Below are positions 1-48,406 of a DNA stretch of 48,406 nt, piece by piece. This DNA comes from Prochlorococcus sp. AG-388-E21. GTDB lineage: Bacteria > Cyanobacteriota > Cyanobacteriia > PCC-6307 > Cyanobiaceae. Where the stretch lies: assembly GCA_003279855.1 (NCBI GenBank), contig QCGO01000009.1, positions 1 to 48,406 on the forward strand. The letters are read 5' to 3'. Made by a program: the position numbers and the translations under genes. Below the pieces are notes generated by a model. That model was not told where the DNA came from, did no database searches, and saw only the letters and a program-made list of their open reading frames with translations. Each line of letters begins with the position of its first letter. The stretch's first letter is position 1.

Positions 1-83
1 CAAAAATAGTTAGTATTTTAGAAACAATAGATCTAGAGAATATTATAAAAAAAAGTTTTTTTGATATAAAAATTTCTCAATGA
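1..83 (+). CDS. C-terminal end of a probable UDP-GlcNAc 2-epimerase-like protein (partial)
   Basis: An open frame enters from the left edge (first full codon at 3) and ends in TGA at 81-83, giving only 26 residues. The stop overlaps the next gene's ATG in an ATGA junction, which is good evidence that this is the true end of a translated gene in the same operon. The tail pattern, ILETIDLENIIKK followed by an FFDI-like end, resembles the C-terminus of hydrolysing sugar-nucleotide 2-epimerases (NeuC/LegG type). That would fit the amino-sugar enzymes that follow. The identity rests on a short tail, so it is tentative; the existence of a coding end here is much more certain than its function. Confidence 0.45.
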   Translation, partial: KIVSILETIDLENIIKKSFFDIKISQ

Positions 84-961
84 AAATAATTTTTATTGGT
101 TGTGTTAAATTCTCTTACACTGCTCTAAAAGAACTCGTTTCTCAAAAAGCAGATATAGTTGGAGTTATAGGTTCTGAATCATCTAGTATTAATTCTGACT
201 ATCAAGATATAGCACCTATTTGTACATCAAACAAAATTCCTTTTATTTATTCTAAAAATATAAATGACGAAGATACCGTTAATTGGATAAATAAACTTAA
301 TCCAGATATAATATTTTGTTTTGGATGGTCAAGATTAATTTCGAAAAAAGTATTACTGATCCCACCAATGGGTGTAGTTGGTTATCATCCATCGGTCCTC
401 CCTGAAAATAGAGGTAGGCATCCAATAATATGGACATTAGCATTAGGTCTATCAGAAATTGGGTCTACATTTTTCTTCATGCAAGAGGAAGCTGATAACG
501 GAGATATTCTCTCGCAAAAGAAAATAAAAGTTTTAGATAATGATAATGCAATGACTTTATATCAAAAACTTACTAAGGTTTCGCTTATTCAAATTAGAGA
601 ATTTCTGCCAAAGCTAATTAATAATAATTTTGAAAAAATTCCACAAGATAACACCAAGTCCAATAAATGGAGAAAAAGAAGTGCCAAAGATGGCCTTATA
701 GATTGGAGAATGGCAGCTGAAAATATACATAATTTAGTCAGAGCTCTAACAAAGCCATATGTTGGAGCAGAATTTCTGTATTTAGATCAATCTATTAAAG
801 TGTGGGCTACAGAAATTATTTATGAAGTTGAAAAAAATATTGAGCCTGGCAAGGTGATTTCATCAAATCAAAATTTTCTTATAATAAAAACAGGGTCACA
901 TGCTATAAAAATAAATAAAATGGAACCACAACTGGTTTTAGAAGAAGGTATTTATTTATGA
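80..961 (+). CDS. Sugar N-formyltransferase (Fmt/ArnA-type fold)
   Basis: A 293-residue member of the formyltransferase family. It probably moves a formyl group from N10-formyl-tetrahydrofolate to an amino group on a nucleotide sugar in the cytoplasm. The N-terminal catalytic domain (about 1-190) carries the HPSVLPENRGRHP signature at 103-115 and the ADNGDI motif at 138-143, which holds the conserved Asp. A C-terminal Fmt-like domain begins near 200 with the KDGLIDW and HNLVRAL patterns. The usual catalytic Asn two residues before the His is Gly101 here, which is unusual. It is not the housekeeping methionyl-tRNA enzyme by context: it lies between a probable sugar epimerase and a deacetylase, with ATGA overlaps on both sides. 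The start is fixed by that overlap. The substrate is unknown. Confidence 0.8.
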   Translation: MKIIFIGCVKFSYTALKELVSQKADIVGVIGSESSSINSDYQDIAPICTSNKIPFIYSKNINDEDTVNWINKLNPDIIFCFGWSRLISKKVLLIPPMGVVGYHPSVLPENRGRHPIIWTLALGLSEIGSTFFFMQEEADNGDILSQKKIKVLDNDNAMTLYQKLTKVSLIQIREFLPKLINNNFEKIPQDNTKSNKWRKRSAKDGLIDWRMAAENIHNLVRALTKPYVGAEFLYLDQSIKVWATEIIYEVEKNIEPGKVISSNQNFLIIKTGSHAIKINKMEPQLVLEEGIYL

Positions 962-1632
962 AAATAATAATAGTTGCTCCACATGCAGATGATGAGATGC
1001 TTGGCTGTGGAGGAATGATTCTAAAGAGAAAACACGAAGGAGCTGAAATCGCTTGGCTTTTAATGAGCTCTTTGAGAGAAGATTATGGGTGGTCTAGTTC
1101 AGAAATACAAAAAAAAGAAATTGAAATAGAAAATACAAGAATTAATTTGGGGATTAATTCTGATAACTTTTTTAGACTTAATTTACCACCAGCAAAAATT
1201 GATACTGTTCCAATATCAATAATCATTGAGAAAATATCAAAAGTATTTAATTCATTCAAACCAAATGAAGTTTTTTTACCTCATCCAAGTGACATCCATA
1301 GTGACCACAGAATAACATTTGAAGCTGCATCCTCATGTACTAAATGGTTTAGATATCCATTTATCAAAAAAATATTTACTTATGAGACCTTATCAGAAAC
1401 AGAATTTGCTCTGGACCCAAGATATGCTTCTTTTAGACCTAATACTTATATTGATATATCAGTTTTTCTTAAAGAAAAAATTGATATCATTAATAATTAC
1501 AAATCTGAGATAAAAGAACATCCATTCCCGAGAAACAATAAAACAATAGAGTCAAAGGCTTTTATTCGAGGATCTGAGATAGGTTGTGAGGCGGCAGAAG
1601 CATTTTGTTTGCTTAAAAGCATAGAAAAATAG
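958..1632 (+). CDS. PIG-L/LmbE family N-acetyl-sugar deacetylase
   Basis: A 224-residue zinc-dependent deacetylase of the PIG-L (LmbE) family. The metal and catalytic motif PHADDE lies at residues 8-13, and a second conserved motif, HPSDIHSDH, at 109-117. Length and both motifs match the family, whose members remove N-acetyl groups from GlcNAc-type substrates. The start overlaps the preceding formyltransferase stop (ATGA), so the two are probably translationally coupled. The likely joint job is to free an amine and re-acylate it with formyl on a surface sugar; this is inference from the pairing. It ends 29 bp before the stop of the convergent gmd gene. Confidence 0.82.
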   Translation: MKIIIVAPHADDEMLGCGGMILKRKHEGAEIAWLLMSSLREDYGWSSSEIQKKEIEIENTRINLGINSDNFFRLNLPPAKIDTVPISIIIEKISKVFNSFKPNEVFLPHPSDIHSDHRITFEAASSCTKWFRYPFIKKIFTYETLSETEFALDPRYASFRPNTYIDISVFLKEKIDIINNYKSEIKEHPFPRNNKTIESKAFIRGSEIGCEAAEAFCLLKSIEK

Positions 1633-1647
1633 CTTTCAAAAAATTTA

Positions 1648-1666
1648 TTTAAAATATAATTTTAAA
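1648..1666. terminator. AT-only inverted repeat between convergent genes
   Basis: Perfect 8-base arms (TTTAAAAT and ATTTTAAA) flank a 3-base loop in the gap between the convergent deacetylase and gmd genes, partly covering the gmd stop codon. The position suits a bidirectional terminator. With no G or C the stem is weak, and such repeats arise by chance in DNA this AT-rich. Confidence 0.22.
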
Positions 1667-2783
1667 TATTCTTTCCATAAAGATTCTTAGAAAATCCATT
1701 TTTAAGATTTTGGATTTCTTTTTTTGTTTCTTTTAAATCAAAGTTAATCATTTCTTCGATCATTTCTTCTAATGAGATACTAGTTGACCAACCTAGTTTT
1801 TCTTTTGCTTTAGTTGCATCACCTAATAATGTCTCCACTTCTGTAGGTCGAAAATAATTAGAATCAACTCTAATAACGACTTTATTATTATCCGCCCTTA
1901 ATCCTACTTCTGAAAGACCACTACCTTTCCAAATTATAGATTTATTAATTTCTTTATTAAACCAACCAAGTTTTTTAGCACATGTTTCTATGAATGTCCT
2001 TACGCTTGTTTGCTTGCCAGTTGCTATTACAAAATCTTCGGGATGACTTTGCTGTAACATTTTCCATTGCATTTCGACATAGTCTTTTGCATGTCCCCAA
2101 TCTCTTAAAGAATTTAAATTGCCCACATAAAGACAATTATCTAAACCTTCATTTATTCTGCATAAGCCCCTAGTTATTTTTCTTGTAACGAAAGTTTCTC
2201 CTCTTCTTGGACTTTCGTGATTAAAAAGAATACCATTACATGCATATATTCCGAAAGCTTCCCTATAGTTGACAACTATCCAATATGCATATAATTTTGC
2301 AACAGCATAAGGACTTCTTGGATAAAAAGGTGTTTTTTCATTTTGTGGGGTTTCTCTTACTAGTCCATACAATTCACTAGTACTAGCTTGATAAAATTTT
2401 GTTTTTTTTGATAATCCTAATATTTTTATTGCTTCTAGAATTCTTAGCACCCCAAGTGCATCGCTATTCGCAGTATATTCAGGTTCTTCAAAACTAACGG
2501 CTACATGACTTTGAGCTCCTAAGTTATAAATCTCATCAGGTTTTACTTGCTTTATTATTTTTATCAAACTAGTCGCATCAGTTAAGTCGCCATAATGAAG
2601 AATAAAGTTTTTATTTTTTTCATGAGGATCTTGATAGATATGATCTATTCTTGCAGTATTAAAACTACTTGAACGTCTTTTAATTCCATGAACTTCATAA
2701 CCTTTATCTAAAAGAAATTCTGCAAGATAGCTACCATCTTGTCCTGTTATCCCTGTTATTAGAGCTATTAATCTTTTATCCAT
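1662..2783 (-). CDS. gmd: GDP-mannose 4,6-dehydratase
   Basis: This 373-residue SDR enzyme converts GDP-D-mannose to GDP-4-keto-6-deoxy-D-mannose. The length equals that of the well-known bacterial enzymes. The Rossmann motif [15 protein letters not shown] is at 11-25, followed by the typical [13 protein letters not shown] nucleotide-binding segment. The catalytic region has STSELYG and a later YAVAK (YxxxK). The [18 protein letters not shown] block is diagnostic of Gmd. It is the last gene of a minus-strand unit, 77 bp after manC, which supplies its substrate. No GDP-fucose synthase, Rmd or perosamine synthase is visible in the window, so the end product (fucose, rhamnose or an amino sugar) cannot be read here. 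Confidence 0.95.
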
Positions 2784-2860
2784 TCATGAATAGTATTTTT
2801 TTAAAATTATACTTTATTTTCAAGTGTGAAATTTAAATCCAATTATTTTGCCTTGAAAAA

Positions 2861-4303
2861 TTAATTTTTTAATCTACCATAGTTATCATCACATCTTATT
2901 ATGTCATCTTCACCTAAATAAGAGCCTGTTTGAACTTCAATTATTTTTAAGTCTTCCTTTGTTTCATTTGATAATCTATGAAGAGAGCCGCAAGGGATTG
3001 ATACAGTTTGATTTGGTCCTAAGTAAATAATTTTATCTCCGATTTGTACTTTAGCTTTACCCTTAACTACTATCCAGTGCTCCGAACGGTATTTGTGCAT
3101 TTGTAGAGACAAACTTTCGCCAGCTTTGACTTCTATCAACTTAACTTTCCATAGATTTTCCTCAATTAGTGTTTCAAAAAACCCCCAAGGTCTATAAATT
3201 CTTTTGTGCAAAATGCCCTCTGATATTTTTTCTTTTTTCAACTTATCAACAACGTGTTTGATTTCTTGTGAATATGATTTTTTAGCTACCAACAGAGCAT
3301 CTCTTGTTTCAACAATGGCGAGGTCCTCAATTCCTAAAGCTACTATTAATCTATCTTCACTTCTTAGATAACAATTTTTTGTTTTGGTAGACAATATGTT
3401 CCCTTTTTTTGAGTTGCCATCTTTATCTTTATTTGATATTTCCCAAACTGAGTCCCAGCTGCCTACATCTTTCCATCCAACTTTTAAAGGAAAAACAAAT
3501 CCAAGATTAGTTTTTTCCATTACTGCTATATCGATAGGTATATTTGGACATTCCATAAAAGAATTTTTATCTATCCTCTGAAAATCTAAATCAATTTCGC
3601 TATTCTTAATTGAAGAATTGCATATATTAAAAATTTCCGGATGAAACTTCCTAATTTCTTTTAAAATTATTTTTGCTTTAAAGAAAAATATTCCACTATT
3701 CCATAAAAAAGTAGAGTCCATTAACATTTTTTTTGCTTTTTCCAAGTCGGGTTTTTCTAAAAATTTTTCGATAGAAGATCCCTCTTGATCATTATCATTA
3801 TTATTTTTTTTACATTTTATATATCCATAACCTGTTGAGGAATAATTGGGTTTGATTCCATAAGTGACTAATTTGTTATTTAAAACACTTTTAATAGATC
3901 TTTCAATTACATCAATAAAATCATTACTATTTTTTATATAATGGTCTGCTGATAAAACTAATAACAATGGGTCATCCTCTAACTCTAGAGATTTTAATGC
4001 CGCAAGTGTTATCGCAGCGGCAGTTCCTCTTCCAAAGGGTTCTAATAATATAGATTGTGGCTTTATTCCTATTTCTCTCATTTGTTCAGCAACAATAAAT
4101 CTATGCTCTTCATTACAAATTAATATTGGATTTGTTAAACCTTTTAAATTTGAAATTCTTTGTTGAGTTAATTGGAACATTGATTTATTATCTTCTGAGA
4201 TTAAGCATAAATATTGTTTAGGAAAACTTTCTCTGGATAAAGGCCATAATCTTGTCCCGGATCCTCCTGATAATATTACTGGTGTTATTAAGGGATGAAT
4301 CAT
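2861..4303 (-). CDS. manC: Bifunctional mannose-1-phosphate guanylyltransferase / mannose-6-phosphate isomerase
   Basis: A 480-residue type II PMI-GMP protein that makes GDP-mannose from mannose-1-phosphate; many members also isomerise fructose-6-phosphate to mannose-6-phosphate. The N-terminal nucleotidyltransferase domain (about 1-340) opens with LSGGSGTRLWPLSRESFPKQ, the nucleotide-binding signature, and has the FLEKPD motif near 180. The C-terminal cupin (about 365-480) starts at RPWGFFE and contains the QMHKYRSEHW metal-binding motif. Gmd follows directly, so the two form a GDP-deoxyhexose precursor module. It lies downstream of the Wza- and Wzz-like genes in the same direction with a 94-bp gap. 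Confidence 0.95.
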   Translation of the reverse strand: MIHPLITPVILSGGSGTRLWPLSRESFPKQYLCLISEDNKSMFQLTQQRISNLKGLTNPILICNEEHRFIVAEQMREIGIKPQSILLEPFGRGTAAAITLAALKSLELEDDPLLLVLSADHYIKNSNDFIDVIERSIKSVLNNKLVTYGIKPNYSSTGYGYIKCKKNNNDNDQEGSSIEKFLEKPDLEKAKKMLMDSTFLWNSGIFFFKAKIILKEIRKFHPEIFNICNSSIKNSEIDLDFQRIDKNSFMECPNIPIDIAVMEKTNLGFVFPLKVGWKDVGSWDSVWEISNKDKDGNSKKGNILSTKTKNCYLRSEDRLIVALGIEDLAIVETRDALLVAKKSYSQEIKHVVDKLKKEKISEGILHKRIYRPWGFFETLIEENLWKVKLIEVKAGESLSLQMHKYRSEHWIVVKGKAKVQIGDKIIYLGPNQTVSIPCGSLHRLSNETKEDLKIIEVQTGSYLGEDDIIRCDDNYGRLKN

Positions 4304-4397
4304 ATTAAAATAAATTTAGAGACATAATTAAAAATTATTAAACCTTTGCTATTTGTTAATTATAAAATTTATTAATAATAAATTTCAACAAGATTTC

Positions 4398-6131
4398 TTA
4401 AATCAAGATTATTCCTTTTATAACTTTTTTTGTTAGTTTTATTCTATTTTTTAATGAATTTAATTCTTTAGTAGTAAAACTTCCTAATTTAGTAAGAATA
4501 ATTAATGGGGGATCAATTTCATCTTTTATTAGAGAATTTTGAATAGATAATGTTAATCCGTTTTTATTAGATAATAAATTTATAAAATCATCTACTTCAT
4601 TTTTTGTTATTTTACCTAATTTTATAACATCATATTTTTTCACAGAGTTAAAATCTAAAATCTCATTTATTAAAATTTCTTTTGAATAATTTTTAAAATT
4701 TTCATTTTTTAAATCTATTTTTTCCAGGACTTTTGTTTTTAAACTTGATTCTAAATAATCAATGTCATAAATAATTCCATAATATTTTTCTTTCGAAAAA
4801 ATGATTGTGGAACTTAATAGTAAACCTGATATTATTCCAAATAAACCATAAATAGATTTTTTGGGAGATACAGGTTTTAATTGTAAAGTTGGCTTCGAGA
4901 TCAACTCCCAAGGATCTTCAATTCTTGCCTCTTCAAGATTTATTTTTCTAAATTCGTTTTCTAGGTTTATTAGAGTAAATTCATCTCTTGAGGCAAGCCT
5001 TATCAATTCTTTATATTTAATAAGTACTTCCTTAGGTTTTTTTGATGCCTCTAAAATTGACTTTTGTGCAACAATCTCAGCTTTTAAGTAATCAATTGCT
5101 TTTCCCTCTATTAATTTAGCTAGTAAATCACGTTTTTTTATAACTCTGGAAAGTGTTGGATCCTTATCGGTGTATTTATTCTGTAAGTCCACTATTAAAT
5201 TATCTAAAGAATCTAATTTTTCAATCAGATCAGAATCTTTAGATAATGAAGGTATAGAGTAACTTAAATCAACTATAGAAAATTCTATATCTGGATTCTT
5301 TATTTTTTCTAAAATAATATTAATATTTCTTATTCGAGTTGAAGCACTAACCCTTAGGCCTTCAATTCCAGTATTTGGTATTAAAAAAGAATTTGTTTGA
5401 ATACTATTTTGGGTATTATTATCAGAACTTCTAGCGGAATTTAATATTGAACCTCCCATTCCAATTTCATAAGTCTCTAGATCTTGCTCGATAGCAAATT
5501 CTTGAGCTTCCTTTAGAGAATTTAAACTTTTTATTTTATATAAATCAATTTGTTCTTGTAAATATTTCTTGGCAAGTTGAGTATTTCTATTTTTATTTTT
5601 ACCTGAATATTTTTGATATTCTTTAGTCATTTTGTTTAATACTGGGATTATTATTTCTTTTATTTCATCCTTGTAAGAAATTTGTAGAATTGAAGTTTTT
5701 TCTTTAAGTGAAATATCAAGATATGTTTCTTTCCAGTCGGTGAAAGTATAGTCGTAATTTATATCTTTTTTAAATTTCTCATTTTTTACATATTCAAATA
5801 TTGGCATTAAAACTGAACTGCTTTCAAGAATCCCGACTTGTGTATTTAAATTACTTTCATCTCCTATTTTATCACTTAATAAAGGACTTATTAGTTTAAT
5901 ATCTTTCTTTAATTTATTTTCAACTTTATCTAAAACAATTTCAAATTCACCTTTCCAAACTTTAGGTTGAAAAAGGGAAAAGACTATAGATATTAAAAAG
6001 AAAATAATAACAGAAGCTGTAATATTAAATTTATTCCTAATATAAAAATCTATTATTTTTTGTATATCTAGATCTTCATTTTCATTTGATGAGTAATTGA
6101 GCGAGTTATTATTTTTCATCCTTTTAATCAA
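4398..6131 (-). CDS. Wzz/GumC-type chain-length (PCP) protein with kinase-less C-terminal domain
   Basis: A 577-residue inner-membrane polysaccharide co-polymerase. A first membrane segment lies at about 36-52, followed by a long periplasmic part rich in charged helices (coiled-coil-like, about 180-400), and a second membrane segment at about 425-445 after the proline-rich PVSPKK motif that is typical of this family. About 130 cytoplasmic residues follow. They have no Walker A motif and no tyrosine cluster, but the last 75 residues (VIKLGKITKNE, PPLIILTKLG, then KGIILI) resemble the final strands of BY-kinase P-loop domains, so this may be a decayed kinase module. The gene overlaps the Wza-like gene upstream by 8 bp. 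It probably sets glycan chain length and couples polymerisation to export. A second Met at residue 5 is a possible start. Confidence 0.82.
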   Translation of the reverse strand: MIKRMKNNNSLNYSSNENEDLDIQKIIDFYIRNKFNITASVIIFFLISIVFSLFQPKVWKGEFEIVLDKVENKLKKDIKLISPLLSDKIGDESNLNTQVGILESSSVLMPIFEYVKNEKFKKDINYDYTFTDWKETYLDISLKEKTSILQISYKDEIKEIIIPVLNKMTKEYQKYSGKNKNRNTQLAKKYLQEQIDLYKIKSLNSLKEAQEFAIEQDLETYEIGMGGSILNSARSSDNNTQNSIQTNSFLIPNTGIEGLRVSASTRIRNINIILEKIKNPDIEFSIVDLSYSIPSLSKDSDLIEKLDSLDNLIVDLQNKYTDKDPTLSRVIKKRDLLAKLIEGKAIDYLKAEIVAQKSILEASKKPKEVLIKYKELIRLASRDEFTLINLENEFRKINLEEARIEDPWELISKPTLQLKPVSPKKSIYGLFGIISGLLLSSTIIFSKEKYYGIIYDIDYLESSLKTKVLEKIDLKNENFKNYSKEILINEILDFNSVKKYDVIKLGKITKNEVDDFINLLSNKNGLTLSIQNSLIKDEIDPPLIILTKLGSFTTKELNSLKNRIKLTKKVIKGIILI

Positions 6132-7329
6132 ATGCTTTTATTAATCCATAAGTTGAAAGGATTCCTTGAAAAGGTCGACTTACTTCTTCAATAACTTCTG
6201 CTGAAGTACTTAACAAATTATTTCCAACATAAACGATATCATTGTTTTTTAAAAATGGATTTTGTTTTGATCCGTTCCTTGCATTTTTCCTATACTTTAT
6301 AACTTTTTTTTCTACCATACCTTGATTAGAAAAACTAATTAAGTTTACAGGACCCTTAATAACTTTGGGACCTCCTGAGATTAATAAAACATCATTCAAA
6401 GTGCTTATCTTTGGCAAGGTTTTTTTTCCAGGGATATTTACTCGACCATTTACGTAAATATCTATATATTTTGGATTTATATTTGACCTTATTGCTTTTG
6501 CAATATTTTGTTTGTCTAATTCATTACTTCTTTTTATTATAATTCGATCACCATCATAAACTCTTAAATTTTGAGAAGAATCACCATTGAAAACTTCATT
6601 AAAGTTTAATGATGTTTTTTTTAAGCCTCCACCATTTGAAAGGTTATTAACTCTTACTAATTCAACATTAGAGATGTCCGAAAAATATGTTAATCCGCCT
6701 GCTTTTCTTATGACATCAAAAACTGTTGGAAAATAAAAGGTATTTAGATTATCAATATTACTAAATTGTGCGTCTGATGAATTTTTACCTGGATCTTCTA
6801 TTGAAAAATTATTCGCATTTTTTTGGGTGCCGATAAAGTCTAGATTTTTTTTGAAAATCTCATTATTAATTGAGGTGTAACCTTGTAATCTATGAAGACC
6901 TGGATATGTGACTTCCCCATCAACATATATTTTGATGGGTCTATAATTAATTACTGTAGTTTGAAGTAAGGGATACTTAACATATTCTTTATAGGCATCA
7001 TTAAGTAGTTCATTTAATTCATCTACTGTTAGACCTTTTACATAAACTCTATTTAATTTGCTTAAAATAATATACCCTGTACCGTCTATAGTTTTCTTCT
7101 GATTAAGTTCTGGATACTCTGGTGAAACAACTATATCAATTGAATCTCCTGAATCTAAAATATAATATTCATTAGGATTTTTTTTTAGATAACTCTTATT
7201 TAATTTTAATTCATCAATTTTATTATTTGAGACTTCAAGATCATTTGATTGAGATTTTAAGGTACTGTTAAAACCGAGCAAAATCGCAAATAAAATTAAA
7301 AATTTAGTATAAATTTTAACTTTGTTCAA
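6124..7329 (-). CDS. Wza-family polysaccharide export (OPX) protein with SLBB domains
   Basis: A 401-residue export protein. An N-terminal hydrophobic signal segment (about 8-24) leads to a Poly_export domain (about 54-135, YILDSGDSIDIVVSP through INYRPIKIYVDGEVTYPG), followed by SLBB-type beta-grasp repeats (about 130-270 and 285-350; the second includes KYIDIYVNGRVNIPG). Wza proteins form the periplasmic and outer-membrane channel for capsule or exopolysaccharide. Unlike classic Wza I see no lipobox cysteine at the signal end, and I noticed no cysteine elsewhere in the protein. The C-terminal 50 residues lack an obvious amphipathic channel helix, so the separate barrel protein encoded just upstream may provide the pore. 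The partner co-polymerase gene overlaps it by 8 bp downstream. Confidence 0.85.
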   Translation of the reverse strand: MNKVKIYTKFLILFAILLGFNSTLKSQSNDLEVSNNKIDELKLNKSYLKKNPNEYYILDSGDSIDIVVSPEYPELNQKKTIDGTGYIILSKLNRVYVKGLTVDELNELLNDAYKEYVKYPLLQTTVINYRPIKIYVDGEVTYPGLHRLQGYTSINNEIFKKNLDFIGTQKNANNFSIEDPGKNSSDAQFSNIDNLNTFYFPTVFDVIRKAGGLTYFSDISNVELVRVNNLSNGGGLKKTSLNFNEVFNGDSSQNLRVYDGDRIIIKRSNELDKQNIAKAIRSNINPKYIDIYVNGRVNIPGKKTLPKISTLNDVLLISGGPKVIKGPVNLISFSNQGMVEKKVIKYRKNARNGSKQNPFLKNNDIVYVGNNLLSTSAEVIEEVSRPFQGILSTYGLIKAFD

Positions 7330-7402
7330 ACAACTTAAGAATATTTATTTAAATTATAACTTAATGGACTAAATAAGAAAAACAAAATTTTAATCTAAAC
7401 AT

Positions 7403-9211
7403 TTAATAAAAAATATTAAACTTAAATCCATATTTTATATCATTCGCCTTTATTATTTGACCTACGTCTTGAAATCCCGCGGCATTACTAATGTAAGAGT
7501 CAATGGCTTTGTCTTTTGTAATTAAGTATCGAACAGAGAAAGTATAATTATTATTACTAGTATTTGTAAAGTTTACATTTAATTCTGGGATTAGCTGAAC
7601 TTTTTTGTTTAAATAATAATTTGCACCTATACCTAAACCTGTAGAATTACCAACTCCACTAAAAACAGCTTTTGGATTTAAGCTCAAAGAAAAATCCTCA
7701 CTTATGTTAATAGTATTGATTAGTTCTGAAAAAATATATCCTTGATTATTAGTGTCGTTTCTGCCGACTGAAATTTTTGAAGAGAGCCACAGAGAGTCTC
7801 CCTTCAAAGGACTAAGTATATTTATTTTTCCGCCTATTCGATAATTACTATTGCCATCACTAAGATATGTATTTCGAATATTGGTATATTTACTTGAGTT
7901 ATTTTCTACTCCTTTATATCTTCCAATATTTACTAGTTGCATTTGTAAAATGTTTGAAATTGAATAAGAATATGAAGTGAAAAACGTGCCAGAATTGTCT
8001 AATTCTAAGGTTATATTTTTTTCTTCAAATCTCGGCAAATATGCATTATTTACTGACAGTCCACCAAATCTTAATCTTTCTTCTTTCCTAGAAAATTCCT
8101 TAAGATCAATATCTTCTTCTGAATGGTTTATTCTTAATCCACCGTAATACAATAATTGGTTTCCCGAGGGAATAGTAAATAAACTTGTTGATGGTGTAGA
8201 ACCATATGAATTGGTAATCTTAGTCTCAACTTCTACTCTTGGTGAGGCTTGATAATTAAATCCTAAGGTATAAATAGGTGTCTTTTCATATTGTAAGTTT
8301 GAATTAAAGTAATTATCTCCTGGGCCTAAAGGATAGGTTAGAGAACTGTAAATTAAACTTTTATTAGTTATTTCATAAAGTAATCCAGTTCCTATATATA
8401 AATTATTTCCGTATGAATTTTGTGATTTAACATCTTTCCCAAGTTTATCAGGCGAAAAAGTTATACCTGGCACCAGATAAAATGATAAATCTTTTGTTAA
8501 TTGATATGAAATTGGTAAAGAAAATGAACCTATTAAATTTTGATATTTTTCCTTTCCTAATATATTTTTATTATTGTATATACTAATTGATTCTCTAGAT
8601 CCACTACTCAACTTCCAATACTCCAAAGTTGAAACTAATGAAATATTTGTTTTATCCCATTTAAATAATTTATTTTTTAAAGAAATAGCAAAACTTTGCC
8701 ATCTGTAAGGGGTTTTATGATTCCTGTTTTTTATTTTGTTGTATAGCAAATCATCAGCTTCAGAAAAGTATCCTTTAATAAGAAAATTATCATTTATACC
8801 ATAATTAATTATAAATGAATTATTTTGTTGACCTATACCACCTGATAAACCAGGGTCAAATGTTGACTTCCATTGAATAGAACTTGAATATGATCCTTGC
8901 TTAAGAAAAATATTCGTTGGCAAATGGGGGTCAATTTCGGTGAAGAAATTGTTTTTAGAATCTGAAATATACTTTATAAAATTTTCATCCTTAATTTCCT
9001 TTTTTTTTATTTGGTAATTTTCAGGATAATAATTATCATTGAATTTCTCCCAATTTAATATGTTTGAAAATTCCTCTTTTTTTAAAATTTGCCAATTAAT
9101 ATTTTCTTCTGATCTTAAAAGTTTTTTATTTAAAACAGATGTGGATAAAAAGGTTATTAATATAAAGAATTGTTTTGAAATCTTTTTTAATCGATATTTA
9201 TTTAATTTCAT
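7403..9211 (-). CDS. Large outer-membrane beta-barrel protein, unrecognised family, polysaccharide export context
   Basis: A 602-residue protein I do not recognise by family. The N-terminus (about 1-35) is a basic then hydrophobic signal peptide. From about residue 110 onward the sequence is dominated by alternating polar/aromatic stretches with frequent Tyr, Asn, Ser and Gly and turn motifs (for example GIGQQNNSFIINYGINDNF, then SFAISLKN), and it ends in GFKFNIFY. A terminal aromatic residue is typical of barrels folded by BamA. It is the first gene of the unit and lies 73 bp before the Wza-like gene, an arrangement comparable to group 4 capsule and yjb loci, where a barrel protein (GfcD/YjbH) partners the Wza homologue. 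I see no clear YjbH signature, so the likeness is of position only. Confidence 0.6.
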   Translation of the reverse strand: MKLNKYRLKKISKQFFILITFLSTSVLNKKLLRSEENINWQILKKEEFSNILNWEKFNDNYYPENYQIKKKEIKDENFIKYISDSKNNFFTEIDPHLPTNIFLKQGSYSSSIQWKSTFDPGLSGGIGQQNNSFIINYGINDNFLIKGYFSEADDLLYNKIKNRNHKTPYRWQSFAISLKNKLFKWDKTNISLVSTLEYWKLSSGSRESISIYNNKNILGKEKYQNLIGSFSLPISYQLTKDLSFYLVPGITFSPDKLGKDVKSQNSYGNNLYIGTGLLYEITNKSLIYSSLTYPLGPGDNYFNSNLQYEKTPIYTLGFNYQASPRVEVETKITNSYGSTPSTSLFTIPSGNQLLYYGGLRINHSEEDIDLKEFSRKEERLRFGGLSVNNAYLPRFEEKNITLELDNSGTFFTSYSYSISNILQMQLVNIGRYKGVENNSSKYTNIRNTYLSDGNSNYRIGGKINILSPLKGDSLWLSSKISVGRNDTNNQGYIFSELINTINISEDFSLSLNPKAVFSGVGNSTGLGIGANYYLNKKVQLIPELNVNFTNTSNNNYTFSVRYLITKDKAIDSYISNAAGFQDVGQIIKANDIKYGFKFNIFY

Positions 9212-9423
9212 TGTTTAATAATTCTCAATGATTTTTAGGCGCCTTTAACAATCTTATCCCTAAAATTAATTAAAAATATTTTTGCCTTTTAACACTATTA
9301 GAATTTTATTTATTTATTGAAGAGATAATAATATGTTCTTCATATAATTTAATCCAAATATGTAAAACCAATTTTCCAAGAACAAGGTTTATTATATAAT
9401 TTTATTTAGATAGAGAAAATACT
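9212..9423. promoter_or_regulatory. Divergent promoter region between the export unit and galE
   Basis: This 212-bp gap separates two divergent genes and must hold promoters for both. On the plus strand a TATAAT hexamer at 9395-9400 would start transcription near 9407, about 17 nt before the galE TTG; another TATAAT lies at 9343-9348. Neither has a clear TTGACA-like -35 element. For the minus-strand unit I see no convincing -10, but an isolated GC-rich palindrome AGGCGCCT lies at 9237-9244, 26 nt upstream of the barrel gene's ATG. Confidence 0.4.
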
Positions 9424-10461
9424 TTGACTAGAGTACTTATTACAGGTGGTTTAGGTTTCGTAGGTAGTAATGTAACTGTCTCATTATTAAAATCTGGATA
9501 TGATGTAATAATTATTGATTCCTTAATTAATTCTTCTAAAAAGCGATTAATAGATATAAATAATATATTGAACTTATTTAATTCTCATAAAAAGGGCAAA
9601 CTCTTTTTTGTGAAACTAGATATAAGAAATAGTGAAGATTTAAATAGAACTTTTTTAAAATATAATGAAAAGGATGATCCAATAAAAGCAGTTATACATT
9701 GTGCTGGTATAAAGTCAGTAGAAGAATCAGTATCAGATCCCTTAAGTTATTGGGATGTAAATATCAGCGGGACTTTAAGTCTACTATCAATAATGAAATT
9801 ACATAAATGTCACACTTTGATTTTCAGTAGTAGTGCATCTATTTATTCTCAAAATATTAATAATCCTGTAACAGAAAAAAGCCTCCTTAAACCAATAAAT
9901 CCATATGGCAATACAAAATTATCAATTGAATTAATGATTGAAGATTTAAATAAAAGTGAGCCAGAAGTTTGGCGCATTTCTAATTTGAGATATTTTAATC
10001 CTGCAGGTTCAAATCTTGAAGGTTTATTAGGAGAAGATCCTAAAACTACTCCAACTAACCTTTTCCCAATTATATTGGATGTTTTAAAAAAGAAATTAGA
10101 TAAGCTCCATATATATGGTAATAATTGGCCAACGAAAGATGGAACTTGCATAAGAGATTTCATTCATATATTAGATCTTTCTGAAGCACATTTAGCTACT
10201 TTAAATTTCTTATTAGAAAACAAACCACAAATTCTTATTTTAAATATTGGGACTGGTTTAGGGACAAGTATTTTAGAAGTGGTTAATACTTTTAATGAAA
10301 TAGATAATGTGTTTGTACCTTTTGAATTTGATAAAAAGCGAAAAGGTGACGTACCAATTTTGGTTGCTTGTAATGATTTGGCACTAGATACAATTAAATG
10401 GAATCCAAGAAGAACAATTAAAGATATTTGTATAGATTGCCTAAAAACAATTAAACTATGA
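9424..10461 (+). CDS. galE: UDP-glucose 4-epimerase
   Basis: This 345-residue SDR enzyme interconverts UDP-glucose and UDP-galactose (or the N-acetyl forms). The Rossmann motif GGLGFVGSN is at 8-16, the IHCAG motif near 91-95, and the catalytic pattern is SSSAS at 136-140 with Y161 and K165 (YGNTK). The LRYFNPAGSN and GTCIRDFIHILDL blocks are hallmarks of GalE. The start is TTG: no ATG occurs in frame upstream, and the Rossmann motif begins at once. It is alone on the plus strand, and its last 6 bp overlap the tail of the convergent epimerase gene. Substrate choice between Glc and GlcNAc is not certain. Confidence 0.9.
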   Translation: MTRVLITGGLGFVGSNVTVSLLKSGYDVIIIDSLINSSKKRLIDINNILNLFNSHKKGKLFFVKLDIRNSEDLNRTFLKYNEKDDPIKAVIHCAGIKSVEESVSDPLSYWDVNISGTLSLLSIMKLHKCHTLIFSSSASIYSQNINNPVTEKSLLKPINPYGNTKLSIELMIEDLNKSEPEVWRISNLRYFNPAGSNLEGLLGEDPKTTPTNLFPIILDVLKKKLDKLHIYGNNWPTKDGTCIRDFIHILDLSEAHLATLNFLLENKPQILILNIGTGLGTSILEVVNTFNEIDNVFVPFEFDKKRKGDVPILVACNDLALDTIKWNPRRTIKDICIDCLKTIKL

Positions 10462-11505
10462 TTTCTTTATCAATTGGTCTGGCTTATAAAAGTCAATATA
10501 CCACTTTATAAATTTTTCTAACCCTTCTTTGAGTGATGTTTTCGGTTCAAATCCAGCCCATTTATTTAACTCATTAATGTTAGCTGAGGTAGATTCAACA
10601 TCCCCTAATTGCATTGGAAGAAATTCTTTATTTGCTTTTTTACCTAAACAATTTTCAATAATACTTATAAAATCAAGAAGCTTTGTTGGATTTGAATTCC
10701 CCACATTAAATAACCTATATGGAGCCCAACTTTTTGAAGGATTAGGTCTGTAAAAATCAAAATCATCTGAAGCGCATGGTGTTTTTTCTAAAATATTAGT
10801 TAAAGCATTTACAACGTCATCTACGTATGTAAAATCTCTCATCATCTGCCCGTTATTAAAAATTTTTATAGTCTCATCCTTGATTATTTTAGAAGTAAAT
10901 ATAAAATAGCCCATATCTGGTCGCCCCCAAGGACCATAAACAGTGAAAAATCTTAGACCAGTTGTTGGTAAATTATAAAGGTGACTATAAGTATGTGCCA
11001 TTAACTCATTTGATCTTTTTGTGGCGGCATATAGGCTAACTGGGTGGCTGACTTCATTTTTTTCACAAAATGGCAAATTTTTATTACCGCCGTAAACTGA
11101 ACTACTGCTTGCATATAGTAAGTGTTTTATTTTTAAGTCTCTACAACATTCTAGTAAGTTCATAAACCCAACAATATTTGAATTTATGTATGCACTTGGA
11201 TTTTCTTTGGAATATCTTACTCCAGCTTGTGCAGCTAAGTTAATTACATATTCAGGCTGAAATGATTTAAAGATATTATCTAATTTTTCTTTTTCAAGAA
11301 GATCACATTTTATAAATCTCCAGTTTTTAGAAATTAGTTTATTTAATTTAGAGATATTTCCAATTCGTGCTTTTTTTAATTCGGTATCATAATAGTCATT
11401 TAAGTTATCAATGCCTATTAACTCATAACCCTGTTCAAGTAATTTTGTTGCAGTATGAAACCCAATAAATCCTGCAGCACCTGTGATTAATACTTTTTTA
11501 GACAT
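10456..11505 (-). CDS. UDP-glucuronate 4-epimerase (NAD-dependent SDR epimerase)
   Basis: A 349-residue extended SDR that most likely makes UDP-galacturonate from UDP-glucuronate. The NAD motif TGAAGFIGFH is at 8-17, the IDNLNDYYD segment typical of UDP-glucuronate epimerases at 32-40, catalytic S-Y-K with Y159 and K163 (YAATK), and the diagnostic FTVYGPWGRPDM block near 188-199. The position downstream of UDP-glucose dehydrogenase (117-bp gap) supports this, since that enzyme supplies the substrate. Its stop overlaps the convergent galE by 6 bp. A related nucleotide-sugar epimerase activity cannot be excluded. Confidence 0.85.
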   Translation of the reverse strand: MSKKVLITGAAGFIGFHTATKLLEQGYELIGIDNLNDYYDTELKKARIGNISKLNKLISKNWRFIKCDLLEKEKLDNIFKSFQPEYVINLAAQAGVRYSKENPSAYINSNIVGFMNLLECCRDLKIKHLLYASSSSVYGGNKNLPFCEKNEVSHPVSLYAATKRSNELMAHTYSHLYNLPTTGLRFFTVYGPWGRPDMGYFIFTSKIIKDETIKIFNNGQMMRDFTYVDDVVNALTNILEKTPCASDDFDFYRPNPSKSWAPYRLFNVGNSNPTKLLDFISIIENCLGKKANKEFLPMQLGDVESTSANINELNKWAGFEPKTSLKEGLEKFIKWYIDFYKPDQLIKKS

Positions 11506-11622
11506 TAAATTTAAACTTATAAGACTAGAAGATTAAAATTTCTAATGAAAATATAAAAACATTTCTAACATAAAACCTAAACTTAGATTTTTTGTGAAAT
11601 TAATATTTTTAAATGAAATAGT

Positions 11623-13071
11623 TTAAGTTCCATAACCAATTTGCCATAAATTTAGATCTGCGGCTAATACCTCACTGGGTTTAATAATTAATCTAGAATC
11701 AAAAATCCATGCAGGTTTTTTCATTAATTTTGAACAATTGCTCCATTCGATTTTTTTATAATCCTCCCATTCAGTAAGAATAACTATTGCATGAGTGTTC
11801 ACAAATTCAGAATTTATATCATCCGTATAACTCCAATTGCCTTCATAATTATCACTTTTATAAATAACTTTTTTATTTTTATTAACTATTGAATTACTCT
11901 CTAAGTCAATTGCTATTTGATTGGAATTTACAATTGGGTCATGAATAACCAGATGAGCTCCTTCTTCTAAAAGATCTTTACAAATCTGGATTGCGGCAGA
12001 CTCTCTTGTGTCATTTGTGTTTGCTTTAAATGCAAAACCAAGGATTAGAATTTTCTTCCCTGAGATAGTCCCAAAAAGTTTTTGTACGATTAATCTTGAA
12101 ATTCTATGCTGATGCCAATTATTCATTTCTACTACTGATTCCCAAAAGTTAGCGACTTCTGGAAGCCCGAAATGTTTAGATAAATAGACTAGATTTAATA
12201 TATCTTTTTTAAAGCAACTGCCCCCAAACCCAGGACCTGAATCAAGAAATTTAGAGCCTATTCTATTATCTGTTCCTATCGCTCTAGAAACTTCTGCAAT
12301 ATTTGCACCAGTAGCTTCACATAGGGCAGAAATTGAATTAATAGAACTAATTCTTTGGGCTAGAAATGCATTTGCTGTGAGCTTTGCTAGTTCACTGCTC
12401 CAAATATTCGTATGAAGAATTTTGTACTCAGGAACCCAATTTTTGTAGATTTCACTAAGTATATCAATAGCTTCTTTACTCTCGCCACCTATTAGTACTC
12501 TATCTGGTTCATTTAGATCCTTGACGGCTGATCCTTCAGAGAGAAATTCTGGATTTGATAGGACGTCAAAAGTTGGTTTACAGGAATTTATAGTTACAGA
12601 ATTTTGGGTTTCTCCAAGAATCTTTTTAATAACTTCTGCAGTTCTTACTGGAAGTGTACTTTTCTCAACAACTATGGTGTGATTTTTTGCATGTTTAGCA
12701 ACTTGTCTGGCGCAAGCTTCAACGTAAATTAAATTACTAGCTTTGCCTGCTCCAATACCTTTTTTCTTGGTAGGTGTATTTACTGAAATAAAAATCATAT
12801 CTGCTTTTGCGATATTTTTTTCTATTTCGGAAGAAAAAAATAAATTTTTCCCCCTGCACTCTCTGACTAATTTATCTAAACCTGGTTCATAAACTGGTAA
12901 CTTGCTCAAATCTTCATTATTCCATGCATCTATTTTTTCTTTACTAATATCAACAACGTAAAAATTGATATGCGGACAATTATCTGCAAAAACTATCATT
13001 GTAGGACCACCAACATAACCAGCCCCAATACAGCATATTCTCCTTATTTCATTATTATTTCCCGTTTTCAA
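11623..13071 (-). CDS. ugd: UDP-glucose 6-dehydrogenase, eukaryote-like type
   Basis: This 482-residue enzyme oxidises UDP-glucose to UDP-glucuronate with two NAD+. The N-terminal NAD motif is ICCIGAGYVGGPT at 12-24; the catalytic cysteine is Cys286 in GFGGSCFKKD; the C-terminal UDP-binding domain has the ILGFAFKANTNDTRES motif. Several blocks (ICCIGAGYVGGPT, FISVNTPTK, NAFLAQRISSINSISALCEA) match animal and plant UGDH closely and are unlike the short bacterial Ugd type and unlike the second dehydrogenase at 24364-25689. It lies 15 bp downstream of the metallo-hydrolase gene. Its product probably feeds the 4-epimerase encoded next. Confidence 0.93.
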   Translation of the reverse strand: MKTGNNNEIRRICCIGAGYVGGPTMIVFADNCPHINFYVVDISKEKIDAWNNEDLSKLPVYEPGLDKLVRECRGKNLFFSSEIEKNIAKADMIFISVNTPTKKKGIGAGKASNLIYVEACARQVAKHAKNHTIVVEKSTLPVRTAEVIKKILGETQNSVTINSCKPTFDVLSNPEFLSEGSAVKDLNEPDRVLIGGESKEAIDILSEIYKNWVPEYKILHTNIWSSELAKLTANAFLAQRISSINSISALCEATGANIAEVSRAIGTDNRIGSKFLDSGPGFGGSCFKKDILNLVYLSKHFGLPEVANFWESVVEMNNWHQHRISRLIVQKLFGTISGKKILILGFAFKANTNDTRESAAIQICKDLLEEGAHLVIHDPIVNSNQIAIDLESNSIVNKNKKVIYKSDNYEGNWSYTDDINSEFVNTHAIVILTEWEDYKKIEWSNCSKLMKKPAWIFDSRLIIKPSEVLAADLNLWQIGYGT

Positions 13072-13086
13072 AATAATTTTATAAAT

Positions 13087-14463
13087 TTATATTCTAAAAC
13101 TAATAGTGTTTTTTATAAAAATAATACTAACTTGCAATATTTTTTTTAACAAAGTCATTGGGTTTTTACAAGTAATATTTTCCTTAATAAGATCTTGAAA
13201 GTAAAAGAAATATATAAAATTCTTATATGTTGCTATGTTTTTTACTTCAAACTTTCCATTCACTCTAAGGGTATTGAATCCATAATCATGAATTAGAGAA
13301 TGGAGTAGAACCTCTGAATAAATTTTTATATTCCAATCATCATTTTCATAAATTTTATTATTTTTTAAATAGGAAAAATAAATTTTCTGATCTATATCTT
13401 TAACATAAATACAAACTGGTTTTATAAATTTTAATGCTTCTAATATCGCTGGTAAAAATAGAAAATTTTTATTAATTAACTTTAATAACTTTTTGGTTTC
13501 TTTTTTTAAGATGTTAATTTCAATAGTACTTATTTTTATTTCTTTTGGTTTTGTATTAGCGAATAAATTACCCCAATGTTGAATGGCGTTACTTGATAAG
13601 TTTTCTAATTTAATAGAAAAATTATAAGATTGATTTAAATTTATTAAATCCATAGGCTTTAAAAAAAATATTTTATTACTTATTGAATTAAGTAAAGGAG
13701 AATTTTTTACTTTCTCTGGAGTATTTTGTTGTGCATTTAGATAAAAGCTTTCTTTATCGCAAAAGCTTATAAAAGAAGCATATGGGATTATAATTTTAGG
13801 AAATAAATAATCATGTTGTAAAAGTAGCCTCTCTATTTTTTCGGTTGCAGCTTTTAATCTAATTTCTTCATGTTCTTTATTCCCAATCCAATTGGCATAT
13901 CCAAATTGCGTGAATAAAAAGTCTAAATTATTTGTTATCTTGTTAATCTTAGATGAGATTTTCTTTGCTTCTTTTTTATTGTCTACAATGCAATCATTTA
14001 AGTTTAATATTTTAAAATTTTTGTATTTTACCAATGAATATGAATCGCCATTCTTGTGCGCCCAAATATAAATAGATAATTTACTATCTAAGATGATTCT
14101 TTTTCCATCAATAGCTTCTATTGAATGAATATTCATACTATCAAGAAATTTAATTACTCTTTTATCAAGAGTTTTTTGAAAAATTACAATTGTTTTGGGA
14201 ATTTTCGTATAAATTTCTTTTAAAAAACTGATTGAAAAATGATCTGAATGTTCATGAGAGTACCAAATAAAAATTTTCTTTTTTGATTTAGTCAACTCTT
14301 TTATTATTTCTTTATTCGAACTTGATTCGTCTAGTAGACTCCAGCCATTATTAAAAGCTAATCCCTCAAGCCAAGGATCACAAATTAAAATAGAATTCTT
14401 ACTCTCGATGTAATAGCATGCATGATTTATAAATTTTAATTTCCCCTCATTATCAATTTTCAT
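13087..14463 (-). CDS. CMAH-like metallo-beta-lactamase-fold hydrolase without a Rieske domain
   Basis: A 458-residue protein with a metallo-beta-lactamase fold at the N-terminus: HEHSDH metal-binding motif at 70-75, preceded by the CDPWLEG and GWSLLDES blocks at about 28-47. Those blocks recall the metal-binding half of CMP-N-acetylneuraminate hydroxylase (CMAH) and relatives. The Rieske [2Fe-2S] domain that drives hydroxylation in CMAH is absent. The C-terminal 170 residues include a LLHSLIHDYGFNTLRVNGKF block and may form a separate small domain. The protein is rich in Lys, Ile and Asn, suggesting island-type composition. It lies at the head of a minus-strand run with ugd (15 bp). The substrate is unknown; a sugar-nucleotide or surface-glycan precursor is inferred from context only. 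Confidence 0.65.
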   Translation of the reverse strand: MKIDNEGKLKFINHACYYIESKNSILICDPWLEGLAFNNGWSLLDESSSNKEIIKELTKSKKKIFIWYSHEHSDHFSISFLKEIYTKIPKTIVIFQKTLDKRVIKFLDSMNIHSIEAIDGKRIILDSKLSIYIWAHKNGDSYSLVKYKNFKILNLNDCIVDNKKEAKKISSKINKITNNLDFLFTQFGYANWIGNKEHEEIRLKAATEKIERLLLQHDYLFPKIIIPYASFISFCDKESFYLNAQQNTPEKVKNSPLLNSISNKIFFLKPMDLINLNQSYNFSIKLENLSSNAIQHWGNLFANTKPKEIKISTIEINILKKETKKLLKLINKNFLFLPAILEALKFIKPVCIYVKDIDQKIYFSYLKNNKIYENDDWNIKIYSEVLLHSLIHDYGFNTLRVNGKFEVKNIATYKNFIYFFYFQDLIKENITCKNPMTLLKKILQVSIIFIKNTISFRI

Positions 14464-14730
14464 AATTAACTTAATAAATTATTTTACTATTTAAAGATTT
14501 TTTAATCATATATTAATTTATTATAAAATAATTAAAAATATATTTTAGAATTCTATACAAGTACTTTTCTGTTTAAATATTTCTAAGTAAATCTAAAAAA
14601 TATATCTATATTAACTCCTTATTCATAGTGTTATGAGATCAATTATTGATTAAATATGCAAACTATTTTAATTTGCATATTTTATAAATTTTCTTATTAT
14701 AAAAATAAAGTAAAGATTATTAAATATAAT

Positions 14731-16053
14731 ATGATTAAAGAATTAAATAATACTAATCTAAGAAAAAAAGGTTATTCAAAGGAGCTACTTTTAAGTAGGA
14801 TTTTATTAATATTTGAAAAAATAATTGGCTTTTTATTAATGGCTTATTTAGCTAATAAACTTTCCTATTCTGATATTGGTTTTTGGTCACAGGTAATATA
14901 TTTTGCTGGTCTTTATACCTCTTTAGCAGGTCTTAATATTAGCAATGGACTTATATCGGTAGTTCCAAGAATTAACAAAAATAAAAAAAAGGCTGAATTA
15001 ATTTTCAAATCGGGATTATTTCTTATGTTTGTTGCGCTAATTATTGGCTTATTTCTTATTGCGATAAATAACACCATATCTAATCTTTTCTTTAATGAGG
15101 TTTTAGATTTTAATATTTTTATTATTATCTTATTAATCGGATTTTGTGAAATGATGCTTGAGTTTGTGCTTTATTCTTTTCGAAGTGTTGAAAACTTTTA
15201 TTTATCAAATTATGTTTTATCTTTAAAATTATTACCACGTATTTTTGTATTTATAGGTGTTTTTAAAACTAATATTAATTTAATGCTTTATATATATTCA
15301 GCTACTTTTTTACTATCATGTTTACTAATTTTCTTAAAATTATATTCAAATAAGAAATATAATTTTTTTACCGTTTTGAAAATTAAAAAAAATAGAAAAG
15401 GCATATCTTTATTAGAGCCAAAACCTTATTTAAAAAGCCTATTTATAATTTCAAAAAAATCAATAGTTGCTACTTTAACCGCATCATTATTTTTCTTTAT
15501 TTCTAGAAGTTTAATATTATCGAATATTGGTTTAAGAGGGGTTGGACAATTTTCTTTAGCTATTTCTGCGGGTGCAACTATTATGTTTTTAACAAATTTT
15601 GTTGGATTTACTTTTTATCCTTATATTAGCAATTTGGCAATTAATGAAAAAAAGGTTGCTTACGAAAAAACAAAAAATTTATCCTTCAGACTCATCCTTT
15701 TTTCTATATTAGTTGCCGTTATCGTTGTGTTTATAAAAATTGTTTTTAAAACTAGAGTTGATTTTTATCCTTTTACAATAAATTCAATAGATTTAATCTT
15801 GGCATTTTTAGGTTATGGATTCTTGAGTGCTTATCAAATCTCTCAACCTTTTGCTTTCGCATTAACAGATAATATCAAAGTAATTCAAATTGAATTGATT
15901 TCATCTTTAATTGCTTTTGGTTTATTTGGATCTATTTTTGTAGGAAAAGGCTTTTCAATTGAAATTTTACTGCTTACTTTTTGCTTTTATACACTAAGTA
16001 ATTATTTACAGGCGTATAGTCGAAATTTTAAGATTTTAAATCAAATGATCTAA
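14731..16053 (+). CDS. Wzx-type flippase (polysaccharide translocase, MOP superfamily)
   Basis: A polytopic membrane protein of about 440 residues with roughly 12 hydrophobic segments, beginning with ILLIFEKIIGFLLMAYLANK. This arrangement of an early segment followed by LSYSDIGFWSQ is characteristic of Wzx/RfbX transporters, which move undecaprenyl-linked repeat units to the outer face of the inner membrane. The ATG at 14731 is preferred because the 25 residues that an ATG at 14656 would add are atypical and run straight into a TATAAT-like stretch; the earlier start remains possible. It stands alone on the plus strand, convergent with the dehydratase gene. It is probably the flippase for the glycan built by the surrounding genes. 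Confidence 0.85.
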   Translation: MIKELNNTNLRKKGYSKELLLSRILLIFEKIIGFLLMAYLANKLSYSDIGFWSQVIYFAGLYTSLAGLNISNGLISVVPRINKNKKKAELIFKSGLFLMFVALIIGLFLIAINNTISNLFFNEVLDFNIFIIILLIGFCEMMLEFVLYSFRSVENFYLSNYVLSLKLLPRIFVFIGVFKTNINLMLYIYSATFLLSCLLIFLKLYSNKKYNFFTVLKIKKNRKGISLLEPKPYLKSLFIISKKSIVATLTASLFFFISRSLILSNIGLRGVGQFSLAISAGATIMFLTNFVGFTFYPYISNLAINEKKVAYEKTKNLSFRLILFSILVAVIVVFIKIVFKTRVDFYPFTINSIDLILAFLGYGFLSAYQISQPFAFALTDNIKVIQIELISSLIAFGLFGSIFVGKGFSIEILLLTFCFYTLSNYLQAYSRNFKILNQMI

Positions 16054-16108
16054 TCTTTAATTAAAAATTCAAAATTATATTGTTTTGTTTTGCTAGTGAT
16101 TAGGAAAT

Positions 16109-18007
16109 TTAAATTGATTTTTCCCATTCAACCACAAGCTCGTTAAGAATTTTTAAAGCACTATTTTTATCTCTTTGCGAAATGGTCTTCTTTAAAGATT
16201 CTAATTTAGGGTTTAATTTTTCAATTACAATATACTTTTCATTTGCTCTGAAAATTAAAGGGTGATCTGTTTTTTTTGCTTCAGCATCAATTAAGAGTTC
16301 TTCATATAGTTTTTCACCAGCTCTTAAACCTGTAATCTTGATTTCTATATCACCATTTGGTTGGATATTATCTTTTAATTGTAAACCGCTTAATTTAATT
16401 AACTTAATAACAAGATCTTTTATACATATTGATTTACCCATATCTAAAAGAAAAACTTCACCTCCTTTTGCCATCGCTGATGATTGGATAACTAATTGAG
16501 CCGCTTCTTTAATAGTCATAAAATATCTTGTTATTTTTGGATGAGTTAGTGTAACTGGACCTCCTGAAGAAATTTGTTTTATAAAAAGTGGAACTGCCGA
16601 ACCAGAGGAGCTTAATACATTTCCAAATCTCACCATAGAAAAGCAAGTTTTAGGAGCCTCTTTAGAGGGAGTATTAACTTTTACATCATTAGCAAAAGCT
16701 TGAACTATTATTTCTGAGAGTCTTTTAGTTGCACCCATAATATTTGTGGGTCTTACCGCTTTGTCTGATGAAATCATTAAAACTTTTTTCAAATTAAGAT
16801 TTCTTGAAGCTATGCATATATTAAGAGTTGAAAATACATTATTAGCGATGCTGTTTAATGAATTTATTTCTACCAATGGAACATGCTTATAAGCTGCAGC
16901 ATGAAAAACAATATCAACTTTTTCTTCGCTAAATAAATTGGTTAAAAAATCTAAATCACAGCAATTTCCTAATGTTGGTATTAATTTCAATTCTTCAAGG
17001 GATAATTTCTCAACTTCTGAAGTTATTTGGTATAAATTTGATTCACTATTATCTAAAAGGATGACTTTTTTGGGACTTAGTTCAATAATTTGCCTAGCTA
17101 ATTCACTTCCTATAGAACCACCTGCCCCAGTTATGCAAATTATAGCTCCTTCTATATCTTTGGATAGAAGATGCAAGTCAGGATCTACTGCATCTCTTTC
17201 AAGTAAATCTTCGACATTTATAGGCTTTAAAGAATCAATTATTGATTTACGTCTAGTGATTTCTGCTATTGATGGTATAGAAGATATTTTTATATTAAAT
17301 CTTTGCAAAGAGTTTAAAATCTCTTTCCTCCTTTTTGTTAAGAGGGATGGTATTGCTAAAAAAATTTGGTCAATATTCTTTAATGTTTTTTGCAAGGAGT
17401 AAGGAGGATAAATTTTTATACCATTTATTTCTCTGTACCATAAACTAGAGTCATCATCGATAAAAAAACATACTTTATACAAGTTGGATATCTTTAATGC
17501 TGCTTCAAGTTGTCTTCCAGCGCCACCCGCTCCATATATAGCTATAGATTTTGCATTTTTTGATTTGAAAGAAATTCTTTTTTGTAAGCTATCTTTGTAT
17601 ATAAATCGGGATAATGAGGTGAAAGAAACAATAATAAAATAAAGAACTATCCAAGCTTTGAGATTTGGAATTTTAAACAAAAATATTTTTCCAATAATGG
17701 CTAAATTCACTAAAAGAAATAAAGAATAAGAGAAAAATTTATAAATATTTTTTGTTGTAAATAAACCAAATAGTGATTTATATTGATTTGATAATGAAAA
17801 TATAAAAACACCTAGAAAAGGTGCTAACCATAATATCCATGAATAATCATCAGGGAACCCCCTTAGATCTGACTTTAACCCTTCAAAAGAAATGTTTCTA
17901 TAACGAAGACCTATTTGGCAGGCCAAATAAATCAATAAAAAATCAATTATGGGTACTAATAGAGAATCTAATCTAAACCTTTTAATAAATTTTCTTAAGA
18001 ATTTCAT
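16109..18007 (-). CDS. Membrane-bound nucleotide-sugar 4,6-dehydratase (WbpM/CapD/FlaA1 family)
   Basis: A 632-residue protein with an N-terminal membrane region (segments at about 17-35, 55-72, 90-110 and 117-133), an intermediate Rossmann domain (IYGAGGAGRQ, 158-167) and a catalytic SDR domain (ITGAGGSIGSE, 292-302). The active-site region is SSDKAVRPTNIMGATKR: Met424 takes the place of the usual SDR Tyr before Lys428, as in WbpM-type UDP-GlcNAc 4,6-dehydratases. It probably makes UDP-2-acetamido-4-keto-2,6-dideoxy-hexose, which a DegT aminotransferase could then use. The gene overlaps the upstream phosphoglycosyl transferase gene by 4 bp and is the last of a ten-gene run. Confidence 0.92.
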   Translation of the reverse strand: MKFLRKFIKRFRLDSLLVPIIDFLLIYLACQIGLRYRNISFEGLKSDLRGFPDDYSWILWLAPFLGVFIFSLSNQYKSLFGLFTTKNIYKFFSYSLFLLVNLAIIGKIFLFKIPNLKAWIVLYFIIVSFTSLSRFIYKDSLQKRISFKSKNAKSIAIYGAGGAGRQLEAALKISNLYKVCFFIDDDSSLWYREINGIKIYPPYSLQKTLKNIDQIFLAIPSLLTKRRKEILNSLQRFNIKISSIPSIAEITRRKSIIDSLKPINVEDLLERDAVDPDLHLLSKDIEGAIICITGAGGSIGSELARQIIELSPKKVILLDNSESNLYQITSEVEKLSLEELKLIPTLGNCCDLDFLTNLFSEEKVDIVFHAAAYKHVPLVEINSLNSIANNVFSTLNICIASRNLNLKKVLMISSDKAVRPTNIMGATKRLSEIIVQAFANDVKVNTPSKEAPKTCFSMVRFGNVLSSSGSAVPLFIKQISSGGPVTLTHPKITRYFMTIKEAAQLVIQSSAMAKGGEVFLLDMGKSICIKDLVIKLIKLSGLQLKDNIQPNGDIEIKITGLRAGEKLYEELLIDAEAKKTDHPLIFRANEKYIVIEKLNPKLESLKKTISQRDKNSALKILNELVVEWEKSI

Positions 18008-18744
18008 GACTTTTTTAGATCTCTGCTGAGAACTAATTTTTCTGCACCTGGCGGGGGTAAAGGTTTAAGTTCTGTATCCCTCAGTACTATTTTTGATAAG
18101 TCTCTTGGAGCATTGAGTTTTATCATGATTTTATAAAGAAGTGACAATGAAACTTTTTTAGAAATAATCCTCAACAACGTTAAAAAAATAATTACTATAT
18201 CAAGGATTAATGATTGTTTTTTTATATAAAATAAGCCCAATCTGCTTTTCCATGGTCTAATTAGTTGATTATAAGTAATATCAGGATCCTGTACGTTTTT
18301 TAAAATTTCTGATTCATCTGAAAAAACTATGGAAGCTATATCAGTAATGCCTGGTTTAACTCTCAATAATTCTCTTTCTACTCTCGTATATATTTCTATT
18401 TCTCTTTTGACGTTAGGTCTTGGACCAACAATACTCATTTCTCCAATAAATACATTAAAAAGTTGAGTAAGTTCATCTAATTTAAACTTTCTTATAAATT
18501 TACCAACTCTTGTAATTCTTGGGTCATTACTAGAGGTACTATCAACTTTACTTTTATCCGCATCTACTATCATTGACCTTAGTTTAATCATTCTAAAGTT
18601 TCGATTATTTTTCCCAACTCTATTAGCAATATAAAGGGGAGAATCTTTATCCTGTAAATAAATTAGAAGACTAGCAAATATAATAATAGGAAATATTATA
18701 AAAATACCTAAAAAAGAAAAAACTAAATCAAAACACCTTTTCAT
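18004..18744 (-). CDS. Initiating phosphoglycosyl transferase (monotopic, WcaJ/PglC family)
   Basis: A 246-residue monotopic sugar-phosphate transferase that starts each repeat unit by moving a sugar-1-phosphate from a UDP-sugar to undecaprenyl phosphate. An N-terminal hydrophobic hairpin (about 5-30) is followed by the conserved block PLYIANRVGKNNRNFRMIKLRSM, the catalytic Asp-Glu pair D90-E91 in KLDELTQLFNV, and GEMSIVGPRP at 101-110. The C-terminal tail (about 190-246), with a second hydrophobic stretch and a PLPPPGAEK segment, is longer than in minimal PglC-type enzymes. It overlaps both neighbours by 4 bp, so translation is likely coupled with the aminotransferase and dehydratase that make its probable substrate. 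Confidence 0.92.
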   Translation of the reverse strand: MKRCFDLVFSFLGIFIIFPIIIFASLLIYLQDKDSPLYIANRVGKNNRNFRMIKLRSMIVDADKSKVDSTSSNDPRITRVGKFIRKFKLDELTQLFNVFIGEMSIVGPRPNVKREIEIYTRVERELLRVKPGITDIASIVFSDESEILKNVQDPDITYNQLIRPWKSRLGLFYIKKQSLILDIVIIFLTLLRIISKKVSLSLLYKIMIKLNAPRDLSKIVLRDTELKPLPPPGAEKLVLSRDLKKS

Positions 18745-19844
18745 TTTCTATAAAAGTCGATAATCTTTTCGCAAATATAATCTATATCATCATTAGAAAT
18801 AAACATGTTCATAGGGATCATGATACATTCTTTAAAAAAAGCTTCAGATTTAGGCAAGTGGAGATTAAAACCCAAATGTTCCCATTGATGAATAGCTTTA
18901 CCTCCCCATTGAATTAAAGTCCCAATCCCATTATCTTTTAAATATTTCTGTAAACCATTCCTTCTTTGAGCTACGATTTCGTAATTCTGAAAAACATCAA
19001 AATGATCTGAATTCTTTTTTGGCGATTCTGGTAATTTCAATTCGTCTAAAACCGATAGTCTTGAATCATATCTTGAAGCAATTTCTCTTCTCCTTTGAAT
19101 AATAGTTTCATAGGATTTTAGATTGAAATTTAATATTGCTGCCTGGAGATTATCTAGTCTACTATTTCTACCCCAAGACTTAACATTCCCATCCTTATCT
19201 CTCCCATGATCATGAAGTTGATATGCTCTATCAAAAATATTTTCATCTTGACAAAGTATGGCTCCTGCGTCTCCAAAGCAACCTAGAACTTTTGCAGGAA
19301 AAAAGCTTATAGCAGAGGCATTACCAAACGTACCCGCATTTTTCCCTTTAAATTTCGAGCCTAATGCCTGTGCAGCATCTTCTACCACGAAAAGTTTATA
19401 TTTATTTGCTATTTCCATTATTCTCTCCATGTCACATGTACGACCATTTAATTGTGTAGGCATTATTCCTACAGTTCTTGATGTAATGGAGGCTTCAATT
19501 GCATCAGGATCAATTAAATTATCATCGCCTATCTCTACAGGAATAGGATTCCCACCCGCTACTTTTATAGATGATGCAGTAGCTAACATTGTGTGTGCGC
19601 TACAAATTACTTCATCTCCTTGTCTTAAGTTTAAAGCCATCCAAGAAATTTCTAAACCATCAGTGGCGTTTGCTACGCCAATTGAATAATTTGAGGATAC
19701 GAATTGAGATAAATTTTTTTCAAAATCCTCTACGTCTTTTTGCATTATGAAAGCTCCTCTGGAAGAAACTTCTGAGAAAACATTCAAATATTCATCTTTT
19801 TTATCTAAAAAGAGTCTTGGGTAATCAAAGAAAGGGATTTTCAT
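18741..19844 (-). CDS. DegT/DnrJ/EryC1/StrS sugar aminotransferase
   Basis: This 367-residue PLP enzyme transfers an amino group to a keto-sugar nucleotide. The PLP-binding lysine is K185 in SFFPAKVLGCFGDAG, the conserved Asp is D156 in VVEDAAQALGS, and the HGRDKDG and GRNSRLDNLQAAIL blocks complete the family pattern. It could be a WbpE-type enzyme acting on UDP-3-keto-GlcNAcA (WbpA-, WbpB- and WbpD-like genes lie upstream in the same run) or a PglE/PseC-type C4-aminotransferase acting on the product of the dehydratase downstream. Motifs visible by eye do not decide between these. It sits 8 bp after the E1-beta gene and overlaps the transferase gene by 4 bp. Confidence 0.9.
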   Translation of the reverse strand: MKIPFFDYPRLFLDKKDEYLNVFSEVSSRGAFIMQKDVEDFEKNLSQFVSSNYSIGVANATDGLEISWMALNLRQGDEVICSAHTMLATASSIKVAGGNPIPVEIGDDNLIDPDAIEASITSRTVGIMPTQLNGRTCDMERIMEIANKYKLFVVEDAAQALGSKFKGKNAGTFGNASAISFFPAKVLGCFGDAGAILCQDENIFDRAYQLHDHGRDKDGNVKSWGRNSRLDNLQAAILNFNLKSYETIIQRRREIASRYDSRLSVLDELKLPESPKKNSDHFDVFQNYEIVAQRRNGLQKYLKDNGIGTLIQWGGKAIHQWEHLGFNLHLPKSEAFFKECIMIPMNMFISNDDIDYICEKIIDFYRK

Positions 19845-19852
19845 TCTTTCAA

Positions 19853-20842
19853 TTATAAATTATTATCAAAAATACTTTTAATAAAACCAAAAACTTTTTC
19901 CTTAGAAGGATAATATTCAGCTTCTAAAACTTTACTTGTCGGAGCTGGTGTGAAGGGTAATGTCATTCTAGAGGGCTTCGATTTAAAAATTTTGGGTGGA
20001 ACATTTTCTACAACTGAGGTAATTATTTCAGAAGAGATACCGCAAGGCCCCCATCCACCGTCGAGTACAAATAAACGGCCAGTTTTCTTTACTGAATTCG
20101 TAATTAATTCTTTATTAAATGGATTTATTATCCGCATATCAATAATTTCAGGATTGATTTTATGGCTTTTTAATTTTTGGGTTATTTTTCTAAGTAAAAA
20201 GGTTGTGTAGCCACATCCAACTAAAGTAATTGAATCACCTTTTTCAAGAATTCGTGGAGTTATTGAATTTAAATTAATTTTATTTGCTGGAAGTAAATCA
20301 TCTTCTTGATCGTATAACCACCTATCATCGATATATATTACCGGTTGTCCTGATAAAACTGATGCGATTAAAAGATCTCTAGCATCAGATACAGTTGATG
20401 GCATTACAACCTTTAAACCAGGGATATGTGCAAACCAAGAATGTAAAGCTTGAGAGTGCTGAGCACCTTGCTCACCACCCCTATTAATTATTCCTCTTAT
20501 TGTAATGGATGGACTTGATTGCCCTCCAAACATGTAAGACCATTTGGCTGCTTGATTAACAATTGGATCGATAGCATACAACATGAAATCCATTCTTGGA
20601 TGAACAACGATAGGTTTCATTCCATTAAGTGATGCTCCAATCGCAGCCCCTGTAACGGCTCCTTCCGAAACAGGAGTATCTATAATTCTTTTTTTACCAA
20701 ACTTTTTATCAAGGTCTTTCATAGTATTTCCCACATACCAGGGACTCCATAAACCTTGACCTATTACAAATACTTCTGAGTAATTTGTTAATAAAAAATT
20801 ATATCCATCAAGAATGGCGCTGCTGTATGTGAATTTATTCAT
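19853..20842 (-). CDS. TPP-dependent dehydrogenase/transketolase-like E1 beta subunit
   Basis: A 329-residue protein like the beta subunit of pyruvate or branched-chain 2-oxo acid dehydrogenase E1. The pyrimidine-binding domain (about 1-185) has the catalytic Glu60 in DTPVSEGAVTGAAIGAS, and the transketolase C-terminal domain begins near 200 (GDSITLVGCGYTT). The tight pairing with E1-alpha (7-bp gap) indicates an alpha2beta2 enzyme. No E2 or E3 partner is nearby, and the surroundings are sugar-nucleotide genes, so it is probably not a housekeeping dehydrogenase. A comparable E1-like pair (AviB1/AviB2 in avilamycin synthesis) has been proposed to attach a two-carbon branch to a keto-sugar; a similar role here is inference. 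Confidence 0.85.
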   Translation of the reverse strand: MNKFTYSSAILDGYNFLLTNYSEVFVIGQGLWSPWYVGNTMKDLDKKFGKKRIIDTPVSEGAVTGAAIGASLNGMKPIVVHPRMDFMLYAIDPIVNQAAKWSYMFGGQSSPSITIRGIINRGGEQGAQHSQALHSWFAHIPGLKVVMPSTVSDARDLLIASVLSGQPVIYIDDRWLYDQEDDLLPANKINLNSITPRILEKGDSITLVGCGYTTFLLRKITQKLKSHKINPEIIDMRIINPFNKELITNSVKKTGRLFVLDGGWGPCGISSEIITSVVENVPPKIFKSKPSRMTLPFTPAPTSKVLEAEYYPSKEKVFGFIKSIFDNNL

Positions 20843-20849
20843 AATTTAA

Positions 20850-21890
20850 TTAATTATTTTTAAAAACATATTTCTTTGTTTTACTCCATTCTGGAGATTC
20901 ATCCTTTAAAGCATCATTCCATGCCTTATCAATTTTTTTCTGAATTTCTTTTTCTAATAGTTTAAATTCATCCATAGATAAATTAAATTTTTTAATAAGT
21001 GATTTTTTTAATCTTAAAATAGGATCTCTTTTCTTCCAAAAAATTAAGTCTTTTTGGGATCTCCTTATACCTACATCAATATCTTCTCTCCAATCAACAT
21101 GTCCCAGCCATCTATATGTAACAGCCTCTATAAAAAAAGGACCTTCGCCGTTTCTACATCTTTTAATAAATTCTTCACTAGCTTTGCAAATTGAGGGTAA
21201 ATTATTACCATCAATTAATTTTGACTCTATATCATTTGATTTTGCAAATCTATAAGTCAATTCTTTTGGTTGCCTTAATTTTATATTTAAGTGACTTGAG
21301 AACAAATTATTTTCAACTATGAATATAATGGGACAATTATTTATTCGAGCAAAATTTAAACTTTCATGTACGATACCTTCTTCAATTGCTCCATCACCTA
21401 AATAAGCAATAGAAACATTTTTTTCTCTTTTTAACTTATTCGCTAAAGCAGATCCAGTAGCCAGCGGAACTGTACCCCCTACTATTGGTACTGAACCATA
21501 AAACCCAACTGATTCTGCAAAAAGGTGCATTGAGCCCCCCATCCCTTTTGAAATTCCTGATGATTTAGCTAGGATTTCAGCAAAAAATGACTTAAGATCT
21601 ACCCCTAATGAAATAATATGAGCATGAGATCTATGCCCGCCAAAGATTTGATCTTTACAAGTTAAATATTTAGAAATACCTACTGGAATAGCTTCCTGAC
21701 CAATACCCAAATGAACAGGTCCACCAACTAAACCATATTTTCTTCCTTCTGCAATTTTGTATTCTGAATTTCTTATTAGTATCATCTTTGAGATCATCTC
21801 TAATAATTCATTTTTAGAAAAATTATCAATATTAATTTCTAACTCTGAGGTTAGAGATTCTAGTTCAGAATTATGAGAATATTCTTTCAT
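20850..21890 (-). CDS. TPP-dependent dehydrogenase/transketolase-like E1 alpha subunit
   Basis: This 346-residue E1-alpha homologue carries the thiamine diphosphate motif: GDG at 165-167 and NN at 194-195 (LGDGAIEEG through VENNLFSS). Other E1-alpha landmarks are GGHRSHAH near 84-91, the KGMGGSMHLF block at 115-124 and the GHVDWREDIDVGIRRSQ phosphorylation-loop-like region in the C-terminal third. It should bind the cofactor jointly with the beta subunit encoded 7 bp downstream. It is preceded by an 82-bp gap after the GT4 gene. The likely chemistry is decarboxylation of a 2-oxo acid (pyruvate?) and transfer of the activated two-carbon unit to an unknown, perhaps sugar, acceptor. The family is certain; the role is not. 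Confidence 0.86.
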   Translation of the reverse strand: MKEYSHNSELESLTSELEINIDNFSKNELLEMISKMILIRNSEYKIAEGRKYGLVGGPVHLGIGQEAIPVGISKYLTCKDQIFGGHRSHAHIISLGVDLKSFFAEILAKSSGISKGMGGSMHLFAESVGFYGSVPIVGGTVPLATGSALANKLKREKNVSIAYLGDGAIEEGIVHESLNFARINNCPIIFIVENNLFSSHLNIKLRQPKELTYRFAKSNDIESKLIDGNNLPSICKASEEFIKRCRNGEGPFFIEAVTYRWLGHVDWREDIDVGIRRSQKDLIFWKKRDPILRLKKSLIKKFNLSMDEFKLLEKEIQKKIDKAWNDALKDESPEWSKTKKYVFKNN

Positions 21891-21972
21891 TAATTATCTA
21901 GACGCAAGATATTAAAAATCATCTTTTAATAATAGATCAAATTTTGAAACTATTCATTAACATTTCAAAGAG

Positions 21973-23241
21973 TTATCTTCTCATATCTTTTTTTGAATAA
22001 TTTAGTTCAATAAATTCAATAAATTTTCCGTAAACCAAATCTGAATTAAACTTATTTTGGAACAACTCTTTTGCATTATTTGAGTATTTATTCCTTTCTT
22101 TCGGATAATTTAAACATGCATCAATTTGATCAGACCAAGTAATATTACTTTCACAAAAATATCCAACATTATATTCTTTAATAAGAGTCTCCACTTCTCC
22201 TTTTAGAGAAGTAATTATTGGAAGACCAAAAAATAAGCTATCTATTATTTTGTTTGGTATGCTCATTTGAAAATCATTAGTATTTCGATAAGGTGCTAAG
22301 GTCGCTATTGATAATTTTTTTAAAGCTAGTAATTTTTCATAATCAATCCATCCTGGAAAAAAAACATTATTTTTATGGTTAAGTTTTTCCTCTAATTCTT
22401 TTTTACAATTACCCTCACCACAAATTATAAATTCAAGCTTACTTTCTTCTAATTTGGGACTTAATAAAGCTAAAATTAATTCATCAAAATCATATGCATT
22501 ATTTATACTTCCAACAAAAATGATTTTATTCTTTTGATTTATATCTATACCTATTTCTTTTTGCCACCATATAAGATTCTCATTTAATTTTTGTTCTGAG
22601 ATTTCTTTTATATTTGGGACTAAATATAAAGTCTGATTATTTTTACTGTAATTTTTTGAAAAATTTTCTGACCAATTTAAAAATTTTGGAGTTATCGCAG
22701 TTAAAAAATCAGCTTGTTTTAAAGAATATCTTGCGGCATAAAAATACGGTTTCAAAATTATCTTTAATATTTTTCTCATAAACCCCTTTGTCTTCATTAG
22801 AAAAATATGAGGCCATTGATCTTTGACATCAATACAGAATGGTATTTTATGGAGCTTTAACCAAATGGAAAGAAAAAAACAAGTTTCAATAGGTGGATAT
22901 CCTATAAATACAAAGTCTGGATAATCTAATTTTTTTGTCTTTAAAAGATATTTAAAAGTGTTTATTCCAAGAATAAAATGATCTAAAAGTCTTTTAAAAC
23001 TAATATTTGAAGAGTACCCAAGAGATGGGATAAGAATTACTTCGCAATTTTTATTAATCCTTATTTTTGAAAACTTATTTGTTCTATGTATCTTCATTTG
23101 ATGGCTGAAGTCAGAACTTATGAGAGTCGTATAATGCCCATTTTTGATAAAGTATTCTGATAAATTTATTGCTCTCATAGATCTTAATTTATTCCCATCA
23201 ATTGGTAAAAATTCACCTGTTTGAAATAACCAAATTTTCAT
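21973..23241 (-). CDS. GT4-family glycosyltransferase (WbuB-like)
   Basis: A 422-residue GT-B fold enzyme. It opens with MKIWLFQTGEFLPIDGNKLR and RSMRAINLSEYF, a start typical of WbuB-like O-antigen glycosyltransferases. The C-terminal donor domain (about 230-400) has the strand KIIFVGSINNAYDFDELI and the NKIIDSLFFGLPIIT segment, where GT4 enzymes bind the nucleotide sugar. It probably adds one residue, possibly an amino-uronic sugar made by the adjacent Wbp-like enzymes, to the lipid-linked repeat unit on the cytoplasmic face. It lies 18 bp after the Gfo/Idh gene within the ten-gene run. Donor and acceptor are unknown. Confidence 0.85.
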   Translation of the reverse strand: MKIWLFQTGEFLPIDGNKLRSMRAINLSEYFIKNGHYTTLISSDFSHQMKIHRTNKFSKIRINKNCEVILIPSLGYSSNISFKRLLDHFILGINTFKYLLKTKKLDYPDFVFIGYPPIETCFFLSIWLKLHKIPFCIDVKDQWPHIFLMKTKGFMRKILKIILKPYFYAARYSLKQADFLTAITPKFLNWSENFSKNYSKNNQTLYLVPNIKEISEQKLNENLIWWQKEIGIDINQKNKIIFVGSINNAYDFDELILALLSPKLEESKLEFIICGEGNCKKELEEKLNHKNNVFFPGWIDYEKLLALKKLSIATLAPYRNTNDFQMSIPNKIIDSLFFGLPIITSLKGEVETLIKEYNVGYFCESNITWSDQIDACLNYPKERNKYSNNAKELFQNKFNSDLVYGKFIEFIELNYSKKDMRR

Positions 23242-23259
23242 AATTATAAAAATTAAAAA

Positions 23260-24357
23260 TTAAGTTATGTTTATAAATTTCTTTTCTTTGGCAGATTTAT
23301 AAGCAGCATCTATTATCTTTATGCTTGATAAGCCACTGTCTCCATCGCATATAGCTTCTTTATTATTGATAAGGTTATCTAACATGTTTTGATAATAAAG
23401 GTTATGACCAAATCCATAAACTGAATCTGGTTTGTAATTATAATCATTCAAATTCTTTTCATTTTTATCATTTTCAAAATATGAATATTCAAATTCATTC
23501 ACTGCGATTCCTCCAACCTTCGCACTTCCTTTATCGCCAATAATAGTAATAGAACCTTCGATATTCTTAGGATAAGTTATCATTGTTACTGACATTGAGC
23601 CAAGAGCTCCATTTTGCCATTTTAATTGCAATACTGCTGTATCCTCTACTTCTATTTTTCTACTAATAGTTGATATTGTTGCATATAAACCTTCTAAAGG
23701 TCCTACAATCCATTCTAGTAAATCTACATAATGGCTTGCTTGATTAAGTAATGCTCCTCCATCAAATTTTGCCGTTCCTCTCCATTCATCTTGATCGTAA
23801 TAGGACTGAGGTCTTTGCCAAAAAACGTTTACATCTACTATCCCAATATTTCCAAATTTTTTCTCATCTACTTTCTTTTTTAAAATCTGTAATGTGGAAT
23901 TGAACCTGTTTTGTTTAACTACAAAGAGCTTTACATTAGATTTTTTACAAACTTCTATCATTTCTTCTGCATCATTTACATTTAAAGCCATTGGCTTTTC
24001 AGTACATACATTTATTCCCGAACTAGCAGCGATTTTTGTTTGTAAAGGATGCATTCCACTAGGAGTAGCAAGAACTACTAAGTCCAAAAAAATTTCATTA
24101 TTAGTATGAGCATTTATTAAATCTTGGTATGAATTGTATTTGTTTAATGATTTATAAAGAAAGTTATTTTTAATTAGATGCTCCTTATAATAAGTATTTG
24201 TATTTTCAAGCCTATTCATATTGTGATCACAAAGAGCAACTAACTCACATCTTTTATATTCACTAATAATAGCTTTGATATGTTTTTTGCTGATTCGTCC
24301 GCAACCGATAATTGCGACATTTATTTTGAATGAGTTTTTATTTGATTTATTAAACAT
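23260..24357 (-). CDS. Gfo/Idh/MocA oxidoreductase (WbpB/WlbA-like sugar 3-dehydrogenase)
   Basis: A 365-residue NAD(P)-dependent oxidoreductase. The Rossmann motif VAIIGCGRISKKH is at 14-26, the conserved EKP motif (TEKPMAL) at 120-125 with K121 as the likely catalytic residue, and a C-terminal alpha/beta domain includes FDGGALLNQASHYVDLLEW with the conserved His. WbpB/WlbA enzymes oxidise C3 of UDP-GlcNAc-uronate before transamination. The gene is flanked upstream by WbpA- and WbpD-like genes (6 bp and 37 bp gaps in the run), and an aminotransferase lies further down, which supports that pathway. Other Gfo/Idh sugar oxidations remain possible. Confidence 0.87.
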   Translation of the reverse strand: MFNKSNKNSFKINVAIIGCGRISKKHIKAIISEYKRCELVALCDHNMNRLENTNTYYKEHLIKNNFLYKSLNKYNSYQDLINAHTNNEIFLDLVVLATPSGMHPLQTKIAASSGINVCTEKPMALNVNDAEEMIEVCKKSNVKLFVVKQNRFNSTLQILKKKVDEKKFGNIGIVDVNVFWQRPQSYYDQDEWRGTAKFDGGALLNQASHYVDLLEWIVGPLEGLYATISTISRKIEVEDTAVLQLKWQNGALGSMSVTMITYPKNIEGSITIIGDKGSAKVGGIAVNEFEYSYFENDKNEKNLNDYNYKPDSVYGFGHNLYYQNMLDNLINNKEAICDGDSGLSSIKIIDAAYKSAKEKKFINIT

Positions 24358-24363
24358 TTAAAT

Positions 24364-25689
24364 CTAGGCTCTTACAATTTTCGAAGAAGAGGTAAACCTC
24401 CCCCTAGTATCAATGATAAGTTTGCTATTTTTTCTAATAATTTCATAAGGAAAAATATCATGATCAGTAAGTAACAATACACAATCAAAAGAATTTAAAA
24501 TATCCTCAGTTATTTCAGCACTCTCAATTTTTAGATTGAATTTTCTTACTTTAGGTAACTTTAAAATATATGGATCATTATATTTTACAAAAGCCCCCTT
24601 CTTAAGAAGATTATCAATAATTACTAGAGATGGAGATTCTCTTATATCGTCAATATTTTTTTTGTATGACAAACCTAAAACTAATATTTTGCTACCTTTA
24701 ATTGACTTACTTCTTTCATTTAGGGCGTTAAAAATCTTTTCAAGAACGTAGTTTGGCATTGAAGTATTGATCTCACCTGCTAATTCAATGAATTTAGTAT
24801 TCATGTCATATTCTCTAGCTTTCCAAGTTAAATAAAAAGGATCAATTGGAATGCAATGCCCACCCAATCCAGGACCAGGATAATATGGCGTAAAACCAAA
24901 CGGTTTTGTTGAGGCAGCATCTATTACTTCATACAAGTCTATATCCATTTTATCTGCTAATATTTTCAATTCATTTACAAGTCCGATATTGACGGCTCTG
25001 TGTATATTTTCTAAGAGTTTCGTTAACTCGGCAGCTCTTGTTGAAGAAACTGGGACAAGTTTTTTTATTATTTTTGAATACAACTCAACACCCATATCTT
25101 TACATTCTGGGGTTATTCCTCCAATAACTTTTGGTATAGATGATGTAGTATAATTTTTGTTTCCAGGATCTTCTCTCTCTGGAGAAAATACTAGAAAGAA
25201 ATCTTTTCCAATTTCAAAACCCAAAGATTCAATTTCTGGCATCAATACCTCTTCGGTAGTTCCTGGATAGGTAGTACTTTCTAAACTTAAAAGTTGACCT
25301 TTTTTTAAAAATTTCTTAAGGGAATTAAAGGTTGTTTTTATATATCCCAAATCAGGTTCTCTATTTTTATTAAGAGGCGTTGGAACGCATAAAATAATAG
25401 CAATACATGATTCAATAAAAGAAAAATCAGATGTTGGGATTAACTTTTGTGATTCGATAACTTTAGAAATCCTAACGCTATTTATATGCCTTAAATAACT
25501 TTCTTTACTATTTAATTTGGATATTTTTTTTTGATCTATATCTATTCCAATAACCGAAAATTTATTCTCAGCAAAAGTTAAAGCTAAGGGGAGTCCAACA
25601 TAACCAAGACCAACAATAGCAATACTTTTTTCTCTATTTTTAATATTTTTTATAAAAGTATTAATTAAATCATTATTATTTATTTTCAT
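24364..25689 (-). CDS. UDP-N-acetylglucosamine 6-dehydrogenase (WbpA-like)
   Basis: A 441-residue nucleotide-sugar dehydrogenase of the WbpA/WbpO class. The NAD motif is AIVGLGYVGLPLAL at 24-37, the catalytic cysteine is C279 in GPGLGGHCIPIDPFY, and the C-terminal domain has the LGLSYKKNIDDIRESPS motif. This class oxidises C6 of UDP-GlcNAc or UDP-GalNAc, unlike the UDP-glucose-type enzyme at 11623-13071. It lies between WbpD- and WbpB-like genes, which points to the UDP-diacetamido-uronic acid pathway. Its ATG is preceded by a run of A residues (T run 25689-25699 on the plus strand) with no Shine-Dalgarno sequence. Confidence 0.92.
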   Translation of the reverse strand: MKINNNDLINTFIKNIKNREKSIAIVGLGYVGLPLALTFAENKFSVIGIDIDQKKISKLNSKESYLRHINSVRISKVIESQKLIPTSDFSFIESCIAIILCVPTPLNKNREPDLGYIKTTFNSLKKFLKKGQLLSLESTTYPGTTEEVLMPEIESLGFEIGKDFFLVFSPEREDPGNKNYTTSSIPKVIGGITPECKDMGVELYSKIIKKLVPVSSTRAAELTKLLENIHRAVNIGLVNELKILADKMDIDLYEVIDAASTKPFGFTPYYPGPGLGGHCIPIDPFYLTWKAREYDMNTKFIELAGEINTSMPNYVLEKIFNALNERSKSIKGSKILVLGLSYKKNIDDIRESPSLVIIDNLLKKGAFVKYNDPYILKLPKVRKFNLKIESAEITEDILNSFDCVLLLTDHDIFPYEIIRKNSKLIIDTRGRFTSSSKIVRA

Positions 25690-25726
25690 TTTTTTTTTTA
25701 AGTTATTAACTTTTAATTACAATAAA

Positions 25727-26353
25727 CTATTTTAGTTTCTCAGCAAATATTTCTGATTCTTTTAAAGAATATTTAATATTCATTTTTTGGCATATCCATA
25801 TACCAAAACCGCTCAATGGTAAGGGTATATTTTCACCGTATTCACTAATCCAACCAACTTGCTTTGCAGGGATCCCTTTAACTAAGGCATATGAGCTTAC
25901 ATTTTTTGTCACAACTGCCCCAGCAGCAATAAATGCATTTTCTCCAATAGTTATTCCACAGATTATGGTGCAATTAGCACCTAATGAGGCACCTTTCTTT
26001 ACAAGAGTATTTTTATATTCTTGTTTCCTTTTTATCTTTGATCTGGGATTTATTACATTTGTAAATACCATGCTGGGACCGCAGAAAACATCATCTTGAA
26101 GAGTAATATTGTCGTAAATCGAGACATTATTCTGAACTTTTACGTTGTTTCCTATTCTAACTTTGTTAGCAACAAATACATTTTGTCCAAAAGAACAATT
26201 TTTTCCGATAATAGCCTCTGAACAAATATGAACCCAATGCCAAATTTTAGTATTTTCTCCTATGGTCGCGCCTTTATCTATAATTGCAGAAGATTCTATT
26301 TGGACACTTGGATGAACTCCAAAATTAAATTTTTTATTTGAATCATTTAACAT
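25727..26353 (-). CDS. Hexapeptide-repeat N-acetyltransferase (WbpD/WlbB-like)
   Basis: This 208-residue left-handed beta-helix acyltransferase has hexapeptide repeats from about residue 14 to 155 (for example [20 protein letters not shown], then [21 protein letters not shown]) and the [19 protein letters not shown] block near the end. WbpD/WlbB enzymes acetylate the 3-amino group of UDP-GlcNAc3NA. The arrangement with WbpA-like, WbpB-like and aminotransferase genes in one transcription run makes this assignment likely. Its ATG overlaps the stop of the preceding Wzy-like gene (TAATG). Compared with WbpD (about 190 residues) it is slightly longer. Confidence 0.9.
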
Positions 26354-27678
26354 TATAAACTTTTGGAATTTTTGGAATAACTAACTAATATATTTTCTTT
26401 AGAGATAGGCACACATTTTAATCCTGAAAATAAAATGCTTATTAGCAAGCTAATCTTACCATCATAAAAAGTCATATCATTTATGTGCATTATTAATACT
26501 ACAAGAGAAGCACATAGCCAGGTTTTGTCTAAATTATAATTTTCAGTCTCTTTATTGTATTTAGAAGAAAAAGCAAAAGGTATAGCTTTAATAAAAATAA
26601 TAATGGCAATAGAAGTAATTAAAATTGCAGTAGGAATGCCAAAATTAAATGCTATCTCAAATAATAAATTATGAGTATGTTGAGGTTCAAAGTATATAAA
26701 AGGAGGGTTCCACATATTTTCTTTATTTGTGTAGATTAAGAAAAATACACCTGCCCCCCACCCAAAAAAAGGTCTTTGTAAAATAAAGTTTATAGCAGTT
26801 CTAAAAATTATAATTCTAGGGGAATTTATAAAAAACATATTTCCAAATCTTTCAAAAATAATTGGCAAAAAACTAGTAATTTTTATATTAATTATGGATA
26901 AAATTGGATTAAACAATAGTAATAATAATATTAGAATCAAAACTAATAGAATGCTTTTAACTCCAAAAAATATAATCAAAGTAGAGATCATACTTAAAAA
27001 AGCATTTCTGGAATTTGTAGAAATTATTAAATAAATATTTAAAAGTATAATTAAAATGCCCCAAATACTTTTAATTTTGCAACTAAAAATTTTTTTAAAA
27101 AAATATAACGTAAAAGGTAAACTAACTGATAACCAAAAACCTGCATAGTTTCTGTTACTAAAAAGTCCTGATATCCCTCCAGTATCGTTTAAAGGTTTCT
27201 GGAACCATACAATTAATCCGTTTAGTATTTCAAAAGGTCCATTAATATCAAAAAATAATTGAAAGAGGCAACTAGCAATTACAGGAATAGTTCCAGCAAA
27301 GAAATATTTTGAAAACTCTAATCTATCGTTTTTTGTTTTGAGATAGCTTTGGAAACCTATAAAACAAATTAAAGTTGGTATCCAGTTAAATAAATTTAGC
27401 CATAAAAGCGAATTGCTTAAATTTTCTATCTCTTTGGGTACTTGATAGATTAGGTTATTAATTGTGCTAAAAAAAATTAAACCAATAGCAATTAATATAG
27501 ATAAATTTATTTTTTCTTTTAAATATAAGAATTTATTTTTTTGGAAAGAGAGTATTAATGCAAAAATTAAAAATACCCCTGCTATGGGTAAGGCTGTGGG
27601 CAAGAAAAACACGCCTATTAGAAATAAAAATTTACCTGTATCAGTATTAAAAATTTTTAAAAAATTTTTAATTAACAT
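26353..27678 (-). CDS. O-antigen ligase/polymerase family membrane protein (Wzy/WaaL)
   Basis: A 441-residue integral membrane protein with about 11-12 hydrophobic segments. The large periplasmic loop between late segments holds the Wzy_C-type pattern: [12 protein letters not shown] followed by [18 protein letters not shown], with the conserved His pair. Such proteins either polymerise repeat units (Wzy) or join glycan to lipid A-core (WaaL); sequence alone does not separate them. In this locus, with Wzx and Wzz-like proteins and no other candidate, a polymerase role is plausible. It is the first gene of the ten-gene run, only 35 bp after the 3' end of tRNA-Arg on the same strand. Confidence 0.85.
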
Positions 27679-27713
27679 AAATCTTTATTTAATCAAAAAC
27701 TTTAAAATTAAAA

Positions 27714-27787
<74 letters not shown>

Positions 27788-28193
27788 TAGGTTCTCTACT
27801 ATTTACAACTCAGTTTGTCCCCGAGTTAAGTATTTGATGAAAATTTAAAAAAACAAAAATATTCATACCGTTTCTATTTTATATCAGCCTTGCACCTCTA
27901 ACCAGTAAGTATTGAAATTTATATACTATGTATAAAATTTTAAAATTTATTTTAAGAAATAAACTTTTAATTTTCTTGGCTTCAAAACTAAAAATGAATG
28001 CATATGCAAAAAAAAAATGAAAATGTGGGGTAATAAAATTCAATATATGTTTTTTGTTTAAATAAAAACTAAATTAACAAAAATAATTTATAAGTTAAGA
28101 TTATTAATATTATGAATGAAATTTAATATTCTTTTGATTCATGCTAAAAACTTTTCTAGTTATTAAGTAAAAATAGTTATCGATTAAATCTAC
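27788..28193. other. 406-bp intergenic spacer between tRNA-Arg and a GT4 gene
   Basis: Very AT-rich spacer. It must contain the tRNA promoter (minus strand, right of 27787) and probably a promoter for the GT4 gene at its right end. A small inverted repeat, AACTC with GAGTT and an 11-base loop, lies near 27808-27828. One short open frame of 30 codons (27928-28020, plus strand) begins with ATG and gives a basic, hydrophobic peptide, but nothing supports it as a gene. I recognise no RNA family. Confidence 0.5.
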
Positions 28194-29288
28194 ATGGAAA
28201 AAATTAAAGTTTTATATTTATCTAGTGGTTCGTCAGTTCATACAATTAGATGGGTTAATTCATTGTCAATGCGCTCTGATTTGGTAATAAATCTTGTGTC
28301 TCAGCATAAAATAATTGATGATTTATCAGAAAAAGTAATTTTTAATTTGCTCCCATTTAATGGTTCATTTGGTTATTTATTTAATTTTTTTAAATTGAAG
28401 CAGATTATAAGGGATTGGAAACCTGATTTAATTCATGCAAATTATGCTACTGGATATGGACTGACTGCTAATTTATTAAATTTTCATCCACTTATTTTGT
28501 CAGCATGGGGAAGCGATATTTTTGAATTTCCAAAGAAATCTTATTTTCATAGTAAATTACTAGAGTTCAATTTGAATAATGCGGATATTATTTTGTCAAC
28601 AAGTATTATTATGGCAAAAGAAATTAAAAATTTTACTAAAAATAAGAAAGTCATAATAACGCCTTTTGGCGTTGATACTAATCAGTTTAAAAAGAAAAAA
28701 ATTCAAAATAAGAAAGAAAGTATCACAATAGGAACAATAAAAAACCTTTCATCAATCTATGGAATTGATATTTTAATAAAAGGTTTTGAAATAGCTTACA
28801 AAAAACTTTTAAAATCAGATATAGCTTTAGCTAAAAAAATGAGATTAAAAATTGTGGGTAGTGGGGAACAAAAAGAAGAATTACTAAATTTGATAAGTTC
28901 TTTAGGTTTAAAAGATATTGCTTCTATCCAAGATCGAGTTAAACATAATTTGGTCCCTTTAGAAATGGAGGAGATTTCCATTTTTTGTGCTTTAAGTAGA
29001 CAAGAAAGTTTTGGAGTGGCTGTTTTAGAGGCATCTGCTTTGGGAATCCCCGTTATTACAAGTAATAAAGGTGGTCTCCCAGAGGTTGTTATAAATGGAG
29101 TTACAGGAATAATAATAGAGAAGCTTAATGCTGAATGCGCAAGTAAAGCAATTTCAAAGTTAGTTCGAGATCAGGAATTGAGAATAATTTTTGGAAAAAA
29201 TGGTATGAAATTCGTAAAAAACAAATATAATTGGAATGATTCAATTGATCGAATATTGCAACTATATAAATCCTTATTGTCTAGATAA
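28194..29288 (+). CDS. GT4-family glycosyltransferase
   Basis: A 364-residue GT-B glycosyltransferase. The N-terminal domain begins VLYLSSGSSVHTIRWVNSL, a glycine- and serine-rich acceptor-side loop, and contains HANYATGYG and LSAWGSDIF segments typical of GT4. The donor domain has ITIGTIKNLSSIYGIDILIK and the E-x7-E motif ESFGVAVLEASALGIPVIT at about 269-287, which binds the nucleotide sugar. It is the only gene between the tRNA and the core region, on the plus strand, facing away from the island operon. It probably takes part in surface glycan synthesis, either of the island or of a conserved glycolipid; its donor sugar is unknown. Confidence 0.88.
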   Translation: MEKIKVLYLSSGSSVHTIRWVNSLSMRSDLVINLVSQHKIIDDLSEKVIFNLLPFNGSFGYLFNFFKLKQIIRDWKPDLIHANYATGYGLTANLLNFHPLILSAWGSDIFEFPKKSYFHSKLLEFNLNNADIILSTSIIMAKEIKNFTKNKKVIITPFGVDTNQFKKKKIQNKKESITIGTIKNLSSIYGIDILIKGFEIAYKKLLKSDIALAKKMRLKIVGSGEQKEELLNLISSLGLKDIASIQDRVKHNLVPLEMEEISIFCALSRQESFGVAVLEASALGIPVITSNKGGLPEVVINGVTGIIIEKLNAECASKAISKLVRDQELRIIFGKNGMKFVKNKYNWNDSIDRILQLYKSLLSR

Positions 29289-29411
29289 ATTAGTTTTAAA
29301 ATCTTATGAAAAGCTAAAAAGCTCATTAGATAAAAAACAATACGAATAAGTTGGGTGTTTTATGGATAGGTATCTTTTCTATATTCATTATGGAATAATT
29401 CTTCTAGAATA

Positions 29412-29417
29412 TATAAT
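29412..29417 (+). promoter_or_regulatory. Probable -10 element upstream of the HTH protein gene
   Basis: TATAAT lies 15 bp before the TTG start, so transcription would start near 29424 and leave a leader of under 10 nt. No -35 match is clear. AT-rich DNA gives such hexamers by chance. Confidence 0.3.
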
Positions 29418-29432
29418 AGATATAAATTAAAT

Positions 29433-30110
29433 TTGGCAAAGAGACTTACAGAAGAACAAAAGGAAAAAATTCTTAAATTTTTTTCTGAAGGAAAAACTAT
29501 AGAAGATTTATCAAAGGAATTTAATTGTACTAAATTAACAATTAGTAGGAATCTTAAAAGAAATCTTGTTGAAAAGAAATATAAAGAAATTATCATCCAA
29601 AATAAAAATAAAAAAAATAATAATAATGTAGAAGAATCTATAAAAGCTCCGAATTCTAAATTAAAATTAGCTTCCAATAATAATGATTTTTTAGATAATC
29701 AAAATTTAAGTGAAGTAAATGATGAAGTTGATAATGTTCCTTTCACACCCTTTTTAGAGTTAAAGCCTTTAGATTTAGATATTGAAAATTCTCCACGTAA
29801 AGAGTTTTCCTCAGCTCCATTATCTGAAATTAATTTACCAAAAACTGTTTTTATGATTGTTGATAAAAATATTGAACTTCAAATAAAATTTTTAAAAGAT
29901 TATCCAGAATGGAGTTTTTTGCCCAGCCATGACTTAAATAGAAAAACTTTAGAAATATTTTTTGATTTACGCGATGCTAAGAAATCATGTCATAAAGAAC
30001 AAAAGGTGATAAAGGTTCCAAATACTGATGTATTTAGAATTGTTTCTCCAATACTTATTTCGAAAGGTATTTCAAGAATTGTAAGTTCAGAAACGCTTAT
30101 ATCAATTTAA
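29433..30110 (+). CDS. Picocyanobacterial helix-turn-helix protein of unknown function
   Basis: A 225-residue protein. The first 50 residues form a resolvase/transposase-type helix-turn-helix (LTEEQKEKILKFFSEGKTIE, then DLSKEF and CTKLTISRNLKR). A polar, Asn- and Lys-rich linker (about 57-100) leads to a C-terminal domain (about 125-225) with LPKTVFMIVDKNIEL, a PEWSFLP segment and KVPNTDVFRIVSPILISKGI. I recall the same arrangement from other marine picocyanobacteria, where it is annotated only as conserved. It is likely to bind DNA, but nothing in the sequence names its targets. The start is TTG, chosen because the HTH begins at once and no ATG is available. It ends 13 bp from the convergent LapA-like gene. 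Confidence 0.7.
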   Translation: MAKRLTEEQKEKILKFFSEGKTIEDLSKEFNCTKLTISRNLKRNLVEKKYKEIIIQNKNKKNNNNVEESIKAPNSKLKLASNNNDFLDNQNLSEVNDEVDNVPFTPFLELKPLDLDIENSPRKEFSSAPLSEINLPKTVFMIVDKNIELQIKFLKDYPEWSFLPSHDLNRKTLEIFFDLRDAKKSCHKEQKVIKVPNTDVFRIVSPILISKGISRIVSSETLISI

Positions 30111-30123
30111 TTTATTAATTATT

Positions 30124-30342
30124 CTATTTTCTATCAATGTTTAGAAATATCAGACTTCCTAATAAAGAACCGCTTATAAAACTTGTCCCTACAATAAAGC
30201 CAATAGGTAAATCTACAGAGTCATCAAAAAATAAATTGACCTTACTTTTATTCGAGCTATTTTGTACAGCTAAAAATAAGACTAAAAACAAGCATGTATT
30301 GAATGATGCTGCAAAGATTAATTTTTTAGTTACTAAATACAT
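30124..30342 (-). CDS. Small two-segment membrane protein, LapA-domain-like
   Basis: A 72-residue protein with two hydrophobic segments (about 8-27 and 48-67). The pattern is LFLAVQNSSN after the first and DLPIGFIVGTSFISGSLLGS for the second, which matches the layout of LapA-domain (DUF1049) proteins: a first helix ending in VQN, a short beta part, then a glycine-rich helix. In Enterobacteria LapA works with LapB in controlling lipopolysaccharide synthesis, but cyanobacterial homologues are uncharacterised. It lies 10 bp after rsmI in the reading direction, so it is probably cotranscribed with it. The plus strand also has an open frame here, which I judge a shadow. Confidence 0.65.
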   Translation of the reverse strand: MYLVTKKLIFAASFNTCLFLVLFLAVQNSSNKSKVNLFFDDSVDLPIGFIVGTSFISGSLLGSLIFLNIDRK

Positions 30343-30352
30343 TTTTTTAACT

Positions 30353-31216
30353 TTACCTTAAATTATAAATTATGTTTTTTTTGATACCATATCTTTTCGC
30401 AAGGTATTTTGAAGCTCCTGATAAGCTTAATCCTGCATTAATTAAATCATTTAATTCTGATTTTAATAATAATTCATTGAATTCTAGTGTCTTTTTCTTG
30501 TTAGTTCCCTTAAGAATGACTGTGATCTCACCGATAATCTCCTTGTCTTCAAAAAAACTTTTTACATCATGAATATTATTACCAATATGTTCTTCAAACC
30601 TTTTTGTTAATTCTCTAGAAACTTCAATTTCTCTTTCCCCTCCACATAATTTATATAAATCTTTCATTAATCTCTTAAGGCGATGAGGTGATTCATATAT
30701 TATGGTTGTCTTTTCATTTTCACTAATTTCTAAAAGAATCTTTTCTCTTTCAATTTTCTTTTTTGGAAGAAAACCAACAAATAAAAAACTGGAAGAAGGC
30801 ATACCACTTGAAACAAGAGCAGTTATTGCTGCACATGCACCAGGAATGCAAATCACATCAATACCCACTAATTTTACTGCTTTTATTAAATCTTCACCTG
30901 GATCACAGATGCCTGGCATTCCAGCATCGCTGACGAGAGCAATTGATTTACCCTTTTTTAAATCTTCTTCTATTTTTGGGGTTTTACTTACTGAATTATG
31001 TTTATTAAAACTTATAAGATTATTAGAAATACTAAATTTATTCATTATTTTTTTTGTTTGCCTAGTATCTTCACATGCAATAAGAGAAACATTTTTTAAA
31101 ATATTGATTGCTCGAGGAGAAATATCATTTAAATTGCCTATTGGAGTCCCAACTACATATAAAACACCGCTTTCAGGTTCTTGAGTTCTGTGGGATAATG
31201 GATAAGAATTTTTCAT
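30353..31216 (-). CDS. rsmI: 16S rRNA (cytidine1402-2'-O)-methyltransferase
   Basis: This 287-residue SAM-dependent enzyme 2'-O-methylates C1402 in the decoding centre of 16S rRNA. The family signature LYVVGTPIGNLNDISPRAI begins at residue 19, with CEDTRQTKKIM near 49-59 and SDAGMPGICDPGEDLI near 97-112. The length is normal for RsmI. The ATG lies only 3 bp from the start codon of divergent cysQ, so its promoter must lie inside cysQ coding sequence unless translation starts further in. A LapA-like gene follows at 10 bp. Confidence 0.93.
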   Translation of the reverse strand: MKNSYPLSHRTQEPESGVLYVVGTPIGNLNDISPRAINILKNVSLIACEDTRQTKKIMNKFSISNNLISFNKHNSVSKTPKIEEDLKKGKSIALVSDAGMPGICDPGEDLIKAVKLVGIDVICIPGACAAITALVSSGMPSSSFLFVGFLPKKKIEREKILLEISENEKTTIIYESPHRLKRLMKDLYKLCGGEREIEVSRELTKRFEEHIGNNIHDVKSFFEDKEIIGEITVILKGTNKKKTLEFNELLLKSELNDLINAGLSLSGASKYLAKRYGIKKNIIYNLR

Positions 31217-31219
31217 TAA

Positions 31220-32122
31220 GTGATTACATTACCATCTGGGGTTGATATTAATAATCTTATTGATGATCTTAGGACTTTTAGTTGGGAGGCTTCTGAAACC
31301 CTACTCTATTATGCTCAAAAATTAAAAGATACCAATAATAAAAGCAATATTATCAAAAACAATAACGAAGAAGATCCCGTAACCTTAGCTGACTTAAAAG
31401 TAAATGAGATAATAATAAAAAGAATTAATGAAAAATATAGAGATATTAATTGGGGAATTTTAAGTGAAGAGAATGAAAAGATAACCTCTGAAAATTTTAA
31501 TAATGAAGCTCAATGGACGTGGGTTCTTGATCCTCTTGATGGAACTAAGGATTTCCTTCAAGGTACAAGAAATTATGCAATGCATTTAGCCTTGAACTAT
31601 AGACAAAAACCCTATCTTGGTATTGTTTTAATTCCAGAAAAGGAGCAATTATGGATTGCAGATGGAGAAAAAGTTTGGTGTGAAAAAAAAGATGGTTCAA
31701 AAATTAAACCTAATCTTTCTAAAAATAAAAATCTTCAAGAGATGATACTGGTAACAAGTAAAAACCATAGAAATCCCACTTTAAAAAATTTAATTAAAAA
31801 AATTAATTTCAAAGATGTCATTATCATGGGAAGCATAGGATGTAAAATTGCATCAATTGTTAGAGGGGAAAGTGATATCTATATATGTTTAAGCTTACCC
31901 GGAAAAAGTTCTCCAAAAGATTGGGACTTCGCAGCACCTGAGGCTATTTTAAAAACAGCTGGAGGAGCAATTACAAATTTAGATAATGAAGGTTTATCCT
32001 ATGGGGAATCGAATTTCCAACAAGGGGGAATAATTGTTGCATCAAGCAATATAAATATTCATGAGGATTTATGTTTAGAAATAAAAAAAATTATTAAAAG
32101 GTACGAAATTTATCCTATTTAA
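31220..32122 (+). CDS. cysQ: 3'(2'),5'-bisphosphate nucleotidase, CysQ-like inositol-monophosphatase fold
   Basis: A 300-residue magnesium-dependent phosphatase, probably clearing phosphoadenosine phosphate from sulfate assimilation. The metal-binding motifs are [11 protein letters not shown] (about 51-61), [12 protein letters not shown] (99-110) and [15 protein letters not shown] (about 235-249). The start is GTG; the codon just before it is the in-frame stop TAA, and no other good start follows for at least 30 codons. The start is 3 bp from divergent rsmI, and the stop overlaps convergent pnp by 4 bp, so the gene has no intergenic DNA of its own. Substrate specificity within the family is inferred. 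Confidence 0.9.
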
Positions 32123-34284
32123 TTTAGAGGGGCCACTGGAGTTGGGGTTGGTTCTGGATAAGACATCCCCCCATTTTGAGCTACTCCTCTTAAAGTTAGA
32201 TTAATTCTTCCTCTGCTATCAATTTCTCGAACTCTTACGGTTACCTCATCACCTTGTCTGACGACATCTTCAACTCTCTCAACACGCGCCTCAGATAATT
32301 GTGATATGTGAACCATACCTTCTTTACCAGGAAGGATTTCAACAAAAGCACCTATTGGGATAATTCTTGTTACGACTCCAGAGAATATTTCACCTTCATG
32401 TACTTTTCTAGTTAATCCCTCTATTATTTTCTGAGCTTCTTCAGCAGCAGCACCGTCATGGGATGCGATAGTAACAATTCCTCCATCCTCAATATCTATT
32501 TTGGTATTAGTTCTTTCAGTGATCCCTTTAATAGTTCTCCCCCCTGGTCCAATTACAGTCCCTATAAGTTCTGGATCTATTCTAAAGCTTAAGAGTCTTG
32601 GCGCATGTGGAGATAATGATTCTTGAGGTTTATCAATCGCCTCTTGCATTTTTTCTAAAATATGTAATCGTGCAGGACGTGCTTTTTTTATGGCATCAGA
32701 GATAATCGAAACTGGTAATCCTGTAATTTTCATATCCATTTGCAATGCAGTTATACCTTTTTCAGTTCCGGCAACTTTGAAATCCATATCTCCAAGGAAA
32801 TCCTCAATGCCTTGAATATCTGTAAGGATTCGGACTTCTTTACCTTCTTTAATTAACCCCATTGCAGTACCGCTAACAGGAGCTTTTAGAGGTACCCCTG
32901 CATCAAGTAAAGAAAGCGTACTTCCGCAAACTGACCCCATAGAGGTAGATCCGTTTGAGCTTAGAACTTCACTAACTACTCTCAGTACATATGGGAATGT
33001 TTCTTTACCTGGAAGCACAGGGATTATTGCTCTTTCTGCTAATGCTCCATGACCTATTTCCCTTCTGCCTGGAGTTCTCATTGGTCTAGTTTCTCCAACT
33101 GAATAAGGTGGAAAATTATAGTGGTGTAAGTAAGTTTTCTCAGTACTTGGATTAAGGTCATCCATTTCTTGAGCATCACTTGGAGTCCCTAATGTAGTTG
33201 TAGATAAGACTTGGGTTAAACCTCTTTGAAATAATGCTGAGCCATGGACTCTTTTCGGAAGTATCCCAGCAGAAGCAGTGATCTTTCTAACTTCATCAAG
33301 ATCTCTCCCGTCAACTCTTTTCCCATCATTAATGATTTGTGTTCTCATTAATTTTTTGGTTAACTTTTTGAAGTCAGAATGTATTAATTTTTCATTCTCT
33401 GAAGTAAGAACTTTTAATTGATTATCGTCTTTAAGTGAATTAATTTTGCTTTGCACTTCAAGTTCTACTTTATCTAATTCTAGATCTCTATCTTCTTTAG
33501 TTTGATCAAATTTCTTTAAAATTTGATCAATTGATTTCGTGCAGTTTTTTTCTAAATATGTTGCTAATGATTTATCTTCTTCTGGTTCTAAAGGCTTGAC
33601 CTGTTTTATTCCTATATCTTTAAGAAGATTTTCTTGAGCGTTAATTAATTCGGTTACAGCCTCATAACCAAAATCTATAGCTTCAATAGTATCTTGTTCA
33701 GAAAGTTGATTGGCACCTGCCTCAATCATTACAATCCCTTCTGGAGATCCTGCTACAACAATATCAAGATCACCTTTTTCTATTTCTCTGTAACTTGGAT
33801 TTAAAATAAAATCATCTCCTATTAGTCCAACTCTTACAGCAGCCATTGGTCCGTAAAATGGTATTTCTGCTAACAAGGTTGCAATAGAAGCTCCCGTAAC
33901 TCCAAGAACATCTGCAGGTACTCTTTCATCTAAAGATAAGCAAGAAGCAACTATTTGGATTTCGTCCCTCATCCATGAAGGGAAAAGGGGCCTCATTGGC
34001 CTATCTATTAACCTTGCTATTAATGTTGCTCTTTCAGGAGGTCTGCCTTCTCTTCTCATGAATCCGCCTGGGATTCTTCCGGCAGCATATAGTTTTTCCT
34101 CGTAATCACATATTAGAGGTAGAAAGTCTGCGGGTTGTTTCTTCGTTGTTTTTGTCGCGGTAACTAATAAAGATGTGTCTCCGCACTCGATCATTACAGC
34201 GCCTCCAGCCTGAGGTGCATATAGTCCAGTAGTTAGTCGTATCTCTCGTCCGTCAAACGTGATCGACGTATTTTTTCCTTCCAC
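32119..34284 (-). CDS. pnp: Polyribonucleotide nucleotidyltransferase (PNPase)
   Basis: A 721-residue 3'-5' phosphorolytic exoribonuclease and polymerase, part of RNA turnover and tailing. Two RNase PH domains (about 10-225 and 310-545, the second with [15 protein letters not shown] and the [13 protein letters not shown] block) frame an all-helical linker, followed by a KH domain (about 560-620, [14 protein letters not shown]) and an S1 domain (about 625-700, [11 protein letters not shown] through [14 protein letters not shown]). The start is GTG, selected because [15 protein letters not shown] is the usual cyanobacterial N-terminus. A TATAAT hexamer ends 8 bp before the GTG. The gene lies 191 bp downstream of rpsN and overlaps cysQ tail to tail by 4 bp. 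Confidence 0.97.
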
Positions 34285-34291
34285 TTTTTAA

Positions 34292-34297
34292 ATTATA
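34292..34297 (-). promoter_or_regulatory. Possible -10 element directly before pnp
   Basis: On the minus strand TATAAT occupies 34297 to 34292, leaving 7 bp to the GTG. If used, transcription would start at or next to the start codon and give a leaderless mRNA. A start further up in the 191-bp gap after rpsN is equally possible. Confidence 0.28.
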
Positions 34298-34475
34298 AAT
34301 CTATACATGATTTATTCTTACATCTCATAGGTACATATTGAGAGAATTATTTAAATAAGGTTTCAAAATAATTTTTTTAATAGTATCAATTATGACTTTA
34401 ATATATTGGGATAACTAGGTTTTCCAAAAAATATTAGAATTAATGAATTTCTTAAAATCTATAAATTTTATTTTA

Positions 34476-34778
34476 TTACCAGCTGGATTTTACTACTCCT
34501 GGTAATTCACCATTATGAGCTCTAAGTCTTAGCTGATTTCTGCATAATCCAAAATCTCTATATACACCCCTTGGTTTACCTGTAGCCCAGCATCTATTTC
34601 TAACTCTTGTTGGGGCTGAGTTTCTTGGAAGCCCCTGAATTTTTCTATGAATTTCTAATCTTTCCATAGGATCTTTAGCAGCATTAAATTCATCTAATAA
34701 TGATTTTCTCTTGACGGCATATTTATTTACTAGTTTTTTACGTTTTACTTCCCTAGCAATCATTGATTTTTTTGCCAT
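34476..34778 (-). CDS. rpsN: 30S ribosomal protein S14
   Basis: This 100-residue ribosomal protein belongs to the 30S head. The sequence begins [17 protein letters not shown] and ends [13 protein letters not shown], with the [12 protein letters not shown] and FGLCRN blocks. It is the zinc-free long form, lacking paired CxxC motifs. An upstream in-frame ATG at 34808 would add ten residues, but MAKKS is the family's normal start, so 34778 is used. The gene lies 65 bp after rseP in the same direction, with pnp 191 bp further. Confidence 0.97.
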
Positions 34779-34843
34779 TAAAAATTTATACCTAAAGTTA
34801 ACATTCATCTTAACAGTTAAACTATCAAAATAAAAAATTTAAG

Positions 34844-35923
34844 TTATTGATTAAGCAATCTTTGAACGATTAGTAATTGGCTTGTATCTCTAATTATTAA
34901 TAAAACGCTTAGTCCTACTAAAAGAAAAAAGCTTGATTGAGTTACAGCTATTTGAATTTTAACTGGTACGGGTTTTCCCCTTAATCCTTCAATAAGAGTA
35001 AAAACAAGTTGTCCACCATCGAGAAGTGGTAATGGAAGAGAATTTAAAACAGCCAAATTTATAGAAATTAATGCGGCAAATAACAAAATTCCTGTTCCTC
35101 CCTGCTCTGATAATTGTGCACCGATCTCAACAATTTTTACAGGCCCACTTAATTGTTGAGCTGTTGATGAGAAATTTGTAATTAGTCCTTTATAACCTTG
35201 AATTGTTTTTAATAAGAGGGATGAAAACTCCTTATTTGTGTATTGAAAAAGTTCGTTAATATTCTTTGTTTTTTTTGTTTCTTTTTTAATATTTGGTTGT
35301 AACTGGGCTCCAATTGTTCCTTTCCCATCTATGTTTTGAGGAATTAAAGTTAAATTACGATAAGAGTTCTCTCTCTCAATTTCAATTGATATTGATTCTT
35401 CTGATGAACTTTGGATTTTTTTTACCAGAGACGTTACTGCTTTATCCCCAACACCTAATACATTACCCTCTAACTTTAAAATTTTATCTCCTGGCTCTAA
35501 CCCGGCTTTAGAAGCAGCTTTCTCTGGTTGAGTTGCTAAAACTAAAATTCCCGGCTCTGGATCAAAAGGAATACCAATAGTAGTTACGTTTAATATCAGA
35601 ATTGTGTAAGCAAGAAGTAAGTTAGCAAATACCCCTGCTGATATTACAATTACTCTCTGGATTATTGGCCTATTCTTTAGAAGGTTTGGGTCTTTTGGGT
35701 CAATGTTATTGATTTCTTCATCAGGGAAGGAAACAAATCCTCCTAAAGGAAAGGCTCTAAATGAGTAAGTTATCCCCTTATATTTTTTTTGTATTATTGA
35801 AGGACCAAATCCAATAGAAAAACCATCAACATATATTCCTTGAAATATTGCCGCAAGAAAATGACCCATTTCATGAAAGAAAATGAGAAATCCAAGGACA
35901 GTTATTGAGGTTAAAACATTCAT
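34844..35923 (-). CDS. rseP: Site-2-type intramembrane metalloprotease (RseP family)
   Basis: A 359-residue membrane zinc protease. The HEMGH zinc motif lies at 17-21 in the first membrane segment, and the third ligand is in the NSLPLPLLDGGQL motif near 301-313. One PDZ domain (about 120-205, with KAGLEPGDKILKLEGN) lies between, fewer than the two of E. coli RseP. Family members cut membrane-bound anti-sigma factors or leftover signal peptides; the target here is unknown. It sits 9 bp after serS in the same direction and before rpsN, so it belongs to the core run. Confidence 0.9.
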   Translation of the reverse strand: MNVLTSITVLGFLIFFHEMGHFLAAIFQGIYVDGFSIGFGPSIIQKKYKGITYSFRAFPLGGFVSFPDEEINNIDPKDPNLLKNRPIIQRVIVISAGVFANLLLAYTILILNVTTIGIPFDPEPGILVLATQPEKAASKAGLEPGDKILKLEGNVLGVGDKAVTSLVKKIQSSSEESISIEIERENSYRNLTLIPQNIDGKGTIGAQLQPNIKKETKKTKNINELFQYTNKEFSSLLLKTIQGYKGLITNFSSTAQQLSGPVKIVEIGAQLSEQGGTGILLFAALISINLAVLNSLPLPLLDGGQLVFTLIEGLRGKPVPVKIQIAVTQSSFFLLVGLSVLLIIRDTSQLLIVQRLLNQ

Positions 35924-35932
35924 TATTTTATA

Positions 35933-37210
35933 TTAGGCAGTTTTTATGAAAGGTGATCCAAAGTATGGAACTAGATCCTCAGGAATTTTTACACTTCCAT
36001 CGGGTTGTTGGCCGTTTTCAAGAATTGCTGCCATTGTTCTTCCAATAGCTAAACCACTTCCATTTAAAGTGTGGATATATGAAGTTTTCTTATCAATTTT
36101 TGTTCTTATTGATGATCTACGAGCCTGAAAGTCTAAGCAATTACTGCAACTGGATATTTCTCTATAACATTTACTACTGGGCAACCAAACCTCAAGATCG
36201 AAAGTTCGGCTAGAAGAAAAGCCTAAATCTCCAGTGCAAATATCTACTGATCTGTATGGTAAGTTGAGCTTTTTTAAGATACTTTCTGCATCTGCCGTTA
36301 TTTCTTTATGAGCCTCTAATGATTTATTTGGATGACAAAACCAATATAATTCAACCTTATTAAATTGATGAAGTCTTATTAAACCTTTTGTATCCCTTCC
36401 GTAACTACCCGCTTCTCTTCTGAAACATGGACTGTATGCTACATATTTTAAAGGCAATAATTTTGGATCAATAATCTCATTTTTATGAAAAGCAGTCAAG
36501 GGAACTTCTGCTGTTGGAGAGAGCCATAAATCATCATTATCACACTTAAAACTTTCATTTGAAAATTTCGGAAGCTGGCCAGATCCTTGAAGGCTTTCTG
36601 TATTAACTAATGCTGGAGGCATTAATTCTAAGTACCCATTATTTGTATGCACATCTAACATGAAATTTACAAGAGCCCTCTCTAACTTCGCTCCACTTCC
36701 TGTAAGAGTAATAAAACGACTTTTTGCAATTTTGGTTGATTTTATGGAATCAAATAGATTTAAATTTTCACCTATTTCCCAGTGAGATTTTAGATTATCT
36801 TTTCTTAGAGGATCGCCCCATTCTTTAATTTGAATATTATTATCTTCATTTGCTCCAAATGGGGCATCTTTACTTGGGAAATTAGGTAATTTTGATATTT
36901 CCTCTTTAAGTTGTTTGTCTAATATCCTTTTTTTTTCTTCAAATTCAGAAACTTTTACTCTGTATTGATTGCCCTTTTCCTTAAGTTCATTGAGTTCTTG
37001 AGAATTAACATTATTAGAATTTCTTATTTCTTGTCCAATTATTTTGCTTAATTTTTTACTCTCTGATTGCAGACTTGATATTTCTATCTCTATTTCTTTC
37101 TTTTCTACTGTTAGCTTGTGGATAAAATTAATATTATAAACTTTTCCTCTTAAGGATAAATTATCTTCCACAAATGTTGGATTTTCTCTTATTAATTTTT
37201 GATCTAACAC
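35933..37210 (-). CDS. serS: Seryl-tRNA synthetase
   Basis: This 425-residue class II synthetase charges tRNA-Ser. The N-terminal two-helix coiled coil (about 30-105) is followed by the catalytic core with motif 2 [20 protein letters not shown] (about 268-287) and motif 3 [16 protein letters not shown] (about 386-401). The length is typical. It starts with [11 protein letters not shown], the usual N-terminus. A 130-bp gap separates it from the Ycf46-like gene upstream, and rseP follows at 9 bp. Confidence 0.97.
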
Positions 37211-37340
37211 TCTTTTAAATTTTTCGTATCCTAATAAGATAGTTTATCTCAAATCATTATCAGAGATTTTTGATAAAAAATTAATTAAATACATGGATTA
37301 CTAACTTAATCTATATCTATAATTTTAAATTAAAAATAAA

Positions 37341-38807
37341 CTATGAGGCAGAACGAGCTCTGCCTGTGGAAGACCATTCTTTTAAGAAATCAATTTGCTC
37401 TTTAGCTGTGCGTGATAACGGCACTAATTCGGAAACAGCTTTAATTAAATCTTTTTCCATTAATTCTCTATTTTCAGAAAAAGAAAAGTGCATACCCTCT
37501 ATAACTGCTTGCTCAAGTTCCGCTCCTGAATATCCATCTGTGCGATCAATTATTGTTGAAAGAGGAAAATTATAGCTAGGTCTCCTTTTCTTAAGGTGCA
37601 AATCAAGGATGCTCAATCTTTCTTCAGAATTAGGCAAATCAAGAAAAAATATTTCATCAAATCTACCTTTCCTTAATAATTCTGCTGGGAGCTTATCGAT
37701 AGCATTAGCGGTAGCAATTACAAATACTGCTGATTCTTTTTCTGCCATCCAAGTTAGCAAACTAGCTAAAACTCTTTGACTAGTTCCTCCATCACTTCTA
37801 GCATCCCCACCAAATCCCTTATCAATTTCATCAATCCATAGGATGCAGGGCGACATGGCTTCTGCTCTTGAAATTGTCTCTCTTGTTCTTGCCTCACTAG
37901 ACCCTACAAGACTTGAAAATAATCTACCGACATCAAGTCTAAGAAGAGGCATTGACCAACTTTCAGAAATTGATTTGGCTGTTAGAGATTTCCCAGTTCC
38001 TTGTGGCCCAACTAATAAGACACCTTTAGGAATTGGCAATCCGTATTCCTGGGCTTCTTTTGAAAAAGCTCTATATCTTTGTTTAAGCCAAGTTTTTAAT
38101 AATTTCAAACCTCCAATATCATTTTGACTTGACTTACTTTCACAAAATTCTAATATTTCGCTTCTAGCGATAACTTGTTTTTTCTCTTCAAGAATATCTT
38201 TGATATCATATTTACTTATTTTTCCTCTTTGTGTGAGTGCTTTTGCTGTTACTTGCTTAACTTTTATTTCACTTAATCCACTTGAAGCTATAGCAAGCTC
38301 GTTTAGGTCTTGTTCGCTTAAATCAGAATCAGTATTAAAAGCAATTTTTTTTATAAGAGCTGTTAATTCACTTAAATCAGGAAGAGGTAAGTTAATTATT
38401 GTAATTAGATCATCAAGTTCTTCAGATGATGGCAGTATATGTGAACTAAGAATTAGGTTATTGTTCGTTTCTCTAAGTGAAGATGACAATTCTTTTATTG
38501 TTCTACTGATAGATGGATCATCATAAAACTTATGAAAGTCTCTTAACAATAAAATTGTAGGTAATTCAGACTTTTGTTCCTTTATCCAATTAAGAACTCC
38601 TAGCGGATTGTTTGAAAATTTGCCGTTTTCGTTTAGGACTCCTTTGATTCCATTAACACAATCCCAAGATAGGAATCTTTTAATATTTAATTTTTTACAT
38701 GATTGAAGTATAACTTTGTTTAATCTTTCTTCTTCTTTTGTTCTAATCCAAATTAAAGGAGTTCTGGAGTTTATAAGTAATTCGAAATTTCTACTCCAAG
38801 AATCCAT
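37341..38807 (-). CDS. Ycf46-like AAA ATPase
   Basis: A 488-residue AAA ATPase. The N-terminal half (about 1-225) is a degenerate ATPase-like region specific to the Ycf46 group (TPLIWIRTKEEERL, then TILLLRDFHKF). The C-terminal AAA module has Walker A GPQGTGKS at 267-274, Walker B CILWIDEID at 321-329, and a sensor region VFVIATANAIDKLPAELLRKGRFDEIFFLDLP. The homologue is chloroplast-encoded in red algae; a role in carbon-uptake regulation has been suggested in cyanobacteria, but this is not settled. It follows yidC at 19 bp in the same direction. Confidence 0.88.
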   Translation of the reverse strand: MDSWSRNFELLINSRTPLIWIRTKEEERLNKVILQSCKKLNIKRFLSWDCVNGIKGVLNENGKFSNNPLGVLNWIKEQKSELPTILLLRDFHKFYDDPSISRTIKELSSSLRETNNNLILSSHILPSSEELDDLITIINLPLPDLSELTALIKKIAFNTDSDLSEQDLNELAIASSGLSEIKVKQVTAKALTQRGKISKYDIKDILEEKKQVIARSEILEFCESKSSQNDIGGLKLLKTWLKQRYRAFSKEAQEYGLPIPKGVLLVGPQGTGKSLTAKSISESWSMPLLRLDVGRLFSSLVGSSEARTRETISRAEAMSPCILWIDEIDKGFGGDARSDGGTSQRVLASLLTWMAEKESAVFVIATANAIDKLPAELLRKGRFDEIFFLDLPNSEERLSILDLHLKKRRPSYNFPLSTIIDRTDGYSGAELEQAVIEGMHFSFSENRELMEKDLIKAVSELVPLSRTAKEQIDFLKEWSSTGRARSAS

Positions 38808-38826
38808 TATCTATCTAAAAGAAAAC

Positions 38827-39966
38827 CTATTTTTTGTTATTAGGTTCAAATGGTAATCTTTTATCTGAAATGTTTGCAGTAGAGGGTATTACTTTATTTT
38901 TGCCTGATAATTGATCATCAAGAATTTTTTGTAAGTTTTCTGGAAGAGCTTCTTTGTTTAGCAGAAAAGTCTGAAACGCCTGGAATATGTTGGCTACAAC
39001 CATATAAAGTAATACTCCAGCTGGTAAAGGAAAAAATAAGAACATACCTGTAATCATTACGGGAGTAATTTTATTAGCGGTAGATTGTTGAGCGTTTGAA
39101 GGCATTCCTTGACTAGATAAAACTTGCGAGAGAAGTAAGGTTAAACCGAAAGCTCCAACTAAAGTAGCTATATCCCAATTAATTGAACCATCTACATAAA
39201 ACCCAACCTGTCCAAGTGCTTTAATAAATAAAAATCCACTTTTTGCAGCTAATCCAGGTATTTTAGCTTCAATTGTTGCATCCCCTGGCTTGATTGCTGT
39301 AACTAATCCGTCTTGAGAGACTTTAATGTTTTCTGAACCTTTTGAAACTGTCCAAGTTGGAAGGAATCTTGAACCGTTATCATATTTTGAGAGTACTTCT
39401 GAATAGTTGTTCCCATTTGTTGTCTGCAAGTTTATCTTAACTGATTCTTCGGTACCCAATTTTGTACCGTTAGGTATCGTAGCAATAACAGGAAAGTGGG
39501 ATTTTTCTGTTACGAAGATTGAATGTCTCGGGGATTTATAAGGCTTCGGATCAATAGCAGCAATTTGATCTTGGGGTAAAACTTTTAAGTTGATATTGTA
39601 AGGTACATCTGCAAATGGTGAACCTCTTAAGGTTGCAAATAATGCAAATAAAACAGGCATCTGAACTATTAAAGGTAAACATCCTGCGAGAGGGCTACCA
39701 AATTCATTCATTAATTTTCCTAATTCTTCTTGCTGTTTCTTTGGGTCACTTGAAAATTTGGACTTTATTTCTGCTTGCCTTTTTTGCATTACAGGTTGAG
39801 CTATTTTCATCCTCCTGGCGCTTCTAATAGAACCTGCGCTTAGTGGAAAGAGTGCGATTCTAATTACGACTGTTAGTGCAACAATGGCCAAACCATAACT
39901 AGGGACTAACCCGTAGAAAAAATCTAGAATCGGGATTAATAATTTTTCTGAAATGAACCCGATCAC
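38827..39966 (-). CDS. yidC: YidC/Oxa1 membrane protein insertase with Ig-like insert
   Basis: A 379-residue insertase for thylakoid and plasma membrane proteins. Core landmarks are the first segment with the groove arginine ([21 protein letters not shown], about 33-53), a second core segment at about 93-113, and later segments at about 264-282 and 300-335. Between the second core segment and the next lies a long extracytoplasmic insert (about 117-263). Its last 80 residues ([20 protein letters not shown] followed by [12 protein letters not shown]) look like a bacterial Ig-like (Big_2) repeat. The start is GTG at 39966. The gene lies between the PH-domain protein and the Ycf46-like gene in the classic rpmH-rnpA-yidC arrangement. 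Confidence 0.93.
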
Positions 39967-40038
39967 GATATTAAAGAAGGTTTGATTTTTTTTGACACTT
40001 TATTTTACAGGATAATAATACTTTTGTAATTAATTTAA

Positions 40039-40452
40039 TCAAGATTTAGTAGCAAATCCCTCAACCTCATTAAGATTTAATGTTTGTGATCTTTTAACCA
40101 TATTTTCCTCAATAAATTTTTGTTTTTCTCTAAATAAAGGTAAAGATTTCATCTCAACCTTGGAGCCATCGTTGAGTATTAAAACCATGTCTCCATAAGA
40201 TCCGAACCCTCTCGGGATAGATCTTATCTCTTCAATATTGCTTAAAGATACTTGAGTTTTATTTTTGCCAAACCATCCTCCATCAATAGTTATCCTTTTA
40301 TTGGTAATTTTGTATCTTAACCATAAGGCTCTTACTATTGCAGCAAATGTAAAAGGAAGACCAAGGAGAGTTAAACCAGCAAATAAATTGATTATTAAAT
40401 CACTTTTAGCTGGGCCACCCTCATAAAACGATTCTTCATTAATGTTAATCAT
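40039..40452 (-). CDS. Membrane-anchored bacterial PH-domain protein
   Basis: A 137-residue protein with a hydrophobic N-terminal part (about 20-45, NLFAGLTLLGLPFTFAAIVRAL) followed by a bacterial PH domain (about 48-125: YKITNKRITIDGGWFGKNKT, then VSLSNIEEIRSIP and MVLILNDGSKVEMKSLP). The start overlaps the rnpA stop by 4 bp, so the two are probably translated together. Its place between rnpA and yidC is where many bacteria have yidD or jag; I take this PH protein to be the picocyanobacterial occupant of the slot. The function is unknown. Confidence 0.8.
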   Translation of the reverse strand: MININEESFYEGGPAKSDLIINLFAGLTLLGLPFTFAAIVRALWLRYKITNKRITIDGGWFGKNKTQVSLSNIEEIRSIPRGFGSYGDMVLILNDGSKVEMKSLPLFREKQKFIEENMVKRSQTLNLNEVEGFATKS

Positions 40453-40838
40453 TTAAATAAACCTGACTTGAAAATTAGGTATTGAAATTCCTCCAATAGA
40501 TTTATCTTATCATTGAGGAATTTATCAGCTTTAAGGTTAACAAGTAACCAATAAGGTTTGTGGTTATTCTCTTGGCTGATATTTTTTAATAAACAATCCT
40601 GCAATATTCTCCTAAGTTTGTTTCTTTCTACTGCTTTTTTTGATACTTTCTTACTTATAGATATGGCAACTTTAAAACTATTTAAACTATGCATATTATT
40701 ATGGGAGATGAGGATTTTTGGATTTGATCTTGCTATTTTGAAGGTCATTAATTTCCCATAATATTTAACAGAATTTTTATGAATATAATCAAAAGTCCTA
40801 TGACCTTTTAAACGCATAGCTTTGGGCAAGGCCATCAT
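40449..40838 (-). CDS. rnpA: Ribonuclease P protein component
   Basis: This 129-residue basic protein assists the RNase P RNA in 5' processing of tRNA. The family core is visible: a start region with KGHRTFDYIHKNSVKYYG, the FKVAISISKKVSKKAVERNKLRRILQD block (the RNR-type motif), and an alpha/beta end with YWLLVNLKADKFLN. It follows rpmH by 10 bp, the conserved arrangement in most bacteria, and overlaps the next gene by 4 bp. An alternative start at the second codon (the protein begins MMALPKAMRLKGHR) is possible. Confidence 0.94.
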   Translation of the reverse strand: MMALPKAMRLKGHRTFDYIHKNSVKYYGKLMTFKIARSNPKILISHNNMHSLNSFKVAISISKKVSKKAVERNKLRRILQDCLLKNISQENNHKPYWLLVNLKADKFLNDKINLLEEFQYLIFKSGLFK

Positions 40839-40848
40839 AAAAAAACTG

Positions 40849-40986
40849 TTAAACTGCTATTCTCTCTCTACCTCTTTTTCTTCTGCTTTTAATAACTCTT
40901 CTTCCTGTGTGAGAACGCATTCTTACTCTAAAACCAGAAACACGTTTTCTTTTCCTTGATGTTCCGCCGAATGTTCTTTTTGTCAT
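40849..40986 (-). CDS. rpmH: 50S ribosomal protein L34
   Basis: A 45-residue, highly basic protein. It begins [20 protein letters not shown] and continues with [20 protein letters not shown] before ERIAV and the TAA stop at 40849-40851. The pattern matches L34 exactly in kind, length and position, directly before rnpA. It is shorter than the usual gene-finding cut-off, so it is easily missed. Confidence 0.97.
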
Positions 40987-41016
40987 TTTTTTTATTATCC
41001 TTTAATAATTTATCAC

Positions 41017-41589
41017 TTAATCGATCACTATAGTCCAGCTTCCTAAATATCTTGAAGAGGTATTCTTTTGAGCATACTGACCATAAGAATGAAATTGCTT
41101 AAGACCAGACTTTTTAGGATTAAATATTTGTTTAAAAACAATCGCGTAACTATCTTTATTTGAAGGGATTGGACTGTAAGGATATATATCTAGTGATGAA
41201 TTATCTTCATTTATCTCTATATCTGTAGGAATATCTTTAATACATTTAGTACGAGCTTCAAAGCCTCCTATTTTTACCTTACATAAACTTACTTTATCTT
41301 TAAGATTTGAATCGAATGTTTTGGGAATTTTTAATGTAATTTTCAGAAGTCCTGTTTGTCTATCAGAAGGTCTCAAAAAGAAAAAAATTGTATTTCTAAG
41401 TCTTTTTTTATTCTCTTTTTGGTACCATTTTAATCTTCGATACCCTGAATCTTGATCCCACTGGAATTCCAAGGCTGCCTTTGCAACACTATTTGATAGG
41501 TAAAATGGAATTGAAATTAATAATGGTGAAAAAAATAAAAGCTTTAAAATTTTAAAATTTAAAGCAAATTTTGTTTGTTTGTTAAGCAT
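41017..41589 (-). CDS. DUF2808 family secreted or membrane-anchored protein
   Basis: A 190-residue protein typical of cyanobacterial DUF2808. A hydrophobic N-terminal segment (about 12-33) looks like a signal peptide or anchor. The domain (about 35-190) starts with LEFQWDQDSGYRRLKWYQKE, then TIFFFLRPSDRQTGLLKITL, a KVSLCKVKIGGFEARTKC pair of cysteines, and IPTDIEINEDNSSLDIYPYSP. The function of the domain is unknown; family members are common near the cell surface. It lies 69 bp after aroH and 30 bp before rpmH in the same direction. Confidence 0.82.
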   Translation of the reverse strand: MLNKQTKFALNFKILKLLFFSPLLISIPFYLSNSVAKAALEFQWDQDSGYRRLKWYQKENKKRLRNTIFFFLRPSDRQTGLLKITLKIPKTFDSNLKDKVSLCKVKIGGFEARTKCIKDIPTDIEINEDNSSLDIYPYSPIPSNKDSYAIVFKQIFNPKKSGLKQFHSYGQYAQKNTSSRYLGSWTIVID

Positions 41590-41658
41590 TTTTTTAAGAC
41601 TAACTAGATAATTAAGTGCTTAATTATCAATTTTGAGGAGAAAATTATTTTCATAAGA

Positions 41659-42042
41659 TTAACATCTATCAGCCCTTAATTTTGAAGCACCTCTTAAATA
41701 AGGATGATTAACAGATTGGTCGGCAGTTAATAAAACTTGTGCCATTAATCTAATGCAAAAATCAACATCATTTGGAACGTACATTTGTTGGCAGTCTAAG
41801 AACGCAACTGAATCAAGACTTTTACATTTTCTTGCAATGGAAGCAGGAAAACATGCATCTAAATCGTTTGTAGCAGTAAATGTAATTGATAACAAATTAT
41901 TTATAACGATATTATTTCTTGTAATTAATTCTTCAATTAATTCAACTACAGCACTCTCGATTTCTTTTACAGAATTATCTTTTGCAGTCGTAGCCCCTCT
42001 TATGATTGTTAATTGGTGATTTCCTTCAAATTTTTCAATCAT
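41659..42042 (-). CDS. aroH: Chorismate mutase, AroH type
   Basis: This 127-residue enzyme converts chorismate to prephenate for Phe and Tyr synthesis. The AroH fold is recognisable by TIIRGATTAKDNS (Arg15, equivalent to B. subtilis Arg7), the TNDLDACFPA block, and CIRLMAQVL with Arg98 (equivalent to Arg90). By ungapped alignment the B. subtilis Cys75 and Glu78 positions are Asp83 and Gln86. It follows sppA by 7 bp in the same direction. Confidence 0.9.
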   Translation of the reverse strand: MIEKFEGNHQLTIIRGATTAKDNSVKEIESAVVELIEELITRNNIVINNLLSITFTATNDLDACFPASIARKCKSLDSVAFLDCQQMYVPNDVDFCIRLMAQVLLTADQSVNHPYLRGASKLRADRC

Positions 42043-42049
42043 ATCGTAT

Positions 42050-42859
42050 TTAAGGTTTATATAACCAAAGTATTTTATTAGATGAATTTACTTCAAAAAA
42101 TATATTTTGAATAATTTTCTCTGCAATTCTACTCCCTGGTATAAGCCCTAATATTTTCTTTTTCTTCTTGCCAAAAGTTACCGGTTGTATTTTTGGATCG
42201 ATTTTTACCATCTCTGCTGCAAGCTCCCTTGCAACAAACTCATCTCCAATCTTGTCAACTAATCCCAGGGCTTTTGCTTGTGTTCCAGTAAAGATTCTTC
42301 CATCAGCAAATTTCTTTACATCTTTTACAAGTAAATTTCTACCTTCAGCTACAGCCTCTGTAAATTGTTTGTAACTTTCATCTATTAATCCTTGTAAGAG
42401 TTCTCTTCCCTCCTTACTTAAAGGCTTATCTGGTGAAAGAATATCTTTATAAATCCCGCTTTTTACTGTCTCAAACTTAATACCAATTTTATTCAAAAGT
42501 TCAGATAAATTATTTCCTCTTATTATTACCCCAATCGAACCCGTTATAGTCCCTGGGTTCGCTACAATTTTGTCTGAGGCAACACCAATGTATACTCCAC
42601 CGGAAGCTGATATGTTTCCAAAACTTGCGACGACTTTACAACCTTTCTCTTTTAGTCTTTTAATAGCAGAGTATATTTCTTGGCTATCGCCGACTGTACC
42701 TCCAGGGGAGTCGATTCTAAGTATTAATGCAGGGAATTCTCTGTCCTCAATTTGTTTTAGAGCTTTAAGGACAGAAACTCTAGTTGAACTTGTGATTGGC
42801 TCATCAATTACTATACGAGCCATTCTTTTTTTTGACTTACGTCTAAAAGGCCAAATCAT
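42050..42859 (-). CDS. sppA: Signal peptide peptidase SppA, short form
   Basis: A 269-residue serine protease of the SppA family (ClpP-like fold), which breaks down cleaved signal peptides; cyanobacterial members also bear on light acclimation. The active-site Ser lies in NISASGGVYIG (Ser86 counted from this start) and the catalytic Lys in GIYKDILSP (Lys138), 52 residues apart as in B. subtilis SppA. I chose the ATG at 42859 (MIWPFRRKSKK). A TTG at 42874 would add five residues but lies against the probable -10 box. It is the short, single-domain form with a weak or missing N-terminal membrane anchor. Confidence 0.9.
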   Translation of the reverse strand: MIWPFRRKSKKRMARIVIDEPITSSTRVSVLKALKQIEDREFPALILRIDSPGGTVGDSQEIYSAIKRLKEKGCKVVASFGNISASGGVYIGVASDKIVANPGTITGSIGVIIRGNNLSELLNKIGIKFETVKSGIYKDILSPDKPLSKEGRELLQGLIDESYKQFTEAVAEGRNLLVKDVKKFADGRIFTGTQAKALGLVDKIGDEFVARELAAEMVKIDPKIQPVTFGKKKKKILGLIPGSRIAEKIIQNIFFEVNSSNKILWLYKP

Positions 42860-42874
42860 TCTTTTAAGGTACAA

Positions 42875-42880
42875 ATTATA
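42875..42880 (-). promoter_or_regulatory. Probable -10 element of the sppA-aroH unit
   Basis: TATAAT on the minus strand, 15 bp before the preferred sppA ATG, in the short gap between sppA and the divergent transporter gene. It would start transcription near 42868, leaving a leader of about 9 nt. No clear -35 match. Confidence 0.33.
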
Positions 42881-42912
42881 AATCTACTTTAAAAAGACTA
42901 TCAGCAGAATTA

Positions 42913-43854
42913 ATGAATTCAATCCAAAATTGGTTTTTAATGATACTCCCTTTTGCTCTCTGGGGGACTTCAATGGCAGCTATGACCCCTCTAGTATCTA
43001 GTGCTGGCCCTGAGTTTGTCGCTTCATTAAGACTTCTACCTGCAGGGATTCTTGTTCTTATTACAACATATTTATTAAAAAGAGATTTAAAAATTTATAA
43101 GTGTGATTTGAAATGGTTTTTGGTTTTTACAATCGTAGACGCAACTTTTTTTCAATTATTTTTAACATATGGGATATCTAAGACTGGTGCAGGTCTTGGC
43201 TCTGTTTTGATTGATTCTCAACCTTTGATGGTAGCAATCTTGGCAAGAGCAATTTTTGGTAATTTAATTAATCCAATTGGATGGTTAGGGTTACTTTTTG
43301 GCTTAGGTGGAATAATTTTTTTAGGAGTTCCAAAAGAACTTTTGGAAAGTTGGTGGTTGATGTCTGATAAGAGTATTAGTGATATTTCATTTAATGTAGG
43401 AGAATTATGGATGCTTGGAGCCTCTCTAGCAATGGCACTTGGAACAATTTTGATTAGATTTACATGTACTAAAAGTGATCCAGTTGCAGTAACTGGATGG
43501 CATATGGTTTTAGGAAGTGTCCCTCTTATTCTTAAACATTGCTTGCAAACAAATTTTCAATTGGTACCAAATTGGTCCATATTTGATTGGGGATTGATGT
43601 CATTTGCAAGTATCTTTGGAGGTGCTTTGGCATATGGTTTATTTTTCTATTTTGCTAATAATAAAGAAATAACAGGATTTAGCACTCTTGCCTTTTTAAC
43701 TCCAATATTTGCGCTCCTTAGTGGTGGTATTTACCTTAATGAAAGATTAACAAGCATTCAATGGATAGGAGTGGTTTTTGTCCTAATATCAGTTTTCTTT
43801 GTGAGCCAGAGAAAGTCTATATGGGAAAATTCAAATACTAAGACTAATATTTAA
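42913..43854 (+). CDS. EamA/DMT-family transporter
   Basis: A 313-residue integral membrane protein with about ten hydrophobic segments in two repeats, the layout of the drug/metabolite transporter (EamA) superfamily. The first repeat begins LPFALWGTSMAAMTPLVSSA, a signature in which an early Trp-Gly leads to the substrate side. The second repeat begins near ELWMLGASLAMALGTILIRF and ends with LNERLTSIQWIGVVFVLISV. The substrate cannot be inferred. It starts 53 bp from sppA (divergent) and is followed at 28 bp by a glycosyltransferase gene. Confidence 0.88.
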   Translation: MNSIQNWFLMILPFALWGTSMAAMTPLVSSAGPEFVASLRLLPAGILVLITTYLLKRDLKIYKCDLKWFLVFTIVDATFFQLFLTYGISKTGAGLGSVLIDSQPLMVAILARAIFGNLINPIGWLGLLFGLGGIIFLGVPKELLESWWLMSDKSISDISFNVGELWMLGASLAMALGTILIRFTCTKSDPVAVTGWHMVLGSVPLILKHCLQTNFQLVPNWSIFDWGLMSFASIFGGALAYGLFFYFANNKEITGFSTLAFLTPIFALLSGGIYLNERLTSIQWIGVVFVLISVFFVSQRKSIWENSNTKTNI

Positions 43855-43882
43855 TAAGTCAATAGGGAAATTGTTTTAAAGA

Positions 43883-44977
43883 ATGCATATAGTTTTAATC
43901 AGTACTCCTATTGGTTTTTTAGGAAGTGGTAAAGGTGGTGGAGTAGAGCTTACTCTAAATTCTTTAGTTGCTGGCTTGATTGTAAAAGGTCATATAGTTG
44001 ACGTAGTGGCTCCAAATAAGTCTAAATTGTTTGGAGTTAGTAAAAAAGCAAGATTACATTTTGTAGAAGGAAAAGACCAGAAAAGTTGGCAACATCAAGA
44101 TTATTATTCGTCGGTAAGTATTCCTGATAATTCACTTTTATCAGGAATGATTGAAAAAGCAATAGATATTGGAAAGAAAGCAGATATTATTTTGAATTTT
44201 TCTTACGATTGGCTACCAATTTGGATGACTCTAAATATAAAAATTCCAATTGCTCATATTATTAGTATGGGTTCCGAAAGTTTGGTTATAAATAATTTAA
44301 TTTCAAAAGTTTATTCCAAATTTCCTAATAACTTTGCTTTTCACACAAAGATACAAGCATCTGATTATCCTTTTATTGAAAATCCAATTATTATTGGAAA
44401 TGGATTTAATTTAGGAAATTATATATTTCAAGATTGTAAAAACGGTCCTCTAGGTTGGGTAGGAAGAGTGGCACCTGAAAAAGGTTTAGAGGATGCAGCA
44501 TATGTGGCTAACGCTCTTGGTGAAAAACTTAAAGTTTGGGGAATTGTTCAAGATGAATCATATGCATTAAAAATTGAAAAATTAATCTCTCCAGGGATTT
44601 TAGAATGGAAAGGTTTTGTAGAAACTGATAAGTTACAGAAAGAACTTGGAACTTGTAGAGCTTTACTTAATACTCCTAAATGGAACGAAGCTTATGGCAA
44701 TGTAGTAGTTGAAGCATTAGCTTGTGGAGTACCTGTTGTCGCATATAAAAGGGGAGGGCCAAGTGAAATTATCCAGCATGGTAAAACAGGTTACCTGGCA
44801 AAACCTGATGATAAGCAAAGCCTACTTAATTATTTAAAAATCGTTAATAATATCGACCGAAAAAATTGTAGAGAATGGGCAGATAGTAATGCTTCTTCAA
44901 ATATATTTGCTGGTAAAGTAGTGACTTGGCTTAATAAGGTTATTAAAGAATATCAAACACAAACTAATAATAAATGA
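43883..44977 (+). CDS. GT4-family glycosyltransferase
   Basis: This 364-residue GT-B enzyme has the N-terminal nucleotide-sugar-GT loop GFLGSGKGGGVELTLNSLV at about 13-31 and the donor-site motif EAYGNVVVEALACGVPVVAYKRGGPSEI at about 269-296 (E-x7-E). It probably adds a sugar to a lipid or cell-envelope acceptor on the cytoplasmic face. The stop overlaps the start of the ArnT-like gene by 4 bp, so the two are probably used together on a lipid-linked sugar, but the substrate is unknown. Confidence 0.88.
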   Translation: MHIVLISTPIGFLGSGKGGGVELTLNSLVAGLIVKGHIVDVVAPNKSKLFGVSKKARLHFVEGKDQKSWQHQDYYSSVSIPDNSLLSGMIEKAIDIGKKADIILNFSYDWLPIWMTLNIKIPIAHIISMGSESLVINNLISKVYSKFPNNFAFHTKIQASDYPFIENPIIIGNGFNLGNYIFQDCKNGPLGWVGRVAPEKGLEDAAYVANALGEKLKVWGIVQDESYALKIEKLISPGILEWKGFVETDKLQKELGTCRALLNTPKWNEAYGNVVVEALACGVPVVAYKRGGPSEIIQHGKTGYLAKPDDKQSLLNYLKIVNNIDRKNCREWADSNASSNIFAGKVVTWLNKVIKEYQTQTNNK

Positions 44978-46779
44978 TTCTTTTTAAGTCTAAAGAAAGG
45001 CTACTAACTTTTTTAGTAGTTTTGGTTTTTGGAATAATAATTTTTCTTTTAGGTTTAGGCTCTACAGGATTAGTAGATGAAACTCCTCCCCTTTTTGCTG
45101 CGGCGGGGAAGGCAATGAGTGAATCTGGCGATTGGTTAACCCCAAAAGTAAATGGTATTTTCCGATTTGATAAACCACCCCTTATTTATTGGTTAATGGG
45201 CTTGTTCTATTCCTTACCGAAAAACGAAGTATGGGATAGCCTTGGAACAATTTCAGCAAGACTTCCTTCGGCATTGGCCTCATTATTTTTGATGCTAATG
45301 ATTGGAGATACAATATATTGTTGGCCTCAAAAAGGCGAGAGAAAATTAGCTACCCCGATAGTGGCATCTTTGAGCTTTGCCTTGTCTCCACTATTAATAG
45401 TTTGGAGCAGAACTGCGGTAAGTGATGCACTTTTATGCGGGAATTTAGGGATAAGCCTTCTTTTGTTTTGGAGAAGAATGGCTAGTAATAAAAAAGAAAA
45501 GTGTATCTCTCCATGGGTTTTTCTGGGGCTTGCAATATTAACCAAAGGACCAGTAGCTTTTGTTCTTGCAGGGTTGACTATTTCATCTTTTTTATCCATT
45601 CAAAAGGATTGGAGGGATTTACTTGACAAAATAAAACCTAAAAGAGGTTTATTAATTACTGTTTTGTTAAGTTTGCCTTGGTATGTTTTAGAATTAATAA
45701 AGGAAGGGAAACCTTTTTGGGATAGCTTTTTTGGGTATCATAATTTTCAGAGATATACATCCGTAGTTAATAATCATGCAGAACCTATTTGGTTCTTTTT
45801 ATACATAATGGTTATAGGCTCACTACCATTTACTCCTTTTTTATTTCACGGAATATTTGAGGCTATCAAAGACTTGAAAATTAGTTTAAAAAAAGATTGT
45901 ATCCCTTCAGAAAGCTTATTTATTTATTGTTTATGTTGGCTGGGTTCTGTTTTTATTTTTTTTAGTATTTCCGCAACAAAACTTCCGAGCTACTGGCTTC
46001 CTGCAATTCCAGCTGTAGCAATTCTTACAAGTAATAGTTATACGAAGCTTCAAAATCAAAAAAAAGCCTTTTCATCTTTGTGGATTATTAATCTTTTTAT
46101 CCTGCTTGGGTTATCAATAGCGTTCTTTTTATCAAATATTTGGTTGAACACAATAAATGATCCTGAAATGCCAAATCTTGCGTCAAACTTATTGAGTACA
46201 GGAATAATTTTTAAAGCAAGATTGTTTTTCTTTGCTTTTGCTTTCGTAGGAATTGTTTTATTTGTTTTTAGATCCCAAAATACTTTTCTTTATCTTCAAT
46301 TATTACTATTGCTTGGACAAACTGTTTTGATGCCACAAATCAGGAAATTAGGAGATACATCTAGACAATTGCCTTTACGCAATATCTCCAAGCAAATTTT
46401 AAATACTCGACAGAGTGGTGAAACTCTTGCAATGATTGGAATAAGAAAACCATCATTACATTTCTACTCAAAACAGATAGTTTTTTATGAATCTAGAGAT
46501 GCAGAAGGGGTAATTAATTTATCCGAGAGATTGACTTTTGATAGAAGGATTAATTTTCAAGACAAACCTAATTACGATAATGAATCCTTTTTGGTTGTCA
46601 TAGATAAATATTCATCTATTGAGGAACATTGGTCAAATATTAGTCATCAAAAACTAGGTGTTCATGGAATTTATAATCTATGGAGGATGAAAAAAAGTGA
46701 TTTAAATGCTCAAGCAACTATTTTAAAAAATAGTAGTTTTGAAGCTAACTGGAGAAATAAAAAAGTAGAAAAATTTTAA
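44974..46779 (+). CDS. ArnT-like membrane glycosyltransferase (PMT/GT83 family)
   Basis: A 601-residue integral membrane glycosyltransferase with about 11-12 segments in its first 480 residues and a soluble end. The family motif DETPPLFAAAGKAMSESGDW at about 29-48, followed by FRFDKPPLIYWLM, is the periplasmic metal-binding and catalytic region of PMT/ArnT enzymes, which use polyprenyl-phosphate sugars on the outer face. ArnT itself puts aminoarabinose on lipid A; many cyanobacterial members have unknown substrates. The 4-bp overlap with a GT4 gene suggests that enzyme's product as donor or acceptor. The stop overlaps the convergent small gene by 4 bp. Confidence 0.9.
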   Translation: MILFKSKERLLTFLVVLVFGIIIFLLGLGSTGLVDETPPLFAAAGKAMSESGDWLTPKVNGIFRFDKPPLIYWLMGLFYSLPKNEVWDSLGTISARLPSALASLFLMLMIGDTIYCWPQKGERKLATPIVASLSFALSPLLIVWSRTAVSDALLCGNLGISLLLFWRRMASNKKEKCISPWVFLGLAILTKGPVAFVLAGLTISSFLSIQKDWRDLLDKIKPKRGLLITVLLSLPWYVLELIKEGKPFWDSFFGYHNFQRYTSVVNNHAEPIWFFLYIMVIGSLPFTPFLFHGIFEAIKDLKISLKKDCIPSESLFIYCLCWLGSVFIFFSISATKLPSYWLPAIPAVAILTSNSYTKLQNQKKAFSSLWIINLFILLGLSIAFFLSNIWLNTINDPEMPNLASNLLSTGIIFKARLFFFAFAFVGIVLFVFRSQNTFLYLQLLLLLGQTVLMPQIRKLGDTSRQLPLRNISKQILNTRQSGETLAMIGIRKPSLHFYSKQIVFYESRDAEGVINLSERLTFDRRINFQDKPNYDNESFLVVIDKYSSIEEHWSNISHQKLGVHGIYNLWRMKKSDLNAQATILKNSSFEANWRNKKVEKF

Positions 46780-47027
46780 CAAAGCTTTTTTTTAAGCATT
46801 TCATTCTTAAGGTCATCTAAACTACATTTATTTGGAATTTCGACATTATTTAAATTATCTATTAATTCTAGATCTATGACAGAATCCTCCGCCAAAAAAC
46901 TGAAAACCTCATTGATACTAATCCCCATATCGCGAGCCATTTCTGAAATAAGCCGTAGGGTATCTCTTCTTACAGAGATTTTAAGATCTAGAGGGATATA
47001 TTCATTTTTAGGATTTACTGACTTCAT
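46776..47027 (-). CDS. Small ribbon-helix-helix-like protein
   Basis: An 83-residue protein. Its centre (about 15-45) reads as a ribbon-helix-helix: a short strand LKISVRRDTLR, then helix LISEMARDMG and a turn into helix INEVFSFLAEDSV. The C-terminal 30 residues are polar. That fold is usual in small DNA-binding regulators and antitoxins. There is no adjacent toxin-like gene. Its end overlaps the ArnT-like gene tail to tail by 4 bp. The function is unknown. Confidence 0.55.
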   Translation of the reverse strand: MKSVNPKNEYIPLDLKISVRRDTLRLISEMARDMGISINEVFSFLAEDSVIDLELIDNLNNVEIPNKCSLDDLKNEMLKKKLC

Positions 47028-47139
47028 ACTATAAATCTTAAGACATTATGTAAATTTCTGGATATATTATTTACAATAATCAGCAAATATGTAATACGAA
47101 TTGAATATAGCTGGTAATTGAAAGGGGTTATTTTTGATA

Positions 47140-48018
47140 TTATTGAGAAAAATTTATCAAATTAGCCAGAATAGGAATAGTAATAATTGATATTAATGTT
47201 GTTTTAAAAAGAATTGTAGCTGCAATCTTTTGATTTGTTTTATAAGCCTCAGCCATCAAGATTGTTGATACAGCTGAAGGTGTTCCTGCCTGAAGAACCA
47301 CTGCTGATGTCTCGTTTAAGTTAAAGCCCAAGATCTTGCTAAATACAAATATAAACAAAGGGAAAATTAATAATTTTAAAATTATTGAATATTTAATCCC
47401 TTTATTCAAATTAAAAAAGTTAGTTTTGCTATTTGTGATTATTCCTAGTCTTGTTCCAACAACAACTATCGCTAAAACTATTACTATTCTTGCTGGGATC
47501 CACAGGTAATCTCCTAAAACATTTTCCAACCCAAAAAGATATGCAATAAAAACACCTACTATTCCTCTTGAGGCTGGGCTATTTAGTATTGCTTTTAAAA
47601 ATTCTTTGAAATTAAGGTTTGTATTAGAGATTATCCTTTTTTTTAGAAAGAAAGGCCCAAATATCCAAGCAAATAGAGTTGTTCCTAAATCGAAGCCTAT
47701 CGTAAAATTAATAGTACTTGTTGGAAGGAGGGCTAATGCAATTGGGATCCCTAGAAATGAAGTGTTACCAATTAAACCAGCCAATTGTAAAGAGTAATTA
47801 GGTAGTCTTGTTTTAAATATAGATAAATAATTAATTAGAACTATTAAAAATCCAATTGATAGAAAAGCAATTAAAGCAGTTTTAATTAAATCTAGATCAA
47901 TTCCTTCTTTCAATAAAAGGCCCATTACACTCAACGGAATACCATACTTAATTAGGGGTAAAGCGATAAGTTCTGAAAATTTAGGTTTCCTTTTTCCAAT
48001 GAAAAAACCTAAAATCAA
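47140..48018 (-). CDS. AEC-family (auxin efflux carrier-like) transporter
   Basis: A 292-residue integral membrane protein of the AEC family with two five-helix halves. The N-terminal helix is ILGFFIGKRKPKF, and the later QLAGLIGNTSFLGIPIALAL block (about residues 79-98) is the family's core motif, followed in the second half by VLQAGTPSAVSTILMAEAY. AEC members export organic anions or other solutes; the substrate is unknown. The start is a problem: TTG at 48018 is the only ordinary start, yet coding potential continues 14 codons upstream to a stop at 48061-48063 and would complete the first helix. A rare ATT start is possible. Confidence 0.85.
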   Translation of the reverse strand: MILGFFIGKRKPKFSELIALPLIKYGIPLSVMGLLLKEGIDLDLIKTALIAFLSIGFLIVLINYLSIFKTRLPNYSLQLAGLIGNTSFLGIPIALALLPTSTINFTIGFDLGTTLFAWIFGPFFLKKRIISNTNLNFKEFLKAILNSPASRGIVGVFIAYLFGLENVLGDYLWIPARIVIVLAIVVVGTRLGIITNSKTNFFNLNKGIKYSIILKLLIFPLFIFVFSKILGFNLNETSAVVLQAGTPSAVSTILMAEAYKTNQKIAATILFKTTLISIITIPILANLINFSQ

Positions 48019-48127
48019 GAAAGGAATAATATTTATAAAAAGATCGTAAATAGTATTAATTTATTTTTTAATAAAATTATCCTACCTTTTTAGGAGTTAT
48101 GTGATGAATATATATTTTTTATTTAAT

Positions 48128-48352
48128 TTAAATTATTTTCCAAATTGCATTTTCTGGAATCAAGGGTTTCTTTTTAAAATCTTCAGGTTCTTTTGTAAGG
48201 ACACGCCAATTTGGCACTCTACAAGTTACGTATGATGGGCTTTCTATTAATATTCCTGGCTTTTCATCAAAAGTGCAACTAAAACCCTCTTTCCAATATC
48301 CCTCTTCATTGAGACTTCCTTTAAACCAAACCCAGCATTTCGAAGATTTCAA
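48128..48352 (-). CDS. Small conserved-looking protein of unknown function
   Basis: A 74-residue protein read from TTG at 48352; an in-frame stop lies a few codons upstream and no ATG is available. It has three cysteines and several tryptophans (KCWVWFKGSLNEEGYW at 5-20, then FSCTFDE and YVTCRVPNW), a compact pattern that looks like a real protein rather than random sequence. I do not recognise a family and see no signal peptide or membrane segment. It lies 109 bp before the AEC transporter gene in the same direction. Confidence 0.5.
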   Translation of the reverse strand: MKSSKCWVWFKGSLNEEGYWKEGFSCTFDEKPGILIESPSYVTCRVPNWRVLTKEPEDFKKKPLIPENAIWKII

Positions 48353-48406
48353 GACTAAATTTATTTATTAACTTATTTTAGGCTTTATTTAAATGTTTTT
48401 CGAGTA

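Follow-up and report, generated by a model that had tools for sequence, protein, structure and literature searches.

A surface-glycan operon of Prochlorococcus sp. AG-388-E21 encodes a two-subunit E1 enzyme and a DegT/DnrJ/EryC1 aminotransferase that probably work together, the E1 pair as a stand-alone carboligase, to build a sugar carrying a two-carbon branch. The window, by which we mean the whole stretch of 48,406 nucleotides analysed and the whole of contig C9, holds the aminotransferase, E1-beta and E1-alpha ORFs on the reverse strand at 18741-21890, within a run of ten genes (Table 1). An earlier note on this DNA had described an E1 alpha/beta pair plus aminotransferase inside a glycan operon, which the ORFs and Pfam matches confirmed: the alpha protein matched E1_dh with 188 bits, the beta protein Transket_pyr with 83.8 and Transketolase_C with 82.1 bits, and the aminotransferase DegT_DnrJ_EryC1 with 284.1 bits, all far exceeding the cut-off. 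The gaps of 7-8 bp that it gave as tying the pair to the aminotransferase were measured as 7 bp between alpha and beta and 8 bp between beta and the aminotransferase, and the aminotransferase gene overlaps the next gene, that of the sugar-phosphate transferase, by 4 bp.

Table 1 Genes of the surface-glycan operon in the window
Feature	Length (aa)	Position	Strand	Evidence and remarks
Long WbpM-like NDP-HexNAc 4,6-dehydratase	632	16109..18007	-	Pfam, NCBIfam
Bac_transf, short polyprenyl-phosphate sugar-phosphate transferase	246	18004..18744	-	Pfam
DegT/DnrJ/EryC1 aminotransferase	367	18741..19844	-	E1-linked group, not WbpE; PLP lysine intact
E1-beta-like subunit	329	19853..20842	-	Catalytic Glu60 and His129; Pfam; clade support 100/100
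E1-alpha-like subunit	346	20850..21890	-	ThDP/Mg-binding GDGA...ENN; Pfam; clade support 100/100
GT4-type glycosyltransferase		21973..23241	-	Pfam; directly upstream of E1-alpha
Gfo/Idh/MocA oxidoreductase, WbpB-like		23260..24357	-	Pfam, NCBIfam
NDP-sugar dehydrogenase, WbpA-like		24364..25689	-	Pfam, NCBIfam
Hexapeptide acetyltransferase, WbpD-like		25727..26353	-	Pfam, NCBIfam
Wzy-type polymerase/ligase		26353..27678	-	PF04932, no NCBIfam match; first gene of the operon

The ThDP motif and catalytic Glu, called intact in the earlier note, are indeed kept, with GDGA...ENN, His60 and His264 in E1-alpha and Glu60 and His129 in E1-beta. Across 29 rows of the clade to which the pair belongs (L101 left out), the catalytic positions are 93-100% conserved, compared with 85-100% in PDH/acetoin-type controls, while numerous neighbouring residues along the sequence do not vary within the clade and differ from those of the controls. 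The clade signature of E1-beta is GQGLWSPWY, HPRxDFM, INRGGEQGAQHSQ and DDRW. Both subunits evolve under purifying selection, with dN/dS values of 0.09-0.20 (six pairs per subunit), on which ground pseudogenes were rejected; the window genes enter one pair per subunit, at 0.14 and 0.09 with dS about 1.

The ThDP motif and catalytic residues, together with the Pfam domains, are common to PDH and acetoin dehydrogenase E1s, and the genome contains one E2, its sole 2-oxoacid_dh match, on contig C1, so we considered whether the pair is a duplicated PDH E1 that partners the genome's E2/E3 in central metabolism, its place in the operon being accidental. However, the housekeeping E1-alpha on contig C8 (truncated where the contig stops) and E1-beta on contig C3 pass the NCBIfam PDH models with 406 and 378.6, whereas the window subunits stay below the cut-offs (276.7 vs 393.85 for TIGR03182 and 217.6 vs 321 for NF006667). 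The window pair is thus an extra one, because other contigs already encode PdhA, PdhB and one E2, and the arrangement that the earlier note had set against its own proposal, in which this pair would supply the sole PDH E1 of the cell and E2/E3 would lie elsewhere, is excluded. In line with that note, neither E2 nor E3 lies nearby, as a Pfam scan of 20 of the 54 ORFs listed for the window found none.

Phylogenetic trees placed both subunits in a single clade, comprising 30 of the 60 rows in each tree with support 100/100, the same members and 7 phyla, Actinomycetota not among them; in both trees, which omit L014, L033 and control loci lacking a paired beta gene, the clade stands apart from acetoin-type E1s and from the genome's own PdhA/PdhB. 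Within 10 kb of the pair, or less where the contig ends sooner, E2 and E3 genes were each found at 0/29 related loci, compared with an E2 at 47/53 control loci; as the controls are mostly housekeeping-type E1s, this contrast parts the clade from PDH and does not prove its chemistry. The 29 loci leave aside L014, L033 and L024 (the last with no usable alpha ORF), and count twice one stretch of one genome, present as both L006, from Prochlorococcus marinus MIT 9302, and L099. A second PDH was rejected in view of the genome's own PdhA, PdhB and E2 elsewhere and of the separate clade, and a duplicated E1 lent to central metabolism is highly improbable, given also the clade-specific residues, the 0/29 count for E2 and the tight cassette kept across phyla.

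The cassette itself is strongly conserved. An aminotransferase of the same group accompanies the E1 pair at 21/29 related loci and an aldo/keto reductase at 8/29, so that 28/29 have either one, L013 alone carries both and L016 has neither; at the control loci each of the two genes occurs at 1/53. The reductases were identified by a Pfam check at 3/8 loci, the other labels being BLAST similarity to the protein of L010, from Polaromonas eurypsychrophila (32-54% identity for the other seven). The alternation also occurs inside the window's genus, where L100 has the reductase and the window, L097 and L099 the aminotransferase. A sugar-phosphate transferase is present at 26/29 loci, and 24/29 have a homologue of the GT4 glycosyltransferase (23-68% identity) no more than 10 kb away from the E1 pair.

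In antibiotic pathways, keto-sugars receive an acetyl branch that a two-subunit E1 derives from pyruvate (PMC4753412, PMC4425429, PMC12247030), and the ketone of the branch is transaminated in the kibdelomycin pathway or reduced by the aldo/keto reductase Pau7 in that of paulomycin (PMC4753412, PMC12247030), the amycolose of kibdelomycin carrying an N-acylated alpha-aminoethyl branch (PMC10055692). Judged by published descriptions, these alphaKADH2 enzymes (AviB1/AviB2, Pau11/Pau12, KbDH-alpha/beta) resemble the window type as two-subunit PDH-E1-like ThDP enzymes in sugar-pathway clusters. Three of their traits recur here: an E1 of two subunits that keeps the ThDP motif and the catalytic Glu/His, a cluster without E2/E3 partner genes, and a predicted source of a keto nucleotide sugar (the WbpM-like dehydratase). 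The aminotransferase or aldo/keto reductase encoded at 28/29 loci is a candidate for the partner that would transaminate or reduce the branch ketone. By contrast, the window type lies in surface-glycan operons with a lipid-carrier sugar transferase, Wzy and UDP-HexNAc-type enzymes. YerE of the yersiniose pathway likewise places a two-carbon unit from pyruvate onto a 4-keto deoxysugar, there of LPS O-antigen, but belongs to the decarboxylase superfamily as a single TPP-dependent flavoprotein (PMC4753412, PMC12247030), whereas the window has two E1 subunits.

The absence of E2 at all 29 related loci and the alternation of aminotransferase and reductase strengthen the reading of the E1 pair as a two-carbon transferase acting on a keto-sugar, and this part of the earlier note's proposal stands as the account that best fits the sequences. 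Its phrase "new chemistry" was too strong, since the reaction class is known from antibiotics, in vitro ketone acceptance has been reported for KbDH-alpha/beta (PMC12247030) and C-4 branched octoses of Gram-negative LPS are made via a different enzyme, YerE (PMC4753412, PMC12247030). What seems new is that surface glycans employ this class of enzyme, that it forms a clade of its own, and the logic of the cassette; the matches listed from the open-licence literature point to no paper on branched-sugar formation by an E1 pair of a surface-glycan locus, though the roughly 120 clusters reportedly listed by Krug et al. 2024 (Angew) may already include Gram-negative glycan loci. In the five plasmid regions examined, from E1 matches of which the best 40 of 629, 60 of 710 and 60 of 780 records were listed, no deoxysugar genes lay beside the E1 matches, and a Streptomyces plasmid E1 pair (L105) is surrounded by NRPS genes and clusters, on long branches, with E1s from outside the clade.

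The donor, acceptor, branch position, order of steps and product that we infer are as follows. The E1 pair would act as a ThDP carboligase outside any dehydrogenase complex, decarboxylating pyruvate and adding the resulting two-carbon (acetyl-anion) unit to a nucleotide-sugar ketone, most likely C4 of a UDP-4-keto-6-deoxy-HexNAc for which the WbpM-like dehydratase is the likely source, to give an acetyl-branched tertiary alcohol. The DegT aminotransferase would then turn the branch ketone into a 1-aminoethyl group, as the aldo/keto reductase of sister cassettes would turn it into a 1-hydroxyethyl group, so that the product is best read, by analogy, as a C-(1-aminoethyl) or C-(1-hydroxyethyl) deoxy-amino sugar. 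The WbpD-like hexapeptide transferase, which has a homologue at 7/29 related loci, is a candidate for N-acetylating the new branch amine, and the sugar-phosphate transferase would load the branched sugar first onto the lipid carrier, likely starting the glycan with the product of the cassette. A long WbpM-like dehydratase lies near the E1 pair in 17/29 loci and elsewhere in the genome in 8/11 genomes whose locus had none; as PF02719 matches occur in all 11 of those genomes and in all 14 control genomes, the presence of a dehydratase is weak evidence.

The operon also offers another acceptor. Its WbpA-, WbpB- and WbpD-like genes, which precede the E1 pair and recur in L097 and L018, recall the WbpABDE pathway to UDP-GlcNAc3NAcA, and the Gfo/Idh/MocA oxidoreductase is a possible maker of a 3-keto-sugar. 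The E1 pair might accordingly branch the C3 ketone of UDP-3-keto-GlcNAcA, formed by the WbpA/WbpB-like enzymes, with the aminotransferase and the WbpD-like enzyme finishing a C3-branched uronic sugar. The genome's strong DegT matches, three with one partial, include no clear WbpE, although the DegT protein on contig C1 is 37% identical to the WbpE of L012, and aldgamycin and kibdelomycin offer known cases of C3 branching (PMC12247030). Against this, a WbpB-like homologue occurs at only 4/29 related loci and a WbpA-like one at 6/29 (three of them only 24-33% identical), L098 has WbpA- and WbpD-like genes with no WbpB-like gene within reach, and the core of E1 pair, aminotransferase or reductase, and sugar transferase is nearly constant, making a C3 branch unlikely.

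The window's aminotransferase differs from the WbpABDE pathway in falling outside the WbpE group. Its PLP lysine, in an S-F-F/Y-P-A/S-K motif, is kept in all 25 aligned aminotransferases; it matches solved WbpE with 193.4 bits and two other DegT enzymes higher, with 213.3 and 204.7, and the tree sets the E1-linked aminotransferases apart as a group of their own (those of L015 and L018, only 37% identical, on a long branch), so that an identification with WbpE was rejected. This membership had escaped the earlier note. DegT enzymes usually act on ring ketones, and the closest solved relatives are ring aminotransferases, among them QdtB, WbpE and entry 2oga, which we take to be C3-type enzymes, 2oga presumably being DesV; they leave room for a C3 branch or an ordinary C3 amination. 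The aminotransferase could then aminate an ordinary keto-sugar, as WbpE and PglE do, while an acyl donor or acyloin substituent for the glycan, unrelated to that step, would come from the E1 pair. We consider this quite improbable, as the group is linked to E1 pairs and not to WbpA/B/D, a separate WbpE (363.6 bits to solved WbpE) sits beside it in L012 and a WbpE-like enzyme in L020, and at other loci a reductase takes its place beside an E1 pair of this kind, in L023 together with a WbpE-like enzyme.

Beyond the favoured stand-alone carboligase of this operon, we tentatively suggest, at less than even confidence, a family of two-subunit E1 carboligases that spans phyla and is specialised for surface polysaccharides, and which would make 2-acetamido-4-C-(1-aminoethyl or 1-hydroxyethyl)-2,6-dideoxyhexoses as the first lipid-linked residue, amine and alcohol being swapped by exchange of the aminotransferase or reductase with a matching sugar transferase in a hypervariable island. 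L010 (reductase) and L011 (aminotransferase) have sister E1 pairs and sugar transferases in different groups, as if the transferase followed the type of branch; in a poorly resolved transferase tree, those of the reductase loci L023, L027 and L028 fall outside the reductase-type group, and that of L022 is on a very long branch.

If correct, pyruvate-dependent two-carbon branching by E1-type enzymes, so far a trait of rare antibiotics, would also belong to the cell surfaces of bacteria abundant in the ocean (Prochlorococcus, Pelagibacteraceae). Branched amino sugars would then be worth looking for as a predicted class, with GQGLWSPWY...INRGGEQGAQHSQ as its gene marker, and new candidate ketone-accepting ThDP catalysts would become available. 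Phages typically target surface glycans, so that exchange of the branch might bear on escape from them. A phage-borne module was itself rejected, as one scan of viral contigs with the E1-beta alignment gave 132 pattern matches and 0 relatives, and the 15 phage records matching E1-alpha reach at most 33.6% identity. A genome of the window's genus has E1 proteins identical to those of Prochlorococcus marinus MIT 9302, in agreement with a picocyanobacterial origin.

The earlier note's E1 alpha/beta pair and aminotransferase, spaced 7-8 bp apart within a glycan operon, were confirmed by ORFs, Pfam/NCBIfam matches and gap measurement. The spacings around the E1 pair are 7 and 8 bp, 4-bp overlaps join the last three genes of the operon, and the widest intergenic gap (82 bp) precedes E1-alpha. 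The WbpD-, WbpA-, WbpB- and WbpM-like genes take their names from the Wbp genes and pathway. The tRNA-Arg(TCT) gene just upstream of the operon (27714-27787), with conserved core genes beyond it such as a PNPase-like gene (32119-34284), likely marks the island boundary. Within the glycan region, 13087-14463 (-) encodes a 458-aa protein whose only match is sub-threshold, to Lactamase_B_3, a beta-lactamase fold (23.8 versus a cut-off of 24). Adjacent formyltransferase and PIG-L deacetylase genes occupy 80-1632 (+), and proteins 33% like theirs are encoded directly upstream of the E1 pair at the related locus L022.

Genes of the surface-glycan operon, in minus-strand order
Gene	Coordinates	Strand	Position
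Wzy	26353-27678	-	first
WbpD-like acetyltransferase		-	second
WbpA-like dehydrogenase		-	third
WbpB-like oxidoreductase		-	fourth
GT4 glycosyltransferase		-	fifth, directly before E1-alpha
E1-alpha	20850-21890	-	
E1-beta	19853-20842	-	
DegT aminotransferase	18741-19844	-	
short sugar-phosphate transferase	18004-18744	-	
long WbpM-like dehydratase	16109-18007	-	last

We rejected the pair as the cell's own PDH, since PdhA, PdhB and E2 lie elsewhere in the genome, the pair fails the PDH-model cut-offs and it belongs to a separate clade. Besides the window pair, the genome (1.66 Mb, 17 contigs, estimated 100% complete) encodes a further E1-alpha on contig C8, truncated at the contig end, and on C3 a further E1-beta of 332 aa; its one E2 lies on C1. 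Both further E1 proteins pass the NCBIfam PDH models (406 versus 393.85 and 378.6 versus 321), and the window pair scores below the same cut-offs (alpha 276.7, beta 217.6). The opposing case named in the earlier note, E2/E3 elsewhere on a chromosome with no other PDH E1, is therefore not what this genome presents.

We built one tree per subunit, each with 60 rows. Both place the window's protein in a 30-row clade with 100/100 support, the members are the same in the two trees, and neither acetoin-type E1s nor the PdhA/PdhB of this genome fall inside it. Its labels span Cyanobacteriota, Pseudomonadota, Gemmatimonadota, Margulisiibacteriota, Bacteroidota, Verrucomicrobiota and one Bdellovibrionota, individual placements of which may be mis-binned because many members are MAGs or single-cell genomes. 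Among 400 genomes of the family to which the window belongs, 6 match at E <= 1e-70, counting the window's own, so the system is rare and patchy there. Locus L097 keeps nine genes, WbpD-like through WbpM-like, in the window's order (identity 77% for E1-alpha, 83% for E1-beta, 87% for the aminotransferase). At L015 and L018, three core flanking genes are 87-95% identical to the window's, E1-alpha about 55% and E1-beta 62-64%, the pattern that would be expected of a replacement island. An E1 pair in a Nitrospina MAG (L031:9974-12017; identities 38 and 42%) falls just outside the clade. WbpD- and WbpM-like genes lie nearby, a search of 10 kb around it found no E2, and it may represent an earlier offshoot of this system.

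The intact ThDP motif and catalytic Glu noted earlier hold across the 29 clade rows compared with 59 alpha and 30 beta controls: these rows retain GDGA...ENN, alpha His60/His264 and beta Glu60/His129. Private, (near-)invariant clade residues flank the catalytic motifs in sequence (alpha: FG.HRSH, GSVPIV, SH after ENN, RQP and YRW.GHV...ED.DV; beta: GQGLWSPWY, HPR, INRGGEQGAQHSQ and DDRW), and several should presumably lie near ThDP, as human PDH structures suggest. Pairwise dN/dS of the E1 subunits is 0.09-0.20 (6 pairs for each). A second, degenerate E1-like pair lies in another sugar cluster of the genome (contig C10, L104:7161-8905, -), comprising a 282-aa E1_dh protein (71.9 bits) and an overlapping 307-aa partner with no Pfam or NCBIfam family match at E 0.001, beside a dTDP_sugar_isom-like protein and a PhyH-like dioxygenase.

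We surveyed the 29 related loci, window excluded (L006 and L099 share one genome), over 10 kb or to a nearer contig end, labelling genes by BLAST against chosen queries (E <= 1e-7). As in the window, where the earlier note had seen neither nearby, E2 and E3 were each found at 0/29 within this range, against E2 in 47 of 53 control loci. The gene trio sought in other genomes recurred, with an E1-linked aminotransferase at 21/29; an aldo/keto reductase occurs at 8/29 and either enzyme at 28/29 (L013 has both, L016 neither). A sugar-phosphate transferase lies near the pair in 26/29, and WbpM-, WbpA-, WbpB-, WbpD- and WbpE-like genes in 17, 6, 4, 7 and 3. The 53 control loci yielded one aminotransferase, one reductase and no sugar transferase, a contrast that separates the clade from PDH, although the controls are mostly housekeeping-type E1s and gene content by itself is no proof of chemistry. 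Where the locus flank lacked a WbpM-like gene (L026 left out), 8 of 11 genomes encode a long WbpM-like protein (>300 bits to PF02719); this family in the wide sense matches in 11/11 such genomes and 14/14 control genomes. A SAM methyltransferase near the cassette in 20/29 loci (for example L012:7928-8671, by Pfam on the L012 protein), with none among the window genes next to the E1 pair, suggests a further, optional modification.

By analogy with the antibiotic pathways described below, we propose that the E1 step would generate a ketone, which the aminotransferase or aldo/keto reductase would finish; the alternation of the two observed beside one E1 clade agrees with that prediction. We infer donor, acceptor, position, step order and product, and favour C4 for the branch because, among the ketone-forming enzymes sought, the WbpM-like dehydratase, expected to yield a 4-keto product, alone recurs at most loci. 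L010 and L011 have sister E1 pairs but different finishing enzymes, and their sugar transferases fall in different groups, as would fit a transferase that recognises the completed branch. Three loci (L023, L027 and L028) depart from this pattern, the L022 transferase has a very long branch, and support in the transferase tree is weak. Krug et al. 2024 reportedly cover about 120 clusters and may already mention such loci.

According to a review, two-subunit alphaKADH2 enzymes (E1-like carboligases) transfer C2 from pyruvate onto antibiotic keto-sugars, KbDH-alpha/beta couples pyruvate and ketones in vitro, and later steps in some pathways reduce, methylate or oxidise the branch ketone or, in kibdelomycin, transaminate it (PMC12247030). 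The acetyl branch of paulomycin is reduced by the aldo/keto reductase Pau7 (PMC4753412), and kibdelomycin's amycolose bears an N-acylated alpha-aminoethyl branch (PMC10055692). The same review assigns YerE-type enzymes chiefly to cell structures, LPS among them, and alphaKADH2 mostly to specialised natural products (PMC12247030). An E1 clade of surface glycans that has a signature and a cassette of its own is therefore probably new, though of a known kind.

In a 25-row aminotransferase tree, 22 rows including the window's split (100/100) from three at L012, L020 and L023; that of L012 lies beside WbpB- and WbpD-like genes and scores 363.6 bits to solved WbpE. Among solved structures, the window's enzyme scores lower to WbpE (193.4 bits) than to QdtB (204.7) or 7b0d (213.3), and from this and the tree grouping it belongs with the E1 pair. 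The operon's WbpA/B/D-like enzymes may rely on it, on a DegT protein on C1 (37% identical to the WbpE of L012) or on neither of these. The L015 and L018 enzymes form a long branch within the 22, the latter matching QdtB best among solved structures (161.3 bits).
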